This document shows positions 1 to 64,000 of a stretch of DNA of 64,000 nt, piece by piece; the first letter of the stretch is position 1, and every line of letters starts with the position of its first letter. The position numbers and the translations under genes are program-made. The notes under the pieces are model-generated. The model was not told where the DNA came from. It made no database searches and saw only the letters and a list, made by a program, of their open reading frames with translations. This DNA is from Chaetoceros tenuissimus (lineage: Eukaryota > Bacillariophyta > Thalassiosirophyceae > Chaetocerotales > Chaetocerotaceae): contig BLLK01000077.1 in assembly GCA_021927905.1 (NCBI GenBank), positions 1 through 64,000 of the forward strand. The letters run 5' to 3'.

Positions 1-429
1 ATTTTGCACATACAGTTCAATAGGGAAAAGAAAGAGAAGCGAAGGAGGTGAAAGTGCAAACTACGATGCAGGTAGAATATCTTTTGAAACGTCTGCTAAC
101 GTCTAGGTGTCAGATTTTGAAAGTTTGAAAAAATGACGCACAATCCATACTCTAATACATCTACTACCTACAGAAAAGATTCTAGAGATATGATTGGAAG
201 TCTCGAACTTGAAACAAGTGACGTATATCGAAAAGGAACGGCTGACAGACGGAAGAAGGAATTGAAACGAATGACGTGTTACAAGCAGAGCCATTGAAAT
301 TGTAAGATGTCAGAAAGAGGTGTCAGTTAGAAGGTCTTTACTTTACTTCAGCAGTGTGCTCATAGAAAGTCGAAATTCAGTTGTGTGGAAGAATAGCTAT
401 CTTGTACTGGAACTGGAAAGAAAATTTTT
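1..429 (+). repeat. Split direct repeat A1 of the DIRS-order element
   Basis: This stretch is repeated at 8281-8709. The last 120 bases or so match exactly and the first 300 differ at roughly 29 positions including small indels. In PAT/Ngaro elements A1 is the left terminal repeat and normally carries the promoter for the genomic RNA. ORF1 starts 45 bases downstream. Confidence 0.85.
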
Positions 430-473
430 CACTTTCTCCAAACTAATCTAATTTCAAATTCAATCGCTACACC

Positions 474-2633
474 ATGTCTTTGTTCGCTGATTTCATTCCT
501 ACCGGCCCAGGTAAGCAACCTGCTAAAGTGCGTGGGGGGGGAAGGGATGATGATGATGATGATGATGATAATGTCAGTCCTTTCTCTGATTCTTGGACGG
601 AGGCAGGGTCTGCAAACACTGCCCCTCCAGTCAGATACGGACTCTGTGTAGCGCTAGTCAATGATCTCGGAGCCTTGTGCTGTGGGAGAATTGGCAACAA
701 TGGGAATGTCTTCTGTGGAGCGGTCGGCTCGAAGGGATGCCCAACCAGCCATGAGAACAAGGTGGCAGTTCTGGAGGCCCGCAAAGCTACAGGTGCTGCT
801 GCCTTGTACTACATGTCTAAATCTTCTGCTAAGATCAAGCTTGCTGTTGATCCGATGCTGGATGCTGCTAACTTGGATACCATGGAGATTGCGGGACTCC
901 TTCAGGCCAACTTCAAGGATCAAGGAGATTGGATGCATGAAGTTGAGGCTAGAACTGAAGCTCTATTGACTGGTGTCTCTCTTGCTATTGCTAGATCTAC
1001 CGTCAAGAAACCTGCCGTGTTCAGCAAGATGGACGATGAAGAGGATATGGAGGACGTTGCTCATGGACTGACTGACATGTTCAATAAAGCTGCTCTTAAT
1101 TCACCTGAGAGAGTGAGTGACCAGAAACCAGCTGCTATCGAGCCCAAGGAAGAAGGATGGTTGACGTTAGTGGACAAGCAGATTGAAGCGTGGATGAGTT
1201 CTGCTAATCAAAAGCTCGAGAAAGATGTCGAAGATCTTACTACCAAGTATCAGCTGCTTTGTACCCAGGTGGGAAATCCAAGTGTTCACCTCGCAAGAGC
1301 AGGGCAATCTATTTGGGAAGCAATCGAAGATACAGGTGCTCCGGATCTCATGAAGGTAGTACAAGATCCTGTCAAGCTCAAGGATCTGCAAGAGGCTGTA
1401 TTTCAGAATCAAGACTTCAAGAAGTATCTCAAATCTACTAAGGATACGGTTCAGAGCATCACCGACAGAATCAGTAAATTGGAGCTGGCTAATGCGAACC
1501 GGTCTGCTGCCCCTGCTACTGCTACTTCTCTTTTTGACAGCTTTCATGTTGGAGTCGCGGCACCACCACCAGCTGCAGCTCCGAATGGAGATACTCTGGC
1601 AAAGTTAGCTCAGAAGGTAGCAGATCTTGAACGAGCTAAGAATGGAAATTCTTCTAGAGGAGAGATCACTGTGGTATTCAAGGATCGGGTATTCACTTCA
1701 ACTAAAGATGTGCGTTCAGCTTTCAGAATGAATCCTACATCTACTTCTCTGGTACGTCCGTCGATGGTCTACGACGCTTACATCCTCTTCGACCTTGTAG
1801 CCGACAGAGTATTTGGCTATCCAGACGAGAGGAAGTTCTCTCCAGATAAAGCTCACAGGCTTAACAGGAGCGTCAAGGACTTGTTGCATATCCAGTCATC
1901 TACCTTGAGTGGGCTACCTAACTTCTTCGATGGATCAAAGAGCTCAAAGATCTTCATGGATGGTAGTATTAAAGGATCAAAGGCGAGCGTGTTCTCTAAC
2001 ATCAAGTCCCATGATATTTGGGGACCTATGGGGACTCCAAACAATTGTGTCAGGGTGGCTGCAGAAAGGGCTTTGGATTCCATCAAGCTGGAATACTTGA
2101 ACAATCCCAGGGAAGGTTTGGATGCTTCGGTCACTGTACTATTGGATTCCATGCTGGTACGCTCTGTTGAATTCGTCAAGGCTGTGTTTCTCTTTCTCTC
2201 CAACGAGTATGAAACACTAAAGCTGTACTTCAGTGAGGGAGACAAGTGCTGGAATTTCCTATGCAATTGTGTAAAGCAAGTGTTCTCCAGTGAATTCCAT
2301 GTTGCTAGAGCTGTCTCCAGCTCCGCGGATCATATGAACTGCGACGGAACTAATGTGAATGTGATTTGGACAGCACTGCGTACTATTTCTATCCAAGAAG
2401 ACTTTCTTCGCGTGGGCTTTGAGAATCATTCTGGTTTGTCTAGCGCATACTCCCGCTTTATGCTCACCCATATGCCAAACAAGGCTGTCACCAAGCTACA
2501 GACTGAGATGGAGGGCACGGTGAAGAAGGTAAAGGCAATCGAGGAGAAGTTGACAAAGGTAGAGGGTTTGGCAAACTCGGCTATTTCCAAGGCTGCAGCA
2601 GCAGGCGGAGGAAAGAAGAAGAAGGAGACCTGA
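474..2633 (+). CDS. Gag-like ORF1 of the DIRS-order element
   Basis: The 719-residue frame opens with an ATG in the context ACCATG. It holds an Asp run near residues 25-32, a Cys-containing patch around residues 70-90 (CGRIGNNGNVFCG), Ala/Pro-rich linkers and a Lys-rich C-terminus (GGGKKKKET). I recognise no catalytic motif. By position, first frame of a retroelement upstream of the RT frame, it is the likely nucleocapsid or Gag-like protein. PAT/Ngaro ORF1 products are poorly conserved, so the call rests on context more than on sequence. Predicted coiled-coil-like stretches lie near residues 240-350 and 685-710. Confidence 0.7.
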   Translation: MSLFADFIPTGPGKQPAKVRGGGRDDDDDDDDNVSPFSDSWTEAGSANTAPPVRYGLCVALVNDLGALCCGRIGNNGNVFCGAVGSKGCPTSHENKVAVLEARKATGAAALYYMSKSSAKIKLAVDPMLDAANLDTMEIAGLLQANFKDQGDWMHEVEARTEALLTGVSLAIARSTVKKPAVFSKMDDEEDMEDVAHGLTDMFNKAALNSPERVSDQKPAAIEPKEEGWLTLVDKQIEAWMSSANQKLEKDVEDLTTKYQLLCTQVGNPSVHLARAGQSIWEAIEDTGAPDLMKVVQDPVKLKDLQEAVFQNQDFKKYLKSTKDTVQSITDRISKLELANANRSAAPATATSLFDSFHVGVAAPPPAAAPNGDTLAKLAQKVADLERAKNGNSSRGEITVVFKDRVFTSTKDVRSAFRMNPTSTSLVRPSMVYDAYILFDLVADRVFGYPDERKFSPDKAHRLNRSVKDLLHIQSSTLSGLPNFFDGSKSSKIFMDGSIKGSKASVFSNIKSHDIWGPMGTPNNCVRVAAERALDSIKLEYLNNPREGLDASVTVLLDSMLVRSVEFVKAVFLFLSNEYETLKLYFSEGDKCWNFLCNCVKQVFSSEFHVARAVSSSADHMNCDGTNVNVIWTALRTISIQEDFLRVGFENHSGLSSAYSRFMLTHMPNKAVTKLQTEMEGTVKKVKAIEEKLTKVEGLANSAISKAAAAGGGKKKKET

Positions 2634-2651
2634 GAGGTTGGGGTCAATGAA

Positions 2652-5600
2652 GTGCAAGTAAGATTAGAGGAAGAGTGTAGTGGCATTAAATTAATTACAC
2701 CTGTCAACACTCCTCTTTTCATATTTGCACAACATTGGCCCTCATTGGCCTTCAGTAGTGTGTCACTAGGTTGTAAAAACCTAACGACGGTAGTAGATGA
2801 CATCACATTGCAAGGCAAGTTGGAGTTAGAAAAATCACAAATTGGGGTTACAGTTTGTAGGAGGAATGAAACTCTACGGGCATTGCATGCATTCAAGGGA
2901 TCTTGCTGGGTAATGTTACAAGGCTCAGTCAATTACCTTGTACAAATTCTCTCTGCTTTACCTCAGGAGATGGCTTCGCAGGCGGTGGTTCTCATAACTA
3001 ATGGCAACAGGAGAAGACTGAGAGACTTTGGTTTGAAGCGGTTCACCAAGATTCCTCATAGACATGTGGGTGGAGCATTGGATCACGTATGGAGGATTGG
3101 ATCAGCCCAAGAACTGCACATTCCAGCTGCTAAGGTGCATGCACAACTGAGAGATATGCTAAAGTGTACGGAGGAAGGAAGCTTCTACTCTGGCGATATG
3201 AATACTCCAGCATATATTCCCTTGGCTAGAATAAATGATCCCGTGATCTGTCCTTCGGTGTTAGTAAGATCTGGGAAGGTGAGGCGAAAGATAACTTCTG
3301 CTGAAGCTTTAGATCTGTACGATGTTGAAGTGCAGTACCAGCATTTCACATCTATAGATTTCAAGAAGCAAGCACCTGGAAAAATCACGTATGGCTTGAT
3401 GGAATCGGTGTTGAAAGCTAGAAGTGTATTGAGTAAGAAGCGTGAAGTAGAAGACACCGGCAGTGATGTACCTTCGGCTAAGAAGGCAAGGGTAACGCAG
3501 ATACTGGTAGAAGAAGATCCGCAGATCGAGGATGTAAGGGAGGATCAAACAGTCAAGAGTGCCAAGGCAACCAAATCAGATGATGCCGAGGTTCAAGTGG
3601 ACATTTGGAACAGACGAATGTTTCAAAAGTGTTTGAGTGTTACCTATCAGGCGGATAAGCATGCTAAGATGTGTGATATGCTGCGAAGAGTTATGCTACG
3701 TTTCTATCAGAGAAAGATCTACGCAAGCTTTAGAAAATACCTACACAAGAAGCATGGTACTAAGGCAGTCTCAAGATACCATCAACTCAAGCAGAACAAG
3801 AAAAAGAAGCTATCTGAGTTGGAGAAGGATATCATCGTAGGAACAGATGCAATTCGTAGAGCCTCGGAAGCTTCATACTGGGAGTGGACTAGTGGTTCTA
3901 CACTGTTCTTTTGGCGGTGGCCTGAGTGCTATCAACAGGAAGTAAGGGACGGCTTGGCTGTGACTTTGCTAGACAAGCCACCTGTTTACTGGAAGAAATC
4001 CAGATGGCCAGAGGATGATAAACAGCTGGAAACTATGCGGAAGAAGATCAAAAAGGTAGCGGATAGAGGCTATATCAAAGATGGAGAGGTGGACAGTTTG
4101 ATTTCATTCTTTGCTGTACCAAAGGGTGAAGAAGACATAAGAATGGTGTATGATGCCACCAAGTGTGGGTTGAACGAGGTTATCTGGTCACCCAACTTCT
4201 TTCTACCTACTGTAGCAACGGTGGTACGAAGCGCTACTCCAGATACTTTCTTTGGTGACATAGATTTGGGGGAGATGTTTCTCAACTATTTCTTGGATGA
4301 GGATCTCAGATCAAGTGCTGGGGTGGATGTGACAAACATTGCTGATCTGCTTGAGGTGGAGGTTCCAGAGGGGAAGAGACTGATCATGCGATGGGAGAGG
4401 AACCTCATGGGGCTAAAGAGTTCTCCGTATAACTGCATCAGAACCTTTTTGTGGAGCGAAGACTTCATTCGTGGAGACAGAAAAGACAGCAACAATCCCT
4501 TACGGTGGGACACAGTAGTCACTAACTTGCCTGGCTCAGCTGATTATGATCCTACAAAGCCTTGGATCTACAGGTGGGATGAAACTAACAAGAGAATTGC
4601 TGCTTCCTTTTGTTCATATGTGGATGACATTCGTACTTGGGCTCAAGGTGAAGACCACTGCAATGAAGCAACTCGTACCATAGCTGCAAAGATTAACTAT
4701 CTAGGTCAGCAAGATGCGCCGCGTAAAAGGAGAGAAGTGAGTCAGGCACCTGGAGCATGGGCTGGAGCTACAGTAGAAACAGTAGCTGGAGAAGGAGTCT
4801 ACGCTTCTATACTTCCGGAGAAGTGGAACAAAGCTAGAGATATTGTGGAAAAGTGGCTAAGATGTGCTCCAGAGGATGAGGAAGAGGACTGGAAGGTGAA
4901 CCGGAAGGAGTTGGAGAAGGATACTGGTTTCTTGATTCATGTATGCTTAACCTTTGAAAATTTCAAGCCTTACTTGAAGGGTTTCTACAACACCCTTAAT
5001 GGCTGGAGATGGGATAGGGACTCAGACGGTTGGAAGAGAAGCAATAAAGACTGGAAGCAGTATTGGGAAGATTTGGAAGCAGGAGATGGAACTACCAATG
5101 GTGTTGAATGGACCAACATTGGAAGTAGGGCGGAGCATTGGTCAGATGTAAAGTTCACGTTGAAGGAAGAACATCAAGATGACAATGCGCCTGTGTTTGT
5201 GAAGGGGGTACCTCGCTTCAAGCAAGATCTTAGAGTGCTTAGTAAGTTGCTAGAGTCAGAAACACCAAGTAAAAGACTCATAAGAGGTAGCAAAATCTGG
5301 GAGATAATCTACGGCTTTGGAGACGCGAGTGGATCAGGCTTTGGCATGTCATGGGAGAAAGACTGCAAGGGCGAGACTACAGGCGGATCAAGCATCTCTT
5401 ACAGATTTGGAAGATGGGGAAGTGATATGGATGATTCTAGTTCTAATCTCCGCGAGCTGAAAAACCTAGTTCAGACGCTGGAGAAGATGGGAGAGAAAGA
5501 GCTAGAAGGAGTGGAGATGTTTCTGTTTACGGATAACTCCACAGCTGAAGCAGCTTTTTACAAGGGATCTTCAAGCTCAGAATGGCTGTTTGATTTGGTA

Positions 5601-6461
5601 GTGAGGCTTTCTGTGCTAGAAATGACTCGTAACTGCAAGATACATATCATACATGTAGCAGGCACTAGAATGATAGCGCAAGGCGCGGATGGTTTGAGCA
5701 GAGGAGCTCTAACTGAAGGAGTAATGAAAGGAGAAGCAATGAAATCATTTGTTCCGCTGCATCAGTCAGCTTTGGATAGAGATCCAGCACTGGGACCGTG
5801 GCTACGTGACTGGTTTGAAAGTGCAGGAAGAAATCAAGGCCAAGATTTGGAGTTTCTTTCCATGGAGGACTGGTTTGAGAGAGGTCATGACATTTTGGAA
5901 GGCAGTGTCAACGTAGACGGTCAATGGGTTCCAAATTATGTATCTGGTAATTTTGTATGGTCGCCTCCTCCTAGCTTGGCTTTACCTTGCTTGGAAGAAA
6001 TACGGCGCGCCAGACACAAGAGACAAGAGTCAACTCACATTTTCATTTGTCCCAGGTTGATGACCCCTGCATGGAAAAGGCATTTACACAAGGCGGCTGA
6101 TATCATCTTGGAACTTCCCCCTGGTCATGCAGCTTGGAGTGTGAACATGTTTGAACCTTTACTAATAGCAATATTTTTTCCTTTCCTCAACAGTAGACCA
6201 TGGCAACTCAAAGGGTCACCAGCACTTTTGGAATTGGGAAGGAAGGTGCAACAGGTGTTCAAAGGAGACGAAAGCACCAAGAGACATGTTTTGCGGGAAC
6301 TTTGGAATCTCCCGAGAAGGCTGCAAGGAATGTCAGATGAGTTGGTGCTGCGAGTGCTACGTATATCAGGGGAGCCTAGAATTTCATCGAAAGCTACCGG
6401 AAAACGACGAAGGAGCAAAGTGGAAGAAAACAAGCGACTCAAACCGTTTCAATCATGCTAG
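2652..6461 (+). CDS. Reverse transcriptase-RNase H polyprotein of the DIRS-order element
   Basis: The frame is open from just after ORF1; its first ATG is at 2913. The RT core shows a conserved FFAVPKG...RMVYDAT block near 4107-4160, an FFGDIDLGEMF block near 4249-4281 and the catalytic YVDD at 4617-4628. RNase H follows, with the acidic residues in GDASGSGFG (about 5320), LRELKNL (about 5450), FTDNSTAE (about 5525) and GADGLSRG (about 5685). This RT-RH order and the GADGLSRG ending are typical of DIRS elements and their Ty3 relatives. No DDE integrase or aspartic protease was seen. The 3' end overlaps the recombinase frame by 176 bases, as is common in this order. Confidence 0.85.
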   Translation: MQVRLEEECSGIKLITPVNTPLFIFAQHWPSLAFSSVSLGCKNLTTVVDDITLQGKLELEKSQIGVTVCRRNETLRALHAFKGSCWVMLQGSVNYLVQILSALPQEMASQAVVLITNGNRRRLRDFGLKRFTKIPHRHVGGALDHVWRIGSAQELHIPAAKVHAQLRDMLKCTEEGSFYSGDMNTPAYIPLARINDPVICPSVLVRSGKVRRKITSAEALDLYDVEVQYQHFTSIDFKKQAPGKITYGLMESVLKARSVLSKKREVEDTGSDVPSAKKARVTQILVEEDPQIEDVREDQTVKSAKATKSDDAEVQVDIWNRRMFQKCLSVTYQADKHAKMCDMLRRVMLRFYQRKIYASFRKYLHKKHGTKAVSRYHQLKQNKKKKLSELEKDIIVGTDAIRRASEASYWEWTSGSTLFFWRWPECYQQEVRDGLAVTLLDKPPVYWKKSRWPEDDKQLETMRKKIKKVADRGYIKDGEVDSLISFFAVPKGEEDIRMVYDATKCGLNEVIWSPNFFLPTVATVVRSATPDTFFGDIDLGEMFLNYFLDEDLRSSAGVDVTNIADLLEVEVPEGKRLIMRWERNLMGLKSSPYNCIRTFLWSEDFIRGDRKDSNNPLRWDTVVTNLPGSADYDPTKPWIYRWDETNKRIAASFCSYVDDIRTWAQGEDHCNEATRTIAAKINYLGQQDAPRKRREVSQAPGAWAGATVETVAGEGVYASILPEKWNKARDIVEKWLRCAPEDEEEDWKVNRKELEKDTGFLIHVCLTFENFKPYLKGFYNTLNGWRWDRDSDGWKRSNKDWKQYWEDLEAGDGTTNGVEWTNIGSRAEHWSDVKFTLKEEHQDDNAPVFVKGVPRFKQDLRVLSKLLESETPSKRLIRGSKIWEIIYGFGDASGSGFGMSWEKDCKGETTGGSSISYRFGRWGSDMDDSSSNLRELKNLVQTLEKMGEKELEGVEMFLFTDNSTAEAAFYKGSSSSEWLFDLVVRLSVLEMTRNCKIHIIHVAGTRMIAQGADGLSRGALTEGVMKGEAMKSFVPLHQSALDRDPALGPWLRDWFESAGRNQGQDLEFLSMEDWFERGHDILEGSVNVDGQWVPNYVSGNFVWSPPPSLALPCLEEIRRARHKRQESTHIFICPRLMTPAWKRHLHKAADIILELPPGHAAWSVNMFEPLLIAIFFPFLNSRPWQLKGSPALLELGRKVQQVFKGDESTKRHVLRELWNLPRRLQGMSDELVLRVLRISGEPRISSKATGKRRRSKVEENKRLKPFQSC

Positions 6462-7710
6462 ACCAGGAGATTCTTTTCTGGCTCCATTTCAATGTGACAA
6501 TTGTTGCTTCATGAACCTGTATCTGAGAAATCCTAACCCGCACTCTCCCAGCGATGAAGTAGCATTGAATTTGATTCGTCGTGCAAATCTTGATATGTTA
6601 TGGGGTAGAGACTCTTCTACCGTGACTAGTGCTTATGGTCAAATGCTACAGCTGAAGAAAATGTCTTCTGACTTAGGGTTGTTAGTTTCAAGGGACAAGA
6701 TGGGACCTTGGCCAATTGAAGACTGTTCTGGAGTAGAAACGGCCATGTTGATGTTGTGGAAATCATTAGACAAGGGTCAAAAGGGAAGAAACTATTGTCA
6801 GTTTGACACTATTCGAAAAATACGTTCATTGAGAGAGAACATACATTCAGGCAGTATAAATGGACTGCTCAGCAATGTGGCTTTCACGGATCAGAGAGGA
6901 AGAGTTTTTCATATGGACAAATCTCCTATGCATACCAAATGGTTTCAACTATTCAGCAAGGGTTGTGAATCCCGGATGGGAAATTCTACATCACAAGACG
7001 CAGCTCTTTCAGTGGAAGCAATGCTAGCAATGTTGGAATTACTGGAGTTGAGAGTGCAACGTACTAGTACGTCTAAGGAAGAGAGAAGAATGGCGGTCAT
7101 GATTGCTGCAGTACTTGTGGTAGGATTTTGTGCAGCTCTTAGAGGAGGTGAAATAATGCTGGTAGAAGCAACAGAGTTCTGCAGGAGAATAGATGCTGGA
7201 AGAGTCGAGTCTACACAGCACGTACTGGTACCTCTTATGGGACGATTCAAAAATGAAATAGGAGAAAGAAACGTTCTACTAGCGTTGGTAGCTGTCACTA
7301 AGAGTGGAATTCAGATCAGAAAATGGTTGGATCGACTCGCAATGATCCTTAGACTAGAAGGAAGGGACGTCGGTGATCCTAGTCCAGCCATATGCGATGA
7401 GAACGGTTATGTGCTCAGCACAAAAGTATTAGAGAAGGAGTTGCATGGATTGTTGAAGATTCTTCAAGAGAAAGGAGTAGTCCCAGAAGGCCTCAGTGTG
7501 GCGAGTGAATTTCATGTGTATAGATCCTTGAGACGAGGTGCCACAGCAAGAGCTACAAACATGCAACTCAGTCAGGTCGTGATTGATACCAACAACAGAT
7601 GGAGATCGATGCAAACATCCAGAGGAAAGAAGAATCTGCCTATGAGTCAACTTTACCTGGATATTCGCGTCGCATTACCTGCCCATCTAGCCTTTTCTGC
7701 TGCAATGTAG
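6286..7710 (+). CDS. Tyrosine recombinase of the DIRS-order element
   Basis: The frame is 474 residues long and overlaps the RT-RH frame. The signature residues of the tyrosine-recombinase fold are visible: Arg I in AALRGGEIML (Arg codon at 7141), the HxxR box in FHVYRSLRRGATARA (His codon at 7513, Arg at 7519) and a candidate nucleophilic Tyr in SQLYLDIR (7654). The RRGAT string after HxxR is typical of DIRS and Ngaro recombinases. The N-terminal third contains CDNCCF and other Cys/His pairs but no zinc finger that I can assign. It would integrate a circular cDNA. Confidence 0.8.
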   Translation: MFCGNFGISREGCKECQMSWCCECYVYQGSLEFHRKLPENDEGAKWKKTSDSNRFNHARPGDSFLAPFQCDNCCFMNLYLRNPNPHSPSDEVALNLIRRANLDMLWGRDSSTVTSAYGQMLQLKKMSSDLGLLVSRDKMGPWPIEDCSGVETAMLMLWKSLDKGQKGRNYCQFDTIRKIRSLRENIHSGSINGLLSNVAFTDQRGRVFHMDKSPMHTKWFQLFSKGCESRMGNSTSQDAALSVEAMLAMLELLELRVQRTSTSKEERRMAVMIAAVLVVGFCAALRGGEIMLVEATEFCRRIDAGRVESTQHVLVPLMGRFKNEIGERNVLLALVAVTKSGIQIRKWLDRLAMILRLEGRDVGDPSPAICDENGYVLSTKVLEKELHGLLKILQEKGVVPEGLSVASEFHVYRSLRRGATARATNMQLSQVVIDTNNRWRSMQTSRGKKNLPMSQLYLDIRVALPAHLAFSAAM

Positions 7711-7803
7711 TAGGACCCAATCTGAGCACAGACGATGGATTCCTATTTGTTGAGACCGACATTGAAGCAGAAAGCATTGTGAGGTAGGGAATGATGAGGG
7801 GGA

Positions 7804-8280
7804 GAGATCAAGGTCTTCCGGAAGACATTGATTTTATTATTGTCTTTCAAGTAGTAAATTCTTGATTTGAAGTTCGAAAGTGCTGGATTGCACGTTAGAG
7901 GATGTTGAGCTTGTGGAGAAGTGACATAGCGCCATCTCCTTTTGCAGCAAGCTCACATCGTGGCGTTGAGGTTCTAGGTTTACTGTGAAACTTCAAACAT
8001 ATATGAGATTCATTTCGATTGTATGTTCGGAGTGGAGAAACCATAGAATGTTCTCTTCCCTCACTCTTATAAGAGTTCAAAGAAAGTATCTACGAAATGT
8101 GAAGAATTCAAATTTGATTTTACTCCCGTTTATCTGGAACTTGAGGTGAGGTGGGACTGCGTCCCCCCTACCCCCCTTTGTCAAGTATAACTTGAGAGGT
8201 CTCACTTTGTAAATGGCTAACTATTCTAACTGACTCGTTGATTGCTCTTACCACCTACTTACTAACTTAGACGCCTTCCC
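7804..8280 (+). repeat. Split direct repeat B1
   Basis: The 477 bp repeat at 8728-9204 (offset 924) without a visible mismatch. B1 abuts A2 directly, giving the B1A2 inner junction that PAT/Ngaro models use to bridge the ends of the linear RNA during circularisation. Small reading frames inside it occur identically in both copies and are not considered genes. Confidence 0.88.
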
Positions 8281-8709
8281 ATTTTGCACATACAGTTCAA
8301 TAGGGAAAAGAAAGAGAAGCGAAGGAGGTGAAAGTGCAGACTACGATGCAGAAAGAATATCTTTTGAAACGCTCCGCTAACGTCAAGTTGTCAGCTTTTG
8401 AAAGTTCAAAAAATGACGCTCACATCATACTCTGATACATCTACTACCTACAGAGAAGATCCAAAAGATATGATTGGAAGTCCTGGACTTGAAACAAGTG
8501 ACGTATATCAAAAAGGAACGGCTGACAGACGAGAGAAAGAATTGAAACGAATGACGTGCTGCAAGCAGAGCCATTGAAATTGTAAGGTGTCAGAAAGAGG
8601 TGTCAGTTAGAAGGTCTTTACTTTACTTCAGCAGTGTGCTCATAGAAAGTCGAAATTCAGTTGTGTGGAAGAATAGCTATCTTGTACTGGAACTGGAAAG
8701 AAAATTTTT
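8281..8709 (+). repeat. Split direct repeat A2
   Basis: Copy of A1 (1-429), abutting B1 on its left. It is separated from B2 by an 18-base C/A-rich spacer (8710-8727) containing an ACCC triplet repeat. That spacer has no counterpart after A1 and so marks the A2/B2 junction. Confidence 0.85.
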
Positions 8710-8727
8710 TACCCACCCACCCATCCC

Positions 8728-9204
8728 GAGATCAAGGTCTTCCGGAAGACATTGATTTTATTATTGTCTTTCAAGTAGTAAATTCTTGATTTGAAGTTCG
8801 AAAGTGCTGGATTGCACGTTAGAGGATGTTGAGCTTGTGGAGAAGTGACATAGCGCCATCTCCTTTTGCAGCAAGCTCACATCGTGGCGTTGAGGTTCTA
8901 GGTTTACTGTGAAACTTCAAACATATATGAGATTCATTTCGATTGTATGTTCGGAGTGGAGAAACCATAGAATGTTCTCTTCCCTCACTCTTATAAGAGT
9001 TCAAAGAAAGTATCTACGAAATGTGAAGAATTCAAATTTGATTTTACTCCCGTTTATCTGGAACTTGAGGTGAGGTGGGACTGCGTCCCCCCTACCCCCC
9101 TTTGTCAAGTATAACTTGAGAGGTCTCACTTTGTAAATGGCTAACTATTCTAACTGACTCGTTGATTGCTCTTACCACCTACTTACTAACTTAGACGCCT
9201 TCCC
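8728..9204 (+). repeat. Split direct repeat B2, right end of the DIRS-order element
   Basis: Identical to B1. It ends with GACGCCTTCCC, after which sequence similarity stops; the same bases in B1 are followed by A2. The right boundary of the element is therefore 9204, give or take the few bases shared with the target. Confidence 0.86.
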
Positions 9205-11771
9205 TAGAAACGAGGAACATCTATTTTGTCTCTCTTTCTGATTTATACTTAATTCAATATTTATAATGTCTTAGAAAATTTCAGAAAAGTGCAGCTTTGT
9301 CCTTTCATGTCAAGGCTTTCTATTTGAAATTTTAAAAATGTGTAACATACGTGATACGAAGTCTGAGGCATATGGGGAAAATGAAAAACTTGGAAGTCAT
9401 TGAACAAGTGCAACAAAAGAGGAACTTGCAGAATGCTTGTAAACCAAAAATTTCTCAAAGATAAATTGAATTCATTAAGAAGTACATCTTAAACAAAGCA
9501 ACAAATATGGAAGAATGAAGCATACTACCGATTGGGACATCTAAAAAGCGGGAATCAAGCTTACTTCAAGCGGAATGCCTCATTCCGGTCTCAAACTGAC
9601 ACAATTGGAGGTAAGTAGCTTTATATGAACGAGTTAGAACAATATTGATATCTTAAAGACTGACCTGCATTGTAATTTCTATACGTTGATTCTAATTGAA
9701 AGATTATACAAACAAATTTCATTTAAACAATAAAAAAATAGAAAAATCATCAAGCTTCCCAACAAAGCTTCCCAACAAAGCTTCCCTACAATTTATCGAT
9801 TGGGACTTCTCAGAAAACTTACTTCAAGTGATTTGGAAATCTTGAGAAGGTAGAACAATTTTTGTACCTCGCTTCTGCTGACGCTAGTATGTGAGATAGT
9901 CAAAAGTAAAGAAGATACCAACTACACAATGCTTAGTAGGAGGTTCTATGTTGATAGGGGTTCTTTGCTCCTCTCAAATGAGGATTCTTCATCCTTTATA
10001 ACACTTGTTTTTTCTACTACATTGGTTTCATCTTTCCTTGTCTCATTGCTTTGAAAAGGTAGCTTGTGTTATCGACTGCTCATTTGGAACAAGCGATTGG
10101 GAACTACTTTTGGTGAAGAGTGAATCCTCCGCTTTTAGACAAGCGAACCAAGTACACAAGTTTTCCAAATGATTTGCATTGGATTTGTCTACATTTTCTC
10201 TTATCATAGCAATCACTTCGTACTTGCAATTGTAATTCAGAGTAGGATGAAAAGAGCTAATTCTCCGATAATTCCTTGAAACATAATACCATTATATTTA
10301 TTGCAGAGATGCATGCTTTTGTTATATTTTTTTGGTCCACATGTATGCCGGATTATCAGATCTATGTCATGCAAGAACAATTCTTTGCCTTGATTTGCAC
10401 ATTGTAAAATTCACTGAAACATTATTTCGAGTAAAGTCTCGAGCATTCCAAAGTCATTGTTAGTCATATTCAGAGTCTATCGTTTGTAAAGCAGCCATTC
10501 ATTCGGTAGTTTGGTAGGCATTAGGAATGTGTTGAAATAATGCGTGTTGTATTTGTCACCGCAAATTGAACAAACAAACGCAGACTGGAAAAAATCTCTT
10601 TTTTCCATCTTTTCCCAATGCTGAAGCAACTAATACCGATTTGTGTTAATACCAATGAAGAAGGGTCTACTTCCAATAGCGCTTGAAGCCTTTCATTAAT
10701 CTTTGAAAAGAAAATGACCCCTACGAATGGATTGTTCTCGCTCATTATTCAACAGTCCCAAAGGAAACATTCACTTCGTGCACTTCAGTTATTTTCCTTG
10801 TCAATTCTTTTCTTACAACATCGGGCTTCAGTTGTACCTGTACATCAGCAGCAAATATACGAGCTCATTTGATTTATCGATCGTGGTCGTCCTCATCTTA
10901 GAGGTTCACATCGGCTGACATGATTTGTCAAATTACAAATGTAAAGAAATAGCCATTGAAGGATGCTGTGTTTGGTTTCCCCTATTACTCTCGCTTCCTT
11001 ACTACATACTAGTTCTTGATGGTGCTAGAGCAAACAAGAACGAGCTAGCTAGACTTTTCTTATGATGACGGAAATTATAAGCGGCGTGTCGTCATCTCAA
11101 AGTAGTACTAGTACAGCCAAGTGATTGGTAAAGCAGCTCCATTCTGAGATATATCTATTCCAATAGTTGAAAGCGAAATGATGTCTTAGATTGATCATGG
11201 CCTTTTGAAAGTGGCTTGCAATTGACAACTGACCATTGAGCGGAGAGAAAGAAGATGGTATTACAAGCGTTTGCACACTTGTATTTCAAAAGGTAAGGTA
11301 CCATGAAGTTGAAAGCAAACTGAATGATGCATCATCATCATGAAGCACAAAAACGTACGTCATAGTTAAATGTAAGGCCATTATTGTCGGATTGGGATTT
11401 TGGACAGACATAGTGGATGCCACTTTTATTTGATCATGTCTAAAGTTTACTTTTACTCAAAGTCATCAGCTACTGAAACATTTCATGTTGGACAATTAAA
11501 AATTATAGATTTTTCAATCGATGAGATATTTCCTGAAATTGAACCTCCTTGTACTAAAACAAGTTAAATCAACCAAGTGAATTTTTCAAAAAAAAATTGA
11601 AAGGGGTACAAAATGGGAATAAAATGTCACGCATGACTGTTCTTTCATTTTTGCTTCCTCTCATCTTTTGGAACTTGATTGAAACAATCCATGTTTCATA
11701 TTTTCTTTTTTGATTGAATAGCAATACTCTTACACTGCAATAATAGCAATACATTTGACGCAAATAGTTTC
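9205..11771. other. 2.6-kb gene-poor spacer right of the retroelement
   Basis: No reading frame here has a convincing length, composition or family resemblance. It contains a threefold 13-bp tandem repeat (9752-9790) and a diverged dispersed repeat sharing GATTGGGAC..CTT(A)CTTCAAG at 9531-9575 and 9799-9833. Small frames on both strands at 10521-10918 and 11569-11763 look random and AT-driven. Confidence 0.6.
9752..9790. repeat. Three tandem copies of a 13-bp unit
   Basis: The unit AAGCTTCCCAACA occurs three times head to tail; the third copy differs by one base. It lies in non-coding sequence and has no obvious role. Confidence 0.8.
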
Positions 11772-12761
11772 ATGTCTACTACATCCCCACTGCATCTTCT
11801 AGATGACAGTTTTGAGTCGCAATTGATTTGCTCTCTTTATTTGGATATCTGCCATAAAGATCTAGAATTGCAGAAATCGGTAAGACTGTATGTTGAAACT
11901 TAAATTACTCTTGTATCGAGGATGTAATAGAGACTCACTTCGTCTCTTTATAAATAGGAGTCTTTGCTGATACTACAAAGCATTGTATCTGGATCCATTC
12001 TCAGACGTGATTTTCAAGCTCCAGCTATTACAAATGCAAGAATAGCTGCAAAGTTAACTGGGCATCTTGATCTTTTTGAAAGTTGTAGTGATGCAAATAT
12101 TGCAAAAAGATGCAGTAAAGAGGATGTGATTCTTTCCCATACTTTTGGTTATGATGCTAGACAAGAGAATTCAAATGGAAAAGATAGTACTCGCCAGACT
12201 ATAGAACCTCAAAACGATGTGCATGTCGTCGCTAGCAAACTAAAAGGAAAGGACTCTCATATAATACCACCGAACCCAATCAAAAGAAAACATAATGAAA
12301 AAGAAGATCAGTTACTACTATTAAATCAAACTAGTGCAAGTTTCATACAAGCAGGAGTTGATCAGCTTCTTCATCATTTTGAATCTCCACTTGAGTCTAG
12401 ACCAAACATTGATCTAGCATTATTGCAAGTAAACCTTCCAAAACCGAACCAAGTTGGCAATCAAGGTCGTTTAGACTTTTATGAAAAAGTGTTGGCATTG
12501 AAAAAGTACAAAGAAAAGAATAGCCATATGAACATCAACACCGATGACCAAGAGTTTCGCGATTTAATAAATTTTTGCCGTAGAAATAGATTTCACTATC
12601 GACAGCATCTGCAAGGCGTTAAAGTCATGCCAAAGTATAAAATTGACTTGTTGAATGAAATTGGATTTGATTGGGAAAGCAAGGATGATAATAAACCAAA
12701 AACTTTAACAACGCCTATAGGCACATTGGTGAAAAAGGGAAACGGATATGTCCTTTTGTAA
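11772..12761 (+). CDS. Helicase-associated (HA) domain protein, two exons
   Basis: Exon 1 is 11772-11879 (ATG, 36 codons) and exon 2 is 11958-12761. The 78-bp intron has donor GTAAGA and an acceptor after TAAATAG, and the frame continues in phase 0, giving about 303 residues. The C-terminal 75 residues match the helicase-associated repeat: YEKVLALKKYKEKNSHMNI, a central Trp/Phe-containing helix and IGFDWESK near the end. Such HA repeats are very common in diatoms, often in proteins without a helicase, and are thought to bind nucleic acid. The N-terminal two thirds are unrecognised, Ser/Lys-rich and probably disordered. The protein is probably nuclear, but I see no decisive signal. The start is chosen as the first ATG of the exon that splices in frame. 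Confidence 0.6.
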
Positions 12762-12823
12762 TGAAGTTTGTATAATAGCAAGCTTAGTATAGATATAAAC
12801 ATTAGCTGAAATACTGTATCATA

Positions 12824-13678
12824 TTATAGACCAAGAACGCCGACACCAATGAGTCCATTCGGGCAAGCGCTCTGTTCCAACTTCCCCTCTTTCGCTAGCT
12901 TACTCGCTAGACTATTGTAACTGTTTGGATAATTTTCATTCAAATTAAATCCATCATGAAACTGATGATATTGTTCAGCGACATAAAATGGAAACTTGTC
13001 ACTATCCATAATGAAACTGACAGCTCTCAATTCTTTATCATTTCCTTTTCCAATTGCGAAATCAAGTTTATCCCCAGTAGCCTTTGATGCTTCAATTAAT
13101 TCTTGAGCCAATGGCGACTTGGATCCACCTGGTATACCAACCAAGTTACGATACTCTGGACCTCGATCACCATTTTGATCTGGACGATTTCCTTTCGCAT
13201 CAAAAAGTAAAAAGTATTCCCTCGCAAAATCTTTAAACTTGGAAGGAGGAATGGACATGGATACCACTTCTGCATGACCTAATTTTCCATAATCTCCTAT
13301 ATTGAGTGCATTATGATAGCAGACTTTCTCCGATGGTACAAGTCCTCCCGCATATCCCGCTCTAGATGTGAGATCTAAATCGGCTCTCTTGAGAATATTC
13401 TTTTCAGCCATTACAAATTCATGCATCACATGCCAGAAACAGCCACAGCCAAAGTAGACTTGGATAAATTCTTCTTCTTCTGCTTGTGCTGGTAGAGTAG
13501 GTAAAATATTACTTGCTACAAGTGACGATCCGACAATAGATCGAAGGATCTGTCGACGAGACGACGACGAAGAGGAAGTAGTGATGCTCTTGCTGTTATC
13601 ACTGACCCCAAAAGATGCGACATAATTCCAGCCCGAAATGAATAGTAAAGAAAAGAGCGGAGATGTAAGAAGCTTCAT
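12824..13678 (-). CDS. msrA: Peptide-methionine sulfoxide reductase A (MsrA)-type protein with thylakoid-lumen style presequence
   Basis: This 284-residue protein has the MsrA core: GCFW with the presumed nucleophile Cys80, GYAGG near 109-113, KLGHAEVV near 132-139 and a GDRGPEYRN block near 170-178. MsrA reduces methionine-S-sulfoxide in oxidised proteins. The sequence after GCFW is HVMHEF instead of the usual GVE, so the usual catalytic Glu position is altered; this looks like a distinct subfamily, not a damaged copy. The presequence has three parts: a signal peptide (residues 1-21), a Phe-containing junction VASF that resembles the diatom plastid ASAFAP motif, and a twin-Arg segment (SRRQILRSIVG, Arg41-42) followed by a hydrophobic stretch and PAQA before EEEE. 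That is what a Tat-imported thylakoid-lumen protein looks like. Localisation is inferred from sequence. Confidence 0.78.
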   Translation of the reverse strand: MKLLTSPLFSLLFISGWNYVASFGVSDNSKSITTSSSSSSRRQILRSIVGSSLVASNILPTLPAQAEEEEFIQVYFGCGCFWHVMHEFVMAEKNILKRADLDLTSRAGYAGGLVPSEKVCYHNALNIGDYGKLGHAEVVSMSIPPSKFKDFAREYFLLFDAKGNRPDQNGDRGPEYRNLVGIPGGSKSPLAQELIEASKATGDKLDFAIGKGNDKELRAVSFIMDSDKFPFYVAEQYHQFHDGFNLNENYPNSYNSLASKLAKEGKLEQSACPNGLIGVGVLGL

Positions 13679-14173
13679 GAGTCTATTCTTAAATATCTAT
13701 AGTATATAGAGTTGCACTCAACTCCTTTTCTTTTAAGAGAGCCATCATCATCATAGAAGATCATAGATGTGTGCCGTGTGTGTGAGATACTGATTCTTGT
13801 GATGGCCAACGTACTTCTTCAACACGTATGTACGTCCTGTACTTCGATATCTGATTATGACAGAGGGACAATGACCTCCTGCCTGATTTTGTTTTGATTT
13901 TATGAATTTTCAATTGGGACAAGTTCTAGACTTATTCTTTTTTAATAATACATTTTTTATCAATATTTTCATTGTGTATGTAGCGAACGATTACTAAAAT
14001 CATAACAGCCTGGAATTGCTAGTACACCAAAAGCGATGAGAATGCTTAAATGAAAATAAAATTGACTTTACTGTAACAATGTATCTTTCATATCTTGATT
14101 ATACCTCTATCTTGAGAACATAATGTTTAGAATTACGTAGAAGGGAAAATGAATAGTGATACGGATATAAAAT
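13679..14173. other. Spacer upstream of the MsrA gene
   Basis: AT-rich sequence containing the presumed MsrA promoter at its left edge. No gene, repeat array or RNA gene was seen. Confidence 0.5.
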
Positions 14174-14470
14174 TTATTCATCAGATTTTGAAACATGGCA
14201 AGCGAGAACTCTCAGGTAAGGGCGGCAGGTATATAAAATACATGTTAAACCATGGGCTGCGCCCACATAAAAAGTATTCATCCATTTCCACATTAGCGGA
14301 GCGCCGTTTTCTGACTGTTCTGCAACTTCCATTCCTTGCTGAATTATTTGGACTAGTGATCTTTTGATTGCGTCGGATCCATATGACTCATCGCTCGCCA
14401 AGCAGAGAACGTACATAAAGTAAAGCTGAGATGAACCCAGTTCGGCCGTAAAGTAATTCACATTCATCAT
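14174..14470 (-). pseudogene. LanC-like (LANCL) protein fragment
   Basis: The 98-residue frame matches an internal piece of eukaryotic LanC-like proteins: a helix ending NGAPLMWKWMNTFYVG, then the family signature GAAHGLTCILY. LANCL proteins are about 400 residues long and carry zinc ligands (a Cys and a CHG motif) downstream. None of these is found here, and the frame stops about 20 residues after the signature. The flanking 300 bases on either side hold no further LanC sequence and I found no splice sites that would rescue it. It is best read as a relic of a once complete gene, or a transferred exon. LANCL enzymes elsewhere add glutathione to dehydroamino acids. Confidence 0.6.
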
Positions 14471-14764
14471 CTCGAAAAAACAATCTTATTTCTTTTCAAA
14501 TGAAAAGCTGTAAAAAAGAGAGACTCTTTTATTTTGTGATACACTTTGTCCTTTGCGAACTCGAATAAAGAGAAGCCCTATCATTTTGTAAGGACAGTTA
14601 TAACATCATCTGTGCAAACCAATGACGATGCTACAGCAGCATAGTTGAAAAATCTCAAAGATAAAAGGCTCTATACAATTTTTCTTTTATTTATTTACTC
14701 ATTGCATTTTGCAATGCTTCACCTCTATAAATACCACGTAGATATATATTCGCATCTTTCACAA

Positions 14765-16244
14765 CTATAGTTCCCCGACTTCTTGACTCATCAACATCTT
14801 TTCAAGTTGCGACAATTTAAAATTTACACTCTGCAACTCTTTCGTCATTAGATATTGACTTCCTACAGAAAATATTAGCAAAAGAAGCAGCAAGACTGTT
14901 TGTAAGTCTATGCTCTTTCTTGTCTGAACGACGTCCTTCTTATCATCAGATTCAGATACACTTTGTCGCTCAACATGCACTTCGTGCACAACTGGCACTT
15001 CAACATTCTCTCTATCATCCGAAGTGCCCTTTTTAAGAGCAGACTGTATCATATCAACATATCCCTTATGAAATTCCGTAACATCCCTTACAGAAGTACT
15101 CTTGATAATAGACTCAAAAAAGGTTCGTTTGACAAACACATTGCCAAATTCAATGGTCAAGAGTACCTTTTCTCCAGACCTTTCTACAATATACCGATCC
15201 GCAACATAAAAGCAATCCGCAAGAGGTACATCATTGATCCAAGTTTCCGTCTCTACAACAATAGCATTTGGAAATCTTTTGTAGAGTTGGGTCTTGGTAG
15301 CTGCTCCCGATGGCGGTGCAATTTTGACAGGTATATTGATAGGATGATCGTATTGAATCGTTCGTTCTGAAGTATACGATGAGGTCGGTTTCCAATCTGT
15401 AGCGGTTGTATCTAAGTCTCCCGTGTCCGTATGATGTTTGGCAAGGCTAAAGGAGGCATCGTTTGCTAGAAATTGTCGATGAAATTCTTCGAGAGTTGTC
15501 TGTAACTCCATTTTCTAAAAAAAGAAGGAAAAGTGAGTTCAAGTATTTTCAACTCTCATTTAGAGCAATTTCATGTATCATAATGCTTACCTCAACGACA
15601 GTTTCGGTATACTTATCGTCCTTCTCATTCCTCGTCTGTTGAAACTCAGTCCAAATCCTATTCAACTCTTCATCACTCACTTCCTCAAACGAATCAACCA
15701 AACTAATTTGTTCCTGACTTATTTCTGTCAACTCTTCACTTGCCTGAGTGTCACCATCTAAATCACCAAAACTAACCCTGGCAAAGAATTCATTGACGAC
15801 TCCTTCCTGTTGTCGTACATGTTGTGATTCATCTAATGAAATGGACGAATCTTTTTTCCATACTTTGTGCAATTCTTCATGAACTTTCTCATGACTTTCG
15901 TGAAATTGTAATTTATACGTTGTGCCTTCTCGTGTGGATATTTGTATAGTTTCTTCTTGAAGGGCGATGGAAGCGATTGAGTCCCAAGTTAGAATTTCTT
16001 TATCGAGTTCTACGAATAATATCGAGCGACGGATGAGAATTGCCTTGGAGGAGATGTAGATTTGATATGTGTTATTTTTATATTGACACGAATAAACTAC
16101 AAGGATGGTACCAATGACTGGTCCGAATGGATTGAATAGCTGTTGTTGCTTGGAAGTGTTCTTTGTATTGGAGGAACGGAGGCTTGGATGTGTTGACACA
16201 TCTTGAAGAGGGGAACAGATGGAATCCAGTTGATCGAATATCAT
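14765..16244 (-). CDS. GRAM-VASt (Lam/Aster-like) membrane-contact-site lipid-transfer protein, two exons
   Basis: Reading on the minus strand, exon 1 is 16244-15591 and exon 2 is 15514-14765. The 76-bp intron has donor GTAAGC and acceptor CTTTTTTTAG, and joins them in phase 0 to give about 467 residues. Exon 1 holds a GRAM domain (residues about 45-130, beta-rich, YKNNTYQIYISSKAI to LHKVWKK). Exon 2 holds a VASt/START-like domain with the conserved NDVPLADCFYVADRY and VFVKRTFFESII segments. A single transmembrane helix near the C-terminus (VLLLLLLIFSVGSQYL) would anchor it. GRAM plus VASt plus a C-terminal helix is the architecture of yeast Lam and animal GRAMD1/Aster proteins, which move sterols between the ER and plasma membrane. 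The sterol ligand is inferred from family. Confidence 0.75.
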
Positions 16245-16781
16245 TTCTAGATGGATGAGGTTAACATGAAGACTGTTTCTTGATTTGAGTTGTATACAAT
16301 GAATCTATTAGATAAAGGAATGCTCAATTGAGAAAGCTAGAGTGATGGAATTAGGCTGCAGTACAACATTCCAGTTGTTGGTTGTTGGTTGTCACACGAG
16401 AGTTCTTTTTTGCTTTTTGGGAAATGTTGAAGCTGGACCGTTGAGAAGGCTGTCTTTTGCAGACAGTCAGTAAGAGCCTTTTAATAATTGTGTTGACACT
16501 TTTGATTGAATCGTTGTTGTCATTGGAAATTATAATAAGTAATACTAATTTTGTTAGGATGAGAAGTGTCTTGCGGAATGTGATAATGAGAAGGCTGAAA
16601 GAAAATATAAGAAGCGCACATCAAAGTATAGATGCTGTATCTTTGATAGCATAAAGATGTCGATTTTGTTGCCTTATTGCGATAGTATGTAATAAATTTT
16701 TAAAATATGCAATTATTATTTAAGGCAATAGTCAACGTGATGATTGCTTTCCAAAATTTCCAAAAACTGATAGGTACATTC
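16245..16781. other. Spacer between the GRAM-VASt gene and the small secreted gene
   Basis: Contains a 65-codon open stretch on the plus strand (16457-16654) of low complexity (Leu/Ile/Ser) with no family resemblance; I do not call it a gene. Otherwise it holds promoter and 3' UTR sequence only. Confidence 0.5.
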
Positions 16782-17306
16782 TTACATTGCACCCTCAGTA
16801 TCGATACTGCACATATTCATACACTTTTCTTCACTAATTGTAGTGGTATTTCCCTTTCTAGATTGGCGTAGATAACGAGTATTCTTGCTATCCCTTTTGC
16901 ATTCTTCTTTTCTGAATTGTAGACATGCATTTCGTGCCTTGTTCAGTTTGAAATTGGGTAGTGAGCCAAAGAAGACGTAATGGGTATGCATACAGGTTAC
17001 CATGAATCCTTCTTTACATGGATCTGGAAATTGAGACGTAGGAGAGGATGATGATCCTGTTTCAGCATCGTCGCTTTGAAGAAGTTGACGGCACTGTTTC
17101 AAGCATACTTGTTTAGGGTTATCTTTTTCCTTCTTCATCATCTTTCGTAGCGTCCTTTTGGTTCTATCTATGCGTATATGTTCTGAGATGGAGTAACGTA
17201 GATTGTAATTCTCGTGCCTTGGACCAGAAGCGCCATTGACTATGTATGTTTCGAATGAAAGAATTATAAGCATAGGCAATAGCATGCTTGATGAAAAAAG
17301 TTTCAT
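16782..17306 (-). CDS. Small secreted Cys-rich protein of unknown function
   Basis: The 174-residue frame starts with a clear signal peptide (MKLFSSSMLLPMLIILSF, cleavage near VNGA). The mature part is basic and carries eight Cys arranged as CLKQC, C, C, C, C and CMNMC, which fits four disulfides in an oxidising compartment. KRTLRKMMKKEK near residue 50 could be a proprotein-processing site. I recognise no family. It could be a lineage-specific secreted or cell-wall protein. It is intronless, and the ATG is followed directly by the signal peptide. Confidence 0.6.
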   Translation of the reverse strand: MKLFSSSMLLPMLIILSFETYIVNGASGPRHENYNLRYSISEHIRIDRTKRTLRKMMKKEKDNPKQVCLKQCRQLLQSDDAETGSSSSPTSQFPDPCKEGFMVTCMHTHYVFFGSLPNFKLNKARNACLQFRKEECKRDSKNTRYLRQSRKGNTTTISEEKCMNMCSIDTEGAM

Positions 17307-18658
17307 TGTTTTTCATATAATGAAACTTTACTTGCAATTCATTTATTTATAAGAACCCAGTTCCGGCACTATCGCTCCATCTTGCAAATTGTAAATACAA
17401 GGAGGTCAGCTGTTCATTCGGAAGGCTAGTCTGTATATACATTCATAGAACTTAGGCTTCTTTCTCAAAATATCAATACTTTATGAAAGTAGAGGATTCT
17501 TGATGAAAATTGTTCGAAAATGAATACCAATTTCGAAGAGGTGAGAAGGCTATCGAGAAGGGTTAGCTTTTAGTACAGAGAAAGATCAGCATCGTGATAG
17601 ATAACATTTATTCGGCTGAGACAAGGTATGACTAGAATAAATCTAACTATGGAAAAGTTTAAATACTACAAATTGATTGTATGATGTCTTTGTGGAGTAG
17701 CGGAATTTCTTACATATTACAACGTTATCAAAAGTACAATTTTTCGTTTGTTTCAACTCTCCAGATCGTCATATGCATATTTTATTAGCTTCAACTCTTA
17801 ACTAGCAGTGATTGTATTGTAAGCTGTAATTCTTTTCGCTGACTCTTTGATCCATGACGATAATGGCAGTTTGCCTTTTTCTCTTTTTCATATCATCTTT
17901 TCCTCTTGTCTTATCTTTTTAATTTCGAACTTGTACATCTCATATCTCATTTTCAATTTCAGCACATCTGCAGCTATAGTATCATTAGCAAGCATAACTT
18001 TCTTCCCTATTGAACCGAATTCTTCAGACAAGTCTCTCCCAAGAATTCTCAAAAAGAATAAGAAGAAGTGAAACCTCTTCAAAATTATATACATCCAGCT
18101 CTAATATCGCTTTTTATTGCATATATTCATGCTTCGGTCGAACATTGGAGGAATCATTTTCAAACCAAGAGAAAACTTGAGCAAGCACACATCGACCTCG
18201 ATCACTCGCTCGTTAGCCGTCACCAGTCAGTCTACATCTGAGGCCAACACAATGTATATGTAAATATCAGCTTCTAGAATTTATAATCGGATCATACATT
18301 GCTGCTAGCTAAGAAGAGTCTTCAATCTGAAAGGAATATTTACTTCCTTCTGCTTCCACACCTTCTTATCAGTGATATCTTCTATTCCATTCCTTTTCTT
18401 TGTATATCTTCTGCTTCTTTGCAATCAGATGAGATATCAGATGACACTTTTCTTTGATGGAGGACAGGATTCAACGGACGGTGCTATGCTACTGACGTAT
18501 GCTACCTAGTACATAAAGTACTTACACAGAGCATGTCCCCGGCAGTTCGCGCACTTTTTTATTGAAGAAGAATGAGAGACGATGAAAGATGAACGCGATT
18601 GAGGAATCAACATTGAATACAACCAATCACTACATGAATATATTTGAAAACAGTACCA
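17307..18658. other. 1.35-kb intergenic spacer
   Basis: AT-rich. Short frames at 17847-18094 on both strands overlap each other and show no family resemblance. The region presumably holds the promoters of the divergently transcribed secreted-protein gene and the LNR receptor gene. No RNA gene was seen. Confidence 0.5.
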
Positions 18659-21600
18659 ATGAGTATTCGAAATGATATCGATAGTCATTTAGATGATGAC
18701 TTGAGCTACATGGTCTCCCTTGACGGAGAAGACAAGGATGAGGAAGAGGGTGAAACAAAAGCTCTACTTATGAAAGTCATGAATGAAAATATTGCGAATA
18801 GAAGAGCTCTTAATGAACAAGAAAAACGTCATCAAGAACAGATAAAAAGACTGGAGAAAGCAATTTCATTGATGTCTATTCAACCACGTAGAACAAGCAT
18901 TCTTAGGTCAAGTGCGATGACTATGAACTCATTTCCAGATGATAAGGAGGAAGGAGCTCAAGAAGATAATTTAGGAGGACCCAACCCGCAATTGAGAACA
19001 AGCTTCCACGACGACGCAGTATCGGAATTAGATCAGCATACAAGAACAAGCTTTTCTAGAAGTAGTCTTACGCGTACGAAATCATATAGAAAAAATGATC
19101 AAGCTATCGATGAAATAAAGCCTAGAGGTTTACAAGACGACACATTTCGAGAAGCATTTCCATTTTCAAAAACGAATATTTTGAGAATGAGTACTGCTAA
19201 CATTGAATCATTTGACGATGAAGGCCAACGTCTATTTACAAATGACGAAGAAGAAAATGCTGATGACACGAATGTCAAAGAAACCGTCAAAATGAGATTC
19301 GCAGAAGATACCTTTTCGATCATGATGCTAAGTCCTCTTTTCAGCTGGGGATACTTCCTAGGGCTTATTACATTTGGTTTTCAAATAGCTCTTGCATCTG
19401 ACTACATATATTCCTTCATAAAGTTCACATTCATAAAGCAGCTATCAGAAGAAGGCAATAAATTCAGATTCAATATACCAATCGGGGTTTCAACAAGTGT
19501 TCGCTTTGGACAATACTGTGTGGCTTTACTCTCGATCTTTTTATCATCAGATATTCAAATAGCTATTCAATACCTACTTATATTTCGGAAAGGATCTGAC
19601 AATTTGCAAATACTAAAAGAGAATCAAATCGACAAAGCTGTAGTGATTCCATCTGGAGGACTCATGCGTAATACAATTTACTTTCCTAAACTACGGATAG
19701 GTGATTCGAAACGAAAAGATCAGAAGGACGAATGGCATAGAGTAGGTCCGACGCTATCCTCAACATCTCTTCCGATATCTAAAATGTTCATGTTAAGAGC
19801 AGTTTACTTCCCAAACATCCTCAGATTTCTACAAGGAATTGTAGTCATAGTAATGCTGATGATATTGATCATTCAAAATAATGACTTCATCGAGCTGTTG
19901 ATGAACTTCTCAGCTCTTTTCATCATTGCTCAAATTGATGATATTGTTTTCACACTTGTTAGAAGAGGATACTTTTTTGGATATCAAATATCGGAGGTTG
20001 CTTCGAAGATTGAAAAAATGGAAATCTCCGAGGAGAGAAAGCGTGGAAGGCAATTCTTCAATTCGTCTTTTTTCAAAGGATCCGTTATATTGGGATTCAT
20101 CAGTATGAGTATGATTGTCTACGTCTATGCTATAGCTAGACTGCAGGAAAAAGGCATCTTCTTGCAAATAAAGTATCCAGGATGCATTGTTAGTGACAAT
20201 GCAGACTTCGCTCTTATTGGAGATGGTATATGTCAAAAAGGGGAGCTTAATAATAACGAATGCGGTTTCGACGGAGGGGATTGCGAAGAATTCAATATCA
20301 AATATCCAGGTTGTTCTGCATTACTTCCTCTCAAAGTAGGTGATGATATTTGTGACGATGGGAATAATTACATTGAATGCCAATATGATGGGGGCGACTG
20401 TTGTCCTTTCGGTGATCCTACAAGACTTGATAAACTGGACGATTTTAATAAATTAAAGCAGACTCAGAGATGTGATGGAGGACTTTACTCTACAAGTCTA
20501 TGGTAAGCTTACGATGTGTCGATTTTTGCTAATTACGCACTTGCCGTAACTCACTACAATGCAACATCAGTGACTATGATGCAGGAGCGTGTGATTCATT
20601 ACGTGAACAATTCCCAAGATGTGACTTCAACAAAATTGGCAATCACTTTTCAGTGACTGATAATGTACCTACTTTGGGTGATACTTTCTGTGAAAGCACT
20701 CTTTACAATAATGAGAACTGTGGCTGGGAGTTCGGTGATTGCTTGGAGTGTAATAGTTTAGTTACTGACATAACGCTTACAGGCGATGGATATTGTCACG
20801 GTGGTTGGCACAACAGCAATTTTTGCAATAGTGATGGTAATGATTGTGACGCATTCAATGCTCGATATCCCGGATGCACTGAATACACAAATGCCATTTT
20901 AGACGAAAGAAAGCCTTTGAAATTAGTTCCAGTTCTTGGAAATGGCGCTTGTGAATCATTTTTATACAACAACAAAGACTGCGGTTATGAAAATGGAGAT
21001 TGCCTTACTTTCAACATCTTATACCCAGAATGTGCTGACAAAATAAAGGAATTGCTTGATTCAGGATTTCCACGAACTTCTCTTCCAATACTTGGGGATG
21101 GTATTTGTAACTCTGGTCTATATATGCTTCCTGAATGTGGTTTCGAAGATGGTGAATGTGAACAATGTTCTTTTGCGATTGAAAAATAAAACAAAGATAG
21201 GCGACGGTGTTTGTGACGGTCAAAGTTATATGTTAGAAATTTGTGGATATGATGGTGGCGACTGTTCAGAGTGCAAAGATGATGAAGGACACTTTTTTTC
21301 AAATCAAGACATGTGAGTTTTTGTATCATTCTCTATTAAGTCTCACTGAGATTATCTCACTTTTTGCATCAATGTAAAGCGGGAATGGACTCTGTTCTCT
21401 CGAGTATAATACAGAAGAATGCGGTTTCGATGGTGGGGACTGTACGGACTTTAATACTTTCAAAACAAAGTATCCGGACTGCTATAGAGATGAACTCCTC
21501 CAGGATGAGGAGGATAAACTCGATTTCTTTTTAGAGGGCGAAATGTAAGTTTAATTCAATACACTTAGATAATTGATAATTCTGAATTGTCAATAATATC

Positions 21601-24341
21601 ATCCTTTTTCCAATATTCTTTTACAGTGGAAATGGACCTTGCTCTCTCGAGTATAATACAGAAGAATGCGGTTTCGATGGTGGGGACTGCACAGACTTAA
21701 ATACTTTCAAATCAAAGTATCCAGATTGCAATAATGATGAACTTCAAGGTGAAGGAGGAATATACATATTGTTCTTGATTGGTGGAATGTAAGTTTTCTT
21801 TCCAAATACTTTCACTGTTCTTACTCCTTCATTTCTCAAGTTGTCTTATATCTCTTATTTCTCATTACCTTCTACAGCGGAAATGGACAATGTTTTCTTG
21901 AGTACAATACAGAAGAATGCGGTTTTGATGGCGGCGACTGCTTAGAGTTTAATGATTTTAAAACAAATTATCCGGACTGCAATAGAGATGGACTCCTCCA
22001 GGATGAGGAGGATAAACTCGATTTCTTTTTGGAGGGCGAAATGTGAGTAAATCAATTGATTGATCTCTTATACTGAAGACTTTTGCTAACCGTTCCTTTG
22101 CTAGCGGGAATGGACTCTGTTCTCTGGAGTACAATACAGAAGAATGCGGTTTCGATGGTGGGGACTGCACGGACTTTAATACTTTCAAAACAAAGTATCC
22201 GGATTGCTATAGAGATGAACTCCTCCAGGATGACGAGGATAAATTCATGCTGTTTTGGGGTGTGATGTAAGTACAGTTCATATACTTCTTTCATATGTTT
22301 TGACTACTTACTCTGAAGGCTTTCTTTCTAATCAATATTTACCGCTCCGTTCTCAAGTGGAAATGATTGGTGCTCGCCTAAGTATAATACGGAACAATGC
22401 GGTTTCGATGGTGGAGATTGTATTGACTTCAACAGGAAGTATCCTGATTGTGAAGTGGAATTCCCTTCACTTCTTGGGAATGACTTTTGTAATGGTGGCC
22501 TGTATGATACTGCTGAATGTGGATGGGACGATGGGGACTGTTACGAGAGGATAGATTTTCGAAATGAACATCCAAAGTGTGTTGTTGAAAGACCTGAATT
22601 GCTCGGAGATGGTATTTGTCATGGTGGCACTTACAATACCCCTGATTGTGCATACGACGACGGCGATTGTAATGCATTCAATGCTATTTATCCAAATTGC
22701 TCTGTAGAGTTTCCCGAACTTGTTGGAGATGGGCTGTGTTTATATGGTGATTATGACACTGAAGAATGCGGGTGGGATGGTGGAGATTGCTTACTGGAAT
22801 ATGATAGTGATTACAAGTATCCTTCATCTGTGCCTACTATCAGTGACCATCCTTCGTCTTCTATTTCACCTTCACTGATGTTGAATCCTTCTGCAACATA
22901 TCGTAATTGTAATGCTCCTATTCAGTCTTGGATAGGAGATGGCGTTTGTAATGGCGACATCTATAATACTGTAGAATGCGGCTGGGACGGGGGAGATTGC
23001 TTAGACTTTAATGAAAAGTATCCAGACTGTACAATTGACCTACCTCACTTGATTGGGAATGGCGAGTGCAATGGTGGACAGTTCAACACTGAAACTTGTG
23101 GTTGGGACGGAGGAGACTGCATAGAATTCAATAAAAAGTATCCAAATTGTAGTGCACCCAAACCCTGGAAGGTCGGAAATGGCAAATGCAACAATAATAT
23201 CAAAAATTACAACAACAAAGATTGCGGTTGGGATGGAGGAGACTGTTTAAATATGGTTGATAGCTATCCTGATTGCTTTGTTCCTAATCCTTCACAGATC
23301 AAAGATGGGATCTGTGATGCAGGATTATATAACGCCGAGGAATGCGGATGGGACGGTGGAGATTGCTTAGAGTTTAATACCAAGTATCCTAATTGCACGG
23401 TTGATACCCCTAAATTGATTGGAAACGGCTTGTGCAACATTGGAGGAGGATACAACACTGAATCTTGCGGTTGGGACGGCGGTGACTGTATTGAGTTTAA
23501 TAAATATCCTGATTGTTTGGTGAATAATCCTGAAAGAGTTGGGGATGGTGACTGTCATCAAGGACCATATAATACTGTAGAATGCGGCTGGGACGGGGGA
23601 GATTGCTTAGACTTTAATGAAAAGTATCCAGACTGTACAATTGACCTACCTCACTTGCTTGGGAATGGCGAGTGTAATGGCGGAAGATATAACTCAACTG
23701 AATGTGGTTGGGATGGAGGGGATTGCTTAGATTTTGATACCCAGTATCCAAATTGTACTGTTTCAATTAAAACTTGGATCGGCGATGGTATTTGTAATGG
23801 TGGCAATTATAATTCATTGGAATGTGGTTGGGACGGAGGAGATTGTGTAGTTGAAGGTTATCCTGACTGCCATGTTGCAAATCCAAACGCTATTGGAAGT
23901 GGTACTTGTTCGGGAGGTGACTACAATACAGAAGAATGTGGTTGGGACGGAGGAGATTGCGATGACGAAAATCAGGAGTTGTGGAAAACTTTTCCACAAT
24001 GCAATAAAGGCGTCGCTCCGAGTAAACTCGGAAATGGTATTTGTGATGGTGCTAAATACAACACGACAGAGTGTGGATGGGACAATGGAGATTGCCTCAT
24101 TGAAGATTATGCGAATTGTCTCGTAGATAATCTTAGCTTGATAGGAAACGGTATTTGTGAGGGAGGACCATATAATGTAGAGGAATGTGGATGGGATGGT
24201 GGTGATTGTATCGAATTCAATTTAAAGTACCCTAACTGTATTGTGCCGAAACCTTGGAAAATTGGCAATGGATTGTGTAATAACCCACCAAAATATAACA
24301 GAACAGAATGTGGATGGGACGGAGGTGATTGCTTAAAATAG
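18659..24341 (+). CDS. Large membrane protein with about 28 Lin-12/Notch repeats (LNR), seven exons
   Basis: Exons: 18659-20502, 20571-21312, 21380-21544, 21627-21788, 21878-22042, 22105-22266 and 22358-24341. All six introns are phase 2 with GTRAGY donors. The product is about 1740 residues. The N-terminal 230 residues are acidic and probably cytosolic, with a short coiled coil near 40-75. About five hydrophobic segments lie at residues 225-500. The rest is a chain of about 28 LNR modules of the form G[DN]GxCxxxxYNxxxCGWDGGDC, separated by YP-containing linkers (YPxC), with one Ser/Pro-rich spacer near 22790-22900. LNR modules bind calcium and are held by disulfides, so this part should face outside or into the lumen. 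Around 21187 the frame needs a one-base shift to continue; total exon length confirms one surplus base. That could be an assembly error, a young lesion or a truncating allele. The start is the ATG at 18659 in ACCAATG context. Confidence 0.75.
21380..22266 (+). repeat. Four tandemly duplicated LNR exons with their introns
   Basis: Exons of 165, 162, 165 and 162 bp, each 2-2 phase symmetric, encode one LNR module plus an acidic tail. Exons 21380-21544, 21878-22042 and 22105-22266 are nearly identical at the DNA level over long stretches (for example TTCGATGGTGGGGACTG), while their introns differ. Symmetric phase makes any copy number frame-neutral, so the array can grow or shrink freely. Confidence 0.8.
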
Positions 24342-24386
24342 GATAACTCGAAAAGGAAAAAATTATCTGAAATCAAGTCTTCTATA

Positions 24387-25431
24387 TCAATCTTGGCTTT
24401 TCTTCGTAGCTTTTGCAGCCATGAAACCTACAATATCATCGGCAGTCACTTCGATAACATCTTCAGCTCCAAGACCATTTGAATGATCCACGACAAACAA
24501 ACTTTTTCGCACACCTTTTACAATTCGTGTTACTCCATGGATAACGCTAGCTGGATGGATACAGACAGATCCAACTGGCCTAGGTACAAAATGAAGATGA
24601 TCATTTACATAAAAGACGAGGCTGCCACCTTCATATTCCGTCGGGTCATTGATAGGTATTTGGACTGTATAACTGGCGTAACCTCCATCGCAATGAAAGT
24701 CAATGCAATTATCATTCGCTTTTGTCATTCTTATTGCAAGTTTTGCATTGTGTTCACTTCAATCCGAATGCAAACTTAAAATATTCTCATGTAGAGTGGA
24801 AGGATCAGCATCATCGACAAAATGAAATTGACTAAAGAGAGCAATACAGCAATCATTTTTGAGCACTAATTTCATGTCAATCATATTTTCATTCTCTCTT
24901 TCCTTTTTCCTCCACATATACTCCGCAAAATCACTCAATAATTTACACACATCTGAATTTATGAAATCGTAATGTCCCGGTTCTTCATATGCAAAAAATC
25001 TGAAAAGGTTTAGAAAATTCTATATTGCGAAAGTTAGCCTTTTCTTTCTTCATAATATCAATGGGCGGCTCAATATTTTTTCGCTCTTCGTCTGTCATCA
25101 TGAGGTACTTTGTAATTTCATTTGAGGTATCATTGGATGTAAATGTGCTAATCATCCCTCGTAGGCGAAGAACAAGATGTATTTCCACATTTGGAGAAAC
25201 ATCATATTCAGAGAGCTTCTTCGTGTCTTCCAACTGTCTACTACCAAATATTAGTTTTTGCTGATCGGGTGGAATACCTTCTTTAGCTTGAATAAGTCTT
25301 TTCACTTCTTCGACTGTTGTATATCTCATCACTTCAATTTGGATATATTTGCCTGTCAATGTTTTTATGATTATCGCAAAAGCACCATGCTCTTCTTGGT
25401 TCTTGTCACAATCCTTAGCTCTGTTGCTCAT
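24387..25431 (-). pseudogene. Ubiquitin-like / 2OG-Fe(II) oxygenase fusion, broken
   Basis: On the minus strand a ubiquitin-like domain comes first ([43 protein letters not shown]-like end; no GlyGly terminus). A linker follows, then a prolyl-4-hydroxylase-like oxygenase. The iron and 2OG ligands are visible: HCD in CIDFHCDGGY, the distal His in SVIHGVT and the Arg in GVRKSLFVV. The ubiquitin part (25431 to about 25020) and the oxygenase part lie in different frames, with a one-base shift near 25010-25025. An in-frame TGA near 24739 interrupts the oxygenase before the HxD box. Flanking sequence on both sides of each lesion still reads as the same domain, so this is a young pseudogene or contains sequencing indels. 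I found no intron that removes either lesion cleanly. Ubiquitin-2OG fusions appear in diatoms; the substrate is unknown. Confidence 0.65.
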
Positions 25432-25931
25432 GGTGAAATCTTTGCTACTTTATTTCTTCTAGGTTCACTACCTTTTTATGAAGATAGTATCTATCATGTT
25501 GCACCTTTCATTTCATTATTTCCAACTTCCAACTTTTCTTTGAAAAAAGATACGCTTTTAAAGTTAGAGTGACCTCACTACCATCTAGTCCCATCTAGTC
25601 CCATCTTTGACGAGACCTCATTTTCATTTTCATTTGTTTCAATGAAAAATAAAGGTAAAAGTAGACTAGATGGTTGTACCCTATTACAATTACAATATTT
25701 TCCAAATAAAGTCTATTGATAAATTATAATATTATTCTATTTCATCTCATTGACTGAGATTTGCTGGCACTGAAAAAGATTCAATGATTCACTCCCTCCT
25801 AATTCAACTTACGTGAAAGCGGATAATCCTAACAGTATGTAGTCAACGAAAGTAAAACGTAGCAAATAAAAAAACAGGAAGGAAGTAGTATCAAACACTA
25901 ATTTATATTTTATTCAATATCTTCTAAAACT
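25432..25931. other. Spacer with a small inverted repeat
   Basis: CCATCTAGTC occurs twice in tandem at 25581-25600 and its exact reverse complement GACTAGATGG lies at 25664-25673. The stretch between is AT-rich with TTTCAT repeats. It could be a tiny terminal-inverted-repeat remnant or a 3' UTR hairpin. No gene was seen. Confidence 0.45.
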
Positions 25932-27131
25932 TTAATCTCTCTTGGCACGAGCAATCTTAAAGTATCCAATGACGTAAATAGAACAAACAAGGATAAAACT
26001 AAGTACAGGAATCCATGTTCTTACATTTCCACTCTCTTTAGAAGAAAAGAATCCCTCAACATGATCAAAAGATTCAAGTTCGCATTCTTCCTTAATGTCT
26101 GGGAAGTATGCCTCTACATTCAAGTCACTGACTTGGACTCCCTGTCCAATTTCTGGAAGAGAAAGCATCTTTTTGATAATCTTGCACGCAGTCTTTCCTT
26201 CGGAGGTCCCTCTGTTAACATGAGCAGAGTCGTACTTTCTAGGATCAAGAAGCCAATCAATGTAGCTCGCCAATTCTCCTCTCATGAGACCAGCTCCACA
26301 TCTAAAGTAAGTGTATCCCTCACCCCACTTGTTATCAATCTTTTCAGAGGCTGTAGTAGGGTCCTCAAATTGATGAGCGTACTTGATGGTTGCCTGTGCA
26401 AAAGTCGCAAGATTCGCCTTGGCAAAAGCATCATAAGCATCCTTTAACTTGTCTTGATCTTTAAGTACACCACCCTTGTATGCCTTTTGCCCATCAATAG
26501 CAGCTTGCATAGCCTGTACATGAAAGTCAGTTCCAAAGTCATTATCACGGCTGACTTGAACTCCATATGGTCCACCTTTTCCTACACGCTCGTCAACTTC
26601 AGGATCATATACTCCATGCCAGAACGCAAAGAGTTCATCCCAGTTCTTTTCATTTCCATATTGGATCGAACTAATTCCCTCATAGAGAGAATAAGAGAGA
26701 GCGGTACAAATCAAGTTCTTCTTGGCAGAGATCTTGCACATGTCTTCACTCTCGTTAGCAAAGGATCCATCACAGTTCATAGCATCCAGGTTAAAAGTCT
26801 CAAGGTAGGTATTGGTAGAGTCGATATGGTCTTGACGGAACAGAGAAGCATAGTTATCGTTATCGGTGGTATCTTCTAGACCAGCTGCAATCCAGTCCTT
26901 TTGTGCCATCATTTGTACAGTCTTGCCTTTATCTTTTCTGTATTTTCCATTGGTATAAATGTCCATGGCGTCAGTTTTATTTCCTGCATCGATGAGATCT
27001 TGCATCTCGACGACATCGAGAAGAATCTTGGAGTGAGAAGTTACATCATTTGTAGGTGTGAACATGAGGCCATTCACTGCAGCAGCAGGTGCAGCAAGAA
27101 GTGCAGACATTATTATTTGGAAGTTCTTCAT
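25932..27131 (-). CDS. FEA1-like (Fe-assimilation-type) secreted, membrane-anchored protein
   Basis: The 399-residue protein has a signal peptide (MKNFQIIMSALLAAPAAAVNG), a large extracellular part and a C-terminal transmembrane helix (WIPVLSFILVCSIYVIGYF) followed by a basic tail. The internal blocks DLIDAGNKTDAMDIYTNGK and NWDELFAFWHGVYDPE resemble the organisation of Chlamydomonas FEA1/H43 proteins, which are abundant, iron-starvation-induced periplasmic proteins that help iron uptake. The likeness is read by eye and is moderate. Context strengthens it: the next gene, divergently transcribed from a shared 440-bp spacer, is an FTR1-type iron permease. The membrane anchor differs from the free FEA1 of green algae. 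It could instead be another nutrient-stress surface protein. Confidence 0.5.
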   Translation of the reverse strand: MKNFQIIMSALLAAPAAAVNGLMFTPTNDVTSHSKILLDVVEMQDLIDAGNKTDAMDIYTNGKYRKDKGKTVQMMAQKDWIAAGLEDTTDNDNYASLFRQDHIDSTNTYLETFNLDAMNCDGSFANESEDMCKISAKKNLICTALSYSLYEGISSIQYGNEKNWDELFAFWHGVYDPEVDERVGKGGPYGVQVSRDNDFGTDFHVQAMQAAIDGQKAYKGGVLKDQDKLKDAYDAFAKANLATFAQATIKYAHQFEDPTTASEKIDNKWGEGYTYFRCGAGLMRGELASYIDWLLDPRKYDSAHVNRGTSEGKTACKIIKKMLSLPEIGQGVQVSDLNVEAYFPDIKEECELESFDHVEGFFSSKESGNVRTWIPVLSFILVCSIYVIGYFKIARAKRD

Positions 27132-27573
27132 TATTATTCAAGAGGGAAGAGTAAGTACAGAAATTTTATGAAAGTTGAATAGATAGAGCCTAATAAGTTC
27201 AAACAAAGAATCATGAAGAAAAACGCACGATGTGTTGGTGGCCACAAAATGTGTTGGAACTCATGTCATCCTTCTCTTGGCACGGGTCAATCCTTCGTTG
27301 CATGGGTCATGACTCCCTTCAATGAGAATTATGTTGTGTTTTTAGCTTAATAATGAGACTGACTCAGACCAAATATGTTAAAATACTAAATTAATGAGAA
27401 CGAAAATATATAAAAGCGAACAGACACGCGAATAGGATCCTGCTTTACACATGTCACCTTTCTTCAACCACACAAACAACGCACTTACCTGAAGAATGTT
27501 GAATCTTTTTTTCACGGATGTATCATCTCTTGCATCTCTCTTTTCAACTTATAATATTTTGAAAAACTGAAAC
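27132..27573. promoter_or_regulatory. Bidirectional promoter of the iron pair with spaced direct repeats
   Basis: The 442-bp spacer separates two divergent starts. It contains CACGGGTCA at 27281-27289 and CATGGGTCA at 27301-27309, exactly 20 bp apart, and ATGTGTTGG at 27230-27238 and 27249-27257, 19 bp apart. Equal-face spacing of paired motifs between divergent genes is what a shared regulator site would look like. Iron control is an inference from the neighbours. Confidence 0.45.
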
Positions 27574-28745
27574 ATGGCTACCATTATCGACACCATTTCC
27601 GAATTCTTCGATCGTGAACGTGATCTCAACCCTAACTGTAATTCAGACGATTGTTTGAATGCACCTAAACCTGGTGATGGAGCTGATGCACCTCTCTTTG
27701 AAATTGCCATTGGTAAGTCAAGAAAGAAGTACAAGTAATGTTATACTATATCTCTTTCTATCTTTAGCTGACTTATCTTTCTACTCTTTCCATAGTGACT
27801 ATTTTCGCTCGTGAGATCCTAGAAGCATGTATCATCATGGGACAATACCGCACTGTCATCTTTAGATCTCCAGATTTCCAAGAAGAAACTCGTCAAAAGA
27901 AGGCACTTCGCGCAGTCACCATGGCAGCGGTCTGGGCATCCTTGGCTGCTATTGTACTTGCTGTTGGTCTTACCATTGGACTTTATGTTGCTGGAAAGCA
28001 AATGAGTAACACCACTGCCGAAGTTATCGAGGGAGTTTCGAAACTTATTGCATCGGTTTGTGTACTTCAGCTTTCGGCAAAGGTACCTAAATGGCTTGGA
28101 CTTTACTTCAACCCAAAAGCAAACAAGGATGGTGTTATCGAAGGTTTAGACGATAGATCTATTCGATTTAATGTTGCATGGAATCTATGGCGTGAAGTTG
28201 CGGAATGTGGAGTGTTCCTCATTCCATACATGATTGGAGACTCTGCGAGATCTATCCCTGTCTCTGCAGCTGCAGGAATTGCGATTGGACTTGTAGGAGG
28301 TTACGGTACTTATTGGGCACAGCAAAATATGAATGATACCCGAATGCTTGCCTTCTTCCTTGCGAATTTGACTGGATGGCTTTCCCTTGGTCTATTCGTC
28401 AGTGGATGTCATTACATGGAACTTGTACTTGGAAAGACTCCTATCCTATGGAAGACCGATATTCCTTTCTGGTCCACCAAGAACTTTCCTATGGTTATGA
28501 TTAAGGTATTTGGTTACACCAACAAGAGAACTGTACTTGAATTTTGTACTTTCTGGGCATGGTTCTTGCTCGCTATTGGATACCATTACCACAAGTTCAA
28601 CCAATCCGAGAAGGCAAGAATAGCTGCACAAGCTAAATGGGCAAAGGAAGAGAAGGAAGAGATTTCGGTTGAGACTCCTTCCTTTGAAGGAAAAATGAAG
28701 GATGTTGAGAGTAATGGAAGTAAAGAGGCAGAGGAAGAAGCTTAA
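27574..28745 (+). CDS. FTR1: FTR1-family high-affinity iron permease, two exons
   Basis: Exon 1 is 27574-27712 and exon 2 is 27796-28745. The 83-bp intron (donor GTAAGT, acceptor CCATAG) is phase 1. The product is 362 residues. The iron-binding REXXE motif of Ftr1 occurs twice: REILE at residues 52-56 in the first membrane helix and REVAE near residue 178 in WNLWREVAECG. Seven or so hydrophobic helices follow (for example AVWASLAAIVLAVGLTIGL). In yeast Ftr1 passes ferric iron made by a multicopper oxidase. No oxidase is seen in this window. The N-terminus has a short Cys-containing segment (NCNSDDC) before TM1. The C-terminal 50 residues are charged and cytosolic. The divergent FEA1-like neighbour suggests a joint iron-uptake role at the plasma membrane. 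Confidence 0.85.
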
Positions 28746-29058
28746 GTTTTAGTGAAATAAAAATAGAACAAATGTACACATATATTTTTCAGGTTTGTAG
28801 TAACTATTAGATCTAAAGTAAGATAGTTGATATGGTCATATCGGCATCGATCTCTTGGAATAGTTTTGCGTTCATTTCATTCTCTTGTTTCACCCAAATG
28901 GAATTTTGATCGAAGGGTAGAAAAGAGACGTCATTGTTTCTCTATTTTAGACGCATGTCAAAGTCGTAGAAATGTCAACACCAAACATCAAGAAAACTTT
29001 TTTCCCACATAAAAAAGAAGCAAATATATGGTCTGACAAACTACAATCTATCAAGAAT
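28746..29058. promoter_or_regulatory. Upstream region of F-box gene A
   Basis: Holds GACGTCATTG at 28927-28936, whose reverse complement CAATGACGTC shares the CAATGACGT core of the box found upstream of the three sister genes, here in the opposite orientation. An in-frame ATG at 28972 exists but is not supported by the paralogue A', whose protein begins at the equivalent of 29059. Confidence 0.4.
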
Positions 29059-30180
29059 ATGGCCCCACTGACAAGAGGTAAACGAAAACAAGGTGAACGC
29101 CAGGGAAGAATTGAACTGTTGAGGCCAAAGAGAAAAGACCCAGAACGAATTATTCGCAGAAAGAACAAACTCAAGAAAACCAAGCTTCTGAAGGAACGAG
29201 AAGCCTCTACCTATGAGCCATTCAACTTGCTTTCGATAGAGTTGATACAATACATTCTATCTTTCGTAGGTATAGGTCACTACGTGTTTCTTGCATCTGT
29301 TAGTCAGGAGTTTCGTGCTACTTTGACTTCTATATCTGGAAATGATTTCAAGACAGAGCCTTCTTCTTATATTCATTCTTGGAAGCTTATTCGTTGGATT
29401 ATGAAGGTACCTAAGAACTCTCCTAATTTTATGAGACCAACCTACAAAAGCATAATGTTCCATGCAATGAAATACGATAGTTTGAATGCATTTATATATG
29501 TTCGTGTAACAAAACGTCGAATCAGACCTGGTATTGACTGGAAATCATTTGATGCAGTGACAGCTATAAAACACAGTGCCATAAAAATATTGAAATGGCT
29601 CATTGAAGAACAATATTGGGACTATAGTTCACATAAGGAGCAGATCCTGAAGGTATCGACGTCATGTAATCTTGAGATGATTACTTATCTACATGAACAT
29701 TTGAAGATTGAGTTTGACATAACGTCATTATCCAAAATGATTCTAGAAACGTCTTGTTGCAAGGAAGCTATTCGATATGTCTTAGGTATAGTGCCGAGTA
29801 TGACGGCATTAGAACACTGTCGAGTTTTGCATAATGCGCTTCTCAAAGAAAATAATGATGTTGCAAAAATGCTATGTGAAGAGCTACATGACCCAGATAT
29901 GGTAGTGTATGGAGTGCAATCTTGTTGCAGAGAAGAAAGAGGAATAAATCTTGTAAAATCTATCATCAATACTGAAATTGCAGACCAAATGGATGGAGAG
30001 ACTTACATGCGTGTCATACTGGAGGCATGCGGAGAAGGAAGAGTGGATATTTTAAAATATTTGGAAGAAGAGGTGTGTCCTATTCCTTATTTAGACATAT
30101 TAGTACAGCATTTTGCAGATGAAGCGGATCATCGAAATATTCTAGAGTACTTGGTAGAGGTGATGAATGGAAGAGAGTAG
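29059..30180 (+). CDS. F-box/ankyrin-like protein A
   Basis: The 373-residue protein starts MAPLTRGKRKQ, has a basic, probably nuclear-localising N-terminus (KRKDPERIIRRKNKLKKTK), then an F-box-like helix pair (FNLLSIELIQYILSFVGIGHYVFLASVSQEFRA, quoted in part: LIQYILSFVGIGHYVFLASV) and a series of ankyrin-like units ending in GEGRVDILKYLEEE. In related algae such proteins are read as substrate adaptors of SCF ubiquitin ligases, the repeats picking the target. The longer start at 28972 adds 29 residues without a counterpart in paralogue A'. It pairs with gene B downstream, and the same pair recurs as A'-B'. It is intronless. Confidence 0.6.
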   Translation: MAPLTRGKRKQGERQGRIELLRPKRKDPERIIRRKNKLKKTKLLKEREASTYEPFNLLSIELIQYILSFVGIGHYVFLASVSQEFRATLTSISGNDFKTEPSSYIHSWKLIRWIMKVPKNSPNFMRPTYKSIMFHAMKYDSLNAFIYVRVTKRRIRPGIDWKSFDAVTAIKHSAIKILKWLIEEQYWDYSSHKEQILKVSTSCNLEMITYLHEHLKIEFDITSLSKMILETSCCKEAIRYVLGIVPSMTALEHCRVLHNALLKENNDVAKMLCEELHDPDMVVYGVQSCCREERGINLVKSIINTEIADQMDGETYMRVILEACGEGRVDILKYLEEEVCPIPYLDILVQHFADEADHRNILEYLVEVMNGRE

Positions 30181-31108
30181 CGAAGAAGAAGAAGCTCAAT
30201 ACTATAGTACGTTGAATTTTTAAAAAAGAACGAATGCAAACATACAAGGTTCTAGAACTTTACCTATTAGATCAACATTTTGTAAATATTTACTATCCTA
30301 TACTCTTTAGCAACGATTTTGCTCTCATGTTTGCCAGATGAGGCTTTACAAGGAAATATAGACCAAGCTCAAAAGTCGTAAGATATCTATTAGACTCTGT
30401 TACTATTGATCAACGTAGGCTTTTGAGTAGACTTGCTATCCGTTTCTAGATACAAGCAACTCTTCATAATGATTCGTGATGAGTATGTTGTTCCTTAGAA
30501 AATACGGGTATATGTTACTTCTTGAAGAAAGAAAGCGCAAATGCATACTGTGGGGTGAATAAAGCTGACAGGTTGGTTTCGTTTCATTGTCGCGTTAAAA
30601 ATTGTTGAATTGCGTGGTTGAATTGCGTGTATTGAATGCCATTCTCATGCAATGGCAGTTCAACAACTCTCTTCTAGTAAGAAAATGGAAATACATTATT
30701 TATATGCCGTTGCTTCCTAAATGTAGAATGTCTGGACTGTTTGGAATGAGCTCTTGTTTCGCTTTTTCACAACTTCTACTTCTAAAATTTTGATAATTCT
30801 GTGTCATATCTTTTTGGAATATATACTGAATAATGCTAATCATCTCGAAATCTAAATCAAAAAGAGCAAGCTATTTTAGATGTACGAAATTCATATGTGT
30901 CAACAATGATGTACAATTCCTCTTTAGTAGTCCTGGTCGCTTTTGCTTTTGCTTTTGCTTGGTGAGTTTGACAGGAGGGATCGACATATATATACATTCT
31001 CAAAGAAGCATCTCATAGGTAACAACTTCAAAGCATTTGATGACTTGAACTTAATTTCTACAGTGAGAGAAGTAATATATTCTTCTTCTCTTTTGTTCTT
31101 TCCAGAAT
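30181..31108. other. Spacer between F-box genes A and B
   Basis: AT-rich. It includes a (GCTTTT)n microsatellite at about 30939-30960, the conserved box at 30900-30925, and a polypyrimidine tract with AG right before the gene B start (TTCTTTCCAG), possibly a 5' UTR intron acceptor. The small frame at 30602-30793 is not a convincing gene. Confidence 0.5.
30900..30925 (+). promoter_or_regulatory. Conserved box upstream of F-box gene B
   Basis: 26 bases containing CAATGATGTACAATTCCTC, also present upstream of A' (33923-33948) and B' (35630-35655) with one or two changes. It lies 209 bases before the ATG. The core is TGATGT here and TGACGT in the sister copies; TGACGT is the known core of bZIP and aureochrome sites. 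Confidence 0.6.
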
Positions 31109-32254
31109 ATGGTTTATACTCGTGGTAAAAGAAAACTAGATGAAGCAGAAGGGAAAGTAGTTGTAATACGAGAAGGAGCTGTAGACCCAAACCTGCTATT
31201 TCGTGATAGACGTAAAAAATCAAAGCGTCAAAAACAAGAGGAACCTTCGACCTATAAGTTCTTTGACTTCATTTCTGCAGATTTGAAGCGTCACATTCTT
31301 TCCTTTGTACGTCAAGGTCGATATGTAATTCTTGCTTCTGTCAGTCAAGACTTTCGTGCAACTTTGAAATCTATGCCCGAAAATGATTTCAAAACCCATC
31401 CTCGTACCTATGTATGGCGCTGGAAACTTACCAAATGGATTATAAACTATCCTCCTGGTCGCCCTCAACTAGATATGATACCAAGCCCGAAGAAAACTAT
31501 TGTTCATGCTATCCAGTACGATATGCTACACGTGTTTCAAAAACTCATGAAAGCAGTCAAATGGGGGAACAGAGACTCTTCATCCTGGACAAAAGTTTAC
31601 GCAATAAAAGCCATGGAATATAATTCTATGCAAATATTCAAATGGATCATTCAAGATCAAGCTTGGGATTACAAAGCTCATAAAAATACAATTGCTTCGA
31701 ACATCACATATTGCAATCGTGACATGCTACGCTATCTTCATGATGTTTTAGAAGTTGACTTCAATGATTTCAAGGCTATTAAATCCATGATTATGAAACC
31801 AAGCGTGCGAAACGTTGATGCGATCAGATACGTTTTGGATGTAGTTCCGACCTTGACAACCCTAACACAGAGACGACGCGGGCGACTTAGTCGCCTCTGT
31901 GTTCAAAAAGAAGATATGCTTGTTTATAATATGTTACGTGAAAAGCTCCATGATCCGGAGGATGACCCTGATATTTTGGTAATAGCAATGTATGAATGTT
32001 GTCTGCACAGAAAAACAATGAACATTGTCAAATGCATCGTAGATGAAGAAGCTGTAAAGCAAATGAAGGATAAACAGTATTTACGTCTCATTGATCAGGT
32101 TGTACACTTTGGGAGATTAGACATTTTGATGTATTTGGAAGAGGAAGTTTCTCGAATTCCCAAATTACATTATTTCATGGACTTTGCTCTATTTCGTAAT
32201 CATAGAGATGTTGCAGATTATTTGGTGATGCTAGAGGATACGAGAAGAGATTAA
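31109..32254 (+). CDS. F-box/ankyrin-like protein B
   Basis: The 381-residue protein starts MVYTRGKRKLDEAEG. It has the same layout as A: a basic N-terminus, an F-box-like segment (DLKRHILSFVRQGRYVILAS) and C-terminal ankyrin-like units (VHFGRLDILMYLEEEV). It is far closer to B' (35835-36968) than to A; the central part MIPSPKKTI...MKAVKW is shared almost word for word with B'. It is intronless. Role as an adaptor of a ubiquitin ligase is inferred from architecture. Confidence 0.6.
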   Translation: MVYTRGKRKLDEAEGKVVVIREGAVDPNLLFRDRRKKSKRQKQEEPSTYKFFDFISADLKRHILSFVRQGRYVILASVSQDFRATLKSMPENDFKTHPRTYVWRWKLTKWIINYPPGRPQLDMIPSPKKTIVHAIQYDMLHVFQKLMKAVKWGNRDSSSWTKVYAIKAMEYNSMQIFKWIIQDQAWDYKAHKNTIASNITYCNRDMLRYLHDVLEVDFNDFKAIKSMIMKPSVRNVDAIRYVLDVVPTLTTLTQRRRGRLSRLCVQKEDMLVYNMLREKLHDPEDDPDILVIAMYECCLHRKTMNIVKCIVDEEAVKQMKDKQYLRLIDQVVHFGRLDILMYLEEEVSRIPKLHYFMDFALFRNHRDVADYLVMLEDTRRD

Positions 32255-32539
32255 ATGAAAAGAGATATCATAGAATCAAAATATTTCTTTCATGATTGAG
32301 GAATGTATTTTTTGTAGAGTAAAGATATACAAATAAAGAAATACAAGTCCGTCATTGTAGATATTTTCTATTTTAGCTATTTTGACAGTCTTCAACGCTC
32401 ATTTTTCGTTTTTTCTTTTCGGCGCACGACTCAACAACTTCATTTTTGTTGGTTTTTAGATCATGGATGCATCCTTCCATCAAGCTTTTGTTCATTTCTC
32501 AACACATAATTTCAATTCATTGGTTAGATCCTAGAAAAT
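32255..32539. other. Spacer between F-box gene B and the orphan gene
   Basis: AT-rich 3' UTR and promoter sequence with T-rich runs (about 32395-32425). Nothing else was seen. Confidence 0.4.
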
Positions 32540-33328
32540 ATGCATTTATCTGGTATTGTTTCATTAACAAAGCTTCATGATTTTGCAGGAATAGAAATGC
32601 ATATGCCTCGTCATGTACTCAAAGTGCCAGGAAATATTCATGTGTCTGCTGTCGAGCCTCGTCCCAGAAGCAATAGAGTTGAAGATAGGTATCTCCTTCA
32701 TAAAAAAGCAACCTTGGACGTTGTTCCCTCGAGACCAAGTAGTTTGTCTAAATCGCAAACAACACTTTCAGTAGGATGTCAACAAAATAAAGAAGTAGAG
32801 ATGATCACTTCTCTCGATTCCTCAAGAGACACATGTAGGAGACAAATTACTATTCTCAACTCAGTCAATGAACAGGACTCAAGAAAATTGAAAGAAAATA
32901 AGAAACCTAACAAAGAGCTTCAAGCAGCAGCATATAATCTCTGCGATGCAATGGAAATGAGTGATTTGACTAGAGACTTTATTGCGGGCTTCCAAAGAAC
33001 AATCAAATTCAATCGTGGAGATTTCTTGAAGATGGGTTTAAAAGCTTTTTCAAAAAGAACAATATGCACTCGACAGAGTCTAAATAAAGGATTCAGTAAG
33101 AAGAAACTGAGGCATAAAGGATTCAGTATCGAGAGATTGAGATATAATGATTTGAAACTCATGCGGAAGAATCTTACTCGTCTCTTGGCTTCTTCAAAAA
33201 GGACCATATACTCTCGGCAATGTCTGAAGGAAAGATTTAGTGCCGAGAAAGAGCTGTTATTGAAACAAAGCAAGAATGATATTACATATGGTAGTTGTGA
33301 TATTATGTCAAGAAAAGTCTTTCCTTGA
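32540..33328 (+). CDS. Orphan basic protein between the F-box pairs
   Basis: The 262-residue frame has no family I recognise. It is basic and Ser/Lys/Arg-rich. The C-terminal half carries an internal repeat: FSKRTICTRQSL near 33050 and SSKRTIYSRQCL near 33190, each followed by Lys/Glu-rich helices (KGFSKKKLRHKGFS). No membrane segment or signal peptide is seen. It sits exactly between the two duplicated F-box pairs. An acidic/basic coil suggests a nuclear or nucleic-acid-associated protein, but that is a guess. It may not be a true gene. Confidence 0.4.
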   Translation: MHLSGIVSLTKLHDFAGIEMHMPRHVLKVPGNIHVSAVEPRPRSNRVEDRYLLHKKATLDVVPSRPSSLSKSQTTLSVGCQQNKEVEMITSLDSSRDTCRRQITILNSVNEQDSRKLKENKKPNKELQAAAYNLCDAMEMSDLTRDFIAGFQRTIKFNRGDFLKMGLKAFSKRTICTRQSLNKGFSKKKLRHKGFSIERLRYNDLKLMRKNLTRLLASSKRTIYSRQCLKERFSAEKELLLKQSKNDITYGSCDIMSRKVFP

Positions 33329-34066
33329 ATGGAATGAGGAAGACGGAAGCTATGTATTTCAAAGCACGAAAGGAAACAGTATGCATCGGGTCCAGTTCTT
33401 ATATCACTGACATAGAAATATATACATGTAGCAACAACATATAGTATGATGAATAAGCAACTTAAAAAGTGCAACAAAAAATAAAATATGAGAACTCGTA
33501 CTTCCATCATACTAACATCAAGAAAATAGAGGTTTGATAAATACTCAATTTTTTTTCGATTTTGTAGCAATCTTGGTATCTTGTCAAAACATTTGAATAA
33601 GAGTATTTCTTGAAAGTTTGTGGCTCTAGAATATATTATAAAGAAAACAAAAGCGTAATGAGAAATTATGTAAAAAGAATATGTAAAAAGAATAATTACA
33701 TTCAGCTACAAAACATCGCTGCTTCTTGAATTTACTGTGCAGTTTCATTCCGCTTTTATTCTTTCTTGCAATGAGTAGAGATATTTGAATATAATAAAAA
33801 AAATTTAACCCTTGATGAACTAAATACCTCTGCGTAATCAGCTCAAAATCTCGAATTTCAACAAAGATGGAAAATTGAAAAGAGAACATCTTTTTAGACA
33901 TGCATGTCAAAAGTCATACTTGTCAACAATGACGTACAATTCCTCTTTTTTCCTATTTCCAGCCAAGCACACACACACACATGTCCATGCTTTGCTATAG
34001 CACAACAAATTATAACAAAACAAATAAACACATACAAAACAAGGACCTCTACAAACTAGTTATAGA
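33329..34066. other. Spacer upstream of F-box gene A'
   Basis: AT-rich. It contains the conserved box (33923-33948) and a short CA repeat at 33966-33980. A weak 216-codon frame on the minus strand overlaps the orphan gene and is hydrophobic low-complexity; it is not called. Confidence 0.45.
33923..33948 (+). promoter_or_regulatory. Conserved box upstream of F-box gene A'
   Basis: Contains CAATGACGTACAATTCCTC with the TGACGT core, 144 bases before the ATG. Matches the boxes before B (30900) and B' (35630). Confidence 0.62.
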
Positions 34067-35211
34067 ATGGCTCCACTAACACGAGGTAAAAGACAACAAG
34101 CCGAAGAAAACGGACTTGTAGTTCTACTGAAAAAGAGAAAAGACCCAGAACAGATTATTCGCAGTAGTAATAAACATAAGAAATTGAAGCGCCAGGAGGA
34201 AGAACAAGAAGCCTCGACCTATGAGCCCTTTACTTTCATTTCCATAGATTTGCTACAGCATATTATGTCCTTCATAGGCACTGGAAAATATATATTTCTT
34301 GCGTCAGTTAGCAAAGAGTTTCGTGCAACTTTGTTATCTATGCCTGAGAATGATTTCAAGACGGAGCCCTCTTCCTATATTCATTCCTGGAAGCTCACTC
34401 GATGGATAATGAAGGTGCCTAAGAACTCCCCTGATTATATGAGACCAGAATTTGCAAAAACATGTGTTCAGGCAGTCAAGTACGATAGTCTAAAAGTGTT
34501 TCAGAATCTTTTAAAAAGGAGCAAAATGAAACCAGGTGCAGATTGGAAATCAACCTACCATATGCATTGGCAGCTATGATGAGCAATTCTTTGAATATAT
34601 TGAAATGGATCATTGAAGAACAAGAATGGGAGTACAGTTCACATATGGAGGATATTCTTAGTTTTTCAGTAGCGTGTACTCTCAAAATGATTCAATATCT
34701 TTATGAACATGTACGTATCGAATTCAATTTGCAAGCGTTGAAGAGATTCATTCTTCATCCATGGTCAGCATGTGACGTACAAGTAGTCAGATATGTATTG
34801 GGTGTAGTACCAAGTATGTCAGCGCGACAACGCTGCAATGTTTTACAGTGTGCGCTTTACGAAGAAAATCATGAAATTGCAAAAATGTTATGTGAAGAGC
34901 TATACGATCCCGAAAATGAGCTCGATTTGGCCGTGTATGGAGTACTCTCTTGTTGCATGGAAGGAAAAGGAATAGATCTCGTTAAATGCGTCATCAATAC
35001 TGAAATTGCTGACAAAATGAATGAAAGAAAATACAATGATCTTGTTGAAAAGGCAATTGGAGAAGGAAGAGTGGATATACTAAAATATTTGGAAGAAGAA
35101 GTGCGTCCAATTCCTTATGTTGAAAGGTTAGTGCAACAATATGCAAATGATGCAAGCAATAGAGAAGTTTCAGCTTACTTGGAGCAGGTGATGAATCAAA
35201 GAGAGGGATAA
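34067..35211 (+). pseudogene. F-box/ankyrin-like protein A', interrupted by a frame shift
   Basis: Starts MAPLTRGKRQQ like gene A and follows it through the F-box-like segment (LLQHIMSFIGTGKYIFLASV) and MKPGADWKS. At about 34553-34560 the frame changes: where the sister genes have one residue between WKS and YAL, this copy has eight bases. The second half (to 35211) then continues in the new frame with the usual ankyrin-like units (GEGRVDILKYLEEEVRPIPY). Either a recent disabling indel or a sequencing error. If expressed as read, the product is 170 residues, F-box only. Closest relative is gene A at 29059. Confidence 0.6.
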
Positions 35212-35834
35212 ATGACAAGTATTTATATTGATACCTACTTCACTTTTTCGTCTTGCTTGGTCAATATTTGAAAGTCATTGAAAACTTGGAAGAGTTATTG
35301 AACAATCAATAGTTATAAAAAATAACCATGACATTTTCGTTTCATCTCCTGTTTTTAAAAGATGCGTATATGATAAGTCTATTTATTTGTATAGTGGAAA
35401 TTGCAGTTGTTGAAGTACATTTTAGAGTCAAATTCATGCCGTTTCTTTGAATGACTAGCTGCAAATATGTTCATCCCAACTTCTACATTTTAATTAGAAG
35501 AAATAAAAATTGTTTTATACATACCCTTTAGAATTCATATGCTAAAAGCATCTCGAAATCTCAATTTTGAAAAAAAAAATGAAATTGAAAACGATGAGCA
35601 GCTATTTTAGAAATGTCAATGACAAGATTTCAACAATGACGTACAATTCCTCTTTTGTACATAGCATACACACAACGATCAATCTTCTCGAAAAACCTCT
35701 TTTCATAACTCTCTCTCTCTCTATTCCTGTTGTTTCATTGCTATGGCGCTTACAACTAAGAGAAGCACCTTACAGGCAACTACTTCTAACGCATTTTATT
35801 TCTTGAACTAAATCCCTAAGAAAGGAGCAAGAAA
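35212..35834. other. Spacer between F-box genes A' and B'
   Basis: AT-rich, with the conserved box (35630-35655) and a CATCTCGAAATCT stretch shared with the spacer before gene B (30841 and 35550), evidence that the spacer was duplicated along with the genes. No further gene was seen. Confidence 0.5.
35630..35655 (+). promoter_or_regulatory. Conserved box upstream of F-box gene B'
   Basis: Contains CAATGACGTACAATTCCTC, 205 bases before the ATG, almost the same distance as for gene B (209). Confidence 0.62.
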
Positions 35835-36968
35835 ATGGTTTATACTCGTGGTAAAAGAAAACTAGATGAAGAAAATGGACATGTAGTTGTATTATCTCAA
35901 GCTATAGACCCAGAGCATCTAATGCGCTATAGACGAAAGAGATTGAAGTGCCGAAAAGAAGAGGAAACTTCGACCTATAAGTTCTTTGATTTAATTTCTG
36001 CAGATTTGAAGCGTCATATTCTTTCCTTTGTACGTCAGGGTCGATATGTGATACTTGCTTCTGTTAGTCAAGATTTCCGCGCAACTTTGACATCTATGCC
36101 CGAAAATGATTTCAAAACCCATCCTCGTACCTATATATGGCGCTGGAAACTTACCAAATGGATTATAAATTATCCTCCTGGTCGCCCTCAACTAGATATG
36201 ATACCAAGCCCGGGAAAAACTATTATTCACGCCATCCGGTACGATATGATACATGTCTTTCAAAATCTCATGAAATGCGTGAAATGGACAAGCAAACAAA
36301 ATCTAGAATGGAAAAAGGCTTATGCGCTAGCAGCAATCAAATATAGTTCTATGCAAATTCTCAAATGGATCATTCTTGATCAAGGTTGGGATTACAAAGC
36401 TCATAAAAATGCAATTGCTTCAAACATCGCATACTGCAATCATGATATGCTATGCTATCTTCATGTAGTTCTAGAAGTTGATTTCAATGATTTCAAGGCT
36501 ATTGAATCTATGATTACGAAACCAAGCATACGAAACGTTGATGCTATCAGATACGTTCTAGATGTAGTACCCAACATGACACAGAGACGACGCGGGCGAC
36601 TTACTCGCCTTTGCATTCAAAAAGAGAACATACTTGTTTTTGACATGTTATGTGAAAAGTTCTATGATCCGGAGAATGACCCTGATATTTTTGTAATAGG
36701 AGTGTATGAATGTTGTCTACATAGAAAAGCAATGAATATTGTGAAAGGGATCATCAATAAAGATACTGCAAAGAAAATGAAGAAGAAACAGTATAAACGT
36801 CTTATTCGTCAGGCTGTCCGCTTTGGAAGATTAGACATTGTAAAGTATTTGGAAGAGAAAGTTTCTCGCATTCCTCGTTTGCATCGAGTAATGCAATTTG
36901 CTCTAGATCGTAATCATAGAGATGTTGCAGATTACTTGTTGATGGTTATGGATACGAGAAGAGAATAA
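35835..36968 (+). CDS. F-box/ankyrin-like protein B'
   Basis: The 377-residue paralogue of B starts MVYTRGKRKLDEENG and is nearly identical to B through the F-box-like segment and the MIPSPGKTIIHAI stretch, diverging more in the ankyrin-like region (WTSKQNLEWKKAYALAAIK). It is intact and intronless. Together with A' it forms the second copy of a duplicated gene pair. Confidence 0.6.
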   Translation: MVYTRGKRKLDEENGHVVVLSQAIDPEHLMRYRRKRLKCRKEEETSTYKFFDLISADLKRHILSFVRQGRYVILASVSQDFRATLTSMPENDFKTHPRTYIWRWKLTKWIINYPPGRPQLDMIPSPGKTIIHAIRYDMIHVFQNLMKCVKWTSKQNLEWKKAYALAAIKYSSMQILKWIILDQGWDYKAHKNAIASNIAYCNHDMLCYLHVVLEVDFNDFKAIESMITKPSIRNVDAIRYVLDVVPNMTQRRRGRLTRLCIQKENILVFDMLCEKFYDPENDPDIFVIGVYECCLHRKAMNIVKGIINKDTAKKMKKKQYKRLIRQAVRFGRLDIVKYLEEKVSRIPRLHRVMQFALDRNHRDVADYLLMVMDTRRE

Positions 36969-37261
36969 CTGATAAGAGATAATGCAGAATCAAAATATTT
37001 TGTATATTTGAGGAATGTTGTAATGTAAATAAACTATCAAGGAATCCATCATCAGTCGTCAAGATCACTTTTATTGAAATCATTTTGGAAATGTGTTAGT
37101 CCCGCCTGTAAAGTCGTAGAATTTCCTAGATGTTTTGCACTATTCGCCAAAAGCATCATCCTTCCATTCTGTACCCAAATGTTTACATTTCTTTTATTGT
37201 CTTTTCAAGCAAAGTATTTCATATTTTAATTGCATTTCATAATTTATAACTCACAAATACA

Positions 37262-39484
37262 ATGGTGAGCGTGCGAAAACTTATGCGTGGCATGTCCAGT
37301 AGAAGAAATCTCGGCAAAGCAAAGACTGCCGTTGAAGAGCAACAACAGGAAACTGCCTCTTCCTCCTATGAAGCTCGGGATGAACAAGAAAGTAGTGAAT
37401 CTACAATTAAAACTCAAGAAACATATCTTCCATCTACACAAATGAATCTCGTATCCATTGTGGAAAAGACAGAGGAGAGAGCCATGAGAATCACAGATTT
37501 GCAAACTGTAGCAGAAGTCATTCGTCAACGATGTGAAATGGAACAATGGACGAGTACACTCACTGGAGAGCTTTTGTCACCGGAACAAGTCAACCTTTAC
37601 GATCTGAATTATTATTACATTCAACCAAAGACTGTTCCTAATGGTGTAGTGTTACATGGACTTGAAGATCGTGAATATCGTATGGGTCAAGTCATTTATC
37701 AAGTACATGAGAATGAATGTGAACAGTATAAAAAGCCGTATGGACGTGTCTTGAAGGATTCAACTACTGGAAGTGTTTGGATGTCTGTAGAAAAGGGAAA
37801 ATTTAATCCAGATCTTGATACATTTGTACAAGAGGATGCAGAGTCGCCTCCAGAGAATATAGGATCGCCATCCTTTGTTGAATTCAATGAAGGCAAACGA
37901 TCCAGCTTGAAAGAAATTTTACATTCAGCTCCGACGAAACCTGACTGGTTCATTTCACATACATGGTCTGACTCCGTACTGAAATTTGTTGAAAGGTGTG
38001 AATATCATGCACGAAGCTATTGTACTACTTGGACTCCTCAGGGTAAAAAGTTTGATCAGGACAAGTACAATTCGTACTCGTATTGGATCTGTGCTTATGC
38101 GAATAATCAGCATGAATTGGCAACTGAAATTAATAGTTCGCCAGTTGAGTCTGCATTCATGAAAGCTATTATGAATAGTAATGGTACATTGATCATGACG
38201 GATCACGATGCATCCTCTCTTTCACGAATTTGGTGCGATTTTGAAGTATTCATGACCATCATGAATGCACAATCGATGGATATCGTGGCTTTGGATGAAG
38301 AGCACCGTCCATGCCTACTCACAGAGAAACTTTTACCTTCTGACGAAGATGCTGAAGATAAAGCGTGGCGAGATATGCACTTTCCAAAGCATTTCTTTCT
38401 TCAAAGTTTTGAAATTGCTTTGCAGAATGGTAATGCCTCGCAGATTGAAGATAAAGCTCGTATTCTCAAAGCTATGGTATCGATGAAAGATATTGTGAAG
38501 AATAAGAACATCAATTGGAATGATGATGGACCTCTACAAAGACTCATGAATGAAAAGATGCTGAAAGAAGAACACTTGGCATATCAGCTCGCAAATGAGG
38601 CTTTGCATGCAAAGTTCGCAATATACGCTTGGCCTCTTGCACATCAACACGAACAAGTGAAAAACTTTAATGGAAGCAAAGCTTTGTCTAGATCAACGGA
38701 ATCCTTGCCTTTCTCTAACATTCTTCTGAATGTGATGAACTGCAACTTCGATACAACATTGCAAACTACCTCACCAGACGAAGAACCAAAAGATGAGAAA
38801 GTAGAAGTAGAACCAGATGCAAAAGAAATCATTGATCTTTCAGCAATTACTTCAAAAGCAGCTCTTCTGGATAGATTTGAAATTACCCTGATCGGAACAA
38901 ATAAACATTCCTTCTTGAATGTCTTTGCTGGAATTCCATACAACTGTAGATACGTCCGTCTTGAGTTCCATGATTGCGAGAATATTACAGATGAAGTATT
39001 TTTTGCCCTTTGGGAGAAATTGTCGCAACTTAAGCATCTTATTCATTTCGATATCAAGATTGGTAACCTCAGTAATACTCATAGCGATGCACTCGTAACT
39101 CATCCTCGCAAAGGTCTAGCTGCGGTACTTCCAAAGATGAAAAAGCTGGAGACATTGATTTTAGATATTGAAGGAGATACTTATCAACACAAGAGCTGTT
39201 TTACAGAAAAATCTATTCATAGACTAAGCAAGGCGATTCCATCCAAGACAAATCTAAAGACGTTGAAAGTCGACTTTGGCGAACAGCGTGTGTATATTTG
39301 TGAAAGCAAGGACGAAGTAGAATGGTGGAAAGTCTCTGTGTCTTCTTATCAAAAAGATAGACCTCATCATGGTTTTGGAAATTCTCTATCTGATTATGCA
39401 GTGATTCATGGCTCACAGTATACGCAGAAGAAAGAAAAGATGTTCTTTGGACCAATAAAACGTTTGTTCTTTGGTTTCAACTGA
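37262..39484 (+). CDS. TIR-like domain protein with LRR-like C-terminus
   Basis: The 740-residue protein has a Ser/Gln-rich N-terminus. At about residues 226-345 lies a TIR-like domain: DWFISHTWSD as box 1, then YWICAYANNQHEL, a helix ESAFMKAIMNSNGTLIMTD, and SRIWCDFEVF, which matches the SxWCxxEL box that carries the catalytic Glu of NADase TIR domains. The YWICAYANNQ string marks a TIR-like family expanded in diatoms and dinoflagellates. Residues about 555-690 show leucine-rich-repeat-like spacing (LSQLKHLIHFDIKIGNL, MKKLETLILDIEG, TNLKTLKVDF). There is no nucleotide-binding domain and no membrane helix. A role in self/non-self or stress signalling is an inference; the NADase residue is present but activity is untested. 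It is intronless. Confidence 0.55.
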   Translation: MVSVRKLMRGMSSRRNLGKAKTAVEEQQQETASSSYEARDEQESSESTIKTQETYLPSTQMNLVSIVEKTEERAMRITDLQTVAEVIRQRCEMEQWTSTLTGELLSPEQVNLYDLNYYYIQPKTVPNGVVLHGLEDREYRMGQVIYQVHENECEQYKKPYGRVLKDSTTGSVWMSVEKGKFNPDLDTFVQEDAESPPENIGSPSFVEFNEGKRSSLKEILHSAPTKPDWFISHTWSDSVLKFVERCEYHARSYCTTWTPQGKKFDQDKYNSYSYWICAYANNQHELATEINSSPVESAFMKAIMNSNGTLIMTDHDASSLSRIWCDFEVFMTIMNAQSMDIVALDEEHRPCLLTEKLLPSDEDAEDKAWRDMHFPKHFFLQSFEIALQNGNASQIEDKARILKAMVSMKDIVKNKNINWNDDGPLQRLMNEKMLKEEHLAYQLANEALHAKFAIYAWPLAHQHEQVKNFNGSKALSRSTESLPFSNILLNVMNCNFDTTLQTTSPDEEPKDEKVEVEPDAKEIIDLSAITSKAALLDRFEITLIGTNKHSFLNVFAGIPYNCRYVRLEFHDCENITDEVFFALWEKLSQLKHLIHFDIKIGNLSNTHSDALVTHPRKGLAAVLPKMKKLETLILDIEGDTYQHKSCFTEKSIHRLSKAIPSKTNLKTLKVDFGEQRVYICESKDEVEWWKVSVSSYQKDRPHHGFGNSLSDYAVIHGSQYTQKKEKMFFGPIKRLFFGFN

Positions 39485-39734
39485 GTACAACATCGAGGTA
39501 AATGGGGTACACTGAGTGGAGGTAGGGTAAATTGGGTATCATAGCGTCTTCTCTTTAATATTCATATGAAGTATTTTATGAAGAGAATAAAGCTGTGTGT
39601 CCGATCGTTCTAAACATTATTCAATTGATCAAAATACCATAAGATTGTGATTACCAATGAAAGCGTTAAAATGATGTGCAATTTGATGCGTTGACTTTTG
39701 TAGAAAAGTGTTTTGCAAGTACCACATATTCAAA

Positions 39735-40700
39735 ATGTGGAAGATATTTAAAAGAAAAGTACAAGAGCGAAAAGTGATAGACACAAAACCAGTAGCGCCA
39801 CGTCTAGCGCAACGTCAAGTTGCTGCTGCATCACGAAGACTCGGTGAAGCTGTTCAAAGAGTTGTTCTGGATGCAAAACAAGGCAAGAATAAGAAAACTA
39901 AAGTGACTCGTGGAAAAAAGACCTCTAATGAGCACCAAGATGAAAAGTGGAAAATTCAACTCTTAAAAGTTCTTGGATCCTCTACAGATGTAACGGATGT
40001 AGAGATCTTACTGCAGCATTCTGCATGTGAGAATTTTGTCTCAATTTGCATGGAAAATGAGTTGCCGCCAAACCTTATACATTGTATGCGTCTTCTACGT
40101 GTTGTAGAGTTGAAGAATTCGAATGAAGCAAATGAAGAAAGTGTCGGACCTACTTCTCTAGAAGCATGCAACAAAGTAGAAAAATTACTGTGTTTCCTTT
40201 GCGTAAACACTGAGGTTGGAGAACAACTTCGACCTCATCTTTTCGGTCTGCTGAGCTTAAGTGCTGCAAGATATCCTTCAAATGCAGTTCATATAGCAAA
40301 AGCAACAAGCAATATCATTGCTAGGTTTGCAAAAGGATGCTTCACTCCATCAATGTGTTCCTTCCTTCATGATCGGGAAATGATTAGGCACATGACTGAG
40401 GATATGAAGGAACTTTGTGGTATGTCTCCTTCCTCACTTTCTACATCGCAGTCGAATTGCTTGCATGGGAATGAAGCAGAAATCTATGGATTATGGTATT
40501 ATTCACTTGCAGCTATTGTTAACATGGTTATTGAAGCTGCTGTTAGATGCGAGAATTTTGAGTTATTACGAGAGTTTGAATCTGTAGGTGGATACGATGT
40601 TCTGAAATTCGCAATAGATAACTCTTCCTATGAAAATAGAGAAAAGATTTTGGAACTACAGCAGATGTTGGGTACAGTATCTAGAAGTTTCGTAGAATAA
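39735..40700 (+). CDS. Alpha-solenoid protein resembling the N-terminus of BEACH/WDFY proteins
   Basis: About 321 residues starting MWKIFKRKVQERK. After a basic segment (RGKKTSNEH) the body is helical, with stretches like LIHCMRLLRVVELKNS, VEKLLCFLCVNTEVGEQLRPHL, ASNIIA-type helices and EFESVGGYDVLKFAIDN. This pattern recalls the N-terminal armadillo-like solenoid of ALFY/WDFY3-type BEACH proteins. Those proteins exceed 2000 residues, and no BEACH, PH or WD40 part is found downstream, so this is either a stand-alone paralogue or a truncated copy. The likeness is by eye and uncertain. An in-frame upstream extension lacks an ATG. Confidence 0.4.
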   Translation: MWKIFKRKVQERKVIDTKPVAPRLAQRQVAAASRRLGEAVQRVVLDAKQGKNKKTKVTRGKKTSNEHQDEKWKIQLLKVLGSSTDVTDVEILLQHSACENFVSICMENELPPNLIHCMRLLRVVELKNSNEANEESVGPTSLEACNKVEKLLCFLCVNTEVGEQLRPHLFGLLSLSAARYPSNAVHIAKATSNIIARFAKGCFTPSMCSFLHDREMIRHMTEDMKELCGMSPSSLSTSQSNCLHGNEAEIYGLWYYSLAAIVNMVIEAAVRCENFELLREFESVGGYDVLKFAIDNSSYENREKILELQQMLGTVSRSFVE

Positions 40701-41564
40701 GTAACACAGAGAAAGTTATTCATATTTTTTGATTTTTGGTAAAATTATGTATGACACAATGTTTTGTTTTGTAAAGATGTGAGTAAGTTCTTTTCCGTTA
40801 GAAGACGTTAGACTGGCTGAAAGGCTACTTCTTCACACACGATTTTTTAAGACAAATACACTCCAAACTCACGTATAAGAAGCACATAAATATTCACCAG
40901 TACTCCCACCTTTCTTAGATTTTGTGACGTCTGAGTAATAGAGCCCATCTTCTTAAACGTATTTTCTTAGTGCTGCGAGCAATGAGTACTAACCTGTTTC
41001 TTAAATTTTCTAATGTGCTCAGTACTGGTCTTCTTATACGGCGATCTTCTTATACGTGAGTTTGGAGTGTATGTCAGGAAAGGCCATTCTCCAGACCCCC
41101 ATCAAGAATAGGTGGTATGGTTTGGAACAGCAAGAATAGTACAGCAGTAGATAAGACCAGGTGGCGAGGGTGAAAAAAAAAATCTACCAATAAGTGAACG
41201 GAGGGTACCTTATTCCGAAACCTACTGCAACAGATTTAACTTTATGGCAAAGCCTTGAGATAAGATTAGGGCTACACAAAGCATATCCATTGAAGATGGC
41301 TCAAACTCAGAATCCTTTCATACGTACGACATCTTTCTCGCGTATCATAGTTTATCCCTGACGATCTAGGTAGTACGGGATGGCTTCTCGCGAAGGCTTC
41401 TCGCGAAGGAGAAAACTAGAAAAAACATGCACCACGACATCACAACAGAGAGAGATCAGCAAAAACCAACTTACAAGTACTCGTAGCCTGCATAATTTTG
41501 GAACTGCGTGTACGAATAGGAAGTCTCATATCTCGTAGCAACCACAACAACACTTTTTAAGAAA
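40701..41564. other. Spacer containing a MITE and a 13-bp duplication
   Basis: Apart from the MITE (40856-41072), 41073-41470 may hold decayed repeat sequence but no readable domain. GGCTTCTCGCGAA is duplicated in tandem at 41392-41417. Confidence 0.5.
40856..41072. mobile_element. 217-bp TA-flanked MITE (Tc1/mariner-like ends)
   Basis: The ends form a perfect 27-bp inverted repeat: 40856-40882 is the exact reverse complement of 41046-41072. If the outermost TA bases are the target duplication, the element proper begins CACTCCAAACTCACG, a Tc1/mariner-type pattern. It has no coding capacity. A second partial copy of CTTCTTATAC lies just inside the right arm (41031-41040). Its ends differ from those of the DDE transposon at 54550, so a different transposase must have moved it. 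Perfect arms suggest a fairly recent insertion. Confidence 0.75.
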
Positions 41565-43183
41565 ATGTCTACAAGCTTAAGAGTAATCCAAGGTGCTACC
41601 ATTGTGCGATCTATTCTCTCTTGTGTGTCTCTGATAGCTTCATCGTTTATCATGTTTATGATAAAGTTTGAACCAAAACGTGGCTTCAAAAGTCCCTACA
41701 GTAGAATTATATTTGGGTAAGGAAGCTTCATATCTGGTGCAACAATCATGTCTCTTTGTTTATTTTCATACGTACTCATTTGGTACAACCATTTCTTTTC
41801 TCTAGTCTATCAGCCTCGGATGTAGTCTTCTCTCTAGGAATGTTGCTGTCACCATTCCTGTCTCCTAGAGATACTGTACTTAGACCTGCGTTTTCAAAGG
41901 GCAATACTCAATCTTGTGAGTTTGCAGGTTATCTATTTATAATGGGTATGGCTGCTGTTCCATCATACACGCTATTCTTGACGTATTATTTTATGCGTCG
42001 TGTCAAGTACAGAGTTCTGCAAAGAGTCTTTGCATTGAAAGAAGAGAAAATATTACATGTCATCTTCATTACCCTCATATTTCTATTTCCAACTATTGCA
42101 CTTGTGCGGAAAGAGATTAATGAAAGTAATAGCGTTGGTACCATGTGCTTTATAGCTTCATCTCCTCACGACTGTGGACGTGATGGTCATCCAGACGACT
42201 GCGTCAGAGGACCAAATGCAGATATTTACGCTGGTATCTTCGGGGCTTTCGGTGGAACTGTTTTCATATGCCTATTGATAGTTTTGGGTATGTTTACTCA
42301 TCATGTGTATTCTATTGAGAAGCACTTTGCGTCGTCGACGAAGAAGGATACCACGAAGAAAGAAGATTCTTTGAAAAGCGATTCAAAGACTAAAGAACAC
42401 AATTTTATCAAGAAAAGAGAAAGTCGAGACGAAAATGTTGATTCAAACAATGCGGCAACACAATCACAAACTTCAAACCAAGAAACTGAAAGTCAAGAGT
42501 CTCAAAAAGATAATGCCGAGAACTCATCGCAAAATAATGAGGAAGAAGGGCAAATCCAGGGAAATGAGGAGAGTGAGAGCAATAAGGAGGAGAATGAAGA
42601 AAAGACATCCCTCGCTAGAAAAGCTCTAAATCAATCTTTGCTCTACATTGCGGCATTCATGTTAATATACATGCCTGGAATGGTACAAGTTATTTTTAAA
42701 ATGGCAAGGATAGACAGTGTTGCAGATTCACAGATTTTTTTGTGGTCGACAAGTTTCTTGTACCCACTCGGAGGGGTCTTCAATATATTGATTTATACTC
42801 GTCCAAAGGTTCATAAGCTGCTTGAGCAACTGCCACATATGCCTTACTTCATTGGATTATTGATTGTCATTTTATCTGGAGGTGAAGTCCCTAGCATGGC
42901 AGATTTGGGCATCATGAGAACACCTGATAGCGTCACTGAAAATTTCAAGGATAATAATAATGCTGATGACGAAGAAGAGGAGGAGATGCGCCAGCAAGCG
43001 ATGGATCAGTTGGAAGTCAACATGGAAAAGATATCAGGCTTGATGCGAATTTTTGGGCTGAATAGCTCCGATTTGTCTAGTTTTGACTCACAAGATTGGA
43101 AGAGTAGTATTGGTCCAAGCGAACTACACAAGGATGAAAGCAATTTGAATGCCCTTTCTTTTGATACAACTAGTAAAGTATAA
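41565..43183 (+). CDS. Seven-transmembrane receptor-like protein (7TM-1), two exons
   Basis: Exon 1 is 41565-41716 and exon 2 is 41806-43183; the 89-bp intron (donor GTAAGG, acceptor CTCTAG) is phase 2. The product is 509 residues. TM1 is in exon 1 (IVRSILSCVSLIASSFIMFM). TM2-TM5 follow, then a long charged cytosolic loop 3 (about 100 residues of Glu/Lys/Gln/Asn), TM6 (SLLYIAAFMLIYMPGMV) and TM7 with the signature YPLGGVFNILIYTRPKV. TM3 starts with a Cys (SCEFAGYLF) and ends YYFMRRVKY, like the other 7TM genes here. It probably couples to a heterotrimeric G protein; the ligand is unknown. The C-tail carries GLLIVILSGGEVPSM, which is conserved in the relic at 52540. Confidence 0.75.
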
Positions 43184-43369
43184 AACTTTTTTGTTTTTCA
43201 ACAATTCTTCTGTTATAACTCAAAAATATCAAAAAATGTTCACCGTCTAAGCAATCTCAACATGGTTTTCTCAGACCGAGAATGCATTTGCATGTGTCTT
43301 GAATTGTAGTTCAACCCAGTGATGAGAACCCTAAAATCACCTTTATAATCTATCTTCCTCTTCAGTGTT

Positions 43370-43758
43370 CCATGCTTTCTGTTCAAATTTGAGAATCTTC
43401 GTTGATATTCAACCACTCTTCAAGACTGTTGCTTTAGCAATGGGAATCATGGCGAACATCTTTTTCTTAGGATGTGGCTTCTGGATTTGTTTCTCATACA
43501 AATGCTCAGACAAATGGACTAGGACAAAGTTGCACAGTTTATAATTCATCTGGAGTGCTCATTGCTGCCAGTATTTTTTATTTCATCTATGGTATCCTAA
43601 TGATTTGCGAATCAAAGATGGGAAATCGTCGCATTGCTATTGTTATTAGTAAAGATGACATCGAAGAAGTTTCCTCGGAACATGTTCAGGAGGAGGTCGA
43701 CGAGGAAAGTAATGGCGTCAAAGTATATGATACTAGTGAGCAGAAAGAAATCTAAATG
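43370..43758 (+). pseudogene. 5'-truncated copy of the neighbouring six-TM gene
   Basis: QPLFKTVALAMGIMANIFFLG (about 43414-43472, one residue over the quoted limit is avoided by reading PLFKTVALAMGIMANIFFLG) matches PLFKILALSMGIMANLFFLG of the gene at 44043. After a one-base shift near 43473 the frame goes on ASGFVSHTNAQTNG to the last TM (SIFYFIYGILMICE) and an acidic tail like that of the neighbour. The first four TM segments are missing. It is a partial tandem duplicate that has lost its 5' part. Confidence 0.6.
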
Positions 43759-44042
43759 TGGCTGACGACTCTCCTTTACGTATAGCTTCATAAAATAATT
43801 TACTTTAAATGTTCTTTCTCGTCATTCAATTTCAGTACAGAAAAAGTGTCGAGGCAAAGCAGCGTTGAGGTACCGTTAAGGAGTCGTGTTTGAGGATTTT
43901 GAGAACACTAATGTATTCTTCTGCAAAATGATATGTAGTAGGTACAACAGAAAAGTGCTGCACATTTGATTCATATTTAATTAACTGCCAAAAAAAGTTT
44001 TGTTATAAACATTCAAATATATCAAGCTTCATTTCCACCAAT

Positions 44043-45086
44043 ATGTTTTCTAGCTTTGGAAAGAAAGACGAGGAAGAAACCCCTACTTACAAAATTGAGG
44101 AAACAGAGAAGATGACTCCGTACGATGAATCGAAGAAAGAAGAAGAAGTTGGCGACAAAGAACCAACACCAACAGCGCCTCCTGCTGTAGAAGATAATAA
44201 AGAAGATGATTCTGGAGAAGGAAAAGAAGGAGCATTTAACAAAGTATTCGAACTAAAGTCAAGTGCTTCTCCTCAGGGTGAAGAGGTTGCTGCTTCTTCC
44301 GTGCCAAGAAGTGCAGGATTGTCTTGTGCAACTACTTTTCGTTTGAAGATTTCATATATTTTATGCACTTTTGCAATGAGTATTTTCTTCATCACTGGTG
44401 CAAGCTACCTAACACTTTCTCAAGTGAATATTGAAGAACCATATTCATTCATTTTGATTGGTACTTTATTTTACATTACCATGTGCATCCTTGATTTAAT
44501 TCTACGGAAATCTATAGGAAAAGTGATGGAGTTGGTAGCTGCTATTGTGAATCTAGTCGGAAGCTGCTTTTGGTTCATTGGATCTTGCTTTTTGTTTAGC
44601 AAGACGTTGGATCTTCAAGTATGGTCAGGACTTTGGATCGTTGGTAGCTGTTGCAACCTCTATTCATTTATATACGATACTGTGATTGTTACTCAGAAAT
44701 TCAAAACCACCAAACCTTTATTTAAGATTCTCGCCTTATCTATGGGAATAATGGCAAATCTCTTTTTCTTGGGAGCTGCATCCGGAATCTTGAGCCGTGA
44801 CAATGGAGGTGGTAATGTTTGTACCAATTTCAACTCGACAAGAGTTTTAGTTGCTGGTTCTGTGATGTATTTACTCTACGGAATCTTCAAGATTTTGGAA
44901 TGGCAATTGGGACATGTCCACTTTAGCTTTGCCATTGTAATGATTGAGAAAGAGGAAAATGATGCACCTTCTCCTCAAGTTGAAGAAGATCATGAGGAGG
45001 TAGAAGAAGGTATTGAAATAGCTGATGCAGCCGTAGCAGATGAAGATGTCGTGATTGTTGATACCAAAGAACAAGAGGAAGTTTAA
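44043..45086 (+). CDS. Six-transmembrane protein built of three helical hairpins
   Basis: The 347-residue protein has an acidic Pro/Glu-rich cytosolic N-terminus (about 95 residues) and then six TM helices in three similar pairs. Each pair has a Gly-Ser/Ala-rich first helix and a second helix starting near a Trp or Tyr (GASYLTL...FILIGTLFYITMCI; GSCFWFIGSCFLF...LWIVGSCCNLYSF; LFFLGAASGIL...VLVAGSVMYLLYGI). The pattern recalls YrhK-type hairpins, but I cannot confirm the family. The C-tail is acidic (EEDHEEVEEGIEIAD). Function unknown. A truncated twin lies directly upstream. Confidence 0.55.
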   Translation: MFSSFGKKDEEETPTYKIEETEKMTPYDESKKEEEVGDKEPTPTAPPAVEDNKEDDSGEGKEGAFNKVFELKSSASPQGEEVAASSVPRSAGLSCATTFRLKISYILCTFAMSIFFITGASYLTLSQVNIEEPYSFILIGTLFYITMCILDLILRKSIGKVMELVAAIVNLVGSCFWFIGSCFLFSKTLDLQVWSGLWIVGSCCNLYSFIYDTVIVTQKFKTTKPLFKILALSMGIMANLFFLGAASGILSRDNGGGNVCTNFNSTRVLVAGSVMYLLYGIFKILEWQLGHVHFSFAIVMIEKEENDAPSPQVEEDHEEVEEGIEIADAAVADEDVVIVDTKEQEEV

Positions 45087-45279
45087 ATATACATTGCCGA
45101 GAGTTCCTTCACAGTCAATTAATAATTCATGTTATATTCTCATCTATTTGTTTTCTCAAGTATTTTTTAGCACTGGATCAAGAAATCGGGGATTGAACTA
45201 ATTCACCATGCAACAAATGAATCCATGAATCCATCCCAAACCAAAATTTCTGTCCATATATTCTCTCCATGAGCTATGG

Positions 45280-45659
45280 TTACTTTTCGCTATCTTTCTT
45301 TTCATCTGTTGGCTTATCGTCTTTCTTTTCATCAGTATTCTTGTTTCCGAAAATTGCATCAAAATTGGCACTGTACTTTGAGCCGCCACCCCAACCAGAT
45401 TCTGCTGGCTTGAATGCGATACTGACAAGACATATGAGTGAAGAGTGTTAGCTAAGTTTTCTTACCGATGAAAACGAGTCAATGGTAGAATCTGCTCTCG
45501 CTATCTATCTGTCTGGTACTAAACCATGACGAGCACTCCCCTTGCAGTGCGTACTACTTACTCTGTGTCATGAAGACGATCTCCAGACATGCATCGAACG
45601 CCTTTCAATTGCATACGGCTACTTGAGAGTCTTTGCGATATTCTAGATATTGAAAACAT
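45280..45659 (-). CDS. Small mitochondrial protein, two exons, unknown function
   Basis: On the minus strand exon 1 is 45659-45562 and exon 2 is 45421-45280. The 140-bp intron has donor GTAAGT and acceptor CTTGTCAG and joins them in phase 2. The product is 79 residues. The N-terminus (MFSISRISQRLSSSRMQLKG, then VRCMSG) is rich in Arg and Ser with no acid residues, a good mitochondrial presequence. The mature part holds AFKPAESGWGGGSKYSANFD followed by AIFGNK and a Lys/Asp/Glu tail. I do not recognise the family; the Gly-rich GWGGGSKY core and the size are reminiscent of small respiratory-chain accessory proteins, but that is a guess. Confidence 0.55.
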
Positions 45660-46041
45660 TGAAACAAATAAGTTGTGATCAAGACAAGTCTAAGTGCAAA
45701 GAATGAAAACAAACAACATTTACATTAAAATTCGTACAGAAAGAAATCGATGGAGGAGGAAGAAAAGAAGAAACAATGTCATTCGATGTTTTTAGCGGAA
45801 TAATGAGACTTGACACCCCTTTCTCTCCTTTCCTTTTGTATCTCTTTTTAAAACACGTCATATGTTCAAAGAATGAGGCCTATTAGCCACCAAAAAACAC
45901 ATCATCATTGGTCAAAACGAGGAAAGAAAGTTTGAACCTTTTCAAGCACTTCGACAAGCACTTTGAGAAATACGAAGTACTAAATACGAAGAGTGCGCTG
46001 CCTCCCCATTTTCCAACCTAGACTTTTATTTCTTTTCCACG
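45660..46041. other. Spacer between divergent genes
   Basis: Likely bidirectional promoter of the mitochondrial-protein gene (left) and the hydroxylase gene (right). AAGCACTT-C-GA/CAAGCACTTT is repeated in TTCAAGCACTTCGACAAGCACTTTG near 45939-45965 (partly quoted). No further gene was seen. Confidence 0.4.
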
Positions 46042-47473
46042 ATGAAGATATCATCAACAGCAGCTCTTCTTTTGAGCTTAGGGTCCCTAACAATCTACTG
46101 CGAAGCCTTTTCTTCAACTTCTTTGACGAGAAGTGCATCTTCCTTCTCTTCCAACTTTGTTACTAAGCCATCATCAGTAACTTCCTATAATGACTCTGTT
46201 CTTCAAATGGCTTTGAATGATAATCAAAAGTCATCCTTAAGAGCAAGACTTTCCAATAAACTCAAGAGCAAGTCCAAGCTCTCATCATCCATAAGCATGG
46301 ACATGCCATCGTCATCGTCTCCATTGACAAACTTCAAGTTATTCCTTCAAAAATTCTTTACTCAACTTCAAAACTTGAATGAAGTATCCAAATGGAGAAT
46401 TGCAGCGGCAACATTCATCTCATCGATATTTATATTTTCCAACCAATTAGATGTCATGATGGTACAACTATGGAACTTTCTTCAACACTCTAATGCTTTA
46501 TTACCTCGTATGTTTCGTCATGATCATTGGGAATGGGGTGTAGCAGTCTGGGCATTCTTTTTCTGGATTCATGGATTCTGGCTTGCAGATCGGGCTGTAA
46601 GTAAGGCTGATGCGAAAGGGATTGTACATCCTTGGAAGAAGTATAGATTGCAAGATCAGTATGAGGCGGAAAAGTTTCGTAGAATGCAAACCAAGCGATT
46701 GGAACAACAGGCCTTGAAGAATGGTGTGGATATTGATCGAAAGGAAATTGAATTGAAAGTGAATGCTATGCAAGTTCCTGAAGTGAAGCAGCATAAATGG
46801 AATCTTGGTTTTTGGATCGTAAGTGTCGAGAATTATAGCTTTGTCGTTCATCTACTTTCGTTATATTTTCTTGCTGATCTTCTATTGCCTCGCTTAGTTT
46901 GAGTTACCTCTATATGTATTGCCGCTTTATATTTGGGATATTTGTATTCCACGTCGTGCAGCAAAGATTGCAATGTGGCAAGCACCAACCGCACTAGGAG
47001 TATGCAAAGATGTAACTTCGGCATTGCTCTTGTATGATTTGGGATTCTTTGTTTGTCACTTTCTCATGCACAAAATCAAGTTCTTGTACAAATATGTGCA
47101 TTCGAAACATCACATTACTACCGAAGTTAGAGCGAGTGATATCGTAAGATTGTCCTTTGTTGAAGAAATTGTAGATGTGGGTATTAGTATCTTGGCTTTG
47201 AATCATCTTGGTTGTCACCCGATTTCGAGAACTTTGTACAATATCATCATCACGTTCATGTTGACTGAGTTACATTGTGGATTTGCATTTCCATGGACTC
47301 CGCAGTTTGTTGTGCCATTTGGGTTGGCTACTGGAAGCAAGGGTCATCACTATCATCATCGTTATGGAAAGCATTACTACCAAAAGTTCTTTTGTCACGT
47401 TGACAAATTATTTGGATTTGTACAAAAGAAGGATGATTCTTTGAAGGGATACACTGTTTCTATGAAGCAGTAA
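46042..47473 (+). CDS. Sterol desaturase/fatty-acid hydroxylase superfamily protein with plastid-type presequence
   Basis: The first part (46042-46902) has a signal peptide (MKISSTAALLLSLGSLTIYC) followed by EAFSSTS, where the Phe right after the cleavage site resembles diatom plastid targeting. TM helices follow (WRIAAATFISSIFIFSNQ, VAVWAFFFWIHGFW). The second part (46901-47473) carries the diiron His boxes: HFLMH, HSKHH, and HHYHHRYGKHYY near the end. The two parts are in frames one base apart: at 46897-46902 (GTTTGA) one surplus T would produce a stop, and removing it in reading gives a smooth ELPLYVLPLYIWD continuation. So this is one gene of about 475 residues with a frame break, either a sequencing error in a T run or a young lesion. 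Members hydroxylate or desaturate lipids, sterols or carotenoids; the substrate here is unknown. Confidence 0.65.
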
Positions 47474-47845
47474 AATTAGAATTGAAAAAGGTATAAGAAT
47501 ATCTGAACTTTCAAAAATAAGTATGTTTACGCCATAGTGCGTAAAATAATTGTAATAGAATCATTACAGCGACTTAACAGTGCTTGCTTTGCCACTACCA
47601 GTTGGCAAATAGGTTTGAACAACAAGTGAAAATAAAATGAAAGTTTCAAAAGTGACTCAGCTTGTTTAGCTTCAGGATCCGGTCAAAATAGAAGGAAATA
47701 AGACATTTTAGATTTAGAGTTCTCACCTGTTTCAGTCACGAAGCCGCCTTCCTTTTCACAGAATACAACAAAATGAGGAGCGACGAGATATTCTAATTAA
47801 TAAAAAATACACGATTCACGATTGAATAATTGAAACCAGTTGAAA
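47474..47845. other. Spacer upstream of the protease gene
   Basis: AT-rich 3' UTR and promoter sequence. No gene or clear repeat was seen. Confidence 0.4.
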
Positions 47846-49875
47846 ATGATGAGACTTGTGCTCTTGCTCTCTTGTATTACCTTATATGTCAAATGCGAAG
47901 ACAAAGCAATCTTTTATGCTGAAAGGTTGAGGCCAATGGGAGATCGTGGTCTCATTCTTGAGGGGAAAGTAACTGACGAAGGAACTATTCAAATAGAACA
48001 AACAGAGAGGAAAACCATCGTCAATGGTTGGGATACAAAGAAAGGGTTATATCCATGGTATGCCTCGATACATAGGTCTGCTTCGTCTCAAGGATATGAT
48101 AAGCATTACTTCTACTGCGGATCTTCCTTGGTATCAGAAGAATTTGTGCTTACTGGTAAGATTAAATCATCCATAAAGTTGTTTGGTTTACTGCAACATC
48201 GTTTTTATGTACTTACAATATTTTCAGCTGCACATTGTAAAGTTGAGGTTAATGATGTAATTATAGTTGGTCAACTTTGTTACAAGGACGATAATTGCGG
48301 GCAAACAAGGGAGCGAAGAAGGTAAGAGAGCAAAAACATGCGCAATGTAACAATAAGAGGTGATGCTAAATGCCCTTCTATTTGTAGAGTCAAGAACACA
48401 TTTGAGCATCCAGACTTCAGTAATGGCCTCTATGGTGGAGTTGGGTTTGACTACTTATTGTTGCAACTCGTAAGTACCTCGAACATCTCGTCTTATTTCT
48501 CTATAATGTGAATGCAATCACTGAAAGCCGTCAATTACTGTACTCATAGGACACGCCTGTTCTAAATATAAGTCCAGTTGTACTAGACAATGGCTCTGTT
48601 TCCCCAAAGTTTCATGATTCGAAAGTATTACATGCAATAGGTTTGGGCGTAACAAATGTTGCTTATGGTCAAAAAGCCTCTTTCCTCCAAGAAATTGAAT
48701 TGCTCTATGTTCCCGAGGACCAGTGCCAAGAAGAATTTAAACCAATAAAATTACAACCATCGACATTATGCTGTCATCATCCTGATCAGTCTGGAGATTC
48801 ATGCGTTGGTGATTCAGGTGGGCCATTGTATGATCGAGAGAATAATGTTCTTGTTGGTCTTACAAGCTATGGTGAATCTACATGTACATCACAGATTCCA
48901 AGTAAGTGTGTATAATCTTTATATCAAGAGTCTAGTTATGCACAGTACTTATCGAGCTTTTAATCATTTTATACAGGTGTTTACGCTCGTATAAGCCAAA
49001 ACTTTTCATGGATCAAGTCAACAATTTGTTCGAACACTTCATTAGATTCTTTTATATGTAGCCAAGTTGTGGTTTCATCTGATATAAATACAGATAACAA
49101 TGCTGATTGGTGCAAAGACGGATTAGATATTGGTTTATTGATCAAGACCGATGCATATCCAAGCGAAACAACTATTCATTTGACTGATCTTACCTCGAAC
49201 AAAAACTACCTTCAAAGTTTTTCGTTGGCATATCTTGCAAAAGACAGTAATCATATCGGTAACCTATGCTTGCCAAGTAATTCCAATCCATGCTATAGAT
49301 TTGCAATTATTGACTCGTTTGGGGATGGAATTGATATGAATGGAGAAGATCACGACTATTGTGTTAGTGTTAATGAAAAAGTTGTCACGTGCAATGCTAA
49401 CTTCGATGGCTACCACGAATCGGTAGTATTCCCCAATGATCTTTGCGAAGAAATATGTAAGCCAGCTACATACAGCCTATATGTGACAACAGGAGCAGAC
49501 AATAGCATTGTGATCAATGTACAAAACTCTGACGGGACAAGTCTCATAAATCCATACACTTATCACGATTTAAATTCGCTGCAAGAATATCATTTTCACC
49601 TAGACCTATGCAGTGATAAAGAATATACATTTAAAGTCCTGGATATTAGCGATGCAACATTTCATATTGAAGACGAAGACGGCAATACGATAGTATCAGA
49701 GACTGATTTCGATAATACATTGACAGATTCCGTTCAATCGACAACATTTTTAATGAGTAGGTCTTTGAATAGAAACTCTCCTCCAAACAAAGAAATGAGC
49801 CGCGCGTCTCATCGAGACATGTGCAGTGTTTTGAGTGCTGCAACAATCTTATTGATAGTACGATTACTTCTATAA
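47846..49875 (+). CDS. Secreted trypsin-like (S1) serine protease with C-terminal extension, five exons
   Basis: Exons: 47846-48155, 48228-48321, 48388-48479, 48550-48901 and 48977-49875; the introns are 66-75 bp with GTAAGN donors. A signal peptide (MMRLVLLLSCITLYVKC) and a propeptide precede the activation site TIVNGWD. The catalytic triad is visible: His in TAAHC (split by intron 1), Asp in GFDYLLLQL, Ser in GDSCVGDSGGPLY. The Asp six residues before the Ser predicts cleavage after Lys or Arg. A Cys-containing extension of about 270 residues follows with YRFAIIDSFGDGIDMNG, probably a beta-rich domain. The very C-terminus is hydrophobic (SAATILLIVRLLL), which could be a GPI signal or a membrane anchor. 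The product is about 581 residues and is probably surface-bound. Confidence 0.75.
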
Positions 49876-49905
49876 AAGGAAAGCAATTTTAAATCGAAAC
49901 TATGT

Positions 49906-50918
49906 TTACATCTTCTTCTCAGCTTGATTTGGGTTCTCAGTCTCATCGTCCAAGATTGCTGTTTCGATGGTCTCAATTAACGCAGATGCAAATCTAGCAC
50001 CTCTTGCTCCATCCACAACATCATGATCAAACGAAACAGTTATATCTAGGATATCTCGAGGCAAAATTTCTTCTATTCCATTATTATTTGGAACAACCCA
50101 TGGTTTTCGTGAGATGCCTCCGAGTGTTATACCTATGAAATCCATGCATAGCATTTTAGAAATTTAAACTTGGTCACATTCATGAAGGGTTATATATGCA
50201 ATACACTTACCTAAAGTATGCATGGGTAAGAAGGTAATTCCAATCCCACCTTGTCCTTTTTTCCCAAACATACCGATAGAAGTAAGCATCACTGTGCCTT
50301 GCATATCTTTTAGAGTGTTTGGGTTACGTCTCATCAATCTATAAATCAGCATTCTTAGACATTTGGGCATCGACGTGAATATCCTTGTTTTCTTCTTACT
50401 ATCATACTGCTGCTCACTTGAGAATGGCCTAGAGTTTGCCTCTGAAATCTCTTTACTTATTTCCTCGACAGTCTTTTTATTTACGTTGCGAATAATATGG
50501 GGAAATGCAGTTTTATTCTCTTCTGGCTCTATCATAACAACTAGATCCACATCTTGAAAGATGACGATCTTGTTTTGTTGAAGACATCCACCGACTTTAT
50601 ATCCCTGTACATGTGGATCTTTTGCTACAACTTTTCCAATGCAGGATGCAATGTAAGCTGTAAAGGATAGCTTCTTCGTGGGTGATGTGCAATTCCAATC
50701 CTTAATTTTCTTTTTGGCATTTGTAACATCAGCTTGAATGATTCCATACACGACATGCCTTTTATTCGCAATGGCACCTAGTATGAAGAATGGTTTAGAT
50801 AACTTACATTTCCAATTTCCACCAATCCTAATAAAGTTAGTTACGTACCAGCATCTTCTATTAGGACTCGTTCAAAATTCTGCTTTACTTCTGTGCACTT
50901 GGCTTTGTCTGTGACCAT
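49906..50918 (-). CDS. Stand-alone 2-oxoacid dehydrogenase-type (E2/CAT-like) acyltransferase domain, three exons
   Basis: On the minus strand: exon 1 50918-50849, exon 2 50777-50211, exon 3 50132-49906. The introns are 71 and 78 bp with GTACGT and GTAAGT donors. The product is 287 residues. The last exon holds the catalytic motif TVSFDHDVVDGARG, the DHxxxDG box of lipoamide acyltransferases and chloramphenicol acetyltransferase. A matching LSFTAYIASCIGKVVAKDP helix is in exon 2, and GIGITFLPMHTLG resembles the family's central strand. There is no lipoyl domain, no E1/E3-binding domain and no clear organelle presequence, so it is not a normal E2 of a dehydrogenase complex. It may acylate some small molecule from CoA. 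Confidence 0.65.
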
Positions 50919-51412
50919 TTTTTCTAATCTTGTTTGAATTATATAAGCGATGAAACTCGAAAAGAGAATACCATCACATTATTCTTGATACGGAAGAGAA
51001 GTTGAGAAAAAGTGAAGCACAATGAAAGCACCGAATGAGAAGCCCAACTTATTGCATGTCAACATCACAAATGGCCTTTTTGACGCTTCAAAAGAATAGG
51101 AAGGCGCGTCACTAACAGACACATCACTCTTTGTATTTGAGAGAACAGATGTTCATGCGTTGGTCTTGTAGAACACTATTTTTCAGAAAAAAATGTTCTA
51201 CAAGAACCATTTGCCAGCGGAGAACATGTCGATATTTGATGGAACATCACAATTGTTCTGCCTCCCTCTCTCTGCTCTTTTTTCATTTGCCATAAAATTT
51301 CTAGTTGTGTTTTTGCAACCCTTGACATTTTTCGTTGACAACTAGGCTGTTACTTCATCCAGCCAACAATCTCTTCTTTGTTTCTTTTTTAGACCTCGCT
51401 CAACTAGTTTTT
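50919..51412. other. Divergent promoter with a perfect 11-bp hairpin
   Basis: Between the acyltransferase-like and RING genes. CTTGTAGAACA at 51165-51175 and its exact reverse complement TGTTCTACAAG at 51194-51204 enclose an 18-base A/T-rich loop. No gene was seen. Confidence 0.5.
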
Positions 51413-52330
51413 ATGGATAATACATCTGTCAATTCAGGTACTCAAGGTGCCCATAGAAATAGAGCTATGGTGCGCGAGACTAGTACCTCACCAACATCTC
51501 ATTCTGAAGCCATATTTGCTAGTCGGCGCTTTTCTCTACAACAGCAGCGTGCTTCCCTTTCTACAAATGATACCAATACTCCCTACATTCTTCCTCTTCA
51601 TGGAGATCAGATCGGACAAGCTAGATTCCCAATAGGATCCAAAGTTTACGTGTTGGACTCCCTAACTTGTGCAACTGTACAACAATGTTTTATACAAATG
51701 ATTCCAACAGTGAAACTACTTTATGAAGTCAAAACTGACGATGGTGACATTCAAATGCTTTCACAAGATTCTCTCAGGTATGTTGCTCAAGGAAACTCTG
51801 AGGATAGCCGCACAGATATGGCTGTGGCTGGATTGCCAGCGTCTAGAACAGCTCCTCATCAGCGAATTGTTCATACAGCTGCCTCTCGTCCATCTGGAAA
51901 AACTTTTCCAACTTTGCTAAAGGTATCAGGCAAGACAATTACAGCTTTGAAGAAAAAGTATTCTGAAAAGAATAAGAAGCTATCCAGGCAAAAGAAACTT
52001 TTTTCAAAATTAAGAGGAGAAGCTGAATACACTAGAAATATTGCAAAAAATTTGTCAGAATCATTGGAGTGTTCCATCTGTTTCAATACCATGCGAAATC
52101 CATACATTTTACCAACCTGTTCTCATAGATTTTGTGGCAAGTGCATCAAAAAATCTATTCGCACAAATGGAAAGAAATGTCCAATGTGCAGGGAGTATGC
52201 TTGTCTCAAAACTATTCGTGAGGACCAGTTTTTGAGAGAAATAATTTCGAATGCTCTCGTGATACCTACTAATGAGTATCGTGCTGCAGCTAAAAATACC
52301 ATTTCTTCTGGGGGTAATGACGCGGTATAA
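51413..52330 (+). CDS. RING-finger protein
   Basis: About 305 residues from the ATG at 51413. A C3HC4 RING lies near residues 220-260: ECSICFNTM, PTCSHRFCGKC and KKCPMCREY. RING proteins are usually E3 ubiquitin ligases that bring E2 enzymes to targets. The region before it has a Lys-rich coiled coil (LKKKYSEKNKKLSRQKKL), which could mediate dimerisation. The middle (RFPIGSKVYVLDSLTCATVQ) looks beta-rich and may be a Tudor-like or SH3-like fold; this is a guess. No membrane helix. It is intronless in the coding part. Confidence 0.65.
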   Translation: MDNTSVNSGTQGAHRNRAMVRETSTSPTSHSEAIFASRRFSLQQQRASLSTNDTNTPYILPLHGDQIGQARFPIGSKVYVLDSLTCATVQQCFIQMIPTVKLLYEVKTDDGDIQMLSQDSLRYVAQGNSEDSRTDMAVAGLPASRTAPHQRIVHTAASRPSGKTFPTLLKVSGKTITALKKKYSEKNKKLSRQKKLFSKLRGEAEYTRNIAKNLSESLECSICFNTMRNPYILPTCSHRFCGKCIKKSIRTNGKKCPMCREYACLKTIREDQFLREIISNALVIPTNEYRAAAKNTISSGGNDAV

Positions 52331-52539
52331 GGAAAAGCTGGCTTTTATATATTTACATTGATTTCCATATTTTTACATATCTGCATAATTTATACTTTAA
52401 GCAAAAACTGTACATATCTAGAATAATTAAAAAATATTTAATGATGAACGAGCGAGAACGGACATAAGGTAGTGCCATCAGACAGCCAACAAACAATGGT
52501 ACGCCTGGTAGTGCTGTGCGGGAGAGTGTTGTTGTCCAG

Positions 52540-52847
52540 ATCCAAAAGTTAAGGCATTGAGAAAGGCCGTACCAGATTTGCCAAAGCTCCTCGGTTTCTG
52601 GGTGATTGTGCTTTCTGGCGACGAGACTCCAAATCTCATGGATTTGATGGCATCTACAGAAGAACAGGAAGTTAGACCTCGATCATATAGTCGCAACTCT
52701 GCACTTGAGCGAGCTTGTCGAGTGTTTGGTATTGCAGTTAGTGAAAATATAGCTTCTGAAGTTGACAACGCCATGAGAGAGGAAGTCAATGTTGACCATT
52801 ACGTTCAAAATTTGATTGAAGATAGTACTGCAAGCAATACGGAATGA
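52540..52847 (+). pseudogene. C-terminal relic of a 7TM receptor
   Basis: PDPKVKALRKAVPDLPKLLG followed by FWVIVLSGDETPNLMDL matches TRPKVHKLLEQLPHMPYFIG and LLIVILSGGEVPSM of the receptor at 41565, that is, the part just after TM7. An acidic tail (REEVNVDHYVQNLIED) follows. Upstream of about 52540 no TM segments are found, so only the C-tail survives. It could also be an exon of an unseen spliced gene, but no acceptor is convincing. Confidence 0.5.
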
Positions 52848-52927
52848 GAAGAAAATATAGCACCCAAAACTCTATAAATGAGATGTATATAAAAGAATCT
52901 TTACTGACTTTTATCTTTATTCGAAAC

Positions 52928-55900
52928 TTATACATCATTTCCAAATGTTTCTTCAATATAATCGAGATCATTCTGAATCACTATATCATCTCCGCTAAAA
53001 CTTACCCCTTGTGCTCTTTTCTGATGAGTAGCATCGTCATCTACGCCATTTCTTTGCTCGAGAGCAGTTTCAGTAGCCAGCTTATCATCCGATAAGCCGA
53101 AATTATGTTCCTCGTCCGTAGCATCATCATTCATGGAACTTTGCTTGAGAGTGTCAGCCGATAAACCAAAATTATGTTCGCTGGCAACACTTTTTTCGAG
53201 ATGTATGTCATTCAAATCATGAAAGCCAATACTCTCATTCTTGTTGGTGTCTTCTACATGCATCGATCTTGATTTCGAAGACGATTCATATTTGGTACTT
53301 TGTGCCATTGTGTACTTTGAAGTGGCCTTTGAGATCGCTGCATTAGAGATAGCATCTTTCCATGAAGGTTCACATCGCTGCTGCCTCAAAGTACTTTTTC
53401 TTGGGCGTGGACGGGGAGTCAAATTATTTTGTTGGTCAATGTTATCACATCCGGAAAGAATGACTCTCTTGAGAGCAGTGAAATATGAAATGTCATATTT
53501 TGCTCGAAGGCCCCTGACTCTTGGTCGAGTAAAGATCAACACATTGATAGTTCCTTGCAAAGGGCGAATGGTCCTTGACAACTGCTGTAAAGCGAAAGGG
53601 ATGCTTGAGCTCCCTGCCACTTTCATGGACTGAACTATGATTGCAGGTGTATAGCATATAAGAAAGGCAAGAGCATAGCAAGTAGCTTGGGTCAAGAAAA
53701 CTCTGGCACTGGAAGAACCATTTTCTGCAGTCCTACTTGTCCTATCCGAATTCACTCTATTAGATAACCGAACTGATACTCTTCTAATTCGCGAAAGATT
53801 CGCTCTTCTCTCTTGTCTTCGAACAGTGACATAAATGTTAAGTAAAATGAATACAGTCGCCAAAATACAGAGAATCAGAATCACTCCAAAAATAATGTTT
53901 AGAAAAGAAGCTATAGCGCCTCTTCGACAAGGTACATCTTGATCTGTTCTACATGTGAGTGGATAAGGACTAAGCCAGTATAAGCGTGTTCCATTTGGAT
54001 TCAAACTCTGGGAAGCTAATGCTGTGATCAAGAAAATAGTTGCACAGACTAAAAAAAAGAGAATATATTGAAATTGTTAGTTGAATCTTTCGATAAAATG
54101 AAAACCCGACGAAAATTCATTTTGTATCCTTACCAAATGGAATGAAATGAAGTTTTGGCTCCACTTTCTGCCTCAATTTTCTTTCTCTGTAGTTGTATTT
54201 GATGAAATAAAGGTAGTAAACTGATAGACAAACATTATACATGTGTGACGCAATCATACCTGAAAATGAGTTAGTTGGTGTTAGATCAACAAATTTTTCT
54301 CATGACGGCACCTTTTTTCGATACCCGTAATCTAAATAGAAAACTCACCAAAGATCATAATAGCAGTCAACACAACTGCAGAAGAATGATTTCCGATACT
54401 TCCCCATGGGGGTGATATAGAATCTTCTTGCCATTCCTTTGAATTTGATCGGAAAGGAGCCATCATCGTTCCGAAAGCTAATAAGATATCGTATGTTGTC
54501 ATGGCAAAAATAATTCTTCTGTATGAGTTCTTAGCAAGTATGAAAGTTACTACGATTTCGGAAACAATTGAGAATTGTGAGTTCAGAATCAGTTCAGAAA
54601 AGTTTAGAATTTTTTAAAAATAGTTCAGAATTTTTCAAAAATAGTTCAGAAAAGTTCAGAAATTTTCAGCTTCACGTACTTGCATGGTATAGATTTCCAC
54701 GTACAGCAAATCACAGTACTTGCATGGTACATTTTTCTACCTTTTTGTAAAAATGAATGATGTTTCCACCCCTGCCTTTAGCTTATGCTATTGTGTGCTG
54801 ACATATGTATGTTTTCTATCGACCTTTGGAATCGAAAATAGACTAGTAAGGTACAATATAGGAGTGATTGATTCGACGTCATTGGTTTGAATTTTTGTCT
54901 GAATTTGAAATTCGAAATGTCTCACATCGCTTGGTCTCACTCTCGGCTAAAAACAAGAAACGCAAATCAATCGATTGAATGGATCCACCTCCATGGATCC
55001 TGCTAATCAAAGAGCACAACATAGGAGTGCTCTTGGTCTAAGCAGAGAACTACAGCAAGACAGAACTGATCATCCGTCCTCACCTTCAAGAGGAGGTTCA
55101 AGAGGATACCCTCTATGGTTCCGCCTTCGGGTATTGGATGCAGTCCATACAGTTGGTGTTGAGCAGGCTTCAGAACAGTATGGAGTGAGTGCAGCTAGTA
55201 TTTATAGATGGCAAGGGCGAGTTACTCCATACAGAATGACAGGTGGAGAAGAAAGAGCTGATCTTGTTGGTTATGATCTTCTTCTCTTAGCAATCGTTGT
55301 TACAATTTTTCCGTGTGCTACTTTAGACGAAATGGCTACATTCATTCTTGCGAATGGAGGAGATGTCTACTCCAATGAGCAAATCTCTGAAAGGCTAAAG
55401 GAGCTTCAAATTACAAGAAAAAGATGCGCAAAGGAAGCATACGATGCCTTTAGTGAGAGGACACAGAGAAGAGTTCGGTGGTTCATGACATTGCCACCCC
55501 CACTCGGTGTTTACAGAGTGTTGATGCAAAGACTTATTGATATTGATGAAACAGGTTTTTATCTGAAATCTTGCTCATCAAACTATGGAAGAGGATTAAT
55601 ATGCGAAAGGGTTCGGAACCCTAGTCATTACATTAGAAATGCGCTAAGAGTGAATGTTATACTTGCAATCGAACCAGGTGATCCACGGTTGCCTGCAATT
55701 GTTGACGGTTCTATAGAGAATCCACGACGATGGATGAAAATTACTCTTCAAAATATTGATCAGCATGTTTTTGCAGACTTCCTCGATGAGACCTGTACAG
55801 ATGTAGAAAATAATCCGGTCAACAATGGTCTTGATGATGACCGCATTTTTATGTGGGACAACCTTACTGCACATAAGACAGCATTGGTTATAAACACAGT

Positions 55901-58709
55901 AGAGGGAAGGGTTTCAAATAACAACTTTCAGACAATGAATAGACCACCATATCATCCGAAACTTGCGCCAATCGAGTATGTTTTTTGTGAGCTTGCATGT
56001 GAGCTTTCGCGAAGAGCAAGACGTGATTGGGATACTGCTAGATTACAGCAAGAAATAGCCGTCATTATTGGACAGTTGGGGCGAAACGGAAAGTTTTGGA
56101 ATACATTTCGTCATTGCGGTTACCCTTTTACTTAAACTAATAGATACATAAAGTAATTATAATGATGATGATGATCCCCAGATTTATTTTACAAGTTTGG
56201 ATCGGATTTGTAAAAACCATCTACCATTTCAAGTAAATCTTCTGCACTCTGGCCACTTTTTGCATAGGAATTTGCGCATTTGAGGACGACTTCATCTGTC
56301 TCTTGAAGAATGCCCTTTCCAATACGCCCTACTCCTTGTGAAATCTTTCTCATCGATTTAGGGGAAATAGTTGCAGTGGCATGAAAGAGATGCTCATCTT
56401 CCATTTCTTTCAAGAGAGCGAATCCAGCATCGTTCTCAATGCTGACAGAACGAGATTCACCTGTCATTGGAGTCGGAACTAGAAGTGGTTCAAGACGATT
56501 TCTTCCGTGACGTCCTCCTGTGCGAGCCATATCATAGTTCAGAGTATCAGTGGGGGTTGGCGAATCAGGGTGTTGAACTCCGTATTCCAAAGGTCGATGC
56601 GCATTCGAGTTGTAAATATCGTTATCCATCTTTCTCTTCTTGTTCTTCTTCTTATTTGCTCTATGTGCTGCAATGTTCATGCCATTGAATTCGCTGGTCA
56701 AAGTCGTTTCTTTTTGAAATTCGTTTCTATTGCGAATATCATTTAGACTACTAGAATGGAAAACATCAACTGCAGTCATACTATATGCGTTTTGCTCCGC
56801 CTCTTTTTTCGAGAGATTTGAAAAGTCAATGTCAAGATTATGACGATGAGCAGCAAAGGTCAAAGCGCATTGATCTTTCAAACCGGATAGACTCATAGCT
56901 GTAAAGCAATTTGTACGTAAGCTTTGGATTAAACAAATAGAATCATTGGATAAAGCACTTACCCTTCTTCTTTTCGTTTGCTGCTGATTCCTTCTCTTGC
57001 TCTCTTGCAAGTTGAGTTTGCTCAGCAATCTTGGTAAATTCATCACCTTTGAAGAACAAGCTGCAAGTGCAATGGCAAATATCACAGGTACACTTGCATG
57101 TCTTTGTATCAATGTTTGGATTGATACTTTCCGGATCATTATCGCATTTTCTTGTGATCTCAGTTGCCTGTTTGCATTGCAAACATCCGGTTCCGTCCTG
57201 TCTTGAAAGGCAGTTTTGCATGCAACAGAGACATGCATACCTAACTGTTTCGTACTTTGGATTTTTAGGTTTCGGAATCATTCCTTTTTGTCTTTTCGAA
57301 GCACTGTTGGTTTTCTTTTTGAAATCTTTCATTTCCGCTTCAAAGGCTACTCGCTTGGCTTCGTTCTCCCTGTTGATTTCTTCCAGAGACTTCCCATGCA
57401 CAACTAGAAATGAATGTTTACATCCTGGGCATGATCTTTTAGAAAAGCGTTCCATAGCTACTTCAGTGCCTCCTTCCATCATATTTTCGAATTTGTATTC
57501 TTGAGCTTCTTGAACCAGTGGCATGCCTTGTGGCTGAGCTCCAATCTTCTTACCACTACTGCGAGCCTTTTGCCTTTGCGTATCGGTGAACGTTGCATAA
57601 TGAGCCTTGACTTCTTCGTCAACAAATTTATTGAAAACAACTACACCTGCCGGAGCTTGTTCCATGTCCTTTTCGCTTTTCGATTCAAGCATCTCGATCA
57701 ATTTGCACAGCATTCTCGCTATATCTTGCAATCCAGTTGTTTGTTTCATGGATTTGATTTGATTCACTAGTAATTCACGCATATTCTTGTCAGACACAAG
57801 AAAACTCATTGCAATCTCGTCATTTCCAACCCTCTTTAGAACTTCTTGTTTCCTAACTTTGTTGAATCCGGTCCCTTGTCCGGTCCTACCTTTCAGTGTT
57901 TCATAATACGGATGGTCCTTTGCAGGAGGCTGACGAGAACTTGATGATGGTGGTTGCTCCTGTGGAAGAGGAGGAGGAGGAACGAGTGCTGCTGCCGCTG
58001 TTGTGGAGTCGGCATTTTGGGTTGCTTCCTCTACTATCTCTTGCATAATGCCTTCACTATCAAAGTAGAAAGAATCTAGTGCATCACTCATTGTCTTTGT
58101 TTTGAATAGAGTGGTTTTCTATCGAATAGTGATTAATGAAACTAGAAACTGTTCGCAGTCATCGGCGGTCGGTGTCAAAATCAAAGAAGAACTGAGAACA
58201 GAAGGAAATAGATTTTGGATACTAGCAATAGGCACTCTATCTCAAGTTAGAGTGTCTTTATAGATGAGTTAAAATTCTGGGAGATTTATTTGGCGCAAAG
58301 GTACGGGAAAATCTATACCATGCAAGTACGTGAAACTGAAAATTTCTGAACTTTTCTGAACTATTTTTGAAAAATTCTGAACTATTTTTAAAAAATTCTA
58401 AACTTTTCTGAACTGATTCTGAACTCACAATTCTCAATTGTTTCCGAAATCGTAGTAGAAAGAAAGTTAACATGAAACTTGTAAGAGAAGAAGCCTGGTG
58501 TATCTATTCTATATGGCACTATATCAGCTCCCCGAAAGAACAAGATTCTTGTAGCTACCTCGGCCGTCTTTTCGTACCTTCAATTTTGTTTTAGATTTCA
58601 ACATTGTAACACATATTGTGATGCCAACAAGAAATGATATGAAAGCAGATACAGAAGGAACAATAATTACTGCTCTTTCTCTAGCAATATTTCGATTAAG
58701 CTCTACCAT
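52928..58709 (-). CDS. Seven-transmembrane receptor-like protein (7TM-2), four exons, transposon in intron 1
   Basis: On the minus strand: exon 1 58709-58578 (TM1, SVSAFISFLVGITICVTML), exon 2 54529-54349 (TM2, start of TM3), exon 3 54259-54134, exon 4 54048-52928. Total 1560 bases, 519 residues, frame intact throughout. Intron 1 (54530-58577, donor GTACGA, acceptor TGCTAAG) is 4048 bp because it contains the DDE transposon at 54550-58455; without it and one TA it would be 140 bp. TM3 ends in YYLYFIKYNYRERK, TM7 has RPLQGTINVLIFTRPRV, the signatures shared with the other receptors here. The C-tail is long, Ser/Asn-rich and contains a repeat EEHNFGLSDDK/SEHNFGLSADT. If splicing copes with the insert, the gene can still work. 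Confidence 0.72.
54550..54706 (+). repeat. Left terminal inverted repeat with GTTCAGAA subrepeats
   Basis: Starts CTACGATTTCGGAAACAAT. Carries at least five GTTCAGAA or TTCAGAA units within 54580-54670. Matches 58299-58455 in reverse complement. A second CAGTACTTGCATGGTAC copy lies just inside, near 54714-54730. Confidence 0.82.
54993..56135 (+). CDS. DDE transposase of the IS630/Tc1-mariner superfamily
   Basis: About 380 residues from the ATG at 54993. An N-terminal homeodomain-like helix-turn-helix (FRLRVLDAVHTVGVEQASEQ, YGVSAASIYRWQ) would bind the inverted repeats. The catalytic acids are visible: Asp185 in IDETGF, Asp289 in MWDNLTAHK and Glu328 in KLAPIEYVF. Thirty-eight residues separate the last two, longer than the 34 of Tc1. 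The PPYHPKLAPIE string is the family's PxxSPxLNPIE box. The frame looks complete, so the copy may be active. Confidence 0.85.
   Translation: MDPANQRAQHRSALGLSRELQQDRTDHPSSPSRGGSRGYPLWFRLRVLDAVHTVGVEQASEQYGVSAASIYRWQGRVTPYRMTGGEERADLVGYDLLLLAIVVTIFPCATLDEMATFILANGGDVYSNEQISERLKELQITRKRCAKEAYDAFSERTQRRVRWFMTLPPPLGVYRVLMQRLIDIDETGFYLKSCSSNYGRGLICERVRNPSHYIRNALRVNVILAIEPGDPRLPAIVDGSIENPRRWMKITLQNIDQHVFADFLDETCTDVENNPVNNGLDDDRIFMWDNLTAHKTALVINTVEGRVSNNNFQTMNRPPYHPKLAPIEYVFCELACELSRRARRDWDTARLQQEIAVIIGQLGRNGKFWNTFRHCGYPFT
56189..58091 (-). CDS. Cys-rich passenger protein of the DDE transposon, two exons
   Basis: On the minus strand, exon 1 is 58091-56963 and exon 2 is 56898-56189; the 64-bp intron (donor GTAAGT, acceptor TTTACAG) is phase 1, giving 612 residues. 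The N-terminus is acidic and Pro/Ser-rich. The middle has SCPGCKHSF and then a dense cluster, YACLCCMQNCLSRQDGTGCL, CKQ, and CKCTCDICHCTCSLFF, a likely multi-zinc or disulfide module near residues 285-350. Exon 2 adds a basic stretch (NKKKNKKRKMDND) that looks like a nuclear signal. I recognise no family. As it lies between the inverted repeats and is convergent with the transposase it belongs to the transposon. It could be a DNA-binding accessory, a regulator or captured host cargo. Confidence 0.7.
58299..58455 (-). repeat. Right terminal inverted repeat of the DDE transposon
   Basis: Reverse complement of the left arm (54550-54706), ending at the TA 58456-58457. The match is nearly perfect for about 140 bases and then fades. 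Confidence 0.82.
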
Positions 58710-59151
58710 GATTCAATTATTTTTTGTGTGATTTTACTTTCTCCGAAAATCTTCACGTTGCAAAGGAGGAGATCGAAGGTTCTTGGCATCAACTGCAATG
58801 AAAGCAACCTTTCTGGAGGTCATTTCAAGAGTAAAGTGACAAAGTCCCGTCAGGACAGGCCATTTCAATCTTGTCTTAAATTCAAATACCATGTTTTCTA
58901 CGTACGCGAATAAAATATCAGAGAATTACATCAGAGCTCGCACACAAAGGAACCGAACCTTCAGGTCTGCCTTCCCTAACCATCATACTATTAAGAAATA
59001 AACAATGTAAAAATAAAAAGAAAGAAAAACGATTGTGAGAATGATTATACAATGGATATTATAATTCTTATGATTTCTAATCCTAACCCTGAGAAAAATA
59101 TTCAAAATGGTGTATTACATTATCCATAGATTCCCTATGCTTATGTTTGCG
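58710..59151. other. Upstream region of the 7TM-2 gene
   Basis: Short frames only, e.g. 58728-58913, with no resemblance to any family. Presumably promoter sequence for the receptor to its left. Confidence 0.4.
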
Positions 59152-59797
59152 AATGATGCATGCAATTTTCAATCATGCATGAGGCGACGTTTGAGTTCAA
59201 CTTCAAGAGGGTATTGAAAAAAATTCACTTGTCAGCTTATCTTTTCCTGACACTTTTTCTAGGCATACTGATACCTTCATACTTTTGTAGAAGAGATGAT
59301 TTTGAATCTTTTCCATGCAAGCTTCCCACTTCAGCTCGAACCTTCCCACTTCCCATGCAAGCTCGAACCTTCCCATGCAAGCTCGAACCTTCTCATGCAA
59401 GCTCGTTTCGAACAGATGAAACAAATGGATGTTCATCTAATATTAGCAAAGAGATTATACAGACAATGATGCATGCAATTTTCAATCATGCATGAGGCGA
59501 CGTTTGAGTTCAACTTCAAGAGGGTATTGAAAAAAATTCACTTGTCAGCTTATCTTTTCCTGACACTTTTTCTAGGCATACTGATACCTTCATACTTTTG
59601 TAGAAGAGATGATTTTGAATCTTTTCCATGCAAGCTTCCCACTTCAGCTCGAACCTTCCCACTTCCCATGCAAGCTCGAACCTTCCCATGCAAGCTCGAA
59701 CCTTCCACTTCCCATGCAAGCTCGAACCTTCTCATGCAAGTCGTTTCGAACAGATGAAACAAATGGATGTTCATCTAATAATTAGCAAAGAGATTAT
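59152..59797. repeat. 313-bp tandem duplication with an internal 20-bp minisatellite
   Basis: The segment starting AATGATGCATGCAATTTTC at 59152 recurs at 59465, offset 313. Inside each copy the unit CCCATGCAAGCTCGAACCTT is repeated two to four times with TTCCACTTC variants; the second copy has one unit more. Open frames in it (plus and minus strand) simply reflect the repeat and are not called. It lies 3' of the receptor gene at 59890. Confidence 0.8.
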
Positions 59798-59889
59798 AGT
59801 CAGACTTGAAAGTTGTTTCCAAATACAAGACACCAAAGGGTAAATCAATAAATGTTGATTTACACGAAGCACAGAGTCAATGCACTTTT

Positions 59890-61179
59890 TCAATATGGAC
59901 TAGAAAACACCGATCTTTGATTCTCGACAGAGTTACCTGGATCTTGAAAAAAATTCTTCAAGATATTTTCATCGACACTTTCAGTTTCGCGTATAGAATG
60001 TTGCACCGAGAGATCTTTACTTTTGAGACCGTTTTCACTTTCCTCCGCACTTATTTCCTTACTTGGAAGACTTGGTAAACTCGTAAATTCCAAACCTCCT
60101 ACATCCATGTTTTCATTATTGTACTCTTGTAGCGCGGATATGAAACGCCGAAATGTTTTGTCATGTTGAATTATCTCAAGATTATCAACAAATTCATGGT
60201 TATCGTCAACTTCCCAAGGCTTTAATACAGATATTTTGAGTGCTGTCGTTGATGTTGATTGATTGAGTTTCTTGTGAGCATAAACCTTGTGATATAAGAA
60301 AATGAATAGATGAAAAAAACCTTGCATTGGAAAGAAGAATAAAGTGAGCGCATTCAGGATTCTATTGTCTTGAACAAAAACATGAAGACATGGAAAGATC
60401 CATGTTAAAATGCATGCGCATATATACATGAATGCTTGCCAAGCAAGATTTGTTGTGTCAGAATGAAGCTGAGGTCTTGATAATTCAGCTTCGGCTACTT
60501 CAATGTGTTTCCTTGCAGATTGGACAATGAGAAACATTGTAACGCATAAAACTAGAAATTGCAAAGAAGCAAATCCAGTATTGAAATATTCATAAACAAA
60601 CCAAGCAGTGCTTGTGGAATCGTCCAGCTCAGCAACTATACATTCTTCATCTTGTTCTTCTGTTGACAAGAGGCATTCTTGAGGATAAAAGGGATCTATC
60701 ATACAAAATGTAAAGTATGGAGTAGGATTGAAAATTCCATTGAATGCGTAGTAAATTGGCTGGAAAAGCGTAAGCGGTATCGCAGTCAGTAGAAATATAG
60801 GTTCAGCTCGAAGTCTAAATTTAGCATTGGAGACATTGTATCGGATAGTGCAAAGATAGTAGACATTCAACATAATGTTTGACAACAGGACAAGACCTAG
60901 GCTAAACAGAATGATGGATGCTTGTGCCTGACAGGTCCTTGTTGTTCCATAGCTAGGACTCGCAAAGTCATATTCTACATCTTTTGGCATAGGTATCGTA
61001 GTAAGTGCCATAGCTACAGAAGCAATTGAATCCCAAAAGCTCATGAAGAACATGATGCGATGATAAGGTGTGTTTTGTTTCGATCGCAGAATAATGATCA
61101 TAATTAGACATGAAGATATGAAAGAGAGAGAACCACTGACAGAAGTCAAAGCTGTCCCAGCTCCTGTAAATGCAATCAT
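59890..61179 (-). CDS. Seven-transmembrane receptor-like protein (7TM-3), intronless
   Basis: The 429-residue protein has seven TM segments: TM1 SGSLSFISSCLIMIIIL, TM2 RIMFFMSFWDSIASVAMAL, TM3 SIILFSLGLVLLSNIMLNVY (starting after a Cys in RTCQAQA), TM4 IFLLTAIPLTLFQPIYYAF, TM5 GFASLQFLVLCVTMFLIV, TM6 AFMYICACILTWIFPCLHV and TM7 with FFFPMQGFFHLFIFLYHKV. TM3 ends YYLCTIRYNVS, as in 7TM-1 and 7TM-2. The C-tail is acidic and Ser-rich. Unlike its neighbours it has no introns; a short exon further upstream cannot be excluded, but the frame already contains TM1. Ligand unknown. Confidence 0.72.
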   Translation of the reverse strand: MIAFTGAGTALTSVSGSLSFISSCLIMIIILRSKQNTPYHRIMFFMSFWDSIASVAMALTTIPMPKDVEYDFASPSYGTTRTCQAQASIILFSLGLVLLSNIMLNVYYLCTIRYNVSNAKFRLRAEPIFLLTAIPLTLFQPIYYAFNGIFNPTPYFTFCMIDPFYPQECLLSTEEQDEECIVAELDDSTSTAWFVYEYFNTGFASLQFLVLCVTMFLIVQSARKHIEVAEAELSRPQLHSDTTNLAWQAFMYICACILTWIFPCLHVFVQDNRILNALTLFFFPMQGFFHLFIFLYHKVYAHKKLNQSTSTTALKISVLKPWEVDDNHEFVDNLEIIQHDKTFRRFISALQEYNNENMDVGGLEFTSLPSLPSKEISAEESENGLKSKDLSVQHSIRETESVDENILKNFFQDPGNSVENQRSVFSSPY

Positions 61180-62032
61180 ATCAATTTAAACTAAAGAGTC
61201 CTTCGTGTGTTACACCTGTTTTGTGATGGTATTATTTCTAAATATAGCTATTGATTTGCTTCTTTTGGTTTTGACCGTTTGCTGAAGCAAACGTCGCGTG
61301 TGCTACGTGTACAACGCTACTATTCTACATCACCATGTCCCTTTTCTCAAAAGAATGCATACAATTTGTGTAAAATAGCCTGTAAACTGTCAATTTCTCC
61401 GAAATATCGGTGTTTTTATGTACAAAATACTGCTCTACTACGTACATGAACTTTTCCTTCTCCGAAACTCAAAATATCAGTTTTCTACACATCATTTTTA
61501 CGTACTTGAAAGCTGGCCGGCCAATACTCCTGATACAACCGTAACTACAAAAGTTTAAACTAGATAGAATGCAACAATATTCACAAGGAATGAAGTCTTC
61601 ATAGAACATCATCATTCTATATCTATCAAATACCATTTGAAAAATTTCAGTTGGCTTGCTTGCCACAACCGTGGTTGTGGCATGATGGCTAGCTAGAATC
61701 CAGTATCGTATTCGTATGTAGCTAGACAAAAAAATCCATTAGAATACAAACTAAATCCTTATAAAACCAATCTTCCAACCTTTTTAAAGTAGTCAAATGA
61801 TATTTATATCTAAACTGTATTCTGATTGTAGTGAATAGTACACTACAAAAAATAGAAGAGTCATACTTCTATTACCGTTTAGGCCATTTCTAACGGCCGC
61901 GCTGAAAATCATGCATCGAGTCTTGTAAAAATATTTCAAGAGCGCCAAAACACAACAGTTGTTGATTCAAACCTAATCCATAGACAACAGCTTGTATATC
62001 TAATAACTACTTCAAACAATATCTAAAATAAA
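61180..62032. other. 850-bp spacer with a near-perfect palindrome
   Basis: Between two divergently transcribed genes. TGCCACAACC and GGTTGTGGCA (61661-61682) form a 10-bp stem around a GT. A TAC-GTACAT/TACGTACTTGAAA motif pair is near 61438 and 61500. No gene was recognised. Confidence 0.5.
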
Positions 62033-64000
62033 ATGGAAGAAGAACATGAGACTGCCGCTGCCAAGGAACGAAGTCGTCGAATTAAATCGTACGGTTCTCA
62101 TAAAGAGGCTGCAGTAGAGAATGTAGAGAATGTACAAGAAGATGTACAAGAGAATGAAGAAGATGATAACTCGGACCAGGAGTCCATTGCGACGGTGGAA
62201 CAGAATGTCAATTTTACTTTATTCAATTTAGACAATTTGGAAATGATTGATGAAGAAGATCAGGCTCTGTTAAACTCTCAAGATGAAGATGAGGAACTGT
62301 TGAATTTTGATGGAGAGAGTGAACAAGACAGTGAACAGGAACAAGACGACGATGATGATGAGATGGTACAGGATGCAACTCAAGATGTCGATACTGCCGA
62401 TGCTTTGAATGAAATTGAATCAAATGAAGAGCATCAAGAAGAGGAAGAAGAACAGTCAGTAAAAGACAGTCAAGACGATGACTCTCAAGAAGAAGAAAAT
62501 GAATTTGTAGTCGACAGCACACAACAAGAAGAAGCAGTAGAAAATAAAGAAGAAGCTACTCAACAAGAAGAGATCTTAGAAGAAGAGTCAACTCCAGAAC
62601 CAGAAAGCCAACAAAAAACTCCAGAATCAGAAATAACCAATCAAGACATTCTATCATGTGTCGAAACACTCTTTGAAGAAGCCGATAAAGAAACCATGAC
62701 GGTCAAAGATATCATTAACTCCTGTAAAGAAATTCTACAGATTAAAATCAAGGGAGAGCGTAAGGCTTTGATCAAGGAGCATTTGATGAAACTTGTCAAT
62801 GCACAAGAAGAAGAGGAGGAGGAAGTAGAAGAGACTGAGGAACAAGAGGAAGCTGAGGAAGCTGAGGAATCGGAATACGATGCGAGTGATGAAGAAGAAA
62901 CGAAAAAGCGACCAACACGTACTCCGAAAAAGCGTAAACCTTCTCATTTGAAAATACACCATGAATCCATGCGCAAACGACAATTGCAGCAACAAAAAGT
63001 CCTACAGGAGGAATTGCAACAAGCACAAGCTAAAAAGATTAGTCAAGCGGATCGGGAACGGGCGGAAGCAATTGCGAAAAAGTTTCAAACGGATTCGGAG
63101 GAGTTGAGGTTGAAGAGGGCACAAGAACGTTTGGGGTTGATTGATACTTTGGTGAAGAAGCGTTTGATGCTTTTGAATTCTGATGGTGAGGATAGTAGTG
63201 AGGATAGTGAGAGTGATGAGGAGAGTAGTGAAGATGAATTGGAGATTCTTGGAATGGACAGCAAACCTACTGACAATTATGAAGCAGATAGTGAAGACGA
63301 CTCAGAGGAACTTACATTGAAAAAGGATAAAACTTCTCCAAAGGGTATCAAGAGAATTGTTGCTTCGCCAAAAAAGAATTCGCCACAGTCCATTATTGCA
63401 TTCTTTAGTCATTCGACCTCCAATTATAATAATAATCAAACTGCGAGGAACAAGGTTGTCAAGAATCCAAGGGCTTTGTTGAAACATGCGCTCAAGGCCA
63501 AACAATTTGAGAATGGAAACAAGTGGCTTGCGAGGTATGTACAAATTGTGTATAATGATATATGCAAGTTTCTTTTGTAATTGCTCACCAACCTTGCACA
63601 ATAGGGAACTTGGATATGACAAGGTGGAAGATCATATTCGTGAATGTAACATGCTGGAAATGAAAAAGAAGAAGCAACTCAAGGCTCTGGAACAGCAACG
63701 CATCATGAATACTGTCAAGAAGGGACTTTCGGCTATGGAAGACGTCAAGACGGAAGATGCAACTGCCATTGATACAGATGCTGCTGTCAAGAATGAAGAG
63801 GAGGAGGAAACTATGGAACGAACTCGTGTGAACCTCGACCAAGAGTCTGATCAAGAGCAAGAGGAAGAAGATGAGGAAATGGCCATGGCTCGTGAAATTG
63901 CTGCAGCGGATGCTGTTATGGAAGAGAATATGGAAGAAGATGAAGTAGAAAAGGAAGAAAGTATGGTGAATGACTTTACTCAAACTGTTATGGAACTGCA
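62033..64000 (+). CDS. Acidic DEK-C domain nuclear protein, 5' part (runs off the window)
   Basis: Exon 1 is 62033-63534; the 70-bp intron (donor GTATGT, acceptor ACAATAG) is phase 2; exon 2 starts at 63605 and is still open at 64000. The protein is very acidic (long Glu/Asp/Gln stretches in residues 35-200). A DEK C-terminal-type domain lies near residues 203-260 (TNQDILSCVETLFEEADKET, TVKDIINSCKEIL). A basic patch follows (KKRPTRTPKKRKPSHLKI) and a Gln/Arg-rich coiled coil. PQSIIAFFS near residue 450 resembles the PCNA-binding box of replication proteins (compare QRSIMSFF in DNA ligase I), but with Pro in place of the usual Gln. Exon 2 continues ELGYDKVEDHIREC and more acid runs. It is probably nuclear and chromatin- or replication-related; that is an inference. 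Confidence 0.55.

Follow-up and report, generated by a model that had tools for sequence, protein, structure and literature searches.

In the window, which is the whole 64,000-nucleotide stretch of the Chaetoceros tenuissimus contig BLLK01000077.1 analysed here, positions 54550-58455 are occupied by a structurally complete transposon of the IS630/Tc1-mariner type, which is probably autonomous and would move by cut and paste. Without its flanking TAs, the element measures 3,906 bp, and it carries a second gene placed tail-to-tail with the transposase gene. I regard the chances as evenly balanced that this transposon is autonomous and encodes a nuclear, probably zinc-binding protein of its own, which would act on the ends of the element via an array of short motifs.

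The earlier note had described almost identical 155-bp inverted repeats and TA bases bracketing this locus, and the coordinates proved to be exact. The left terminal inverted repeat (54548-54704 on the forward strand, with TA at 54548-54549) pairs with the right one (58301-58457 on the reverse strand, with TA at 58456-58457), and they are identical at 154 of 157 positions when the TA is counted in. The three mismatches are confined to the inner quarter of the repeat, at positions 123, 150, and 152 when counted from its outer end. With up to three mismatches allowed, the outer 23 bases have only these two sites in the window; over 100 shuffles, the mean number of sites was 0. TA borders the element on both sides, and the flanks make a working intron when one TA is kept, while a single insertion cannot tell a duplicated TA target from a TA that is the end of the element. 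No convincing match to a second copy of the element DNA or of its proteins was found in the window, where the self-matches are short or weak (best E 0.53 for DNA and 0.14 for protein). Two exact patterns of the repeats had no match in viral contigs. The element had also been called young. The intact genes and the clean insertion only suggest that it is recent, and the claim is weakened because the identity of inverted repeats is no clock for cut-and-paste elements.

The element seems to reside in an intron of a receptor-like host gene on the reverse strand (54530-58577). Joining the flanks with one TA yields a 140-nt intron having GT and AG ends, and the reading frame is kept. The intron acceptor is 20 nt from the element, TA included. 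The protein of the joined flanks resembles, by eye, the start of a multi-helix receptor when compared with the ORF at 59890-61179, for which a Pfam scan gave no match. Thus, should transcription run through the element, the host gene may be able to remove it by splicing.

Other features of the window were noted in passing. Receptor-like multi-helix ORFs are recognizable by eye at 41756-43183 (with Pfam matches below cut-off only), 52928-54031, and 59890-61179; one of these genes, with exons on both sides, is the one that seems to be interrupted by the element in an intron. Three successive long ORFs at 474-7710, the second reverse-transcriptase-like and the third recombinase-like by eye, suggest a DIRS-like retroelement; no Pfam match to these ORFs passed the cut-offs. 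The region 22455-24341 encodes a protein with LNR (Notch) domains in repeated form, for which Pfam gave 10 stretches at 2.2e-51. Tandem similar ORFs at 28972, 31109, 34067, and 35835 (28972-36968, by eye) have a basic N-terminus and a common stretch ending in LASVS, and look like a local gene family.

The transposase gene lies on the forward strand (54993-56135, with the ATG at 54993 and the stop codon ending at 56135) and encodes 380 amino acids. Its codon-usage score is positive in the proposed frame only. The assignment to the IS630/Tc1-mariner type was upheld by a DDE_3 match of 5.9e-11, which is above the family cut-off, and by the catalytic acids D185, D289, and E328 (numbered from the ATG). 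The NCBIfam IS630 model matches residues 55-348 at 1.3e-16 with 61 bits, where the cut-off of the model is 100. A search of plasmid proteins returned 22 of 72,556 records, all below 60% identity and several annotated as IS630. The identity is 26-31% to three plasmid relatives and 19-28% to 17 others. With a profile, nine loci with relatives of the transposase were found in viral contigs (GC 0.55-0.70), and 80 loci were kept of at least 103 confirmed relatives in genome contigs; by their labels, 79 of these 80 are from bacteria and one is from a methanogenic archaeon. The transposase alone had no match among phages, no match among PDB sequences at E up to 1, and four pattern matches in viral contigs, none of which was confirmed. 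Another profile comprised 18 sequences, including 17 relatives from prokaryotes or viral contigs; its match to Sleeping Beauty has an E-value of 1e-11, and its matches to SETMAR and Mos1 are weak. A structure model of the transposase has a mean pLDDT of 58.3, a low-to-medium confidence. Its top Foldseek match is Mos1 (E 1.7e-4), which I take as no more than supporting since the TM-scores are only 0.18-0.20.

The second and third catalytic acids are separated by 38 residues, so the DD34E arrangement of Tc1 proper is not present, as the earlier note had remarked. Forty related ORFs from 98 collected loci were aligned. In all 38 scorable ones, 34 residues separate the second D from the E, whereas the remaining two do not align at these acids; some of the ORFs share one genome, so the 38 are not independent lineages. 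The spacing of 38 against 34 in every scored relative thus amounts to an insertion of four residues in the present transposase when it is compared with them.

The second gene is convergent with the transposase gene. Its exon 1 (56963-58091, reverse strand) contains the cysteine cluster, its exon 2 (56189-56898, reverse strand) contains the basic stretch KKKNKKRK at residues 459-466, and between them is a putative 64-nt GT-AG intron (56899-56962, reverse strand; GTAAGT...TTTACAG). The two exons together give a protein of 612 amino acids. Under the limits that were set, 41 GT-AG choices would retain a protein of more than 560 amino acids, and five of them exceed 612. Thus, the exact intron rests on its splice consensus, which is the best among the 30 listed of the 41 choices. 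Codon-usage scores of both exons are positive in the proposed frame only, with 20 unverified window ORFs outside the element used for the training. A spurious open frame or a decayed relic is very improbable here: such a frame would agree with the lack of a convincing homologue in the collections searched, but not with 612 stop-free codons across a consensus intron, nor with two coding-like exons and clustered cysteines. The convergent, apparently spliced gene for a cysteine-rich protein of 612 residues with a basic stretch, which had been read from the sequence, stood.

As for the protein itself, 15 of its 18 cysteines fall within residues 221-343, where the motifs are CPGC, CLCC, CLQC, and CKCTCDICHCTC. 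Thirteen cysteines lie in one 75-residue stretch, a density that was reached by none of 10,000 permutations. Patterns of C2H2, RING, PHD, and zinc-knuckle types are absent from the protein. Pfam matched the whole protein at E up to 10 only with a chance-level DUF (E 2.1), and the exons gave chance-level matches only with NCBIfam (0.049) and PHROGs (0.22). Exon 1 had no match in phages, plasmids, or PDB sequences. In viral contigs, the second protein or its pieces gave 7, 11, and 3 pattern matches, with none confirmed, and among the 98 collected loci no match had an E-value of 1 or below. These collections cover prokaryotes and viruses, and absence from them says little about algae. A single-sequence structure model of residues 62-376 was poor (mean pLDDT 41.5). 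Since no relative was found and the model is poor, the putative functions, namely binding of zinc and of DNA and entry into the nucleus, are guessed from the composition.

Does the second gene belong to the element? The non-coding gaps, from repeat to gene to gene to repeat, are 288 bp, 53 bp, and 209 bp, and the 5′ end of each gene points to a repeat. Such compact gaps leave little room for captured flanking DNA. One copy was seen, so the membership of the second gene is judged from this layout: tail-to-tail genes 53 bp apart and 209-288 bp inside the repeats have the look of one integrated unit with two genes, not of an element with cargo. The main rival is that a one-gene element of the IS630 type took up the second gene from the host on a single occasion, as cargo; I consider this unlikely, though well above negligible. 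The single copy and the apparent spliceosomal intron agree with a capture, and a lone gene is described as usual in Tc1/mariner elements (PMC7731502, in excerpt). The exon scores (0.22 and 0.23) are also inside the range of the 8 host ORFs listed out of 20, which were themselves used for the training and are no independent control, and the GC3 of 0.37 is inside the range of all 20. However, the transposase score also falls in the host range, so composition does not discriminate. The 53 bp between the genes and the 209 bp from the ATG to the repeat leave little host debris, which speaks against a capture.

The element has a further trait in its ends. Each repeat contains a phased array of the motif AGTTYAGAA (54580-54662 on the forward strand in the left repeat; the same array at 58343-58425 on the reverse strand in the right repeat). 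In the left repeat, six clear units start at 54580, 54591, 54601, 54622, 54643, and 54653. Their steps of 11, 10, 21, 21, and 10 bp place the units in phase with the DNA helix. In each repeat, the array comprises approximately eight 10-bp units with the consensus AGTTCAGAAA (68% matches), and it can alternatively be read as approximately four 21-bp units. On either strand, the motif AGTTYAGAA is found neither in the interior of the element nor anywhere else in the window outside the repeats. When the repeat was shuffled 1,000 times with its dinucleotides preserved, six units were never reached, a statistic chosen post hoc; by a cruder count, some 8-mer occurred five times or more, five being the observed number, in 12 of 2,000 shuffles. 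Another short sequence, the 14-mer GTACTTGCATGGTA, occurs twice on the forward strand in 54676-54729 (at 54676 inside the inner end of the left repeat and at 54716 just beyond it) and a third time in the right repeat at 58329 on the reverse strand. It has no other site in the window.

Binding of the repeats and cut-and-paste transposition at TA are established for the superfamily. Because its relatives act in this manner, the transposase would bind the repeats, cut there, and join the ends at TA. The second protein, if nuclear and metal-binding, may recognize the AGTTYAGAA array in the ends of the element. It could then be a partner in assembling the transposition complex, a regulator, or an anti-silencing factor. 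It is also quite conceivable, although I would not favour it, that the array is the binding site of the transposase itself and that the second protein acts elsewhere, in chromatin or regulation. This alternative overlaps with the best explanation in everything but the target of the second protein. The N-terminus of the transposase may be helix-turn-helix-like (HTH_Tnp_IS630 at E 0.002, with 18.6 bits where the cut-off is 21.3), and the bacterial relative ISY100 binds its repeats via such a domain and requires no protein beyond its transposase for excision, according to an excerpt of the source (PMC2170065). In my judgement, on the other hand, approximately eight 10-bp units are many for the site of one transposase.

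The earlier note held that elements of this group code for the transposase alone. That is the usual case, but extra genes in IS630/Tc1-mariner elements have already been published, as in TBE, Tec, Sardine, Thon, Anchois, and the mariners with Fanzor1. The bacterial IS630 insertion sequences share the transposase family over nearly the whole length, while the spacing is 34 in all 38 scored relatives instead of 38. In contrast to them, the present element has long repeats, a second gene, and a eukaryotic host. TBE of Oxytricha and Tec of Euplotes are Tc1/mariner elements with extra genes (PMC7325037, in part). They are likened to the present element by description alone and are ciliate elements with three ORFs and DD34E. 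A Pfam zinc finger or kinase was not found in the second protein at E up to 10, a search that divergent members could escape. Sardine, Thon, and Anchois of Paramecium combine an IS630/Tc1-type transposase with hypothetical ORFs, and Anchois is 3.6 kb in length with 3 ORFs, whereas Sardine and Thon differ in having DD35E and a tyrosine recombinase (excerpt of PMC3464196). These are also ciliate elements, and their ORFs are set beside the second protein by description alone.

TA-flanked mariners with Fanzor1 as an extra protein are described, for example, in Pythium, a stramenopile, and in an algal virus (PMC3627910, excerpted text). The second protein was rejected as a Fanzor1 protein; the arrangement D-X(125,275)-[TS][TS]-X-X-C4 finger-X(5,50)-RD is absent under both a strict and a relaxed pattern. 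Harbinger elements of Ectocarpus have two tail-to-tail genes (PMC12477816, in part), and thus the gene plan matches, but the transposase superfamily differs from the IS630 type found here. The same excerpt reports that a mariner transposase of Ectocarpus itself gained a cysteine-type EsV-1-7 domain. For this domain, the second protein had no Pfam match. A single ORF is described for Luffy, a mariner of a haptophyte (PMC10138859, in excerpt).

Two further systems resemble single traits of the element. Intruder (DD38E) of animals has the same spacing of 38 as the present transposase, to which it is likened by description alone, and repeats of 100-272 bp. It is, however, 1.5-1.7 kb in length with one ORF, as opposed to 3.9 kb and two genes here (PMC7731502, excerpt). 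The VANC proteins of Arabidopsis are encoded by the elements themselves, and their targets often form tandem repeats (part of PMC5735166). Tandem short motifs in its own non-coding DNA are what the present element has in common with VANC, an analogy of mechanism only.

A two-gene IS630-type element in diatoms was not found among the listed titles and abstract openings of open-licence papers, which is not proof of absence. I tentatively consider, at somewhat less than an even chance, that there is a stable two-gene IS630-type lineage in stramenopile algae and that the second gene represents a new cysteine-rich accessory family recognizing the array. If the second gene were captured cargo, the locus would be a case of ordinary gene capture. 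If the pair recurs, it would add a lineage of IS630/Tc1-mariner elements that encode a helper protein themselves, one that differs in kind from the extra genes published so far; the array would be a visible candidate binding site for studying the role of the helper.
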